A stretch of 41,348 nucleotides of DNA, taken from IMG/VR virus record IMGVR_UViG_3300009000_000013, positions 1 through 41,348 of that record. One strand, written 5' to 3'. Position numbers and translations under genes: made by a program. This DNA is from a virus. Positions 1-41,348 of the stretch are shown one piece after another (within the stretch, counting starts at the first letter, position 1; each line of letters opens with the position of its first letter). The notes beneath the pieces are model-generated. The model made no database searches, was not told where the DNA came from, and saw only the letters and a list, made by a program, of their open reading frames with translations.

Positions 1-2116
1 CGCCACCGTTGCCGCCGCTAGTGCCAGTGAAGCCTCCGCCTGTGCCACCTGAACTTAGTACAGTATTAGGTGATACAAATCCGCCGCGGGATCCGCCACG
101 GCCTGAAACTTCTGACAATGATCTAAACCAAGTTGCAGTTCCATCTGTACCAGGGCCGCCTGCTGAGCCGTTGCCGCCTGTGCCAACTTGTACGTCATAT
201 TCTACTCCAGGAACAACAGTAACTTGCTTTTCGCCAAAGCCAGCGCCGCCGCCTCCGCCGCCGCCGTTGCCATATCCGCCGCCACCGCCGCCGATTGTTC
301 TAACTCTTACGGATGTAACATCTGCTGGTGCAATCCATTTATACAGACCTGGTGTAACTTCTGTTGCTTCTGTACCAGTATTAGGTATGTATTGGACCAC
401 AGGAGGCGATATTGACGTATCATTAATGTAAGTTACTCCGCCAGATCCTGCTTCTAAAACTATTGAACCGCTAGTTGATCCAGTTCTTAATTGAACATCA
501 AATGACTCAACTCCTTCGGTTAATGAATCTGCAACTGCGTTAATCTGGAAAGATCCTTCGCCTTGAGCATCAATTGTAAATTGTCCAGATAACGTAGCAG
601 GTGAAAAATCGCTTGCTGTAATGTTATTACCAACAATTGTATAAAATAATGTAGTTCCTGCAGGAACTTCAGTAGTCTGAACATTATAAGTTGCTGTATA
701 CGACCCTTCATTTAAGAATCTATTGTCGCTCGGATTACTTGTTGATCTTGAAATTGCATAAGTTGGAGTAGGTGCCGGAATTTGGCCTACTGAATTATCT
801 ATAATTGTAATTACACCAGTAGAATCTACAAAATTATTTCTTGCAGAATCTGTATATAATCTTAATCTAAAGCTTTCTTCACCTTCTGTAAAGCTATCTG
901 CATTTAGTGTTCTATTAATGGTACGTTCTGCTTGTGTGTAAGAAGATGTAATAGTAATACTTCCTGATAAAGTATTATCAGTAAAATCAGCGGCTGTTAC
1001 ATTACCACTTACAACCTGTGTATCCCAGTACAACGTAATAGGGTAAGAAACATTAACTGCATTTACAATATAATCAACACTTGCATATCTTCCTGCACCA
1101 TCATCTGCAATTTCATATTGATCTCTAGCAAGGTCAACTCCGATTGTATATTCTGGATCTCTTTTAATATCTGCAGGAACATCATAACCAGATAGCGCAG
1201 CAGTAGTATAAAAAGAAGGTTGTGGAACAGATACATAATTTCCTGTAGCAACAAATAATTGAATGTTACTTTCAAGTCTTCCGTCTACATTATTATCAAC
1301 AGTAGTTCCAGCTGTTGGAATATCGTCAAAGTATACCCTAAATTCTAAAATATTGCTAGAACTTGCTCTAGCTGTAATTCTATAATTGTTTCCTTGATAT
1401 ACTTGGCTATAGTAACCTGTACCATTTTTTGTATATACTGTTTGGAAGTTAGTTGTTAAATCATAATTTCCTATATTTGATACAACAGTTGTACCCGATA
1501 ATGTTTGTTCGTAACCAAATGATATTGTTCCGATACTACCTAATAGATCTGACCAATCTAATCCTTTATTTGTTCTAGCGCCTGAATTTGATGCTGAAAA
1601 TCTAATTTGGCCGCCTGAATTAAAAAAATGTCTACGATGATTAGCATTGTTAAATGTAACTGTAAACTCGTGGTATATTTCTCCATTCCACGAAGCAGCT
1701 CTTGTATCAGTTAAAACTAATTTTTGTTCAGCTTGTGACGGGTGTACTAAAAACTTGTCTGCTTCAATGTCAGTCATTAAGTTTTCAAAATCAAGTATTC
1801 CTTTTTTAAAGCCTGTAGGATCGTTTGATAAATCACCATCATCGTCAATAAAATTACTAGTGTCTTCAGCAACAACGTTTAATCCAGCAGTAACTTGAGC
1901 AATTGATAAATCGCCTGGACCTACTTGGTGTACTCTTGCATTTAAAATATCAGTGTAAATGTTGTTTAAATCTACGGCTCTAACAATTCCGTCTAGTGCA
2001 TCAACTTGCGCACTTGTTAATAATTGTCCGTATCCGTTAGTACCTGAGCCGTCACCGTATATTAGAGCAATTCTATTTTGTAAGTTGTTGATACGTGCTG
2101 CTGTAATTTCTGACAT
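1..2116 (-). CDS. Glycine-rich tail fibre / adhesin, C-terminus cut off by window edge
   Basis: The frame opens at the ATG complementary to 2114-2116 and stays open for 705 codons to base 1, so the 3' end is missing. It starts with MSEITAARINNLQNRI, a type of N-terminus I associate with marine T4-like fibre proteins. A central beta-rich part (about residues 120-260) contains NNANHRRHFFNSGGQIRF, also a common fibre segment. Two Calx-beta-like domains follow (about 350-440 and 448-567), each with a TEGxESF motif. From about 568 the chain becomes a glycine-rich domain with runs such as IGGGGGGYGNGGGGGGAG, which resembles the receptor-binding glycine-rich tips of gp38-type adhesins and other phage fibres. 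It lies last in the fibre cluster, 9 bases after the previous gene. I infer a distal host-recognition fibre; the receptor is unknown. Confidence 0.8.
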   Translation of the reverse strand, partial: MSEITAARINNLQNRIALIYGDGSGTNGYGQLLTSAQVDALDGIVRAVDLNNIYTDILNARVHQVGPGDLSIAQVTAGLNVVAEDTSNFIDDDGDLSNDPTGFKKGILDFENLMTDIEADKFLVHPSQAEQKLVLTDTRAASWNGEIYHEFTVTFNNANHRRHFFNSGGQIRFSASNSGARTNKGLDWSDLLGSIGTISFGYEQTLSGTTVVSNIGNYDLTTNFQTVYTKNGTGYYSQVYQGNNYRITARASSSNILEFRVYFDDIPTAGTTVDNNVDGRLESNIQLFVATGNYVSVPQPSFYTTAALSGYDVPADIKRDPEYTIGVDLARDQYEIADDGAGRYASVDYIVNAVNVSYPITLYWDTQVVSGNVTAADFTDNTLSGSITITSSYTQAERTINRTLNADSFTEGEESFRLRLYTDSARNNFVDSTGVITIIDNSVGQIPAPTPTYAISRSTSNPSDNRFLNEGSYTATYNVQTTEVPAGTTLFYTIVGNNITASDFSPATLSGQFTIDAQGEGSFQINAVADSLTEGVESFDVQLRTGSTSGSIVLEAGSGGVTYINDTSISPPVVQYIPNTGTEATEVTPGLYKWIAPADVTSVRVRTIGGGGGGYGNGGGGGGGAGFGEKQVTVVPGVEYDVQVGTGGNGSAGGPGTDGTATWFRSLSEVSGRGGSRGGFVSPNTVLSSGGTGGGFTGTSGGNGG

Positions 2117-2125
2117 TATACATCC

Positions 2126-3601
2126 TTACACTTTAAGTACACATTCTACTAGTTTTTCGCCTTCTTCATTATTTGTTTCTAATGCAACTCCAACTAAACC
2201 GTTTGATGCTATTGTAGAAGCTATGCCATCTTGCCAGGCATATACTGCTTGTCCTTTCGAAATTGGACCTTTTACTCTTACTGGAACTCTACCTTTAAGT
2301 GCTAGGGCTTGCCCGTCTGCGTCTGAATTCATTAAATATGCAGGTTTTTCAGATACAACGCCAACTACAAGATCACTAACTTTCGCAGGTCTTGTTTCCG
2401 CTTCGCCGCCAACTGCCATTACTGTACCTACAGGATGTTCTTCGTCAGTTGTGTATTTTTCTGCTAAGTCAGCATAACGTGCAGCAGTTGCAGTACCTTG
2501 AAATAAATTAGCAACTAAATTACCGTCTGCTGTTCTAACAGCAACCGTATTGTTTGACAGTGTTTGGCTTCCGGGTGCATATTGTCCAGTGGCATATTTT
2601 AATTGATCTGCTTTATCAGACGTTCCTCTAAAATTAGTAGCATAAACTTCGTTCCATTTTAAAGTTGATGATCCAATATCAAACTGATCATTTGCTCCTG
2701 GAATTAATCCTGTTTGGTTAATTCTTCCAATTTCTGTTAGCGTACCAAGTGATGTTGTAACTCTAAATATTATATTTTGTCCTGGAAGATTTTGTTGTAT
2801 AATACCGTCTTGGTTTTCTACTTTAAATTCAAATTCGTTAGATGGACCAAGTGTAATACCGTCTGACGGGAATCTAGTTACACCTGTAAACGATGCTCCA
2901 GATCTTAAAAGAAATTCGTCAACTGTTTTGCCGCCTAAACGCTTAGAGTTACTTGCTGTTCCGTGATATTCATAATTTCTATCGGCTACAGCTTGACTAT
3001 TTGTTATGCCATTGTCTGCTTGTAAAGTCCATTTAAGTGTAAGACCTTTTCTAATAATATCAAAACCGACAATTGAATTTGTAGGGTTAATTTGAAATTC
3101 GTTGTCGCTAATTATATAAACAATATTATCTTCAATTGTAGCAGCAATTACACTATAATTAACATCATCTACGCCTAAAATATTAAGACTTTGCATTTGC
3201 GTTAAGCCTTCTCCAGCATTTTGTGGGCCTATTAATACAAATATTGTACCGTTATAAACATATAGTTGATCATTAGCACTATCCCACCAAAAATCTCCAG
3301 AAGTAAATCCTGTTGGCTGATCTGCTGCTACTGTTGCACCGCCTGAAGCTTTCCAAGTATTTCCGTCATAAAACTTTAATTTTGTATTAGATGAGTCATA
3401 CCAAAGTTGGCCGCTAAGGGGTCGTTGCGGTGCAGTAGTTCCTGAAAAGTTTTCTAGCAAGAAAAGCATATTTTCGTTTTGAATTTCGCCATAACCTGCG
3501 TAGTTTTTACCAATAAATTTTAGATCAGTTGTTTGATCTATTGTACCGTCTTCGACAGTAGTTAGTGTTGTATTGTTATATCTATCAATTTGATAAGCCA
3601 T
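2126..3601 (-). CDS. Fibre paralogue 1 with peptidase G2-like C-terminal domain
   Basis: This 491-residue protein is the third of three tandem paralogues. Residues 1-135 hold the shared module: DGTIDQTTDLKFIGKNYAGYG, then LLENFSGTTAPQRPLSGQLW and two tandem W/YDG hairpins (GQLWYDSSNTKLKFYDG, GDFWWDSANDQLYVYNG). The middle is beta-rich, as in trimeric fibre shafts. The C-terminus from about residue 375 (YADLAEKYTTDEEHPVGTVM ... VVGVVSEKPAYLM ... GRVPVRVKGPISKG) resembles peptidase G2 / intramolecular-chaperone domains that help fibres trimerise and may cleave themselves off. That assignment is by pattern only. A late-promoter-like AATAAATA lies 29 bases upstream, in the small gap after the preceding gene. 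Confidence 0.75.
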   Translation of the reverse strand: MAYQIDRYNNTTLTTVEDGTIDQTTDLKFIGKNYAGYGEIQNENMLFLLENFSGTTAPQRPLSGQLWYDSSNTKLKFYDGNTWKASGGATVAADQPTGFTSGDFWWDSANDQLYVYNGTIFVLIGPQNAGEGLTQMQSLNILGVDDVNYSVIAATIEDNIVYIISDNEFQINPTNSIVGFDIIRKGLTLKWTLQADNGITNSQAVADRNYEYHGTASNSKRLGGKTVDEFLLRSGASFTGVTRFPSDGITLGPSNEFEFKVENQDGIIQQNLPGQNIIFRVTTSLGTLTEIGRINQTGLIPGANDQFDIGSSTLKWNEVYATNFRGTSDKADQLKYATGQYAPGSQTLSNNTVAVRTADGNLVANLFQGTATAARYADLAEKYTTDEEHPVGTVMAVGGEAETRPAKVSDLVVGVVSEKPAYLMNSDADGQALALKGRVPVRVKGPISKGQAVYAWQDGIASTIASNGLVGVALETNNEEGEKLVECVLKV

Positions 3602-3629
3602 CTTTGTTTAACCCCTAAGTGCTATATGT

Positions 3630-3636
3630 TATTTAT
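3630..3636 (-). promoter_or_regulatory. Candidate late promoter for fibre paralogue 1
   Basis: The minus strand reads ATAAATA (AATAAATA counting 3637), close to the T4 late promoter TATAAATA. It falls in the 39-base gap between two fibre genes, one of the few real gaps in this block. The expected start about 6 bases downstream would give a leader of about 24 bases containing an AGGGG-like ribosome site. The motif is short and AT-rich, so position is the main support. Confidence 0.5.
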
Positions 3637-3640
3637 TCGT

Positions 3641-5581
3641 TTAAAATGAATAAGGAGATGTTGTACTAACGTGGTTCCAATTTACTCCATCTGATTCAAA
3701 TGTCATTAGTGTTCGTGTCGGTGTAAGAATAACACTACCACTTGCTGTGTTTGATGCTACAATATCTTGAATTGCAGTTTCATTGAGTGTGCTGTCTGCA
3801 TCAACTGCTATAGCAGTTTTTGTTAGTACTCCTGATGTATCAGGACTTAAACTAACATCTACATTAATACCTGTAACAGTTGCTCCTGCATAAGATGTAG
3901 CGTGTACTCTTGCTTGTTTTCCTGCATTAGATGCACTAGCAGGAATCATTGATTGAACAATGGTTGCTACATTGTTTTCTAATGTAACTCCGGATCCTAA
4001 TCCTGTAATATCCATTGCAAATGCTAACGGTGACAACGAAGTTTGTTCATCAACATATGCTTTACTCGCTGCATCAGTAGGATCACCTGTTAATGAATCT
4101 GTCTTGGGAATTCCGGTAATCATTTGATTATCGGTAACTGTAATAGTTCCTCCAGCAGTAATGTTTATGCCATTATTAGATACAATAGCAAATGTTCCGT
4201 TACTTGGGGAAGCTGTAATTGTTGCACCATCGATACTTATATCGTCAACATTTAAATATAATAATGTACCTAGCTCATCTAAATCAAGTGCTTTTTGCAC
4301 ATTTGTTAAGCTAGTATTTGTTAACTTGTCAACTCCGCCAATCTGGTAAGTTTTAGTATCATCACTAAGGTCAAAATTAACATTTGATGTCCACGCATCT
4401 TCAGCATTGATCCAAGTTAGGGTTTTTGAACCTACATCACTAGTTTCTAATATTAGTCCTGCATTATTTGCATCAACACCGGTTAAAACTGATCCATCTG
4501 ATGTTTTAGCAATTTCAATATTTTTATCTTCTACTCTTAATGTAGCAACATCAATACTTGTAGTTTCACCTTCGACTAGTAAATTTCCAGTAACTCTTAA
4601 ATCGCCGTCAACATCAAGAGTATATTCTGGGAGTCTAAATGCAGTTCCTGTAGCATCTTTTGTAAAAATGCCTACACGCTCAGTACTTGAGTCTATGTAA
4701 ATTGCATCAACTGTAACTGACCCAGCAGCACTTGATTTAACTCTTAAACTTATATCTTGGTCTGTAATTTGATTTTCAATATAAAATCTAGGTCCAACAA
4801 TTCTTTGAACAACGTTTTGTGATACACCTAAAGTTAAACCACCATTGTTAGATATTGTTAATGTACCTGTCGTTGTACCATTAGAAGTAGATGGAAGGAA
4901 AGAATCAGCTGTTCTTACTACGCCGCCGACAGTAACTAGAGCGTTTGCAGATTCTGCAATTCCTCTATATTTAAAGTTATCCTTATCAATAACGTTTATG
5001 CCTTTATATATAATACCGTCTGGATTTGCGTCACTTACTAATCCTAAAATTCTTTGACTGTAAACTGGTGTAAATTCTAAATCACTAATTACAGCAGATA
5101 AATTTCCTCCAATATATAAATTAGCAACAGTACGAGCTCTACTTTGTGAATCAAGCACACTTTCTACTCTAAATCCTGTCTCTCCTTGGGTAGAATTGTA
5201 TGACGGACCCATTAAAATTAAATCAGTTCCATCAAAAGCATAAACTTGATTATTTAGACTATCTATCCATAAATCGCCTGCAACCATTTGCGGTCTAGTA
5301 GACTGAACAAATGGTCCGCCACTTGCTTTCCATTGTTCGCCGTCATACACTTTTAAACGCTGATCATTTGTATCCCACCATATTTGTCCTGTTAATGGAT
5401 TACTAGGTGCAGCACTATTTGCAAAACTTTCTAATAACTTAATAAAGTTTTCATTAAAATATTCACCGTAGCCGGTATAGTTTCGTCCTACAAGTACTAA
5501 ATTAGTTGTAGTAGTATCTATTTGACCGTCTATTAAATCAGTTAATATTGTTCCGTCTGTTTTATTAAGTTGATAGCTCAT
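3641..5581 (-). CDS. Fibre paralogue 2, virion structural protein
   Basis: This 646-residue protein shares the N-terminal module of its two neighbours (DGQIDTTTTNLVLVGRNYTG, LLESFANSAAPSNPLTGQIW, then GQIWWDTNDQRLKVYDG and GDLWIDSLNNQVYAFDG). Around residues 330-360 it has GNLLVEGETTSIDVATLRVE, a segment type seen in marine T4-like phage fibres. A later stretch (TGDPTDAASKAYVDEQTS) looks like the alpha/beta knot of fibre tips carrying AASKxYVD motifs. The C-terminal domain is Ala/Thr/Ser-rich and ends in FESDGVNWNHVSTTSPYSF; I do not recognise a family. There is no collar or peptidase G2-like domain, so it differs from both paralogues at its tip. It starts 2 bases downstream of the previous stop, in the same transcription unit. 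Confidence 0.72.
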   Translation of the reverse strand: MSYQLNKTDGTILTDLIDGQIDTTTTNLVLVGRNYTGYGEYFNENFIKLLESFANSAAPSNPLTGQIWWDTNDQRLKVYDGEQWKASGGPFVQSTRPQMVAGDLWIDSLNNQVYAFDGTDLILMGPSYNSTQGETGFRVESVLDSQSRARTVANLYIGGNLSAVISDLEFTPVYSQRILGLVSDANPDGIIYKGINVIDKDNFKYRGIAESANALVTVGGVVRTADSFLPSTSNGTTTGTLTISNNGGLTLGVSQNVVQRIVGPRFYIENQITDQDISLRVKSSAAGSVTVDAIYIDSSTERVGIFTKDATGTAFRLPEYTLDVDGDLRVTGNLLVEGETTSIDVATLRVEDKNIEIAKTSDGSVLTGVDANNAGLILETSDVGSKTLTWINAEDAWTSNVNFDLSDDTKTYQIGGVDKLTNTSLTNVQKALDLDELGTLLYLNVDDISIDGATITASPSNGTFAIVSNNGINITAGGTITVTDNQMITGIPKTDSLTGDPTDAASKAYVDEQTSLSPLAFAMDITGLGSGVTLENNVATIVQSMIPASASNAGKQARVHATSYAGATVTGINVDVSLSPDTSGVLTKTAIAVDADSTLNETAIQDIVASNTASGSVILTPTRTLMTFESDGVNWNHVSTTSPYSF

Positions 5582-5583
5582 TT

Positions 5584-7713
5584 TTATTGTCCAGTATAAA
5601 TTATATAATTAACGGCCAAGTAGGGATTCATAGTATTAATAGCTGCACCTACTAACTCTGGATTAGCTTGTGTACCTATGTTTCTATAATCACCTGTTCC
5701 TGTTTGGCCGCCTTCTGCCAAGCCACCACTAGATGATAACCCCTGTGTTCCCCCTAAGCCTGGCTCTACTGTTAAAGTAATTGCATTATCGTCAGCAGGT
5801 TCGCCTGCTCCTTCACGAATAGCATAATATTGATTTCCGCTTGCGCCTTCTAAATCGTGTTCGTGTTCTGGCAAGTTAATATCTCTTACTGTTATATCTT
5901 CTTGTCCTGAGTTTCCGCCTAGTGCATCAGCTGCATCGCCAGTTACACGGTTAGCAGGAATACCTGCCATATTATCAAGACCTAATGGGAATCTTCCTCT
6001 TAGATCAGGTAAGCCGAAAGTAGTTGCGCCGTTGTTATCTAACAACGTTCTGTCTCTAAATGAATATCTAATAGCTTCAAATAATATACTATAATCAGCA
6101 ATATTAACTATCGATCCGTCACAGAATAACCAACCTCCTGGTAGTTCAATACCTGCATACGGCATTATTGCTCCTGCAGGTACTAGTGGAATAGTACTTA
6201 AAAAAGTACTTTTCTTAATTTTATACACACCTGCATTAAATCCGCCCGAAGTGTTTAGTTTGTTTATTAATAATTCATCTTCGTTATTAGAAAATGGTAT
6301 AGTAGTTTTGTTTGAAATAAAGCTATTTGTTACTCTTACATCAAACGTTTTGTTTGTTCCGCCTGTTTGACCATCAAAATCAAAACTCACATTTTCAACA
6401 TCGCCAGTAAGTTGGAATGTAGTTGCTGTAGCCAGTCTATCTGCACTACCTGCTCTTCCGCTAACAGTACCACTTACGTTACCTTGTAAGTTGCCAAAGA
6501 ATGTAGTTGAGTGTATTTGCTCATATTTGTTATTAGGATCGCCAATTTTTCTTGTGCCGTTGCCGTCTGGAACAATATTACCAGATTGTATAACTCCAGC
6601 GCCGGCTCCTGAATCCATATATAGATCGCCGCCAATATATGCATTTCTTGCAACTGCAATACCGCCTTTGGTTATTAGTGTTCCTGTGTTTAAGTCAGTT
6701 GCATTAAAAGTTGTATCAATTAATATTTGACCAGTGGTAGGATCTCCTACTTTAGAGTTAATGTTTATTGATCCTTTTAGATCTAATTCTGTTTCAGGTG
6801 CTCCAGTATTAAACCCAACTAACCCTCTAGAATCAATACTAACTACAGTATTATAATTAGTACCATTAAGTAGTCTAAAATCAATCGATGCACCATCGCT
6901 ATTCTGTTGTATTACTGCACGTTGATTTTCAACTTGTAATCCAAGTTGTCCACTAGTTCCTACTAAAACTCCTGTATCGCTTTTAACACTTAATCCAAAG
7001 TCAGAACTAGTTGGCGCATCTGCTCTTAAAAAGTTAGATGCAGATATTGTTTGATTGTTTACAACAAGTGCTTCTGCTTTTTCAGCCGTACCGTAATATT
7101 TTAGATTTTCACTGCCAACTAAAGGCAATGAACTTAAATTAAGCCCTGAGTTAATTGTAGAGAATCCAGAAATTGCAGTTTTAGGAACAAATCCTTGACT
7201 ACTAATAATAATTGCGGGCTGATTTTTAATTTTAATTGTAAACACGCTATAAGTATTATCGTCTGTTCCTACAATAGACTCTGATTGGCCGCCTGTTAGC
7301 AAACCGTCACTAAAGTCTGGACCTACTAATACCCAAGCTGCTCCAGTAAACAAATACAACTGTTGAGTTTCAGTGTTTACCCATAAATCTCCTGAACTTG
7401 AATTAGCCACTGCTGGTTGATTAGTAGCTTTTTTAACACCACTAGCTGCTATCCAAGTAGTGCCGTCGTATATTTTAAGTTGATCAACACCTTCTGTAGT
7501 ATCATACCATAACTGTCCTTCTACAGGACGCTCGGGTGCGTTACTATTTGCAAAGTTTTCTAATAAATGTAAGAAGTTTTCACTTACTGCTTGGCCGTAT
7601 CCTGTAAAGTTTTTACCAGGAAACGACAATGTTGTCTCTTGATTTAAGGTATTATCTTCAACAATTACAGATCCCTTGTTAACAGTATCGGTGTATCTAA
7701 TTTCGTATGCCAT
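5584..7713 (-). CDS. Fibre paralogue 3 with phage tail collar domain (gp12-like)
   Basis: This 709-residue protein has the shared N-terminal module (residues 1-135: LSFPGKNFTGYGQAVSENFL, GQLWYDTTEGVDQLKIYDG, GDLWVNTETQQLYLFTG), a beta-rich shaft with a GGIAVARNAYIGGDLYM segment, and a C-terminal tail-collar domain from about residue 511. The collar is diagnostic: VPAGAIMPYAGIELPGGWLF, then LPDLRGRFPLG near 568, LPEHEHD near 614, and NYIIYTG at the end. The HxH pair matches the position of the zinc-binding histidines in the T4 short tail fibre gp12. I infer a short-tail-fibre or baseplate-attached fibre that contacts the cell surface. It is the first of the triplet to be transcribed. Confidence 0.85.
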   Translation of the reverse strand: MAYEIRYTDTVNKGSVIVEDNTLNQETTLSFPGKNFTGYGQAVSENFLHLLENFANSNAPERPVEGQLWYDTTEGVDQLKIYDGTTWIAASGVKKATNQPAVANSSSGDLWVNTETQQLYLFTGAAWVLVGPDFSDGLLTGGQSESIVGTDDNTYSVFTIKIKNQPAIIISSQGFVPKTAISGFSTINSGLNLSSLPLVGSENLKYYGTAEKAEALVVNNQTISASNFLRADAPTSSDFGLSVKSDTGVLVGTSGQLGLQVENQRAVIQQNSDGASIDFRLLNGTNYNTVVSIDSRGLVGFNTGAPETELDLKGSININSKVGDPTTGQILIDTTFNATDLNTGTLITKGGIAVARNAYIGGDLYMDSGAGAGVIQSGNIVPDGNGTRKIGDPNNKYEQIHSTTFFGNLQGNVSGTVSGRAGSADRLATATTFQLTGDVENVSFDFDGQTGGTNKTFDVRVTNSFISNKTTIPFSNNEDELLINKLNTSGGFNAGVYKIKKSTFLSTIPLVPAGAIMPYAGIELPGGWLFCDGSIVNIADYSILFEAIRYSFRDRTLLDNNGATTFGLPDLRGRFPLGLDNMAGIPANRVTGDAADALGGNSGQEDITVRDINLPEHEHDLEGASGNQYYAIREGAGEPADDNAITLTVEPGLGGTQGLSSSGGLAEGGQTGTGDYRNIGTQANPELVGAAINTMNPYLAVNYIIYTGQ

Positions 7714-7723
7714 TATCTACTCC

Positions 7724-8326
7724 TTATCCTGCTAAACTCTGAACACGTACTGTATAATCAATCTGTATTAAGCGGTTGAGTGATTTTTGCACAGGGTGGA
7801 AAATTACGTGTGTTAATAATCTGCCGTTGCCGTCCGCTGAATAACTTCTAAGTCCTAGTTCATCAAATACAAAATTATTACTTTGAGTGCTTGCAGTATC
7901 AAATGCATCTTGTCCGTTTGGTTCGCCGTAGTCTAGCAAACAACTTACAAGTATATCAGTATAGTTAGTACCACTTAAATGGCGTACTTCTGTTTTATTT
8001 CTAACAGGATCAGTATTGTTTACGCTTCTTTCATCTACAACCTTTGAATATGTTTGGTTATATAAAGTTGCATTAGTTCCTGTGCTATTTGGCGTTAGGT
8101 ACGTAATTATCCCAGTAGGATCTACTGAAGTGCCGCCGTTTCCGAACGCCATTTCATATATAAACCCTTGCCCAGCATTAGACAAACTTTCAGCAAGTGC
8201 AATACTCATATTTTCATAATGAATTGCATTACGTTTGTCAATATATACTTTTTGGGATTCAGGATCATATATTTTTATATGGCCTTGAACTAAAACTCCA
8301 TTTGTATCTTGCATATTATCACTCAT
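7724..8326 (-). CDS. Conserved virion structural protein, 200 aa, unassigned
   Basis: I cannot place this protein in a named T4 family. It is beta-rich, with a hydrophilic start, a VLVQGHIKIYDPESQKVYID segment, then IALAESLSNAGQGFIYEMAF and GNGGTSVDPTG, ending in IQIDYTVRVQSLAG. No signal peptide or membrane segment is visible. It lies between the giant baseplate protein and the fibre cluster, the place where T4 carries its wedge and fibre-socket genes (8, 9, 10, 11). A connector or fibre-attachment role is therefore reasonable but inferred. It has its own candidate late promoter and an AGGA ribosome site 8 bases before the ATG. Confidence 0.65.
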   Translation of the reverse strand: MSDNMQDTNGVLVQGHIKIYDPESQKVYIDKRNAIHYENMSIALAESLSNAGQGFIYEMAFGNGGTSVDPTGIITYLTPNSTGTNATLYNQTYSKVVDERSVNNTDPVRNKTEVRHLSGTNYTDILVSCLLDYGEPNGQDAFDTASTQSNNFVFDELGLRSYSADGNGRLLTHVIFHPVQKSLNRLIQIDYTVRVQSLAG

Positions 8327-8344
8327 TTGATTTTTCCTATACTG

Positions 8345-8351
8345 TATTTAT
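8345..8351 (-). promoter_or_regulatory. Candidate late promoter overlapping the giant gene's stop codon
   Basis: The minus strand reads ATAAATA here (AATAAATA with 8352). The TAA stop of the giant gene (8348-8350) is contained in the motif. A start about 6 bases downstream gives a leader of about 13 bases carrying AGGA before the ATG of the 200-residue protein. Overlap with a stop codon makes chance occurrence possible. Confidence 0.45.
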
Positions 8352-11300
8352 TCAGGTAGCTCAGATGTTCCTGCACGTAAGAATCTACCAATACTATTTT
8401 CTGATTCACCTAACGATTTTACACCTTCGTTCCAAATTTTTCCTTGTTTTTTGATTATAGTTACTCTTGAACCTTCTACAGGTACTCGTTTTAATATAAT
8501 AGACTGTGATGTAATATCAAACTGTACATCAGGATCTATTTCATAATCCCCTTCAGGGCTATCTAATTCGTGTACCGGTAGATAATCTTTTCTATAATTT
8601 TTATTCATTCTAGTACCTGCTACAAATATTTCTAATTCGTTAATAGATCCTGTTGGATGATCTACTGTAAATTCAGCAGTTACTCCATCAGCAATATAAT
8701 TTTTAACAATAGTGTTATCTCTGTACGGAATGGTTTTGCTTATATTTTGATCGTATACCTTTGTTCCTGCACTATGGACTGTTTTTATTCCAGTTCCTAG
8801 TGTTCCTCTACGAAGTTGTCTTAGTGTATTACCTTCTTTAACAAAATATTCAATTCTCTCGCCGTTTACAAAAATAATTCCAGGCAAGTTTTGTCCTTTA
8901 TTAGGTTCTGACAACTCGGTTCCGTCTACAACTTCTATTCTTAGATCATACTCATTTAAGTCAGTAGCAAGAGCTGTAGTAGCTGCATCTAGTCTCTTAA
9001 AGTGTGTTCTGTTTAGAATATCTTTAAATTGTCTAAATGCAAACTTAGAAACATTAGTTTCTGCAGAAAAATGTATTATATCTAAAACATCATTTTGTTC
9101 TGGATAATCTTTTAACATTACTTTAGTTTTATCGTCTGTTATGTAATAATCTATATCACCAGATAATAAAGTGCCGTTTTTAATAACCCAAACATACTTT
9201 GCATCAATAGCAGGCTTACGTAATTGGACTTCTCCTACAGTTAATCTTTGATATGTGTCATAATCTACATTGTCAGCTGCAAGAGTTACTCGAGAAACTA
9301 CATCATAATTTAATCTTTCTATTTCTAAAATATCGTGATTACTAAATTGATATATGTCTACTAATGTACCGTCTTGTGGTGCGTTGTTTAGCCTCACAGT
9401 TGCTGGACCAGAAAGTGTATACTCGCCATCAGTAATAACAAATATTTCTAAAGTGTCGCCTGGCTGTCCAATATCGTCTGCTAAAACAACACTACTATTC
9501 GAAATATCAAATCTCCATTGTAGAGCTTCTACTGTTATTCGAACACCGTTAAGAAATACAACAATATCTTCAGTTAACAAGGATCCCGAAGGCTGTTGGA
9601 ATACTTCTAGCAAATATTCTCTTTGACTATTTGCAGGAATAGTATATTGTATATTATAACCTGGGCTTAGTATGTTGTTTCCAACCTTAACAATTAAATT
9701 GTATTGCGAAGGTTTTGAATAGAACGGTCCAGAACTTAAAGTAAAGTCAGTAGTATTGTCGTCACCGACAAAACTATCTTTCTTAAGTTGACTATAATTT
9801 ACCTGTGTATCATTATCAAATATTGCAATGTATACTAAAGTATTATCTTCTGGAGATGTTTCAAAAATTACTGTTGTGTTTTGAGATATCGATTCGCTTA
9901 TTTCAACAGTTTGTTTTACACCATTTACACTAGCATATACACTAAGACCTTCTTGGAATTTAACATTAGTTTCAAATGCAGTTGTGGATCCGTCACCTGT
10001 AAATTCTTCAAAGTCTAAAACATTTTGTGTAGCTTGTGCTAGACAAACAATATTTAATGACGCATTAGACACAAAATTTGCATTATTTGTATTAAGTGTT
10101 AGAGTATTATCCTTCCAGTTAATTGTATAATCAGTATCTAGTTCTAATATTTCGTTATTTAATTTTACAAAAACTGAAGCAGTAGTACCAGGAGTTATAC
10201 CTAACTCATAAGTTAATACAGAAGTATCTAGTCTATAGTTTTGGCTAAAGATTTTTCCTTGGCCGCCGCTTTCTCTAGTATAAACTTTAATATCAAGTGT
10301 ATCAAAAATTTGTCCTGGAACAAGTTCTTCAGGTCCTGCCATTGCTGCTTCAGATATAAATCCGTCACCATCGGTTATAATATCTTCAGCATTAATGCCA
10401 GTTGCAGTATTGTATGCTAAGTCGCCGCCACTTAATTGTGTATCATAACTGTTAGTATCCGGAAGTATACTTCCGTCACTTGTAGTTTTTCTAATTATTA
10501 GCGTATCACCATCTAATAATGCAACATTCAATTCGTCTAATCTAACAATGTCTGTAACACCGTCACCTGTAATACTTTGCATTATTGCACTAGTATTTGT
10601 TACAGGTTCTGCTGTTCCAAAATTAGGATCGTCTAGTCTTACAAATGGATTCGGATTTGGTTCGTCATTGCTTGCTAGACGTCTATACACGTTGTATACT
10701 ACTCCGTTTTCTAGCGGAGCTGATAGCTGTACAGCAATCGTTGACTGATCTGCTGTAAATATTTCATCTTCAAAGGTGTTATCAAATGCATCCCATTGAT
10801 CTGTATACCATCCTCGTGTATCCCATCCTGAAATACCAGCAAAGTCATAACTTCTTACTTCAATGCCGCCGTAATCAATTCCTTTCATTAGTTGTGTAAG
10901 GTCTTTGCCGTACATATCTACAAAAGGATTGTAAGAATGTAAGATTCTGTCTTCGGCACCTAGCATACTTAACGGAAGCTGATACTTAATTTCGATTAAT
11001 GCACCCAATGCAGGAGGATTTGCAAAAATAATTCTTCCTCGTTCTCTTGTATAAGACTTTGATGTATCTTCAAAATTTTCATAAGTATATTTGCTTCTTA
11101 ATTGCTCTATGCCATTTACAAAAACTTGTACCTTTGTGTTGTTAAGATCCATTGGATATGGCAATTCAAAATTAGTATCAAAATTTGTACCAGTATGTAG
11201 TGTTTGTTTAGCAATTGTTTCATATGTAAATTCACCACTTAATCTGTCAAACTTAACACGTATATGCGGAGATCTAACTTTACCGTTGCCTAGTATAGCA

Positions 11301-14300
11301 GTAGCCTTAGCTACAACTCCATTATCTCCTTGTGAGCCTTCAATAATAATATCGGGTTTACTTGTATAACCGTTTCCGGGATTAGTTACTATTATGTCTG
11401 TTACTTTACCATAACCCAATACTGCTTTAGCAGTTGCACCGGCGCCGCCGCCGCCAACTATTTTAACAGTTGGAACAAATGTATAATCTTGGCCAGCATT
11501 AGATATTTTTATTTCTTTAATTTGATAACCTAAATTATCTCTCCAATGTTTTCTTGGATATACTAATGTATTATCTTCTTCTCCTACAAGATTATTATCT
11601 ACTATTGTTGTTATACTTGCATCTATTCTTCCTAAAGATGTGTCGTAATAAGGAGATAAATCAAAGTCAGTTACAGAACTTCTAGTATTATCAATCTTTT
11701 CATAGTTGTCTACATATTCTCTAATATTTGTCGAGAATGGTTTTACTTCTCTTACATATTCTTCAAAGTCTTCAAGATTGTTATACTGGAATGTTATATC
11801 TTGTTCTAATTCTCCTAATTTGTGCTTTGCAGAAATAAAACTTGTTTTAAACATCCAATCTACTCTTGGTTGTTCTGATAAAATATATCTCAAAGATGCT
11901 AAGAACAACTGATTGTATTCAACTTCAAGATCTCCTACAAATATATCATCACGAATTGTTTCTAATATAATACGTAATTCTTTTGTCGGATTATTATCAT
12001 AGAATGTACTATCATAACTTCTGTTATCATAACCAATTGTATTCTTAATAAAATTATATAGATTATCTTTAAATGCAATAGTTCCGTCTTGTCTACCTAT
12101 TGTATTGTAATTAATTGTATAATCTTCTGTATTTTCGTTTGAGATTTTTTCTAGTAAGAGCCAGCCGCCTGATCCAACATTGTTAATTTTAACAATATCA
12201 CCAATTGAATCATTAACGCCAGCAAGCTGGTAAGAATTATCAACAGAAAAATCAATGTTACTAAATTGATTATATCCGTCTGCATACCAATCAACATAAT
12301 CCCAGAATTTTGTAACATCATAGCTTTGAATAGCTGTTCTAATCCACATTCTTTGAGTGTTATCATAAGCATATATAGCCCAGTTATTGAATGCTGTATT
12401 GTCCGATTTAATTAATACTGAAACACGTCTTACATTAATTATAGTAGATTCTGTGTATCCAGAACCTTGAGTAAGTATTTCAGCATTAGTAACCTGACCA
12501 AGATTATTAATAGTTAATTTAAATGACGCTCCTGTTCCGTCGCCCTCTATTTGATAGCTAGGCGGAACTTTATATCCTCTTCCAGAATCTTCAATTACTA
12601 GTCTAATAATTTTTCCGTTTACAATAATAGGTCTAATTTTAGCCTGTGTAACTTTATTAGTACTAATAAATTCTAATTCTTCAAAAGTATCAATTTCAAA
12701 ATCGAAACGATTTGTAATAAATGTAGGAATTTCTTCTTTGCGTAAAAGTTCTGATATATTCTTCTCATCTACTATAATATTTTTAGAAAGAACAAAATTT
12801 ATCCTTTCAACTGCTTGCTTTAATGCTTCAACACGATTTACAAACATACTTTGTCTTGGACGATTTTGCACACCATAGCGTTTTGCAACTGGTATTGTTG
12901 CATCAGGCACAACACGACCATTGTCGTCAACACCAATTAAGCTATCAAACCATTTACGTTCAATATCCTTGTTTGGTTTACTTGTAGCAAGTTTGTCTGA
13001 CAAAATTTGATATTGTCTATGCTCGTTTTGATCTTGATTTTTACCATCAGAGTATCTAATGTTTAATACAAGATCGTCTGATGTAACTAAGCTATCGAAA
13101 TTATTCAGCACAAATTTATCTTCTGATAGGAAGCTTATAAATCTATATCCTTCTTGACGAGGTCTTGCAATTAAATTAGCTATAGTTTGTATATTTAAAT
13201 TTCTGTTTTCTATTTGCGGAATAGTAGTTTTATTTTGTACCCAGAAATAATATTTTGTTGTAAATGTTTGACTTATATCATCGTACGATAGTCTTGCACT
13301 ATATTTGTTATCTCCGTATATTGCTCGACCGCTTATTCCTAATGCAACTCCGTTATCTGTATCTGCAAGTTGATTCCACTGACTTGGTAAGTAATCGCTT
13401 TCTACCCATTCGTAAACGTCAATACTAGAACCAGCTAATAACTTATTCCATTCTCCTTTTTGGAATGATGTTGATCCTTGGTAAGGATAAGAAAATCTTG
13501 CAGTCGAAACATTCCACCAAACTTGACCAACATATGTTTTACTCCAATATGTTTTAGGATTTACATTTTTGTCTGCCAAATCTCCTACATTATATGTTGC
13601 AGGATCTAATGGCAATTTGTAAGTTATTTCTTGTTCTGCAATACCGGCAATTTTTCCTTGCAACGGATCAATATAATCAATGTAAGATACTATTTCGTTA
13701 GTTCTCTTATTATATAAGAACGCTCCTTCTATTTTAGATACGTCTACAGGCACTACACTTGATCTAATTTCATTATATGAAATTTTATTTTTTGGTTTTC
13801 TGTAATCTAGTACCGCACCTCTTTTATTACCAGAAGTTTGATTAGGAAGTCCTACGTAAATGTGATTATCTTCAATTAATAAATTACGTCCAAATTCTAT
13901 TTCTGCATTTTCGTATATTAATCTTTCTGAGAATAGTAAGTTATTTTGTAAATTTTCAAATATGTAAATATTACCCTTATCTATTTTAGAATTTTTAAAT
14001 GATGTAAACTTACTATCAAACGTAGTTTCTGTTCTAGTTTCAGAAGTTGTATCCAAAACATACGAATTTTCCAAAGCTTCTTCAAACGTGTCGAAGCGAG
14101 TTGGTATTGACACATCGCCATTGATACTAGATACAACTAGACTATCCTTACCGTATGCTAATGAATTACCAAAGCCTTCAACTTCTTCGTTGTTTGGTGA
14201 ATATAGCTTAATGTTAGGTTGTGTAATTTCTCCATCAACAGTTCCAAACTTTTGATTTGTATAATTGTATTCATAAACCCAAACAGAACCTTTATTAAAT

Positions 14301-17300
14301 CCTTGTTCGTCATCTAGCGGAACACTTACTGCTATCTTGTTTCCTTGAGGATTGATAGATACAGAATCTGCCCATTTATTAATGTCAATATATACGTCAG
14401 GTGTTTGAGCATCATTATCGTGATCACTTAAAATATAACTGCTTGATGGTGCTTTTATAATTTGAGAAAGTTCATATTTGTTATCTTTTAATTTATAAAT
14501 TGCAATAGCTGTTTCTAATGTACTATCTGACAATTGTTGTTTTGATCTAACAACTAAAGTTTCACCCTTGTCGTCTAAGGAAAATGTCGATGCAAATTGT
14601 TCTATATTTTCTATAGGATCGTAAGTTTCTTCTAATAATGCCTTGAAGCTAGTTAAATTTGGAAGATAACCTAAATAATCAATTCTATCGTCTGTTATAC
14701 TCCACGATGTATTTTCTTCAGAAGGTACACTTATTGAACTTGTAATGTTTGTGGTTGCTGTCCAAAATACAGACCCATAAAGAACAATATCTCCTAGTTT
14801 ATAACTAGCAGTACTGTCATATGTTCCTCTGTAATTAATATCTTTTCCTCTTTGCCAACTGATATTATTCCAGTAAATAGAATTTTTTATTTGATCTTCA
14901 TTTACTGTAGTATCTTTTAGTGCAATATAATAATTGTCTCTCCATTTAACAACATCGCCAATTGAATATGCTTTGTTTAATTGATACGAGCCTAAGAAGT
15001 TTTGATCTATAGTTGTCCCGTGATTATATATTTCAATAGCACCAGGATTTTTCCTCCATTCATACGGATCATTTCTAGCGTCTCCAGAAGGTTTATTAGA
15101 AATTAAAAGCTTATACAAGTTGTTTTGTTTTTTAATTTCTACTTTAGAACCAAAGTGCTTATCTTTTCCTGCATATTCTGAAACTAATGTAATTTGATAC
15201 TGATAAGATCCAGTAACGTCTTTTCTAAAAATGCTAACAGCACCTTGATTTAAGTACCCAGTTGTGCCTGTTTTTTCTGCAGGAATGTTATAAACCTGCT
15301 TAAAGTCTTTGTTTAGACTAGAAGGATAATTAGGTTCTCTATCAATACCTGTAATAATATCTTCATTAAAGAAATAATATTCTTGATCAATAATTGGAGT
15401 TACATTATCCCAAGTAAATGTTGTTGGAAAGTTTCTTCCGCTATCAATAACTAATAATTTTCCTATTAAACTTGTACCAATTGCAATATCATTGTTAGGA
15501 TTTAATACAGTACCTATAATTTGATCAGGATCACCGTTGCCTCTAAGACCTGGGTTCGACAAACGTCTTAATTCATATCTTCCGATGTTTGTTAATTGCT
15601 CCCAAGAACCTGAAGCAATATCTGGTCTTAATTTTACATATACTCTTACACTATTAAAGTTTCTTTGATAAAATACAACTTCCGCCGCACTTGTTGTAGT
15701 AGTAGTTAAAGCAAGGCCGCCTTGGCCGTCTCTAGGATATTGCACATCTACTAGCACATCTCCAATTTCTGGTTCAAAAACATTACCTTGGAAATCAAAT
15801 TCTGTAAAATCAAAATCAATAAATCCATCCCACATATCTTGAATAGTATGTGTACCTGTAATATCGTCAGTTGTAATGCCAGTCGGAGTAATATCATATG
15901 CTGAATTATCAAAAAACTTAATATTAATTTGATAACTAGGATTGTTTAAAAATCTTTGATAAATTATATCGGAATATGTTTTTGATATTCTTATTACAAA
16001 CCTCGAATCCGGTCTTGATAATTCTAAACCGTTGTTGTCGCCAGTAAACGAAAGATGATTTATAAAACTTGCTTGGTTCTTTCTTAAAACATACGGACCA
16101 ATTTCAGAAATTGTATCTTGAATATTATCATAGACATTTATTGGTTCATTATCAAGTATTTGCGCTGCTGTTCTAACATCAGAATAAACTAGTCCTCGAC
16201 CAACATCATAGTAAGCACGGTTGTTAGAATATGTAAACTCATCTCCAGAAAATAGTTCAGTTGTTTGTGGCTCAGGGTCGTTTCCAATATTATATGTCTT
16301 AAATAACCAATATCCTGATACTTCCTCTGACGTTGCATATGTATTTTCTTCGGTATAGAAGCCTACAAAATCTCCAAATGCAGTAAACAATTCACCGTTA
16401 ACTGTAAATACGCCGTTTCTATTTTTTAAGTAGAGTACCGCACTATCTCTATTAGTACCTACATAGTATACTTCAGCTGTCCCTGTGTCAGTCTGTATAA
16501 AGTCTCCTATATTAGGTAAAGTTACAAAAGTTTCTATAAAGAATATGTTATCAATTTTTTCTTGGATAATATGTTCTCTAGATAAAAAGTTTACAGACAG
16601 TTCTGATATTCTGTTATCAAAAGGAAAATAATCATCTAATGTTGGATATGCAAAACTTCTTTGATTCCAGTACAATGTAACTCCGTCGCCGGGTGCTGTT
16701 CCATTGTACATATCGCTAGGTGCTCTAATTAAAAAGTGATCTGTTACATTATTTTCTAAACCAGGATCTCCCGATACAAGTAGTGTTAAACTTGTACTAT
16801 CTGTATCTGCTTGATCTACTAAGTTAATATAAGAATCAAATGTACTAAAGGGCTGATCTTCAATTTTTGGTAATATTTCTCTGTTTGCTCTCCATAAACT
16901 TTCTTTATATCTAACTATATCACCTTTAACATAACTAGTGTCTGTATCAAAGTTTCCTTTAAATTTAGTTTTTACATAACTTGCATCTGGTGCACCGATT
17001 ACTAAATATTCGCCATCTTCGGAAACATCGATACTCTGTCCAAATTTTGAAAGTGCAGGATCATAGTAAAGTATAGCATCATCGGTTTGCTGTGTCCAGT
17101 TTTCTGCAACTTCTGCATCACTAAAAAACGTTCCACTAATGTGATTTCTTTTTGCTTTCCAGTATGTTCTAGTACTATCTAAATCATATACAACTATATC
17201 GTTTGTATTATATCTAGTATTTTCAGTCCACACTTCAATAAAGTCAGGTGGCAAAATTGTTTGATCAATTTTTAAATCCCAAGACTCGTTTGTTCTTCTA

Positions 17301-20300
17301 TAGTAATCAACTTTACCATTAAGCTCTGAATCAGAACTAACAAACAAATTTCTATTGTCAGCGGTAACTGCTATACTGTTTGAATAGTTTTGTAGTATAC
17401 CTTCAAAACTTTCTATATTTTGTATTTCTTGTCTTTTTGCATATATTGGTGAATTTTCTATAACTTTCCAATCGTTATTAGAATAGTTTTCAATCCAAAA
17501 TCTTTGATTTGGATATAGTTTTTGCTGTGCTAGAGTATTTGCTTCTGATATATCATTAACTTTTACAGAACGTAATTTAGATACCGTAAATTTTTGATTT
17601 ACAAATGTATCGGGTAGATCATCTTCAGGTACATAAACTGTAACGCTGTTTAGATTTATACTTTTAACAATGTATAATCCTGTAAGATTATATTCTTCAG
17701 CATTTTTAATTCCAATAATATCTCCTTCTTGAATAAACGGAGACGCCCATCTATCAAGAGTAATCTTATATGTAACTTTACCATCTTGTGCAACTAAATT
17801 ATCTTCGGATAAGTCTAATGCATACGCATCTGCGTGTATATGTTGAAATACATTCCAAGGCTTAACTCCTGATTCAGTGATCCATATATAATCTCCAAGT
17901 CCTAAAAGATTTACATTACCATTTGGTAATTCGTCTTCCGAACTTGCTACAAATGTCACATCTTCTTCTCTTACAAATCCGCCTGATTTTATATATTCTT
18001 CTGTAACAACCTTTGTCGGGAAAGGTTTATGATTATAGTCTACAGGTTTATCATAAACTTCGTAGGGCAAAATTCTATAGTGCTTATCAAAATTAGAATT
18101 AGGAATTACATTAACTAATTCTATTGCCTGCGGTGACTCTAAAAGTTTATCTTCTTTTAGATTAAACTCGACTTGTTTTTTATTATCAACAGCGCCATAT
18201 CTTCCAACTTGCAGAGCCCATTCTTCATAAAACTCCAAAGTATTCTCACCGGCACTACCTAAAGATCCAAACAGTTTAGTTAAAGCATTTTTTGTACCTT
18301 TGTCTTGTATAAATCCTTGATAGAATTTATACTGACTTACATCATCAGGTATAATATTTGACAAATATTGTCTTTTCTGGAAACCAGTAAGATGTTTTGC
18401 CATTCTTTGTAATTCGCTATCAAAACCTTGCGTATCTAAACTATAAAAATCATTAAATTGATTAATTCTATAATCAAAGTTTGTTAGCAATTCAGATTCA
18501 GGTTTTTCACTTAATCTATACCATTTACTACTATCAAATTTAGAAGCACCTGATACATTGGCAACTGCTACATAATAATATTGTTTATATTTTATAAGAT
18601 TACCAATTTTATAATCTTTCCATTTTTCCCAATCTACTACTGTTGCGTCATCAAATATAAAGCCCGGTATGTTTAATCCTCCATTCCAGTCAGCTGCTTT
18701 ATATCCTGAAATTCTAATTCTTTCTTGTCTATAACCAGTTGAAGGTTGGAATACAATATCATTAAAAACCGTTTTATTGTCAATTAAAACAACGTGTTCT
18801 TTTTGTACAAGCGGCAACGATGCACTATACAATCCTTCTGCTGTATTTTCTGTTTGTATTCCAAAACTGTTTTGATTTCTTAGTAAGCTACTAAATTCAC
18901 TTGACAAAGGTTCGCCGTTTGCTTGTAAGATAGAGTAAGGATAAAACTCATCATTAATATTATCAACTACATAATAGTCTTTCTGGAAGTTAAATTTGTT
19001 TGCAGCAGGTGATAATGTTATCACTGTGCCTGCGGCCCAACCTTGTGTAGTCCAGAACAAAAATTCTCTAGCAATTTGGTCCCAGTTATTAACTGATCCA
19101 TCTTCTTCTACAAAGTTAAAATCAAATCCAATTTTTTGTAACTGTTTTCCGTAACCTAATAAAAAGTCTACTACTTCTTGAGAAGTTCTTAGTGTTGTTC
19201 CGTATGCTAAACTTTGAGCAACTGTCTCAAAGTTGCTTTTAAACAATGCTGTTTTGCCGCCGACTGTAGGCAACTCAGGTAGTTTAACTAAGTTTTCTAA
19301 ACTAAATGTTTCTTTAGATGTATGAGTTTTTATTACTCTATAATAATCATTTATATATTCTACTACTGTATCTTTTACATAGTATTTTCTACCTTGCCAT
19401 TCTGAAGAATCTTCAGAAATTCCGCCAACAGTGACCGGAACTGCTTTACTACCAGAGAGTGGCATAAGATAATTAAAAAATGGATTTTCGTTATTATACC
19501 CTCTTATAGTGTATCCTGAAGCAGTTTTCTCAACAACTACGCCACTATATACTGCTACATCTAAAGGAGAACTAGTATTAAAGAATATTTTATAGTTTTC
19601 TTGAGGAATATATATTCCTCCCTCTTCTAGCTGTTGTTGAGGACTTCTGCTATCAAGAATTAAATTTAATTTTTTAGTATCGCTAAAACTACCTAATTTA
19701 AAACCAAGTTGGTTTGTTATACTAGTAACTTCGTTTTGGTAGTCGTTGTAAACTGTCAGTATATCACTTGCAACTAAATTATAAATGTAATTTACAAGGC
19801 CAGCAGTTAGTACTCTTTCATTATCTGCATATGTATTAGGAAACACAATACTATCAAGTGTAATATTCTTGTTTGTTACAGAATATACTTTTTGATTTGC
19901 TAAGTTAGTTGATATTCTTGATACATCAAATGCTTCGCCGATTATTTTTGAAGGTTTGTTTACTATCATACTTAATAGCACTGCAAACGGATAATCAGAA
20001 CTTCTACGCCACGCTGTTTCTACAGGAGCTTCGTCACCGAAAGTAAAATTACCTGTTGATTGGCGCAAAACAAATTGTTTTACATATCCACTTTCTTGTG
20101 GATGTTTAAGTTTGCCTTGAGAATCAACTGGTATCCAAGAAGTGATTCCTGGTCTTGCATAATCAGCATTATACCTTATATTTCCTGGCTCAGCAATTTT
20201 TCCTTCTTGGATATCTCTCCATAGAATTAAATTGTCACTTGTGTACGGAGCAGGTCCGTATACTTCATTCCACCATTTTGGTTTTATTTTGAAACCTAAT

Positions 20301-23300
20301 ATTTCCCAAGGATTGCTGTGCGGACGATCAGTATCAAATGCACGTTTGTATATGCCTCTCCAGAAACCAGGCAGTGGTTGAGAAGTTGGGCTTAATGCTT
20401 GTGAGTAATTAAACGTAAAAGGATTAAGTCTATCATAGAAAAAATTATCTGTATAATCATTATCAACTAGTGTAAGCCATTTTGTAAAACTAGACAACAA
20501 ACTACGATCTACTTCTTGCTTTGTAAATTCGCCGTCTCTCCAGTCGCCGCCGATAAATTTATCTACATTAATAATATTTGTGTCATAATTTACTTTAATA
20601 TTATTAAAAATTCTCTTTTCAAAATCTAAAAGTAATTCGTCTCTGTAATCAAGATACGCACGAATATAACTACCGTCGTGACCTTTAATAAATGCAACAC
20701 CTATTGGATATGCATCAATTTCTACATTATCGGTGCCGCCGTGAGTTCCTCCGGTGCCTGGCATATATAAATTAATATTCAATCCGTTAAAGGTGTGTGT
20801 ATGGTATGTTCCTGTGCCTCCAGCATCTATATCAGCAGTTGTTGCTGATTCTTTTGTAGTGTATAAAGGATAAAACCATCCTCTAATATTAGTAGCACTA
20901 TCTTCACCGTAAATTTTATAAGGACCATCATCAGTAGGTTGATCTGTTTGGTAAGTATCATCTATAACTAGTTCAGGTTCGTACTTGGGATACAATCCTA
21001 ATTTTGTTGGGGTTGGTGCAATATAACTTCCGTCAGATGTATTATATTCATAAATTTCAATAATGTCATTTTCAATTTGATTTGCACTAATATCAACATA
21101 CCCATCTGATCTAAATGTGTAATCTTTGCCGTTAACTAGTTGCTTTTTATTAAGATAAACATTTACACATTTAGCTGATATTTTTTCTAAAGTAAATGCG
21201 GTGCTAAGAGGATATTGAGTTATTCTCGAATCTAAAACTTTATATTCTATTCTATTATTTGGTCCGTATGAAAGCATATCGGAAAAATAAAAGGGTTGAG
21301 ATTTAATTTTATCTTTATTAATTACTTCTAAAACTTTATCAACGTGTTGTTTTGTTTCTCCGTCAAAACCTAAAGACTCAGCTGTTTCAAGAAATACTCT
21401 TTTAAACTTATTATATTCTTTGTTTGCATAAGATACAGATTTTATTAGATTGTATTTTTTATTAGTAATATGATACAATGACAAGTTTAACGGACTTGCG
21501 TGTTTTACAAATCTTTTACCGTATTTGTCTGTATCGCCTAGATCTCTAAGATTTCCAAGTCCAGGATATACTCCCTTAAACCCTGGTGCTTCTTCAATCA
21601 TACTATTAACGTGATCAATAACCTCTCCTAGAGTAAATTCATTTATATCTTCGTTAAGAGGATTTCTTTCTAAGTTAATAGGAAGTTCATAATATCCGTT
21701 ATTATTTTTTGTTTGTTTACTAAATGCTTTAATTACAACAGAATCGTTTTCTTGTAAAGGTGTATAAAAGTTTACAAATGCTTTCTGGTTAATTCTTGTG
21801 ATTTCGTAATCTGTATTTTTTACACTTAGTTTATTGTTAACATACACTACAACTTTTAAATCGTTTAAGTCGCCTGCGCGGTCAAATACATCAATAGGAA
21901 AATCATTATTTAAATCAATATTAGCAATGTATTGTCTTATAACATACTGCTTACTTTGTATAGGATTATTTGTCCAACCATTTACATATGTAAAATCTGT
22001 TATAGTTTTATATTTTCTTAAAAAAGCTGTATCAGTTTTAACACTAACTAAATCTTCGCCGTCTTGTACACTAAAAGTATCATTCAACAAATTAAATTCA
22101 AAAACAATATCTCCAGAATTTTCAATTGTTTTATACGACAACGGAAACCCAAGTTCAACGTCATTAGAACCTTCACCTACTTTATAAGAAAATATCTTTG
22201 TTCCTTTAAATGTTGAGGAAGAAAATACATCTAGGTCTGCGTATTCATTTCCTTGCGGGCAACAAAGATCAAACAACGGAGGCTGATTTCTAGTTGTTTT
22301 TTCTTGTGCTTCTATCCAGACATTTTTATGGTAGTGAAATGTTTTGCCGCCGAACTTTTTACCTTGTGTAACAAATATTGTTTCTAAATCTAAAGGATTT
22401 GTATCCTCAGTTTCTACTAAATTAATTTGTCTATTATTATTAATTGTAACAAATCTAACTTTATAAATTTTACCAGAAACTAAACTATCAGTATCAGATG
22501 CAAATAATACACGCATACCTTCAGCTAAATCTATGCCGTCAATATTATAACCTAACTTTCCTTCAATAGTCGAAAATACATCTTTTGTAAAAGTATCTAT
22601 TAAGTCGATATCAGTTTTTGCTTCGGCTCCATAATTAAATAATTTTAATCCTGCTTCAAACTCAATAATTGGACGTCTTGCTCTAAAATTTTCGTCTATG
22701 TCTACAGACAAATTATTATATTCGTAACTCTTTACCAAAACATCTCTATGAAACCACTTGTTATAACGACTCCAGGGATTTTTGTCTTGACTTGCACGAT
22801 TAATTATAATATAATCTTTTTCAGCCGCATATGCACTTGCATTTGCAAATGGCAAACTATCAAATTTGTCACTATCAAATGGTATTAATTTATTTTCACT
22901 ATATGACGCAGGAATTATTAGATCTTTTTCATTTATAAGAACAATTTTATCTCCAACACCTTCTACATACCAAAGATCTTGCTCATACTTTTTAGGCAAT
23001 ACGTCACCTTGGAATTCTACTTTCATACCATTTGATAGTGCAACACCATTTGCACTTGTATAAGTTTTCTTTCCTAAAATATCTTCTTCAACATTTAAAA
23101 AAGTGTTTTCTTCAATGTCATATACTCTAATAACACCGCTTGTATCTACATTATTTTTACTAATATAGTATAGTCTATCAGGTGCATTTGTAGGTATTGT
23201 AAATTCAATTGTACCTTGTTCAATGTATGCAACTGCAACTTCTTCACCTTCTTCACCTATTTTTCTAATTCCATCAGGATAAAGTGTAGATACGTTTTCA

Positions 23301-24121
23301 TCGTCCTCAAATGTTACACTGCCACTGCTAGGTAAAACAATAAATTCGCCTACATCATAACTGATACCGTTTGCATCAAACAGTGTTGCATCATAAAGAC
23401 CACTATCACGAAGTCCAGCAGACCCTGCTGTAATAATAGAAGAGCCTGGAGTAAAACTTCTAGTTATAGCAATAGCCATAGGATGGCCAGGTGCATCAAT
23501 TTCAAATCTATAAGTTTGTCCTCTATATAATTTTAGTGTCGGATTACGTGTAAGTCCATCATTAAATACATAAGCAACATTGTCACCTTGGTCTTCTACT
23601 GTAACTGTATAAGTGCTTATAACTTCTTTGCTTTGACCTCTTACCGGAACACTTAACGGACCATTAGGGGCCCAGTAGTATTCTCTGAAATTTGTAAATT
23701 TATCCCAATCAATATTTGGGTTCCAAGCATAGTATTCGCTGTTGTTTAATCTACTGTGATTTTCTGTATTACTTTGGAAATAATTTAATGTTCCTATATA
23801 ATCATTATAGTCTTTGTAAAAAGTTACATTGTCTAAATTGTCCTTTATTACAGTAGCCGGTTCAAGCTGATAGTTTTCTCTATCAGATGTTACATCCCCA
23901 ATATAGTTGTCAGTTGATTTAAAAGATTTTGCAGTTTTTCTTCCTACATAACCGTTAATTCTTTCTGCCACACCTGGCTGAATTAACTGATCTATTGTTC
24001 CTTGGAGGAATTTTTTGTTAGCCTCAGTTCTAAAAAACTTAGGAATAAAGTCAGAAGCTGTTCGCTTTTCATTACCATTAGTTGGTAACGGGCTTTCGTT
24101 TTGATTATCATTGTAAGCCAT
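8348..24121 (-). CDS. Giant 5257-aa baseplate/tail structural protein (gp7 position)
   Basis: One uninterrupted frame of 5257 codons follows gp6, sharing one base with its stop (TAATG), so translation is probably coupled. T4 has wedge gene 7 here (about 1030 residues). The N-terminus contains WDKFTNFREYYWAPNGPLS, a cupredoxin-like region (about 190-335, GHPMAIAITRSF) and FHYHKNVWIEAQ near 594. Carbohydrate-binding-like repeats with the pattern YxxGDxVxYxxxxYxA lie near 1575, 1830, 2293, 2389, 3041 and 3095. FG-GAP-like blades (e.g. SIDVSEDGEYLVIGAP) lie near 2240, 2356 and 3174-3445. KRYGVQNRPRQSMFVNRVEA is near 3700. Glycine repeats with GSGYT/GNGYT lie near 3844 and 4211. At least seven VNG-type repeats fill about 4307-5257, and the chain ends SIGRFLRAGTSELPE. 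No transmembrane segment is evident. I infer an elongated gp7-like wedge or side-fibre protein; the detailed role is unknown. Confidence 0.8.
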   Translation of the reverse strand: MAYNDNQNESPLPTNGNEKRTASDFIPKFFRTEANKKFLQGTIDQLIQPGVAERINGYVGRKTAKSFKSTDNYIGDVTSDRENYQLEPATVIKDNLDNVTFYKDYNDYIGTLNYFQSNTENHSRLNNSEYYAWNPNIDWDKFTNFREYYWAPNGPLSVPVRGQSKEVISTYTVTVEDQGDNVAYVFNDGLTRNPTLKLYRGQTYRFEIDAPGHPMAIAITRSFTPGSSIITAGSAGLRDSGLYDATLFDANGISYDVGEFIVLPSSGSVTFEDDENVSTLYPDGIRKIGEEGEEVAVAYIEQGTIEFTIPTNAPDRLYYISKNNVDTSGVIRVYDIEENTFLNVEEDILGKKTYTSANGVALSNGMKVEFQGDVLPKKYEQDLWYVEGVGDKIVLINEKDLIIPASYSENKLIPFDSDKFDSLPFANASAYAAEKDYIIINRASQDKNPWSRYNKWFHRDVLVKSYEYNNLSVDIDENFRARRPIIEFEAGLKLFNYGAEAKTDIDLIDTFTKDVFSTIEGKLGYNIDGIDLAEGMRVLFASDTDSLVSGKIYKVRFVTINNNRQINLVETEDTNPLDLETIFVTQGKKFGGKTFHYHKNVWIEAQEKTTRNQPPLFDLCCPQGNEYADLDVFSSSTFKGTKIFSYKVGEGSNDVELGFPLSYKTIENSGDIVFEFNLLNDTFSVQDGEDLVSVKTDTAFLRKYKTITDFTYVNGWTNNPIQSKQYVIRQYIANIDLNNDFPIDVFDRAGDLNDLKVVVYVNNKLSVKNTDYEITRINQKAFVNFYTPLQENDSVVIKAFSKQTKNNNGYYELPINLERNPLNEDINEFTLGEVIDHVNSMIEEAPGFKGVYPGLGNLRDLGDTDKYGKRFVKHASPLNLSLYHITNKKYNLIKSVSYANKEYNKFKRVFLETAESLGFDGETKQHVDKVLEVINKDKIKSQPFYFSDMLSYGPNNRIEYKVLDSRITQYPLSTAFTLEKISAKCVNVYLNKKQLVNGKDYTFRSDGYVDISANQIENDIIEIYEYNTSDGSYIAPTPTKLGLYPKYEPELVIDDTYQTDQPTDDGPYKIYGEDSATNIRGWFYPLYTTKESATTADIDAGGTGTYHTHTFNGLNINLYMPGTGGTHGGTDNVEIDAYPIGVAFIKGHDGSYIRAYLDYRDELLLDFEKRIFNNIKVNYDTNIINVDKFIGGDWRDGEFTKQEVDRSLLSSFTKWLTLVDNDYTDNFFYDRLNPFTFNYSQALSPTSQPLPGFWRGIYKRAFDTDRPHSNPWEILGFKIKPKWWNEVYGPAPYTSDNLILWRDIQEGKIAEPGNIRYNADYARPGITSWIPVDSQGKLKHPQESGYVKQFVLRQSTGNFTFGDEAPVETAWRRSSDYPFAVLLSMIVNKPSKIIGEAFDVSRISTNLANQKVYSVTNKNITLDSIVFPNTYADNERVLTAGLVNYIYNLVASDILTVYNDYQNEVTSITNQLGFKLGSFSDTKKLNLILDSRSPQQQLEEGGIYIPQENYKIFFNTSSPLDVAVYSGVVVEKTASGYTIRGYNNENPFFNYLMPLSGSKAVPVTVGGISEDSSEWQGRKYYVKDTVVEYINDYYRVIKTHTSKETFSLENLVKLPELPTVGGKTALFKSNFETVAQSLAYGTTLRTSQEVVDFLLGYGKQLQKIGFDFNFVEEDGSVNNWDQIAREFLFWTTQGWAAGTVITLSPAANKFNFQKDYYVVDNINDEFYPYSILQANGEPLSSEFSSLLRNQNSFGIQTENTAEGLYSASLPLVQKEHVVLIDNKTVFNDIVFQPSTGYRQERIRISGYKAADWNGGLNIPGFIFDDATVVDWEKWKDYKIGNLIKYKQYYYVAVANVSGASKFDSSKWYRLSEKPESELLTNFDYRINQFNDFYSLDTQGFDSELQRMAKHLTGFQKRQYLSNIIPDDVSQYKFYQGFIQDKGTKNALTKLFGSLGSAGENTLEFYEEWALQVGRYGAVDNKKQVEFNLKEDKLLESPQAIELVNVIPNSNFDKHYRILPYEVYDKPVDYNHKPFPTKVVTEEYIKSGGFVREEDVTFVASSEDELPNGNVNLLGLGDYIWITESGVKPWNVFQHIHADAYALDLSEDNLVAQDGKVTYKITLDRWASPFIQEGDIIGIKNAEEYNLTGLYIVKSINLNSVTVYVPEDDLPDTFVNQKFTVSKLRSVKVNDISEANTLAQQKLYPNQRFWIENYSNNDWKVIENSPIYAKRQEIQNIESFEGILQNYSNSIAVTADNRNLFVSSDSELNGKVDYYRRTNESWDLKIDQTILPPDFIEVWTENTRYNTNDIVVYDLDSTRTYWKAKRNHISGTFFSDAEVAENWTQQTDDAILYYDPALSKFGQSIDVSEDGEYLVIGAPDASYVKTKFKGNFDTDTSYVKGDIVRYKESLWRANREILPKIEDQPFSTFDSYINLVDQADTDSTSLTLLVSGDPGLENNVTDHFLIRAPSDMYNGTAPGDGVTLYWNQRSFAYPTLDDYFPFDNRISELSVNFLSREHIIQEKIDNIFFIETFVTLPNIGDFIQTDTGTAEVYYVGTNRDSAVLYLKNRNGVFTVNGELFTAFGDFVGFYTEENTYATSEEVSGYWLFKTYNIGNDPEPQTTELFSGDEFTYSNNRAYYDVGRGLVYSDVRTAAQILDNEPINVYDNIQDTISEIGPYVLRKNQASFINHLSFTGDNNGLELSRPDSRFVIRISKTYSDIIYQRFLNNPSYQINIKFFDNSAYDITPTGITTDDITGTHTIQDMWDGFIDFDFTEFDFQGNVFEPEIGDVLVDVQYPRDGQGGLALTTTTTSAAEVVFYQRNFNSVRVYVKLRPDIASGSWEQLTNIGRYELRRLSNPGLRGNGDPDQIIGTVLNPNNDIAIGTSLIGKLLVIDSGRNFPTTFTWDNVTPIIDQEYYFFNEDIITGIDREPNYPSSLNKDFKQVYNIPAEKTGTTGYLNQGAVSIFRKDVTGSYQYQITLVSEYAGKDKHFGSKVEIKKQNNLYKLLISNKPSGDARNDPYEWRKNPGAIEIYNHGTTIDQNFLGSYQLNKAYSIGDVVKWRDNYYIALKDTTVNEDQIKNSIYWNNISWQRGKDINYRGTYDSTASYKLGDIVLYGSVFWTATTNITSSISVPSEENTSWSITDDRIDYLGYLPNLTSFKALLEETYDPIENIEQFASTFSLDDKGETLVVRSKQQLSDSTLETAIAIYKLKDNKYELSQIIKAPSSSYILSDHDNDAQTPDVYIDINKWADSVSINPQGNKIAVSVPLDDEQGFNKGSVWVYEYNYTNQKFGTVDGEITQPNIKLYSPNNEEVEGFGNSLAYGKDSLVVSSINGDVSIPTRFDTFEEALENSYVLDTTSETRTETTFDSKFTSFKNSKIDKGNIYIFENLQNNLLFSERLIYENAEIEFGRNLLIEDNHIYVGLPNQTSGNKRGAVLDYRKPKNKISYNEIRSSVVPVDVSKIEGAFLYNKRTNEIVSYIDYIDPLQGKIAGIAEQEITYKLPLDPATYNVGDLADKNVNPKTYWSKTYVGQVWWNVSTARFSYPYQGSTSFQKGEWNKLLAGSSIDVYEWVESDYLPSQWNQLADTDNGVALGISGRAIYGDNKYSARLSYDDISQTFTTKYYFWVQNKTTIPQIENRNLNIQTIANLIARPRQEGYRFISFLSEDKFVLNNFDSLVTSDDLVLNIRYSDGKNQDQNEHRQYQILSDKLATSKPNKDIERKWFDSLIGVDDNGRVVPDATIPVAKRYGVQNRPRQSMFVNRVEALKQAVERINFVLSKNIIVDEKNISELLRKEEIPTFITNRFDFEIDTFEELEFISTNKVTQAKIRPIIVNGKIIRLVIEDSGRGYKVPPSYQIEGDGTGASFKLTINNLGQVTNAEILTQGSGYTESTIINVRRVSVLIKSDNTAFNNWAIYAYDNTQRMWIRTAIQSYDVTKFWDYVDWYADGYNQFSNIDFSVDNSYQLAGVNDSIGDIVKINNVGSGGWLLLEKISNENTEDYTINYNTIGRQDGTIAFKDNLYNFIKNTIGYDNRSYDSTFYDNNPTKELRIILETIRDDIFVGDLEVEYNQLFLASLRYILSEQPRVDWMFKTSFISAKHKLGELEQDITFQYNNLEDFEEYVREVKPFSTNIREYVDNYEKIDNTRSSVTDFDLSPYYDTSLGRIDASITTIVDNNLVGEEDNTLVYPRKHWRDNLGYQIKEIKISNAGQDYTFVPTVKIVGGGGAGATAKAVLGYGKVTDIIVTNPGNGYTSKPDIIIEGSQGDNGVVAKATAILGNGKVRSPHIRVKFDRLSGEFTYETIAKQTLHTGTNFDTNFELPYPMDLNNTKVQVFVNGIEQLRSKYTYENFEDTSKSYTRERGRIIFANPPALGALIEIKYQLPLSMLGAEDRILHSYNPFVDMYGKDLTQLMKGIDYGGIEVRSYDFAGISGWDTRGWYTDQWDAFDNTFEDEIFTADQSTIAVQLSAPLENGVVYNVYRRLASNDEPNPNPFVRLDDPNFGTAEPVTNTSAIMQSITGDGVTDIVRLDELNVALLDGDTLIIRKTTSDGSILPDTNSYDTQLSGGDLAYNTATGINAEDIITDGDGFISEAAMAGPEELVPGQIFDTLDIKVYTRESGGQGKIFSQNYRLDTSVLTYELGITPGTTASVFVKLNNEILELDTDYTINWKDNTLTLNTNNANFVSNASLNIVCLAQATQNVLDFEEFTGDGSTTAFETNVKFQEGLSVYASVNGVKQTVEISESISQNTTVIFETSPEDNTLVYIAIFDNDTQVNYSQLKKDSFVGDDNTTDFTLSSGPFYSKPSQYNLIVKVGNNILSPGYNIQYTIPANSQREYLLEVFQQPSGSLLTEDIVVFLNGVRITVEALQWRFDISNSSVVLADDIGQPGDTLEIFVITDGEYTLSGPATVRLNNAPQDGTLVDIYQFSNHDILEIERLNYDVVSRVTLAADNVDYDTYQRLTVGEVQLRKPAIDAKYVWVIKNGTLLSGDIDYYITDDKTKVMLKDYPEQNDVLDIIHFSAETNVSKFAFRQFKDILNRTHFKRLDAATTALATDLNEYDLRIEVVDGTELSEPNKGQNLPGIIFVNGERIEYFVKEGNTLRQLRRGTLGTGIKTVHSAGTKVYDQNISKTIPYRDNTIVKNYIADGVTAEFTVDHPTGSINELEIFVAGTRMNKNYRKDYLPVHELDSPEGDYEIDPDVQFDITSQSIILKRVPVEGSRVTIIKKQGKIWNEGVKSLGESENSIGRFLRAGTSELPE

Positions 24122-27100
24122 TAGTAACTATTTCCTCCGCTATTAGTTATGAGTCCGCCAGTAGTTGATGTTGTAGTAGAACTGCTAGATGCACTAGTAA
24201 TTCCATTTGTTATAGTTGTCGAAACACTAGTAATAACATCACCTGATGCTTGTAGTTCTGTTGCTGTTAATTCGTCAATTATTTCAATGTCGCTCACTTT
24301 TGCACCACTAATAAAAATTTCTTCTAATTCTGATTTAATCTCAAAAAGACTTCCGAAACTTTGGTTACCTTGACGGGGAACAATAATAATACTTAAAAGT
24401 TTTGGACTTAATGTATTCATAATATATGCACTAAGCTCTTGGAAGTAAAATGTTTCGCCAAAGTCCCAATTTTCTATTTCAAAAAATGTATCAATAGCAG
24501 AAATAATATCTGATTTTAGTTCATTTTCGTTTACAACTAAATTTCTATTTCTAACAATTTTAAATTTAACTTGCAAGTTTGTATCTGCCTTTTCGCCAAA
24601 CAATACTTTATACTTAACTGGATGATAAACTACTTCGTCGCTTATTGACTTAATTGCAGTTATACTGTCTCCGTATGCCCTAGTTAAAACATCGTTGCTA
24701 GGCGGCGTCGGTTTTACAGAAGTTTGTCCTGAAATATATTTTCGCATTTCAGTATCATAATTTTTTGTTAGCAAATATGTGTCTATAATATTACTTGCAC
24801 TTGGATCAATTCTATAGTTACTATCAGCAACGTGTACATAATGGAACTTTAATCCACTTCTTCCAGTAAATGCTTTGTAATTAGAATTAAGTGTAGTATT
24901 TCCAGCTGCCTTGTTTAAAGTTTTAAATACCTTTTCTTCTAACAAGTAAAAAATCTGTCCTTCGTTATGAGAATTATAAGCGCCAATACTGTTTTCATTG
25001 TTTACTATTTTAATTTCTAAGTTAGTATTATCAAAAAACTTATAATCTTCTACACCGTCAGTTGTAGTATATTTCTTTTGGAATATAATCTTCTTTGATA
25101 TATTAACAAAATCATTATTTTCGTCAACAATAACATTAAAAATATCTAAATCATCTGCTGTTCCGTCGTCGTCTAAATCAAAAAATTCAACCTGTATTTT
25201 TCTAGTATCAGTATATCCTTCGCCGTCTCTATAAGCATCATTAATAGACCAAAGAAAATCTCTCGAATAAGAAGAATTACTTGACTGCTGTTTATTAATA
25301 CTTAAAACTTTGATTTGGTCTCTAAATATTTTTCCTGAAGTTGGATCATAAATCTTATCTGCATTATCAAAAAAGAATCTTATTTCGTCAGCACTTTCAA
25401 ATACATATCTTTGATTTCTATTAGTAATAGTATATGTTTCGCCATTAGTTTTAAAATATAACAACCAACTTGAATCTAAATTTTCACCGGAAATGTCTCC
25501 TGACTTTCCTAATGAAAATCCGTTAATAGTATTAATGTCTTCTGCAAGGATTAATTTCCAATCTCTTTCTTCTGTATCGTATCTAAGAGCAAAATCTTTA
25601 TATGCAAAAGTTTGATCAATTATTTGTACCTTTAAATCATTTGAAAATGTTTTTGAAAATACTGGAACAATTTCAATTATTTTACTACCTTCATTTATAG
25701 TATCTGAAAGAACAATGTCTCCGACATTGTTTTCATCAAAACTATTTCCTTCATTAGTAACGCTAACAACTTTTGTCCAACGATACGTTGATGCTCCGAG
25801 CTCAGTATCTAAAGTAGTTAATGTTCCGTTTGGCAAGAAGAATTGCGGAGTACCATTAGCAGTAGTTGGAGGTGCAAATTTAATCATTGCGCCTGGTTCT
25901 AAAAATCTTAAATTATTTGTAACAAAAGATCCTACTTTAAATGTTTGGTTACTGTCAAGTTCTCCTACAAGTATTCCAGAATTTTGATTTGTACTTTGAT
26001 AATAATTTTTCCAGACAGCTGATAAATCGCTTGTAGACTTTCTTGGATATTGTCCGTTATAGAAATTACGTAAGTTCGTAGATTGTATTATGCCTTCTAC
26101 TGTATTATATATAACACCCTCAATATCACTTTGCGTAACAAATTTAAAATCAGTATTTGTTTCAAATGTATCTCTATAAATTACACCATCATCTGCAAAC
26201 AAACTAGTGTTGCTGTATTTTCCTGTTGCGTCTTTAAGATCAAAATAACGGCTTATACCACTAGAGATTCTATTAACACTTTTTGTTTTAATAATATCTT
26301 GACTAATTGCTAACGGTCCAACATTATAATCTTCTGCTGTAATTAATCTGTTTTGTGTATAATAAGTTGCTGGAGCATTTTGTTTTATACTTGTATTTGT
26401 TTCAGTAGCTGATCCGTTTGATACTGTATAATTTAATCTTAGTCCAAGTGTAAGTTTTTCTAAGTTTCCGTTTCTACCTTGATAAGGAATTTCTATGTTA
26501 ACATTACCGATAGAATTTGGAGTAACAATCATATTTGCATTAGCACTTGTTCTATAGAAAACTTTAAAATTACCTGCAGGTAAGTTTCCAAAAACTCCAT
26601 CACTAAAAACTAAATTTATTCTGTCGCCTACTCTAGTTACAACTGAAAATATATTTCTTATTCCTGAAAAAAGGCTATTGTAAATTACGTTATTACCTTC
26701 TACATTATCTAATTTAGTCCAACCTTGTGTTTCAAAGCCGTTAGAATCAATGTTATATAACCATACATCGTCATTGTTAATATTTTCTGCATCTACTGCA
26801 ATAATTTGATTAGGCACTGGATTGTTTACAGCAAAATTACCTGTTTCTAGTTTACCTTGACGGAAGTGCATAAAAAACCCAGTATTGATACTAGAAGCAC
26901 CTTGACCGTCGTCGCGAAAAAGTAAAGCAGGACTTGTTCCTGGTAGAGGAGGTTCTTCTACAATTTTTGAACCTTGAATATCTGTACTTACAACTTCAAA
27001 TCGTGTACTTACTCCTTCAATATTTTTAGAGAAAGGAAAAATAGCACTGTCTGTATTAGTAGATTGTAATCTATATTTTTGTGTTTGTACACCGTCAATA

Positions 27101-27633
27101 TTCTGAGATTTCAAAGGATTACCAATTGAATTTTGTACAGGTAATGCAGCATTTAATATTTTAATAAATTGTTCAAAATAACCTGTGTTACTTTGATCAT
27201 TCCATTTAATAACTCGACCTGCAAGCTGTGAGCCTGCGCTATCTTTTAAATTTTCAGTTGTTTTTACTGTAGCAATTTTTAACAATCCGTTTGCTGCTTG
27301 ATTTCTGCGTGGATTGTATGACAACATACGTGCTAAACGAAGAATTGATTCTCTACGTTCTGCTGTTTCAAGGAAATTTTCTCTAGCATTTAGATCAACA
27401 CGGAATGATAAGTTTTGCCCAAGGAATGCAATCATATCAATTAGTGCAAGGTATTCGCTAGACTCGATATAGTCGTTAAAATCTTCTGGATAGTTTTGAC
27501 GCAGATAATTAATCATTGTTCTGCGTAAATTATCAAAATCATAGCTTTGGAAGTCTGCATTCCTAAAACTTTGATATATTCTTTTCCAGTCTTCAGTTAC
27601 TAATAACCTTGATTGTCTGTCGCTTGTAGACAT
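24121..27633 (-). CDS. gp6: Baseplate wedge protein gp6
   Basis: The first 120 residues are typical of gp6 of marine T4-like phages: DWKRIYQSFRNADFQSYDFD, LRQNYPEDFNDYIESSEYLA, then NARENFLETAERRESILRLA and MLSYNPRRNQAANGLLKI. T4 gp6 forms the heart-shaped dimer that joins wedges into the baseplate ring. This protein has 1170 residues against about 660 in T4, so it is much enlarged, mostly in the middle. The region around residues 1040-1110 (VKFKIVRNRNLVVNENELKS ... WDFGETFYFQELSAYIMNTL) matches the J-like core shared by baseplate J/gp6 proteins. The last 40 residues are almost only Ser, Thr and Gly. It follows gp25 after a 60-base gap carrying a candidate late promoter and has an AAGGAA ribosome site before its ATG. 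Confidence 0.9.
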   Translation of the reverse strand: MSTSDRQSRLLVTEDWKRIYQSFRNADFQSYDFDNLRRTMINYLRQNYPEDFNDYIESSEYLALIDMIAFLGQNLSFRVDLNARENFLETAERRESILRLARMLSYNPRRNQAANGLLKIATVKTTENLKDSAGSQLAGRVIKWNDQSNTGYFEQFIKILNAALPVQNSIGNPLKSQNIDGVQTQKYRLQSTNTDSAIFPFSKNIEGVSTRFEVVSTDIQGSKIVEEPPLPGTSPALLFRDDGQGASSINTGFFMHFRQGKLETGNFAVNNPVPNQIIAVDAENINNDDVWLYNIDSNGFETQGWTKLDNVEGNNVIYNSLFSGIRNIFSVVTRVGDRINLVFSDGVFGNLPAGNFKVFYRTSANANMIVTPNSIGNVNIEIPYQGRNGNLEKLTLGLRLNYTVSNGSATETNTSIKQNAPATYYTQNRLITAEDYNVGPLAISQDIIKTKSVNRISSGISRYFDLKDATGKYSNTSLFADDGVIYRDTFETNTDFKFVTQSDIEGVIYNTVEGIIQSTNLRNFYNGQYPRKSTSDLSAVWKNYYQSTNQNSGILVGELDSNQTFKVGSFVTNNLRFLEPGAMIKFAPPTTANGTPQFFLPNGTLTTLDTELGASTYRWTKVVSVTNEGNSFDENNVGDIVLSDTINEGSKIIEIVPVFSKTFSNDLKVQIIDQTFAYKDFALRYDTEERDWKLILAEDINTINGFSLGKSGDISGENLDSSWLLYFKTNGETYTITNRNQRYVFESADEIRFFFDNADKIYDPTSGKIFRDQIKVLSINKQQSSNSSYSRDFLWSINDAYRDGEGYTDTRKIQVEFFDLDDDGTADDLDIFNVIVDENNDFVNISKKIIFQKKYTTTDGVEDYKFFDNTNLEIKIVNNENSIGAYNSHNEGQIFYLLEEKVFKTLNKAAGNTTLNSNYKAFTGRSGLKFHYVHVADSNYRIDPSASNIIDTYLLTKNYDTEMRKYISGQTSVKPTPPSNDVLTRAYGDSITAIKSISDEVVYHPVKYKVLFGEKADTNLQVKFKIVRNRNLVVNENELKSDIISAIDTFFEIENWDFGETFYFQELSAYIMNTLSPKLLSIIIVPRQGNQSFGSLFEIKSELEEIFISGAKVSDIEIIDELTATELQASGDVITSVSTTITNGITSASSSSTTTSTTGGLITNSGGNSY

Positions 27634-27659
27634 AGCAATTTCCTTGTTTTACTTAAAAA

Positions 27660-27666
27660 TATTTAT
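27660..27666 (-). promoter_or_regulatory. Candidate late promoter for gp6
   Basis: The minus strand reads GATAAATATT around this site, within the 60-base gap between gp25 and gp6. The expected start about 6 bases downstream gives a 21-base leader with an AAGGAA ribosome site. This is the best-placed late promoter inside the structural block and would start transcription of gp6 and the giant gene. Confidence 0.55.
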
Positions 27667-27693
27667 CTGATCTGAAAAAGTGCGTATTTAATT

Positions 27694-28131
27694 TTATAAC
27701 AATCCGTTCTTCTGATCGAAGCGGAATTTTAGTTGTTCAGATATATCGTAAGGTATAAATGCAACAGTACAATCTATTGTAATTCCTTGCTCGTATGTAT
27801 CTACAACTATTTCAGTAGCAGACAATCTTTCGTCATAGTTTACAATAGTAGTAACGTTATTAATTATAGCTTCTTGGATAGCCGGTGTAAACGGTTCGTA
27901 TAATAAATCCCAAATAATACAACCAAAAGTAGGATCACTTAATTTTTCACCTTGGCGTATATGAAAATGGTTTATTAAATCTTGTTTGATAAGCTCAAAA
28001 TCATACAAACTAAAACTATTATTTTCTAGATTAGCTGTGCTAAAGCCTCTGTATGCTCTTCCTGACTTTACTGTACGACTCGGGGCATTTACAGTAACTC
28101 TTTTATATAGATTTTTTTCTAGTTCGCTCAT
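27694..28131 (-). CDS. gp25: Baseplate wedge protein gp25 (GPW/gp25 family)
   Basis: This 145-residue protein has the GPW/gp25 fold signature: SLYDFELIKQDLINHFHIRQ, GEKLSDPTFGCIIWDLLYEP, then NVTTIVNYDERLSATEIVVD. T4 gp25 has 132 residues and forms the wedge core that helps nucleate sheath assembly. The C-terminus VAFIPYDISEQLKFRFDQ fits the last family strands. It lies between gp5 and gp6; in T4 the gene sits elsewhere, but cyanophage-type genomes commonly place it here. The ribosome site AGGG lies 10 bases before the ATG. Confidence 0.93.
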   Translation of the reverse strand: MSELEKNLYKRVTVNAPSRTVKSGRAYRGFSTANLENNSFSLYDFELIKQDLINHFHIRQGEKLSDPTFGCIIWDLLYEPFTPAIQEAIINNVTTIVNYDERLSATEIVVDTYEQGITIDCTVAFIPYDISEQLKFRFDQKNGLL

Positions 28132-28143
28132 ACTGTATTTACC

Positions 28144-30936
28144 CTATTCATCTGACCCAGGATCATTGTCATCATTTACTCCATCTGCATTTGGAGTACC
28201 GTCAGAATTTTGAGGTCCTGGTAAGTTTTGTTGATCTTCTGGTTGTACTACTGGATCTTCTAAATCATTACCTCTTTCTTCGTCAACTATTGGATTAACC
28301 GTTTCGTTAAAGTTAGAAGGACCTGCTGGTATTGTTCCGTTTCTTGGAAAGGTAAACGCTCCTCCTTCAGAGGTATGAGCACTAAAATGCATAGCATCAT
28401 CTAAACTATTCCAGGCTCCGCCCCAACCTAAGCCGTGTTTATTTGCAATTTCTAATGTATTAGGTGGCATATCTGTCATAGGAGCATTTCTAGGTCTCGG
28501 TCTATAAAGTCCGTTTGGAAAAGTATTTTCTACAGGGTTTGGCCAATTAATATCTATAGCTGCACCACTAGCGTGACAACTCCAACTTCGGCCGCCTCTA
28601 GTTGACCTGTAAGAATATCCGCCTAAGAGTTTAATTTCATATCCAGTAGCTTCAAATTCATCTAAGAACGCTTGGAAGTTTGGAGCAAATACTTCTGCTA
28701 CTTGACAGCTTAATCCAGCACGTCTTGCATATACTGATACAAGTCTGCCTTGACCATTTGGATCAAACTCTGTACTGCTTGGCTGTGTAGAATTTGGTGA
28801 GCTATTAACTTGACCGTCGCCTGTTCCGCCATCAAAACTTCCTGAATTTCCGGAAGAACCAACTACAGTTCTAGAACTTGTATTTGTAGCTTTATTTTTA
28901 TTGAATATATCCGGTGTTTCAATTCTATCAGCTGGTACTAACGGGCCAGGCATTTCTCTATCAGTTTGTTCTTTTTTAAATGCTTGAGGATTTAAGTTTT
29001 CGTGATGCATCCAAGGTTCGTGCTGCGGAGCACGAGTTAGTATACTTTCGTAAGGAACAGGTTGTTGCGCACCAGGGAATATGTAAGGTAATGTGACAGT
29101 TGTTAAAGGTTCAATTTTTACTGCATCTACAGGATCACTTGCTTGTGTTGCATTAAATGCTGTAAGTGCAATAACTGTGTCGTCACCTTCCGATGCTGGA
29201 CTACTGAAACCACTGTTTAAGTGTATTTGATCTGCATCTTCTTGAATAATTCCTACTGCTTGAACATTTACATTTGTTGCAGCATTATGATAAGAACTTT
29301 GTGCAGTAATAACGTGATGAGATCCTGTAGCTTCTTGATGCATACTGCCAGTACTAATATCAGTCATATTTGCTAATGTCTCAGTTACAATATTACCTGT
29401 TACTTTTAGACTTAGGTCTCCTTCTATAACTTTATGATCCCATCCTGTAATCACACCATCCATATTGCCTTGAATACGGAATCTACAATCTCCACTATCC
29501 ATTCCTTCACCAGTTGTTGATAGATTATAACTTGCAGATTTATCGTATCTTATTCCAACAGTTAAATCGTGCATATTAACACCTGCATAACGGAAAGTAC
29601 TTGCACCGCTCTTTTGATGCATTGATTGATCAGCTTTAATTCTTATATTTCTATTACTATGTACTGCATAATCTTTTTTAACAGTGGTTTTCATACCTAG
29701 AGAAACATTAGTATCAGACTCTCCTACAACAGTAAGTTTATAATCTTTACCTACGTGGAATTGTGTATCAAATTCACTTTCAATGTGAACACGGCCACTA
29801 GGTTTATCATCAAATGTTGCCTGACCATCACTCCATCTTGCTGAGGCGGACAAGTTAATATTACGACCTGCTTCTATATTAAAATCTCTTTCAGCAGTAA
29901 AATTAATATCATTATCTGACATAATGCTAATACTGTCTTGTGCGTGTATATCAATTTTACCGTCTGATGTTAATTCTATCCAGGCAGTTCCTCTGCTATT
30001 TCCGATATAAATTAAATCTTCCGAATTATGTAAAAGTATTTGATGACCAGTTCGTGTTCTTAGTCTTAATAATTCATTATGAGGAATAGTTTCGTCGCCG
30101 CCAGTTTCACCATTTAATCTATTAATATAGATAGGCGGTCCATCTTCTGCGTGTGTTGCTCTAAGGAACTTATCATTACCGTCGTCCATTACAACAGAAT
30201 GTCCACCTAATCTATTATAAGGAACATTTGCTTTTTTACCAGTAGTACCTACATCAAATCTAGGGCTTCCTGCACGTTTATCTTGTGGACCGGGTGTATT
30301 AACTCCAAATACTGCACTAGGAATTTCTCTTCTAGCACTTGAGGTTGTTGTTCCTCTATTTTCATCAAATAACAAACCTTGTACTTCAAGAATATTTGTA
30401 AAGTCTTTGTTGTATGGTTTATTAAATAATGTAGGATCTATTAGTTCGCCTGTTTCTAATTTTTTATTATATTCACCTACTGGTAATTTTGCACCTTTTA
30501 AATTTTGTGGTGTAACGTCTGTTGTTCTATCAGTAGAAGCACGACCGTCAGGAACCATAAAATTCATATAGTCGTCTTGTATACAACCAATCCAATATCC
30601 AAAATTTGCATTTCCTTCAGCAAATATAACAAGAACTTTAGTTCCAATATCTGGTGGTACCATCCACATACCGTAAGATTTTTGAGTATACTGATATCCA
30701 TCATTTTCTTGTAGTCCTTTTACAGGTGTAACACCATAAAAAGGAGAAAGATATTTTACGTTCATTACCTGACCACTGCGCTCAGGTGTTCCGCCGGCGC
30801 CTGTATATCTTAGAATTTCTACTTCTAAGGTACCCATATATTTGGTGTCAAGATGATTGACAACAATTGCTTCGTATGGCCCGGAGTCAAAGACTCCAGT
30901 TAATGCCGACGTTGTTCTAGTATAATTTCCTGACAT
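28144..30936 (-). CDS. gp5: Baseplate hub gp5 with C-terminal M15-type zinc peptidase
   Basis: The N-terminal OB-fold region (about residues 18-130: YEAIVVNHLDTKYMGTLEVE, YTQKSYGMWMVPPDIGTKVL, ANFGYWIGCIQDDYMNF) is that of gp5 tail-spike hubs. Residues about 300-480 carry a gp5/VgrG-like beta-prism stretch with alternating hydrophobic repeats (IDIHAQDSISIMSDNDINFT). T4 gp5 carries a lysozyme domain after its OB-fold. Here the C-terminus instead has a D,D-peptidase-like domain (about 726-856): CHASGAAIDIN places zinc ligands at His788 and Asp795, and DDAMHFS places the third at His850. This would cut peptide cross-links in the wall as the tail needle enters. The length, 930 against 575 in T4, reflects the added domain and an acidic tail. 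Confidence 0.88.
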   Translation of the reverse strand: MSGNYTRTTSALTGVFDSGPYEAIVVNHLDTKYMGTLEVEILRYTGAGGTPERSGQVMNVKYLSPFYGVTPVKGLQENDGYQYTQKSYGMWMVPPDIGTKVLVIFAEGNANFGYWIGCIQDDYMNFMVPDGRASTDRTTDVTPQNLKGAKLPVGEYNKKLETGELIDPTLFNKPYNKDFTNILEVQGLLFDENRGTTTSSARREIPSAVFGVNTPGPQDKRAGSPRFDVGTTGKKANVPYNRLGGHSVVMDDGNDKFLRATHAEDGPPIYINRLNGETGGDETIPHNELLRLRTRTGHQILLHNSEDLIYIGNSRGTAWIELTSDGKIDIHAQDSISIMSDNDINFTAERDFNIEAGRNINLSASARWSDGQATFDDKPSGRVHIESEFDTQFHVGKDYKLTVVGESDTNVSLGMKTTVKKDYAVHSNRNIRIKADQSMHQKSGASTFRYAGVNMHDLTVGIRYDKSASYNLSTTGEGMDSGDCRFRIQGNMDGVITGWDHKVIEGDLSLKVTGNIVTETLANMTDISTGSMHQEATGSHHVITAQSSYHNAATNVNVQAVGIIQEDADQIHLNSGFSSPASEGDDTVIALTAFNATQASDPVDAVKIEPLTTVTLPYIFPGAQQPVPYESILTRAPQHEPWMHHENLNPQAFKKEQTDREMPGPLVPADRIETPDIFNKNKATNTSSRTVVGSSGNSGSFDGGTGDGQVNSSPNSTQPSSTEFDPNGQGRLVSVYARRAGLSCQVAEVFAPNFQAFLDEFEATGYEIKLLGGYSYRSTRGGRSWSCHASGAAIDINWPNPVENTFPNGLYRPRPRNAPMTDMPPNTLEIANKHGLGWGGAWNSLDDAMHFSAHTSEGGAFTFPRNGTIPAGPSNFNETVNPIVDEERGNDLEDPVVQPEDQQNLPGPQNSDGTPNADGVNDDNDPGSDE

Positions 30937-30947
30937 TTATATCTCTC

Positions 30948-32213
30948 TTAAATTGCTCCTGATTGACGCCACGAACTAGCAGCAGCTTCAGTTGTAGATG
31001 TAGTTCTACTATCATTGTCGTCGTTTCCAGCTTCAGTAACAGTACTGACTCCGCTTGTGCTAACTGGTTCTGGACACGGAGTTCTTGTAGGAGGTGGTGG
31101 CGGAGCCGGAGGCGCTCTTCCTTCTAATGCTTCATTTTGTTCTGTTAGTCGTTGTTCTCTTCCTCTTGGATCTGATGCATCTGGATCAGTATCACTTTGT
31201 ACATCCTCTCCTGCTCCTCCAAACGCTTCTAAAGGATCTGTCGTATCGCTCGGCTCAGTTCCCGGAATTTGGTTTCTTCCTCTTGGATCTGTTAGATCTG
31301 GATCTGTTCCCGGAGGAACTACACCGATATTTGTTCCTGCGACATTTGAAGCTCCGATATTTTGCTCACTGTGAGGAGAAGCCGCAGCAGCACTTGTTCC
31401 GTGGACTAGAATATCTTTAACCTTTTTACCTGTTCTAAAATCATATCTATCATCTAACGGATCTATAACTTCGTACACATAAACTGCATTACCGCCAGGG
31501 AGTTCTGATCTCAGTATTGGTTGTGATCCAGGTCTGCCTTGTCCAGATACTGCACCAACACTAGTTCCAGCTGCTCCTCTTGCAACTTGTGTTCTTGGTG
31601 ACTGACCTGTTTCTGGTACTGCGCCACTAGGCCCGTCTGAGTTAACATCGACTAGCGTTGTTTCTCCTGGTTCACCTAGTCTAATTTCTTCTAATTCTTG
31701 ATATAAAGTATCAGGGTCGTGGTTAGCTCTATTAAGGCCATCACCTGCATAATAGCTTTGACCTTTTTGTACTATTCTTGATTGTCCTTGTAATCTATAC
31801 GGTACTGGCATACTTGCAAATTCCTGTGCAAGTTTAATCATAAATCTATCAGTTGCGTATGAGCCTTCAAGCCATTCGTTTAATTTTCTATATCTTTTTA
31901 AAATGCCTATAATTAATGCATCTTGTACATCACCTGTATAGCGTGTTGTTAAAGGATCTATTCCTAAAATTTCAATTGCGCCAGTAAGTGTGCGTTTAAT
32001 AAACTGATATCTGCCGCAAGCACTAGAAGCATATCCTGAATTAATCCGTTGAGTTTGAAATCTCTGAACTTCTGCACACGTCATTTGTATTAGCGAAGGT
32101 TCGGATGTTCCGGGCCATAGACTAGTATAAGGATCTGCGCCAGCTACTGCTTCACCTTTAGCAATTAAATCTAAAAGTGATTTCTGTTGATCTGTAATCG
32201 ATATTGCAGGCAT
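30948..32213 (-). CDS. Lysozyme-like (muramidase) tail protein with low-complexity C-terminus
   Basis: The first 175 residues look like a phage lysozyme / transglycosylase fold. A candidate catalytic glutamate is Glu21 (LIAKGEAVAG), followed by SSACGRYQFIKRTL near residue 65, which matches the GRYQF segment of lambda-R-like and related muramidases, then DPLTTRYTGDVQDALIIGIL. The rest (about 180-421) is a Pro/Gly/Asp/Ser-rich linker with a PPAPPPPPTRTP stretch. It contains DPRGRNQ (309-315), AFGGAG (330-335) and DPRGREQ (348-354). These motifs also occur at the C-terminus of the upstream hub-like protein. Its start overlaps that gene's stop by one base, and gp5 follows 11 bases later. I infer a virion-borne glycan-cutting enzyme acting with the gp5 peptidase. 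The exact glycosidase family is uncertain. Confidence 0.7.
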   Translation of the reverse strand: MPAISITDQQKSLLDLIAKGEAVAGADPYTSLWPGTSEPSLIQMTCAEVQRFQTQRINSGYASSACGRYQFIKRTLTGAIEILGIDPLTTRYTGDVQDALIIGILKRYRKLNEWLEGSYATDRFMIKLAQEFASMPVPYRLQGQSRIVQKGQSYYAGDGLNRANHDPDTLYQELEEIRLGEPGETTLVDVNSDGPSGAVPETGQSPRTQVARGAAGTSVGAVSGQGRPGSQPILRSELPGGNAVYVYEVIDPLDDRYDFRTGKKVKDILVHGTSAAAASPHSEQNIGASNVAGTNIGVVPPGTDPDLTDPRGRNQIPGTEPSDTTDPLEAFGGAGEDVQSDTDPDASDPRGREQRLTEQNEALEGRAPPAPPPPPTRTPCPEPVSTSGVSTVTEAGNDDNDSRTTSTTEAAASSWRQSGAI

Positions 32214-35200
32214 TATACTCCTCCATTACCGCCTGGACCTGCAGGCGGTCTTGATCTTGGTGCAGGTGCAGAGAACGGTGGAATTTGTTCTCTACCTCTT
32301 GGGTCAGAAACAACAGGTCCAGCGCCGCCGAATGCACTTAAAGATGTGTCACTGTATGTACCTTGTCGAGGTGCTGCTGGGAATATAGATTGGTTCGGCG
32401 ACCAAGAAAAATCTCCTATTTGAATTACTGGTTGGCTAAAGGCAATATCATCGCCTGCTGCTGTTGAGTTTCTATTAAACAATGGCATACTCATTAATAA
32501 ATTTTCTGCCGAAGTTGATGTTAAATTTGCAACTGCTGCGACAGCACTAACAGGTTGCGTTGTTTGGCAGGGATCAGATGCTCCAGCAGTACTATTCACA
32601 GAATTATTAGCACCGGTAGCTGCATCTGTACCTAAAGTACGTTCTGTAGATTCATTAAGTGATGTTTGATCATCAGGGCTAATTGGATTTCTATTTACTG
32701 TAGGCTCGTCATCTTGACCTCTACGTCTAATCAGTTTAAGTAGTTGGGTAAATTTTCCACCACTGAAAGTATTTGTTACGGCCCATATACTAAACAATCC
32801 ACTAAATTGAGATACAGACTGTGGAAATTCCATTGTTGCTCCTGCTACTTGATAATCAAACGGAGTGTTAAAGTTTACTACACAAAATACTTCATTTTGA
32901 AGATAATTCATTGTACGTTCTTGTAATACGTTTGGATTATCTGTAGAATTGCCTAAAAAGTTTCCTGTTTGCTGAGGTAAAAAGAACGGATCTCCCCAAA
33001 TTTCCATTTCAGCAGTGACCATATCAGCAGGAGAATTTATTAAAGTATTGTGAAATTGTTCTGCAATACGTTGTTTTACGTCTGAACTTTCAGATCCAGC
33101 AGTATACCTCATTTCTGTTGTTTCTTTAATTTGTCCGCCTGATTCTCTTTGACCTGTGGGCGGATTTTCTAAAGAAAGTCTTGTACCTTTTTGCTCGTCG
33201 CCGTTTTGCTGTGTAGCTTTGTTCGAGCTTGCTTGTGCAATTGATGCACTATTTTGTCCGTAGTTAGCAAATGCTGCTTGGAAAAATGCATTATTAAATG
33301 CAATATCAAAGTTTAATACATCTTCGTTTTTTCCTGTATAGAAATAATTGTATTCTTTTGGTGCAAGTGCTTTTAGTCCTTCTGTGTTTTGAGCACGTTG
33401 GCTCGGTCCTAAAAACTTTGCTTCGTCACTGTGATAATCTATAATACTATACACATATACCCTTGGTGATCTTCCTCTTTGTTTTTCTGCTATAGGATTT
33501 TTATCTATAAAAACTTGTGTATCTATTTTAAACCATTTTCGAGTACCGTTGTTTGTTTCTTCTGTTGCTTTCTCTTTTGCATACTTACTTTGCAAAATAA
33601 CTTTAGTAATAATATCTGTTATCATTTCGCCTTGTTGAAATTGATAAGTTCTACCTTTTTCAGATACATTTGTTTCGGCAGATCCTATATCAACAACATC
33701 GCCAAACTCGTCATAAGATGCAGCCTGTTCAGCTTGAGGTTGTTGTCCCGGTTCAGCAGTATTTTCAACTAAATCGCTTAAACCTATCTCATTCATATTA
33801 TTTGGATCGGCGGTATATGCTTTTAATACATTAAACAATTGACTAGGAGCATTAACAGAATTGTTTTCTATACCTTCTTGACGTTTCTCTGTACTCCTAT
33901 CAATTTCTGGATTAGCTAGTCCTTTTTCTCTACGCTGTTGTTCTGGTGCGTCAACTGTTAATGCTTGGTTAAGGCCAGCAACCTGGTTTGACAATCCGTT
34001 AACTAAATTTACAAGATCTGCAGGGTTCTTTGGAAACGCAATAATATATCTATCTTCAGCAATTACTGTTCCAGCTTGCTCTAGTTCTTGTACTCTTTCG
34101 TTATAAACTGCTTGGACACTTCTTTCATCTCCGTTTAAAACTTCATAAACTTTTTGTCCTGCTGTATTAATTCTAGTTTTAGTTTCCTGTATCTTATCGT
34201 CAAGACCTGTTTCTGTCATAGGAACAGCTTTCACAGAATATGTACTACCTTTGCCTGTTACAGAAAAATCTATTTTTGTAATTAATACAGGAACATATAT
34301 AGGATCACCTATATTAATTGCAGATTCGCCGTGCTCGCCCCACCCAACAAACTCAAATTTTAAACAAAACGGAACGTCGGTATAATTTGAATAGCCTAAT
34401 TCAGCAGAGCTGCCTAATATTGCTTCAATAAATTGACCCATACTATACGGCTCAACAACATCAAAAGTAACAGTAGTTCCAAGGGCTACGTTTGTTGCAG
34501 TGTTTGGCGCAATTACTGCATCCATTTCTACATTATCAATATAATATTCTGCGTCTTCGTCGCCTTCTAAATAAGTTTTATATCTTTTATCAAGTTTCCC
34601 GCCACCGCTACGCACAATATAGCTTTGCGTAAAATCATCTGCGCCCCTGTATGTTCCAGGAAAATTAAATTCTTGATCATTAAGAACACCCAAAGTTATA
34701 ATATAGTTCCAGCTTATCATTTCTCTTAAAGGATTTGGCAATTTACTTGCCGCTGTTCCAGAACGTGATATAGCACTCACTCCTGCGCCACTAACTGCGT
34801 CACTATCCCAAGGTGATTTAAATGTTAAATCTAAAAAGTCTCCTGTTATTCCTGAAGTATCTCCAAGTCCTTCTGCTAGTTGTCTAATTCTATCAAATTC
34901 TCCACCAACTGATCCTATTAATTCTCCAACATCTCTAGGAAGTACTGTAACAACATTTTGAATAAGATTATTAAAATTTCCAAAACTTCCAACTATTGAA
35001 TTAAGGCTAGAAATATCAAAACCGTTTAATGCAGAAATTTTTCCTCTAATAGAACTTACAGTTGAACCAAATGATCCAGATACTCTGCTAAGTGTTCCAG
35101 CTACATTTGAAATTGTTCCTAATGTATTTGTAATTTTGCCTAATCCAGATAGTCCTGCATTTATATTAATAGATCCTCTATTAGAAATACCTTGTATTTC

Positions 35201-35539
35201 TTGTGCTACAGCACCTGCGGCTGCTGCTACATTTCCTACTTGAGAAATGTTAGGAACTAGTCTGTTTAAACTTTGTGGATTAAAAATATCATTAGCGTTT
35301 AAATTAGTGTCAATAAAACTCCTAGCACTAGTTGTAGCTCCAAGTGTAGATAAATCTGCACCAACTGCATCTCTAATTTGTTGCATTGCTGGAGTAACGT
35401 TTCCAGCTTCTGAAGCGAATCTTCCTTGTAAATCTCGTGTCAGTGGCTGAGATTGACGTGTTATCGATTCTACTCCAACTCTAAGAGAGTTTAATTCAGA
35501 TGTAGCAGTGTTTATAATTTTTGCAAAATTAATTGCCAT
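32213..35539 (-). CDS. Baseplate hub-like structural protein, 1108 aa (gp27 role suspected)
   Basis: No family name is certain. Residues 1-240 are Ser/Ala/Gly/Asn-rich and probably helical (LGKITNTLGTISNVAGTLSR). A globular part begins near 265 (PLREMISWNYIITLGVLNDQ) and includes NIGDPIYVPVLITKIDFSVT. A second globular part at about 620-940 ends with FSIWAVTNTFSGGKFTQLLK, reminiscent of the last strands of tail hub proteins of the gp27 / protein D type. The final 165 residues are low complexity and carry AFGGAG (1069-1074) and DPRGREQ (1079-1085). Genes for gp53 and a gp48-like cap precede it, and the lysozyme-like protein and gp5 follow, so a central hub role is likely. The whole protein could instead be a different tail-tube-proximal component. 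Confidence 0.6.
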   Translation of the reverse strand: MAINFAKIINTATSELNSLRVGVESITRQSQPLTRDLQGRFASEAGNVTPAMQQIRDAVGADLSTLGATTSARSFIDTNLNANDIFNPQSLNRLVPNISQVGNVAAAAGAVAQEIQGISNRGSININAGLSGLGKITNTLGTISNVAGTLSRVSGSFGSTVSSIRGKISALNGFDISSLNSIVGSFGNFNNLIQNVVTVLPRDVGELIGSVGGEFDRIRQLAEGLGDTSGITGDFLDLTFKSPWDSDAVSGAGVSAISRSGTAASKLPNPLREMISWNYIITLGVLNDQEFNFPGTYRGADDFTQSYIVRSGGGKLDKRYKTYLEGDEDAEYYIDNVEMDAVIAPNTATNVALGTTVTFDVVEPYSMGQFIEAILGSSAELGYSNYTDVPFCLKFEFVGWGEHGESAINIGDPIYVPVLITKIDFSVTGKGSTYSVKAVPMTETGLDDKIQETKTRINTAGQKVYEVLNGDERSVQAVYNERVQELEQAGTVIAEDRYIIAFPKNPADLVNLVNGLSNQVAGLNQALTVDAPEQQRREKGLANPEIDRSTEKRQEGIENNSVNAPSQLFNVLKAYTADPNNMNEIGLSDLVENTAEPGQQPQAEQAASYDEFGDVVDIGSAETNVSEKGRTYQFQQGEMITDIITKVILQSKYAKEKATEETNNGTRKWFKIDTQVFIDKNPIAEKQRGRSPRVYVYSIIDYHSDEAKFLGPSQRAQNTEGLKALAPKEYNYFYTGKNEDVLNFDIAFNNAFFQAAFANYGQNSASIAQASSNKATQQNGDEQKGTRLSLENPPTGQRESGGQIKETTEMRYTAGSESSDVKQRIAEQFHNTLINSPADMVTAEMEIWGDPFFLPQQTGNFLGNSTDNPNVLQERTMNYLQNEVFCVVNFNTPFDYQVAGATMEFPQSVSQFSGLFSIWAVTNTFSGGKFTQLLKLIRRRGQDDEPTVNRNPISPDDQTSLNESTERTLGTDAATGANNSVNSTAGASDPCQTTQPVSAVAAVANLTSTSAENLLMSMPLFNRNSTAAGDDIAFSQPVIQIGDFSWSPNQSIFPAAPRQGTYSDTSLSAFGGAGPVVSDPRGREQIPPFSAPAPRSRPPAGPGGNGGV

Positions 35540-35540
35540 T

Positions 35541-35840
35541 TTACTTTCCTAAAATAGCCGACAAGTTTGATCCCTGAGGCAAATATATCTTTGTGCCAGC
35601 AACAAAGTCAAAGACAGGATCTTTAATTATATCAGGATTGCGTTGAGCAAAAATCCACCAAAGATCTTTTTTTCCGTATAAATCGTGTGCTAGTAAATCT
35701 GGTCTATAATTATAAGCTGGAATTATTTCGTATAATACGTCATTACCTGCAACAGGTACAGGACGAGGTACAAATATATCTAAATACCCTGCGGTATTAA
35801 CCGGAGTTTTTCCGTATGGTCCGTTTCCTTTACCTTTCAT
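35541..35840 (-). CDS. gp53: Baseplate wedge protein gp53
   Basis: This 99-residue protein carries the gp53 core: YEIIPAYNYRPDLLAHDLYG, KKDLWWIFAQRNPDIIKDPV, then AGTKIYLPQG, a LysM-like arrangement. T4 gp53 (about 196 residues) clamps neighbouring wedges together in the baseplate; this version keeps only the central region. Its start overlaps the stop of the gp48-like gene by one base, and the hub-like gene begins one base after its stop codon. The T4 gene order 53-5 is kept, with two genes inserted between them. Confidence 0.85.
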   Translation of the reverse strand: MKGKGNGPYGKTPVNTAGYLDIFVPRPVPVAGNDVLYEIIPAYNYRPDLLAHDLYGKKDLWWIFAQRNPDIIKDPVFDFVAGTKIYLPQGSNLSAILGK

Positions 35841-36820
35841 TATACAAATCCTTCGTCTTGACCAATGTGTCTGCCTGATGCATAATCAGTTAAACTAAAT
35901 CTTGCTTGAGATCTTCTAGCGTACTGTGGAGCAAGTGTTACTGTTATTGTTGCTTGAGCAGGAACATAGTTTTCTTTTCCGTCAACTACTGTTTTTATAT
36001 AATCTATATCCGCAGGAAGGTCAGTTGTAAAGTTTGTAATTAATACTGGAATATCATTAAGTACGTGAGGACCATAACCATTTAATCTACAGACAACGGG
36101 CGGCTGTCCTAATAATGCTTCTTGTCCGCTGTCTCCATAAAACATTTTAGTAGCCGTTCTTAAAAAATGTATACAGGCAATAAAATACTGTGCATCTTCA
36201 GTAGTTTCATTTAAGTATTCACCAGTAATTGTATAATTGTCAACCTGACTATTTTCATAAGCATTATAAGGAAAATTAGTATGTACTGGATGAACTTGAG
36301 AATAATTTGCACTATGTCCAATTAGCACTGTAGGAGTAAAAGGAAAAATCATTCTATTTCCTGTTCCAGCTAATGGACTTAAAATCTGACCAGCATTTGG
36401 ACCTGCTATAAATATTTCAGGAACACTTATACTTACTCTCCAATCGCTTGCATCTGCTGTCGAAATGTTTGCCGATAATACTGCACGAGATAGTTGGCGC
36501 GATCTTGGAGCAGCATTGTATCCTACTCCTTGAGAAGCATTTCCTATCATTCGTATTGCACTACCTACATTTGCTAAACTATTGCCTCGATTAATTAAGT
36601 TATCTACAGCACCAACTGTGTTTCTTAACGACCCTGCAATTGTTGACACTTGTGAAAGTGTGCCTGTTAATCCGCCAGAGGTATCAAAATTTCTAATAGT
36701 GCTTGCAGCACGATTTATGTTCGAACTAACGTTATTAATAGTGTTAGACACAGAACGTATATTGCTAAAAGCATTATTCACTTTTGTACTAAGATTGTTA
36801 AAGGCACTAAAAATACTCAT
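35840..36820 (-). CDS. Tail-tube cap / baseplate protein of gp48-gp54 type
   Basis: Residues 1-110 form a Ser/Asn-rich, probably helical region (LSTKVNNAFSNIRSVSNTIN). Residues about 130-310 form a compact domain with VHPVHTNFPYNAYENSQVDN, YTITGEYLNETTEDAQYFIA and LRTATKMFYG, which I associate with tube-cap proteins gp48/gp54 of marine T4-like phages and, more broadly, with the tail-tube fold. The length (326) fits T4 gp54 (320) and gp48 (364). It is the first gene of the minus-strand block. A CTAAATA motif lies 20 bases upstream, and GGAG lies 10 bases before the ATG. Which of gp48 or gp54 it replaces cannot be decided here. Confidence 0.6.
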   Translation of the reverse strand: MSIFSAFNNLSTKVNNAFSNIRSVSNTINNVSSNINRAASTIRNFDTSGGLTGTLSQVSTIAGSLRNTVGAVDNLINRGNSLANVGSAIRMIGNASQGVGYNAAPRSRQLSRAVLSANISTADASDWRVSISVPEIFIAGPNAGQILSPLAGTGNRMIFPFTPTVLIGHSANYSQVHPVHTNFPYNAYENSQVDNYTITGEYLNETTEDAQYFIACIHFLRTATKMFYGDSGQEALLGQPPVVCRLNGYGPHVLNDIPVLITNFTTDLPADIDYIKTVVDGKENYVPAQATITVTLAPQYARRSQARFSLTDYASGRHIGQDEGFV

Positions 36821-36839
36821 AATACGGTTTCTCCATTAG

Positions 36840-36846
36840 TATTTAG
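36840..36846 (-). promoter_or_regulatory. Candidate late promoter of the structural block
   Basis: The minus strand reads CTAAATA, a variant of the T4-type late -10 box. It lies 20 bases before the first structural gene. A start 6 bases downstream gives a short leader with GGAG. The motif abuts the -35 box of the divergent gp55 promoter at 36847. Confidence 0.5.
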
Positions 36847-36875
36847 TTGACAAACTTAACAGAGTATATTATAAT
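36847..36875 (+). promoter_or_regulatory. Consensus sigma-70 promoter of gp55
   Basis: TTGACA at 36847-36852 is followed by 17 bases and TATAAT at 36870-36875, a perfect host housekeeping promoter. Transcription would start near 36882, leaving a leader of about 17 bases with GGAG at 36889-36892, six bases before the gp55 ATG. An overlapping ATAAATA (36874-36880) could also serve as a late promoter in the same direction. Confidence 0.85.
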
Positions 36876-36880
36876 AAATA
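36874..36880 (+). promoter_or_regulatory. Candidate late promoter motif overlapping the gp55 promoter
   Basis: The plus strand reads AATAAATA at 36873-36880, the same motif seen upstream of several structural genes on the other strand. It shares two bases with the sigma-70 -10 box. A start about 6 bases downstream would still leave the GGAG ribosome site in the leader. It could let gp55 drive its own gene late in infection, but in AT-rich DNA the motif may be accidental. Confidence 0.35.
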
Positions 36881-36898
36881 TAACAACTGGAGCAACAA

Positions 36899-37741
36899 AT
36901 GAGACCTAAAAATTACCTCAATAACAAAGACATTCTCAAAGAAATACATCGATCAAAAAATACATTCAATAGCTTTGTTGAAAAAGATTATGCAAACTAT
37001 GATATTATTTTAGAAAGCGTTGATAAAATTAACATTAGAACTATTGCAGAAGCAAAACGTAACAAAGCAAAAAAACTAAGCAGCGAAGAGTACGATAAAC
37101 GTAAAACAGCAGGTGAAAAAGTTAAACAAGCAGACTGCGAAATTGACTATAAAAGCATTACCAAAGAAGAATTAATTTTTCGAATTATGACGTTTGATCA
37201 TATTCCAGAAGAGCCAGGACGTAAAAAGAATCCTAAAACTATAGCAGATACAAAAGTAAAATTAAATTTTCCACCTTTTCAACACTATAAGTTTAACGAA
37301 GACGGTGAACTAATCTGTGTTGGCAAAAGTCATTGGCAAGGTGGTATGGAAAACGGATACTTTAGTATAACCCACGGAAAAGCTACAGACAAACTTGCAC
37401 TTATGTGGATGAAACTGTGTGATCGTTATGCTACAAGAGGAAATGTGAGAGGATACACCTACAATGACGAAATGCGAGGACAAGCGATACTGCAACTTGC
37501 TCAAATTGGTCTACAGTTTGATGAGTCTAAAAGTCAAAACCCCTTTGCTTACTACACAGCGGCAGTTACAAACTCATTTGTACGTGTTATCAACATTGAA
37601 AAACGCAATCAAAACATTAGAGACGACATCCTTGAAATGAATGACTTGTCTCCAAGTTATACAAGACAACACCAAGGCGAGTGGGAAGCAAGTGTTCGTA
37701 GAAACGAAGAAGCCGATATGAGTTCATTTTCTAAAAAATAA
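36899..37741 (+). CDS. gp55: Late-transcription sigma factor gp55
   Basis: The 280-residue protein is gp55-like. In T4, gp55 replaces host sigma on RNA polymerase, recognises TATAAATA late promoters and is activated by the sliding clamp. The conserved part lies in the C-terminal half: LALMWMKLCDRYATRGNVRG, MRGQAILQLAQIGLQFDESK, NPFAYYTAAVTNSFVRVINI, then EKRNQNIRDDILEM, a sigma region 2-like helix set. T4 gp55 has 185 residues; the additional N-terminal 100 residues are charged and seem to be an extension, with a KTAGEKVKQADCEIDYKSIT segment. The ATG at 36899 has GGAG six bases upstream and a consensus promoter before it. It sits divergent to the late genes it is expected to switch on. Confidence 0.88.
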   Translation: MRPKNYLNNKDILKEIHRSKNTFNSFVEKDYANYDIILESVDKINIRTIAEAKRNKAKKLSSEEYDKRKTAGEKVKQADCEIDYKSITKEELIFRIMTFDHIPEEPGRKKNPKTIADTKVKLNFPPFQHYKFNEDGELICVGKSHWQGGMENGYFSITHGKATDKLALMWMKLCDRYATRGNVRGYTYNDEMRGQAILQLAQIGLQFDESKSQNPFAYYTAAVTNSFVRVINIEKRNQNIRDDILEMNDLSPSYTRQHQGEWEASVRRNEEADMSSFSKK

Positions 37742-37743
37742 GG

Positions 37744-37772
37744 TTGACAACTGTATAATTACATAGTATACT
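37744..37772 (+). promoter_or_regulatory. Sigma-70 promoter of gp47-gp46
   Basis: TTGACA at 37744-37749 and TATACT at 37767-37772 are separated by 17 bases, in the 58-base gap after gp55. This would start a separate early/middle transcript for gp47, gp46 and the following small genes. A TATAAT at 37754 is too close to the -35 box to be used with it. Confidence 0.8.
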
Positions 37773-37787
37773 TTAACAAGTATATAT

Positions 37788-37802
37788 GGAGGATAATCCT
37801 TG
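37788..37802 (+). promoter_or_regulatory. Strong ribosome site with TTG start codon for gp47
   Basis: GGAGGA at 37788-37793 stands six bases before a TTG at 37800-37802. No ATG in frame is available near it, and the protein needs this start to keep FTDIHFG, its first metal-binding motif, intact. A strong ribosome site together with a weak start codon suggests tuned expression. Confidence 0.75.
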
Positions 37803-38816
37803 TTTAAGAAAGCTGCGGTGTTTACAGACATCCATTTTGGCCTAAAAGGCAATAGTCGTGTTCATAACGACGACTGTGAAGAATTTATCGATTGGTTTAT
37901 TGAAACTGCAAAAGCTAACGGTTGCGAAACTGGAATCTTTTGTGGAGACTGGCATCATAATCGTAATTCACTTAATCTTACCACTATGGATGCAACTATT
38001 CGATCAATGGAAAAGCTAGGAGCTGCATTTGAAAAGTTTTACTTTTTTGATGGCAATCACGACTTGTATTACAAAGACAAGCGTGATGTAAACAGTACTG
38101 CATTTGCAACATACATTCCAGGTATCACATTTGTTGACAAAATTACAACAGTTGATGATGTAACACTTGTTCCTTGGTTAGTAGGTGACGAATGGAAAAA
38201 AATGACCAAATTAAAAAGCAAATATGTGTTTGGTCATTTTGAACTTCCTAGCTTTTATATGAACGCTATGGTGCAGATGCCAGATCACGGTGACTTGAAG
38301 GCAACAGATTTTGCTAACCAGTCATATGTTTTTAGCGGACACTTCCACAAACGTCAAGTACAAGGTAACGTGCATTATATCGGCAATGCGTTTCCGCACA
38401 ACTATGCAGATGCGTGGGACGATGATCGCGGTATGATGATTCTTGATAGAGAAAATAACAAAGAACCTGAATATATCAATTGGCCTAACTGTCCTAAGTA
38501 TCGGACAGTTAAACTTTCTCAGCTATTAGACGAAACAGACACGCTTGTTAAAAACAAAATGTATCTGCGAGTAACTCTAGACTTACCTATTAGCTACGAA
38601 GAAGCAAATTTTATCAAAGAAACTTTTATAAAAAATTATAACTGTCGAGAAATTACTCTTATTCCCCAAAAACAACTAGAAGAAATTAACACAGATTTAG
38701 ATATTGCACAGTTTGAAAGTGTAGATCAAATTGTTGCAGGTGAAATTGCAGAGCTTGACACTAACAATTACGATAAAAGTATGCTGCTAGAAATTTACAA
38801 CGGACTAGAACAATAA
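37800..38816 (+). CDS. gp47: Recombination nuclease subunit gp47 (SbcD/Mre11-like)
   Basis: This is a calcineurin-like metallophosphoesterase, the nuclease partner of gp46. Together they resect DNA ends for recombination-dependent replication and degrade host DNA. All metal-binding motifs are present: FTDIHFG with Asp10 and His12, GDWH with Asp50 and His52, GNHD at 85-88, GHFE at 145-148 and GHFH at 180-183. The length of 338 equals that of T4 gp47 (about 339). Translation starts at a TTG codon. Its TAA stop is followed directly by the gp46 ATG, so both subunits are likely made together. It has its own sigma-70 promoter. Confidence 0.95.
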   Translation: MFKKAAVFTDIHFGLKGNSRVHNDDCEEFIDWFIETAKANGCETGIFCGDWHHNRNSLNLTTMDATIRSMEKLGAAFEKFYFFDGNHDLYYKDKRDVNSTAFATYIPGITFVDKITTVDDVTLVPWLVGDEWKKMTKLKSKYVFGHFELPSFYMNAMVQMPDHGDLKATDFANQSYVFSGHFHKRQVQGNVHYIGNAFPHNYADAWDDDRGMMILDRENNKEPEYINWPNCPKYRTVKLSQLLDETDTLVKNKMYLRVTLDLPISYEEANFIKETFIKNYNCREITLIPQKQLEEINTDLDIAQFESVDQIVAGEIAELDTNNYDKSMLLEIYNGLEQ

Positions 38817-40589
38817 ATGATTCGTATTAAAGATTTAACCGTAAAAAACTTTATGAGTGTAGGTAATCAAACCCAGGCTGTAGACTTCGATAAGGAGAAC
38901 CTAACACTTGTGCTAGGTGAAAACTTAGATCAAGGCGGAGATGACTCAGGATCACGCAATGGTACTGGTAAAACTACCATTATTAATGCTCTTAGTTACG
39001 CATTATACGGTACTGCACTTACAAACATCAAAAGAAACAACTTAATTAATAAAACTAACTCAAAAGGTATGTTGGTTACACTACATTTTGAGAAAAATGG
39101 TATTGATTATCGTATTGAACGTGGACGTTCTCCTAATGTGTTAAAGTTTTTTATTAATGAACAAGAACAAGAGCTTGTTGACGAGTCACAAGGTGATAGT
39201 CGCAAAACACAAGAAAGTATTCAAGAACTTTTAGGTATGAGTCACGATATGTTTAAACATATTGTTGCACTAAACACCTATTCAGAACCTTTCTTAAGTA
39301 TGCGAGCAAATGATCAACGTGCAATCATTGAACAATTACTCGGTATTACATTACTAACTGAAAAATCTGAACTACTAAAAGAACAAGTTCGAAATACTAA
39401 AGATGCTATTACTCAAGAAACACTTAAAATAGAAGCAATACAAACTGCTAATTCAAAAATTGAAAACACTATTGAAAGTTTAAAAAGAAATCAACGTGCG
39501 TGGCTATCAAAAAAATCACAAGACATAGAAAAACTTGAGCGCGGTATTGAAGAACTTGAACGTGTAGACATTGATTCAGAACTAGATGCACACGAAAAAT
39601 TAGCAAATTGGACAGAAATGAACAATGCTATTTTGGCTCTTAATAAAGAAAAAAGCACATTAGAAAGTGCATTACTACGTGCTACAAGTTCTGTTGAAAA
39701 GGCAGAAAAAGACATTGCAAATCTTGAAGATGCAACCTGTTATACTTGCGGGCAAGCACTGCACGACGATAAACGAAAAGAAATTGAGTCAAGAAAAGAC
39801 AAAGAATTAAACGATGCAATGGCTTATCAAGTAGAAGTTGCAGGAAAATTAGAAAATGTGCTCAAAGGCCTAGACGAAATTGGTAATATTAACGGCCGAC
39901 CAAACACATTTTATGAAACTGCTAAAGAAGCATACGAACATAGAAACAACGTAGATAATTTAAAACAAACACTTCTAAACAAACAACAAGACGAAGACCC
40001 GTATCAAACTCAGATTGACGAGTTGAACTCTAGTGCTATTCAAGAAATATCTTGGGATATAGTAAACGAACTAACAAATTATAAAGAACATCAAGAATTT
40101 TTGTTAAAACTTCTTACAAACAAAGATAGTTTTATTCGCAAGAAAATTATTGATCAAAACCTAGCATATCTAAACAACAGACTTACATACTATCTTGATA
40201 AACTAGGATTGCCGCATCAAGTTCTGTTCCAAAATGATTTGAATGTTGAAATTACACAACTAGGTCAAGACTTAGACTTTGATAACTTGTCAAGAGGCGA
40301 ACGCAACAGACTTATCTTAGGATTAAGTTTTGCATTCCGCGATGTCTGGGAAAGTTTGTATCAACACATTAACTTGTTGTTTATTGATGAGCTAATTGAC
40401 TCAGGTATGGATACTGCTGGTGTTGAAAACTCGCTAGGCATTCTCAAGAAAATGGGAAGAGAGCGTGATAAAAACATTTATTTGATCAGTCACAAAGATG
40501 AACTTATTGGTCGTGTTAATCACGTACTAAGAGTTGTAAAAGAAAACGGCTTTACAAGCTATGCAAATGATATAGATGTGGTAGACTGA
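38817..40589 (+). CDS. gp46: Recombination ATPase subunit gp46 (SbcC/Rad50-like)
   Basis: This is the SMC-like ATPase that works with gp47 in end resection. Walker A is GSRNGTGKTT (45-54). Two coiled-coil arms (about 170-300 and 320-440) flank a CYTCGQ zinc hook with the CxxC near residue 308, which joins two molecules. The ABC signature LSRGERNR is near 490, Walker B LLFIDELIDSGMD near 519, and the switch histidine ISHKDEL near 560. At 590 residues it is close to T4 gp46 (560). Its TGA stop overlaps the next ATG by one base (TGATG). Confidence 0.96.
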   Translation: MIRIKDLTVKNFMSVGNQTQAVDFDKENLTLVLGENLDQGGDDSGSRNGTGKTTIINALSYALYGTALTNIKRNNLINKTNSKGMLVTLHFEKNGIDYRIERGRSPNVLKFFINEQEQELVDESQGDSRKTQESIQELLGMSHDMFKHIVALNTYSEPFLSMRANDQRAIIEQLLGITLLTEKSELLKEQVRNTKDAITQETLKIEAIQTANSKIENTIESLKRNQRAWLSKKSQDIEKLERGIEELERVDIDSELDAHEKLANWTEMNNAILALNKEKSTLESALLRATSSVEKAEKDIANLEDATCYTCGQALHDDKRKEIESRKDKELNDAMAYQVEVAGKLENVLKGLDEIGNINGRPNTFYETAKEAYEHRNNVDNLKQTLLNKQQDEDPYQTQIDELNSSAIQEISWDIVNELTNYKEHQEFLLKLLTNKDSFIRKKIIDQNLAYLNNRLTYYLDKLGLPHQVLFQNDLNVEITQLGQDLDFDNLSRGERNRLILGLSFAFRDVWESLYQHINLLFIDELIDSGMDTAGVENSLGILKKMGRERDKNIYLISHKDELIGRVNHVLRVVKENGFTSYANDIDVVD

Positions 40590-40786
40590 TGGAAAGTGAT
40601 ATACACGATCAGTTAGTTCAAGCATATTTAGAGTATTTCAAGGCTAACGAAAAATTTGAAAGGCAAAATAGTGTACGTACACACAGGTATGTACGTAAAT
40701 GTTTAAGAGACATTAGGCAACTAGCAAAAGATAGAGCAGAAGAAATACACAAATTGCATAATGCAACCCGAATAACCAGAAAATAG
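40589..40786 (+). CDS. Small basic helical protein, 65 aa, unknown function
   Basis: The 65 residues are highly charged with many Arg, Lys and Glu, and probably form two helices (LVQAYLEYFKANEKFERQNS and RYVRKCLRDIRQLAKDRAEE). No known motif or membrane segment is seen. It is translationally coupled to gp46 through TGATG, which argues that it is a real gene in the recombination operon. The basic pattern R-x-x-R-K-x-x-R could bind nucleic acid or the gp46/47 complex, but that is a guess. Confidence 0.7.
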   Translation: MESDIHDQLVQAYLEYFKANEKFERQNSVRTHRYVRKCLRDIRQLAKDRAEEIHKLHNATRITRK

Positions 40787-40796
40787 GCAAAACAAT
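40785..40796 (+). repeat. 12-bp direct repeat, left copy, next to GIY-YIG gene
   Basis: AGGCAAAACAAT begins inside the stop codon of the 65-residue gene and recurs exactly at 41245-41256, in the last codons of the GIY-YIG gene. The two copies bracket that gene almost completely. Confidence 0.6.
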
Positions 40797-40817
40797 TTAG
40801 GCTCTGGTAAGTAACTG

Positions 40818-41267
40818 ATGCAGTGGACTTACCAAGGACAAACAATTGACACTATACCAGAAGAGTATGAAGGCTTTGTTTATCTTATTACCAATCTTAC
40901 CACTGGGCAAAAATACGTAGGCAAAAAACTAGCAAAGTTTAAAACAACTAAGCCACCACTCAAAGGCAAAAAAAATAAACGTAGAGGCTACAAAGAAAGC
41001 GATTGGAAAGACTATTGGGGTTCATCTGATAGACTTAATGCTGATGTTGAAGCACTAGGCCCAGAAAATTTCATAAGAGAGATATTATATCTTTGCAAAG
41101 GCAGAGGCGAAATGTCTTACATCGAGGCAAGAGAGCAATTTGACCGCCGTGTATTAGAGAGCGACGAGTATTACAATGGAATTATTAATGTTAGAGTTGG
41201 CGGTTCCGACAAATTGCGACAGGCATTGCTAGAACATAGCATCAAGGCAAAACAATCCAACACTTAA
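40818..41267 (+). CDS. GIY-YIG family endonuclease, free-standing (Seg/homing type)
   Basis: The 149-residue protein has a GIY-YIG nuclease core: GFVYLITN at 19-26 (GIY variant) and KYVGKK at 32-37 (YIG variant). A basic stretch follows (KKNKRRGYK), then DWKDYWGSS at 62-70, LGPENFIREILYLC at 80-93, and a likely catalytic glutamate among EMSYIEAREQ (98-107). T4 carries several free-standing enzymes of this family (SegA-G) that bias inheritance at their own locus; this one may be mobile in the same way or a domesticated phage nuclease. No separate DNA-binding domain is evident. The ribosome site before the ATG at 40818 is weak. A 12-bp direct repeat brackets the gene. Confidence 0.75.
   Translation: MQWTYQGQTIDTIPEEYEGFVYLITNLTTGQKYVGKKLAKFKTTKPPLKGKKNKRRGYKESDWKDYWGSSDRLNADVEALGPENFIREILYLCKGRGEMSYIEAREQFDRRVLESDEYYNGIINVRVGGSDKLRQALLEHSIKAKQSNT
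41245..41256 (+). repeat. 12-bp direct repeat, right copy
   Basis: Exact copy of AGGCAAAACAAT found at 40785-40796. It encodes part of the C-terminal KAKQS residues of the GIY-YIG protein, ending 11 bases before the end of the gene. Confidence 0.6.
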
Positions 41268-41348
41268 GGTTGGCGGGCCAGTTCAAAAATACCGCTGTGG
41301 AAAAAGCTAGGGTGATACCTGCACACGTAACATACTGATTGACTACCC

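Follow-up and report, generated by a model that had tools for sequence, protein, structure and literature searches.

A conserved giant protein encoded directly after gp6 in an uncultured phage is a probable baseplate protein with a predicted beta-propeller insert

The window analysed here is the whole 41,348-nucleotide stretch of IMG/VR record IMGVR_UViG_3300009000_000013. Its minus strand carries baseplate and tail genes, listed here in the order of transcription, among which a single open reading frame (ORF) encodes a protein of 5257 residues.

35541..35840, minus strand: gp53-like wedge gene (phrog_7145)
28144..30936, minus strand: gp5-like hub gene with a peptidase-like C-terminal region (phrog profile matches)
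27694..28131, minus strand: gp25-like wedge gene (phrog_261/43)
24121..27633, minus strand: gp6-like baseplate wedge gene, 1170 aa (phrog_10646, E 2.5e-295; phrog_219; gp6 tree)
8348..24121, minus strand: giant ORF, 5257 aa, in the gp7 position downstream of gp6 (ORF list; phrog_10938; homologues in jumbo phages and IMG/VR)
7724..8326, minus strand: 200-aa gene that also follows the giant ORF in relatives (phrog_11259)
2126..7713, minus strand: three tandem tail-fibre/collar-type genes with a common N-terminal module (profile matches and comparison)

The giant frame was translated through 5257 codons with zero internal stops. With the base composition of this DNA, stops would make up about 7.6% of random codons, giving a log10 P of about -181 for the open frame, which excludes its being open by chance. 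The ORF is 5.1 times as long as T4 gp7 (1032 aa) and takes up 15,774 of the 41,348 nucleotides, or 38%, a figure that describes the window only and not the whole virus genome because the record is a 41-kb fragment. Its start codon and the stop codon of the gp6-like gene share 1 base (TAATG), and a purine-rich, ribosome-site-like sequence, AGCGGAGG, lies 12 nt upstream of the start. A preliminary description of this DNA had reported the single uninterrupted frame, its share of the window, its fivefold length relative to T4 gp7 and the 1-base overlap with gp6, all of which were borne out. Its placing of the gene in the baseplate operon is likewise supported by the 53-like, hub-like, 25-like and gp6-like genes upstream and by the same neighbourhood in relatives. 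A read-through artefact was considered and rejected, the gene being intact in relatives apart from a single frameshift in one contig (L185). In that contig the frameshift falls near 10.9 kb, between two long frames, and is probably a sequencing or assembly indel.

The preliminary description had also seen several repeat classes in the protein. This was borne out in part: CBM_5_12 and FG-GAP_2 exceed their Pfam cut-offs in the middle of the protein, and GYT-type repeats were found. No DNA tandem repeats were detected inside the gene and BLASTP of the protein against itself gave zero matches at E<1, suggesting that the repeats are old and divergent. Weak phrog matches of the giant protein to 'portal' and 'head closure' families were put down to shared repeats and rejected as indications of function. 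A near-identity DNA search among phages returned no match.

Several features of the neighbouring genes were recorded. The gp5-like hub protein (28144-30936, minus strand) has a peptidase-type endolysin domain (phrog_1768, phrog_2649) at its end in place of a T4-type lysozyme, and a separate lysis-type gene (30948-32213) adjoins it. The 200-aa gene follows the giant ORF in 8 of 10 testable loci of relatives, and its PA5oct counterpart, gp357, is annotated with an ESI-MS/MS note. The module common to the three fibre-type genes (2126-7713, minus strand) spans ~90 aa with the pattern P..P..GQLWYD...L..YDG..W; the gene at 5584-7713 (minus strand) shows a tail collar domain plus a weak match to Gp10_C, and that at 2126-3601 (minus strand) a Peptidase_G2/IMC-type C-terminus. 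Downstream of the giant ORF, the window showed no recognisable gp8 homologue. On the divergent plus strand, 36899-40589 holds apparent late sigma factor (gp55-like), gp47-like and gp46-like genes, a neighbourhood also present in RaK2, Munch and PA5oct. A 149-aa ORF at 40818-41267 (plus strand) looks like a GIY-YIG-type endonuclease, judging from its N-terminal GFVYLITNLTTGQKYVGKK.

Relatives of the giant protein are encoded on at least 599 IMG/VR stretches. Full-length ORFs of the fetched uncultured relatives measure 4692-5140 aa, and many others run past the ends of their loci. Of 165 testable loci, 162 have a gp6-like gene immediately upstream, and 130 show the 1-base overlap. By tblastn, homologues were found in 84 phage records, and phrog_10938 matched all three slices of the protein (E 5e-211, 7e-52 and 1e-52). 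The gene after gp6 encodes 4449 aa in Atu_ph07, 3857 in PA5oct, 3807 in SCTP-2, 3326 in RaK2, 3771 in Vibrio phage 2.275.O, 4555 in Phosso and ~3340 in GAP32, Munch, XbC2 and 121Q; the XacN1 homologue is ORF325 (3313 aa). In Salicola phage SCTP-2 the gene in the gp6 position ahead of the giant ORF (L004:8624-17914) encodes 3096 aa and has no tblastn match to the window gp6. A gp6 tree, in which T4 and XacN1 sit on long branches, placed the window within an uncultured clade beside the cultured RaK2/Atu_ph07/PA5oct group and far from T4 and the cyanophages. A search of IMG/VR for intermediates with Atu_ph07 and SCTP-2 slices found none. Comparison with five relatives gave pN/pS below 0.6 for all segments of the gene, indicating purifying selection throughout. 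The giant gene is thus real, conserved and common among uncultured phages.

The preliminary description had named proteomics of a related virion as a check, and published or annotated data provide it: a homologue or gp6-adjacent counterpart is present by mass spectrometry (MS) in PA5oct, phAPEC6 and CBB. The record of the PA5oct homologue, gp355, bears an ESI-MS/MS note. In the phAPEC6 virion table, gp245 (381.9 kDa; 17 unique peptides, 7.6% coverage) is listed after the baseplate wedge protein gp244 (131 kDa; 21 unique peptides, 24.2% coverage) (PMC7247149). In CBB, CBB_236 (21 peptides, 7.72% coverage) adjoins the baseplate wedge protein CBB_237 (PMC5259590). The phAPEC6 and CBB proteins were assigned to the giant family by size and position. 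Together, these data support the giant family being a virion protein in relatives. The low coverage of the counterparts agrees with a low copy number, although such values are semi-quantitative only.

To describe the anatomy of the protein, we aligned it with 31 homologues, 21 of them uncultured and 10 from cultured phages (alignments A1-A6). The alignment separates a scaffold (aa 1-180, 420-960, 1140-2100 and 3420-4140) from insertions (181-420 and ~2101-3420) and a variable C-terminus. All segments are on the minus strand:

23582..24121, minus strand: aa 1-180, N-terminal conserved core (A1, 25-79% identity; lowest pN/pS)
22862..23581, minus strand: aa 181-420, insertion mostly missing from cultured jumbo-phage homologues (occupancy 0.12-0.28 in cultured relatives)
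20882..22861, minus strand: aa 421-1080, conserved core (A2, 26 invariant columns)
17822..20701, minus strand: aa 1141-2100, most conserved large core (A3, 49 invariant columns)
13787..17371, minus strand: aa 2251-3445, predicted inserted beta-propeller interrupted by more beta-rich domains (FG-GAP_2; AlphaFold2; PDB fold matches)
16847..16960, minus strand: about aa 2388-2425, CBM5/12-type module (Pfam and motif scan)
14717..15004, minus strand: about aa 3040-3135, two consecutive CBM5/12-type modules (motif scan; CBM_5_12 above cut-off with 2 stretches)
11522..13861, minus strand: aa 3421-4200, C-terminal conserved core, e.g. VDWMFKTSFISAKHK (A5, 33 invariant columns)
8351..11521, minus strand: aa 4201-5257, variable C-terminal part (A6, one invariant column)

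The invariant residues of aa 1-180 are P27, G60, R81, YQ84-85, Y105, D107, P135, N144, Y148 and W150 (A1), and aa 164-225 weakly match phrog_677 (T4 gp9/gp10-type). A CBM5/12-like module lies within the aa 1141-2100 core at about aa 1574-1602, with CBM_5_12 found in 13 of 24 members; PA5oct and SCTP-2 retain a CBM-like stretch near this position. GYT-type glycine-rich repeats occur at about aa 3886 and 4200-4285. Near aa 5049-5109 is an 'ERIEYF...LRQLRRGTLGTG' module in common with cyanophage gp7 (hhalign score of 32.5 against the N-terminus of cyanophage gp7). Profiles of all segments searched against solved structures gave nothing credible except chitin-binding modules.

Structure prediction of slices, also proposed in the preliminary description, was informative for the insert. 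The AlphaFold2 model of aa 2251-3450 reached a pLDDT of 85.8 and a pTM of 0.73, and its top PDB fold matches were mostly beta-propeller proteins (among them WD40 complexes, integrin headpieces and sialidases). FG-GAP-like blades were located at about aa 2360, 3176, 3250, 3317 and 3410. In the uncultured clade, FG-GAP_2 was found in 14 and CBM_5_12 in 15 of the 17 insert members, and both exceed their Pfam cut-offs in the window protein (CBM_5_12, 36.6 bits against 26.2). Pfam did not detect FG-GAP in the Atu_ph07, Phosso, PA5oct, SCTP-2 and RaK2 homologues. As modelled, the insert is a clade-specific FG-GAP-type beta-propeller with CBM5/12-type modules. These modules may have a protein-binding or structural role instead of binding glycans. 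The scaffold slice aa 1141-2280 was modelled with modest confidence (pLDDT 76), and Foldseek against the PDB gave no solved fold relative and no gp7 among its matches. The pN/pS values were lowest in aa 1-180 (0.15-0.23) and amounted to 0.41-0.58 in propeller segments 2101-2400 and 2961-3450, compared to 0.15-0.29 in the N-terminal and 1141-2100 cores. A surface position alone may explain the faster evolution of the propeller segments.

The interpretation that follows rests on our findings that the gene is intact, syntenic and under purifying selection and that its product is modular with a predicted propeller fold; virion presence is taken from others' data on homologues and counterparts. We propose, with a probability of roughly two in three, that the protein is a giant structural component of the baseplate periphery, with its scaffold on gp6 and the wedge at low copy and its propeller-CBM region and C-terminus directed outward to bind glycans. 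The scaffold, present in few copies, would pack onto the wedge and gp6, and the propeller with its CBM5/12-type modules, together with the variable C-terminus, would probably project outward. The projecting part probably binds host-surface or matrix glycans, which would help attachment alongside the separate fibre genes. The protein's probable place is on the baseplate, in contact with the host surface.

A stronger claim, compatible with this periphery role, is that the protein is a true but hugely expanded orthologue of T4 gp7, a wedge-initiating subunit whose core elements have been separated by insertions. The preliminary description had assigned the gene to the gp7 position; its location directly after gp6 bears this out, and homology to T4 gp7 did not reach significance. 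Among T4-like phages, gp7 has been reported to have diverged into many clusters (PMC3037559). Directly following gp6, cyanophage P-SSM2 encodes PSSM2_111, a 5195-aa protein annotated as gp7, baseplate wedge initiator, and gp7-position proteins in other cyanophages span 1.9-4.9 kaa (P-HM2, 4454 aa; Sf-CH5, 4878 aa). As a positive control, cyanophage gp7 N-termini were matched to the T4 gp7 core (hhalign 94.5%, E 7.5e-8). A tiled hhalign search, in which 372 shuffled or reversed decoys scored at most 27.5 and the T4-cyanophage control scored 70, gave two candidate counterparts:

18152..18334, minus strand: aa 1930-1990, FYQGFIQDKGTKNALTKLF, candidate counterpart of the T4/cyanophage gp7 FYSTKGIEASYKFLFKVLYNEE core (hhalign 27.3, about the decoy maximum)
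16352..16546, minus strand: aa 2526-2590, small beta module (marginal hhalign score of 33.2 to T4 gp7 domain V, above all decoys)

A second, weaker domain V-like match lies at aa 2810-2861 (29.7). The KGT-like and then domain V-like signals follow the T4 order along the giant protein. However, the KGT signal (27.3 for aa 1933-2039 against the cyanophage KGT core) is not above the decoys, and AlphaFold2 confidence in that region is below 50-60. Segment-by-segment hhalign of the giant protein to T4 gp7 was not significant, and profiles of every segment left T4 gp7 unmatched among solved structures. Pfam gp7 domains appeared at chance level only (Gp7_5th reached a best E of 0.06, ranked below unrelated families and was found in only 3 of 54 members), and the candidate core lies within the slice for which Foldseek gave no gp7 match. 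The position therefore suggests a gp7 identity that the sequence does not prove, and we give orthology somewhat less than even odds.

The preliminary description had explained the protein as a wedge protein expanded into a fibre- or whisker-like appendage. A wedge-region protein enlarged by inserted modules is what we find; the appendage is decidedly unlikely, because GAP32 carries a homologue and the insert is predicted to be a globular propeller. The protein is repeat-rich, beta-rich and very long, fibre genes come next, and several of its cultured relatives belong to the 'hairy' jumbo phages (PMC7247149, PMC5259590). GAP32, though, is the phage that the CBB authors used as a possibly whisker-less comparison (PMC5259590), MS covered the counterparts poorly for their size, and no tandem array was detected in the gene or protein. 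Equally doubtful, or nearly so, is a tail-associated depolymerase whose propeller would degrade glycans enzymatically, for example as a sialidase. The fold matches include sialidase and NanJ propellers, and the slice adjoining the propeller weakly matches phage endosialidases (~200 columns, E 4e-3). These fold matches are at 6-13% identity, however, WD40 and integrin-type propellers match equally or better, and Pfam gives no enzyme family. That this is a non-virion protein merely located in the baseplate operon is scarcely credible: proteomic detection comes from relatives and not from this virus itself, but it extends to virions of three of them, and adjacency to gp6 is conserved.

A bolder and rather unlikely version of the baseplate-periphery reading is that, in a large uncultured phage clade, the gp7-position wedge protein gained a complete propeller-plus-CBM receptor-binding head at a fixed scaffold site, so that one polypeptide would reach all the way from wedge core to host surface. 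If true, glycan binding by such a head could be coupled directly to the triggering of the baseplate, with no connector or fibre needed as separate parts. More broadly, the giant virion proteins next to gp6 in jumbo phages and cyanophages are a widespread feature, occurring on hundreds of uncultured contigs. Their conserved scaffold can now be told apart from a lineage-specific insert of glycan-binding type, and exact segments are defined for expression and folding, as a route to identifying the replacement, or the enlargement, of T4 gp7 in these phages.

The best viral fold matches of the giant protein are uncultured Caudovirales database entries named 'YHYH domain-containing protein' (e.g. 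A0A6J5L0K2; E 3.5e-95, 34% identity). T4 gp7 shares the genomic position and a marginal profile hint to domain V, but is one fifth as long and has no significant sequence or fold match to the window protein. Cyanophage gp7 is giant, occupies the same position and has GYT-type repeats and an RG-type module in common with the window protein; its N-terminus, in contrast, holds a clear T4 gp7 core that is undetected in the window protein, and the remainder is not alignable. Also among the closest known systems is the phrog_10938 family of RaK2-like, PA5oct-like and Atu_ph07-like phages (PA5oct gp355, Atu_ph07 gp180, RaK2 gp70, phAPEC6 gp245 and CBB_236), which lies at the same place after gp6 and has a homologous scaffold at 24-31% identity (tblastn). 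Its cultured members are 3.3-4.6 kaa long, compared to 4.7-5.26 kaa in the window clade, and RaK2, GAP32 and 121Q have only about 107 aa where the window protein has its 2101-3420 insert. Members of this family are virion proteins by MS in three phages. The giant protein is therefore not unprecedented, being a member of a kind already present in cultured jumbo phages and cyanophages.

Follow-up and report, generated by a model that had tools for sequence, protein, structure and literature searches.

Late transcription in phage T4 is the textbook case of a system in which a sliding clamp replaces the -35 element of the promoter. For T4 itself, late promoters are described without an upstream or -35 element, and the DsbA protein is reported to have low-affinity, A/T-rich sites that overlap two late promoters (PMC2988020). 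The gp33 protein contacts the upstream duplex DNA (PMC7892883). In phage Aeh1 the late box is CTAAATA, placed at -12 and spanning positions -12 to -6 (PMC1524935). Overlapping early and late promoters at one gene are described in RB49 and S-PM2 (PMC2984593), and in phi29 the divergent early promoters A2b/A2c and the late promoter A3 share a short common control region with the regulator p4 (PMC11476376). Finally, 35 occurrences of ATAAATA are described in the jumbo T4-like phage CBB, whose gp55 is preceded by an RpoD-like promoter (PMC5259590).

Here, we analysed a stretch of 41,348 nucleotides of viral DNA (hereafter the window; IMG/VR record IMGVR_UViG_3300009000_000013). The window derives from a T4-related phage and shows a block of baseplate wedge and other virion genes on the minus strand, standing head to head with gp55, gp47 and gp46 on the plus strand. 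The 78-base gap between the two blocks (36821-36898) holds all three motifs named in the original prediction for this locus. Upstream of gp55 we identified a host-type sigma70 promoter, TTGACA-N17-TATAAT (36847-36875, plus strand), which is the single exact TTGACA-N16..18-TATAAT in the window, against a mean of 0.10 in shuffled sequences. Its -35 hexamer lies at 36847-36852, and its -10 hexamer (36870-36875) gives a predicted start near 36882, at which A is favoured in 50 of 67 rows. The minus-strand late box CTAAATA (36846-36840) directly adjoins the -35 hexamer, and a plus-strand ATAAATA (36874-36880), in the same direction as gp55, overlaps the -10 hexamer by two bases.

The gene to the right of the gap was identified as a homologue of the late sigma factor gp55 (36899-37741, plus strand, 280 aa), with matches to phrog_12791 (E 1.2e-79) and to T4 gp55 (PDB 7d7c, E 5.4e-07); the cognate sigma factor of T4-type late promoters is encoded at this locus. 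The gp55 proteins of this group are approximately 95 residues longer than T4 gp55, and about 130 of their N-terminal residues, which are well conserved, are not covered by the match to the T4 protein. To the left, the divergent operon starts with a gene for a virion structural protein of 326 aa (35840-36820, minus strand), the start of which lies 19 bases from CTAAATA, followed by a baseplate wedge gp53-like gene (35541-35840, minus strand), both assigned by profile matches. Rfam and tRNA scans returned no match. Further into the virion block we noted a single ORF of 5257 aa (8348-24121, minus strand), and behind gp46 a SegE-like GIY-YIG homing endonuclease (40818-41267, plus strand). We additionally identified a further sigma70-like promoter immediately after gp55 (37744-37772, plus strand), which in the window precedes gp47, and which recurs at about equal distance in all eight contigs (elsewhere at G001 79285, G002 96784, G003 77431, G004 96505, G005 54040, G006 53225 and G008 72321), suggesting that gp47 and gp46 may have an early promoter of their own.

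We investigated the conservation of the gap among 80 relatives of gp55, at 77-90% identity. Three of these had too little upstream DNA, leaving 77 relatives whose DNA upstream of gp55 spans 100 bases or more, together with the window (n = 78). A bidirectional block of the form TATTTAG-TTGACA-spacer-TATAATA (36840-36876 in the window; TATTTAGTTGAC) was found upstream of gp55 in 77/78 sequences, the exception being the locus L045. Minus-strand CTAAATA was likewise found in 77/78 sequences and lies before the divergent virion operon, bearing out the proposal that a late motif faces the structural genes. Across the 68 distinct rows, mean pairwise identity is 0.84 within the block of approximately 37 bp, versus 0.39 and 0.37 in its flanks, and the third codon positions of gp55, at 0.51, are also below the value for the block. 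The conserved columns form two layers, of which one is the early promoter (TTGAC/TATAAT), and the other an equally strict TATTTA before the -35 hexamer, together with a patterned spacer. The rows were anchored on TTTAGTTGAC, so that its invariance among these rows follows from their selection, while the count of 77/78 is independent of the anchoring.

An independent scan of IMG/VR by DNA alone identified at least 120 stretches, with 115 readable loci. Among the matches listed, gp55 follows the block on the same strand in 111 of the 115 readable loci (tblastn), and the remaining four reach the contig end. On the opposite side, a divergent ORF with a Shine-Dalgarno-like site begins 12-31 bases from CTAAATA in all 114 distinct left sides of relatives, and encodes 241-351 aa where complete; the pattern behind this count requires four A/T after TTGAC, and so omits the window and other sequences with G or C at these positions, such as L002 and L003.

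Boxes of the T4 late type (TATAAATA-like; NTAAATA/CTAAATA) precede virion genes in the coding-strand orientation. In the window, the minus-strand genes starting at 36820, 27633, 8326 and 3601 each have HTAAATA 18-28 bases upstream. Within 60 bases of 466 ORF starts, taken from the window together with seven long relatives, TAAATA is found 118 times in the sense and 40 times in the antisense orientation, a bias as expected of a working late box. Across the window as a whole HTAAATA is depleted, with 27 occurrences versus a shuffle mean of 75.9 (sd 9.1). The sequence TATAAATA occurs once in the window versus 8.05 expected, and late boxes seem to have been purged from the sequence.

Some of the next-best matches of a matrix built from the block, when run over whole contigs, were sites before virion genes, and we therefore examined the promoters of gp6. 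The gp6-like baseplate wedge gene of the window (24121-27633, minus strand, 1170 aa, profile match) is preceded by the late box ATAAATA (27660-27666, minus strand). In 80/80 relatives NTAAATA stands before gp6, with AATTAARTACGCACTTWWY upstream of it at a spacing that is mostly constant (67 distinct rows); the corresponding element in the window is AATTAAATACGCACTTTTT (27675-27693, minus strand, score 24.4). We trained a matrix on gp6 promoters only (TACGCACTT-N11-NTAAATA), and moved it stepwise over the minus-strand sequence that precedes CTAAATA in the gp55 block. The 19-mer matrix scored best at exactly the gp6 register in 66/66 distinct rows, and the core 9-mer did so in 61/66. In the window, this places an upstream element of the virion-operon late promoter at 36855-36873 (minus strand), with its core 9-mer at 36858-36866 (TACTCTGTT; group consensus TACGYASTT), separated from CTAAATA by 11 bases, the same spacing as at gp6. 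The window's own element at the gp55 locus is weak, scoring 5.6 versus 24.4 at its gp6 site.

In eight contigs, a score of at least 3 at the element register was reached by 18/128 TAAATA sites before ORFs, versus 1/653 other TAAATA sites. These 18 sites are the gp6 promoters (8/8), the gp55 blocks (8/8) and two sites before a gene of 388/394 aa. The other 110 of the 128 promoter-placed sites score below 3, and most late promoters of the same contigs are thus without the element, in line with the description of T4 late promoters. A plain pattern count of the spacing between element and TAAATA gave six cases of N11, two of N13 and one of N6, with none at the other spacings from 6 to 18. Taken alone, without TAAATA, the element is not enriched genome-wide (68 real occurrences versus 56 in a Markov background). 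From the register of the gp6 matrix, the scores across contigs and the N11 mode, we conclude that the conserved spacer within the gp55 promoter and the upstream element of the opposite-strand late promoter are one and the same sequence. The original prediction had missed this element. The lack of conservation upstream or at -35 that marks T4-type late promoters does not extend to the gp6 and gp55 loci, which have an element in fixed register.

Two further recurrent features were noted in the group. The same element, of the GCGC/ACGT type, lies over or next to ATAAATA in a further divergent late region, flanked by a gene for a 290-aa baseplate-like protein and a large tail gene (G001 87279-87298, G002 91023-91042, G003 69714, G004 102149 and G006 45476). 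Separately, a common GAGCG-A-AGCGAAAAC stretch, followed by a small hairpin, precedes an ATAAATA/CTAAATA box upstream of a gene, and is possibly a terminator or an RNA element (G001 83998, G002 92744, G003 73405, G004 100498 and G005 58042).

We propose that the block acts as a bidirectional early/late promoter switch, a reading that we consider reasonably probable, and the architecture of which is well supported by the anatomy of the sequence. Rightward, host sigma70 polymerase would transcribe gp55 from the near-consensus promoter. In the leftward direction, gp55-polymerase would read, from the opposite strand of these base pairs, a bipartite late promoter, consisting of CTAAATA and the upstream element, the latter forming the spacer of the gp55 promoter and touching its -10 hexamer. 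If CTAAATA occupies -12 to -6, as reported for Aeh1, late transcription would start near 36834, and the element would lie at about -32 to -24. As gp55 accumulates, gp55-polymerase, helped by a putative additional protein or by its own contact at the element, would start the virion operon, and in doing so would cover the -35 hexamer, the spacer and the -10 hexamer of the gp55 promoter. Because the whole early promoter would be covered, late initiation would stop the early supply of gp55, which would amount to negative feedback, or a hand-over, and not to an autoactivating loop.

Polymerase footprints preclude the simultaneous occupancy of overlapping promoters, and by this reasoning the two promoters of the block could not both be occupied at once. 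The overlap had been suggested to make the two sides exclusive, and the arrangement found here agrees with that suggestion. Start-up of the late phase would thus probably shut the early start site of gp55 itself.

The element may be read by a separate protein, or by the approximately 130 N-terminal residues of the group's gp55. A structure prediction of gp55 was too poor to use (mean pLDDT 55.3), and a Pfam search of the protein returned nothing useful. T4-type gp33 profiles matched in 0/7 long contigs, possibly fragments (G001-G003 and G009-G012), and gp45 profiles gave a single, very weak partial match (E 0.006) in the same seven; the T4 positive controls for the two sets of profiles gave E-values of 1.6e-33 and 3.4e-86 respectively. 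The Pfam sliding-clamp family PF02916 had no match in eight contigs, its control being silent too.

A site in the spacer of a sigma70 promoter blocks sigma70 polymerase, and a dedicated phage regulator bound to the element might therefore activate the late promoter and repress the early promoter of gp55 at the same time. Such a regulator would sit well with the constant spacing between the element and TAAATA in two operons, and with a consensus that is in part palindromic (best axis, 0.54-0.55 complementary), and it has a precedent in p4 of phi29 (PMC11476376). The elements before gp6 and gp55 do not, however, covary between genomes (839/5000 shuffles were as high, over 39 distinct pairs), and a single shared binder found no support from this comparison. 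The half sites of the element similarly show no consistent covariation, and the case for a palindrome bound by a dimer is accordingly weak. As candidate regulators, DsbA-like proteins (phrog_639, E 2e-08 and 5e-07) were identified in 2/11 contigs, but were not found in the other nine, including two of 154 and 169 kb. In view of this distribution, and of the T4 DsbA sites that overlap late promoters (PMC2988020), we regard a DsbA-like DNA-binding partner of the late promoters as possible, and as a lead, not a finding. The small DsbA-like protein is encoded directly upstream of the DNA polymerase gene in both contigs (G010:C1:41535-41792, L399; G009:C1:31059-31316, L400). Overall, we consider a separate regulator of this kind unlikely.

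In the original prediction, gp55-polymerase would also use the plus-strand ATAAATA, and could thereby maintain the transcription of gp55 as well as open the structural block. The motif is present in the window and in 11/68 distinct sequences (and in 10/95 distinct rows among the DNA-scan matches listed), versus 0.5 expected from shuffled leaders and 3.3 from independent columns, indicating that it is over-represented, and overlapping early and late promoters have been described for RB49 and S-PM2 (PMC2984593). Nonetheless, it is missing in 57/68 distinct sequences. The 11 carriers lie scattered over a gp55 tree of 113 rows, and require 10 changes versus a shuffled mean of 10.7, indicating that the motif comes and goes; this tree does not include the window, uses a pattern with four A/T after TTGAC that omits, for example, L002 and L003, and had truncated and duplicate rows dropped. 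Plus-strand TAAATA is, moreover, absent from the gp55 gap of 7/7 named jumbo phages.

Thus, a conserved late box running in the same direction over the early promoter, as in the RB49 type, was not found at this locus. Conservation of the motif arrangement in related phages holds for the block with its CTAAATA, and does not hold for ATAAATA on the plus strand. Self-activation is ruled out as a conserved function by the minority of carriers, their scatter and the absence of the motif in the jumbo phages; a loop is optional at best, and as a general mechanism for this locus we regard it as quite improbable. ATAAATA may add late transcription of gp55 in this phage and in the scattered minority, as an optional add-on, and would there work against pure negative feedback.

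The early and late layers of the block are separable. Among 72 sigma70-like sites in eight contigs, TATTTA stands before the -35 hexamer of the eight gp55 promoters and of 0/64 others, ruling out TATTTAG as a UP-like part of early promoters. In L045 the -35 and -10 hexamers of the block are lost, with a promoter-like TTGACT...TATAAT downstream, while ATAAATA-N11-element is retained (score 7.8, best register). Phage Atu_ph07 similarly retains AATTAAATTAGTAGTT-N10-CTAAATA with no TATAAT in register (1/2000 shuffles was as good). Thus, the late half can be present where the early half is missing. AT-rich DNA before a -35 hexamer can stimulate promoters, and the gp55 promoter is near-consensus, but with TATTTA confined to gp55 among these sites, with gp6 promoters that have the element without an early promoter, and with late parts retained without early ones in L045 and Atu_ph07, it is most improbable that TATTTAG and the patterned spacer are only parts of a strong sigma70 promoter (a UP-like element and an optimised spacer), with no late promoter here. 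Two further loci, L054 and L079, carry a second TTGACA...TATAAT/TATACT-like promoter between the block and gp55, which may represent a step on the way to the relocated promoter of L045.

In this T4-related phage group, the start signal of the gp55 gene is interleaved with a signal that gp55 appears to use for tail genes. If the bidirectional switch is correct, the late promoter lying over the early promoter of the sigma gene predicts a simple and testable early-to-late hand-over, in a group that can be compared through more than 100 environmental sequences. A lineage with a conserved upstream element at its key late promoters, in which gp33 and the clamp are not convincingly detected, would represent another way to activate a gp55-type sigma factor. 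Going further, the group might possess gp55-type late promoters of a separate class, with a genuine recognition element at about -30, no convincingly detected gp33 or T4-like gp45, and reading by the N-terminal part of gp55 or by a dedicated activator. This class would serve two tail operons, and at gp55 would be interleaved base for base with the early promoter of the sigma gene, forming a self-extinguishing switch. We put this forward tentatively, as a possibility that we hold to be somewhat doubtful.

Literature searches, mostly without subscription papers, found neither an upstream element described for gp55-type late promoters nor an account of this bidirectional block. We compared the locus with seven named jumbo T4-like phages (PA5oct, 121Q, CBB, Atu_ph07, Phosso, Vibrio 2.275.O and SCTP-2). 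As in the window, gp55 in these phages stands head to head with a leftward run of genes, which includes virion genes where annotated, and minus-strand TATTTA is found in the gp55 gap in 7/7. The order virion genes, gp55, gp47, gp46 is found in PA5oct, 121Q, CBB and, partly by position, Vibrio phage 2.275.O. A nucleotidyltransferase-like gene comes first in the leftward run of Phosso and Atu_ph07, and the gp55 neighbours of SCTP-2 are unannotated. In contrast to the window, the whole fused block is found in 0/7 of these phages, and the late half with the element is clear in Atu_ph07 only, a convincing element at the gp55 locus being absent in 6/7. The gp25/gp6 promoters of PA5oct and Atu_ph07 show no clear element, and those of Phosso have a partial match at N9. 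The Atu_ph07-like element pattern gave scattered matches only across the seven phages, at the level of a backward control.

The locus shares with T4-type late promoters a gp55 homologue and an NTAAATA box before virion genes, and with Aeh1 the late box CTAAATA (PMC1524935). It differs from the T4 type in its conserved upstream element at fixed spacing, where T4 promoters are described without one (PMC2988020), and in that gp33 was not detected, and gp45 gave one very weak partial match, in the seven long contigs, possibly fragments. In T4, gene 55 moreover lies in a co-directional run, whereas here it is head to head with a late operon. RB49 and S-PM2 share the overlap of early and late motifs at one gene, which fits the plus-strand ATAAATA of the window; their overlap, however, runs in one direction and explains middle timing, whereas the conserved overlap here is between opposite strands. 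The likeness to phi29 lies in divergent early and late promoters overlapping one control site, as judged here from sequence anatomy and conservation. It ends at the dedicated regulator and the one host polymerase of phi29, since the sigma factor for the late promoter is here the product of the early gene. The proposed bidirectional early/late switch with its bipartite late promoter would be a variation on known late-promoter systems, of which the upstream element is the new result.
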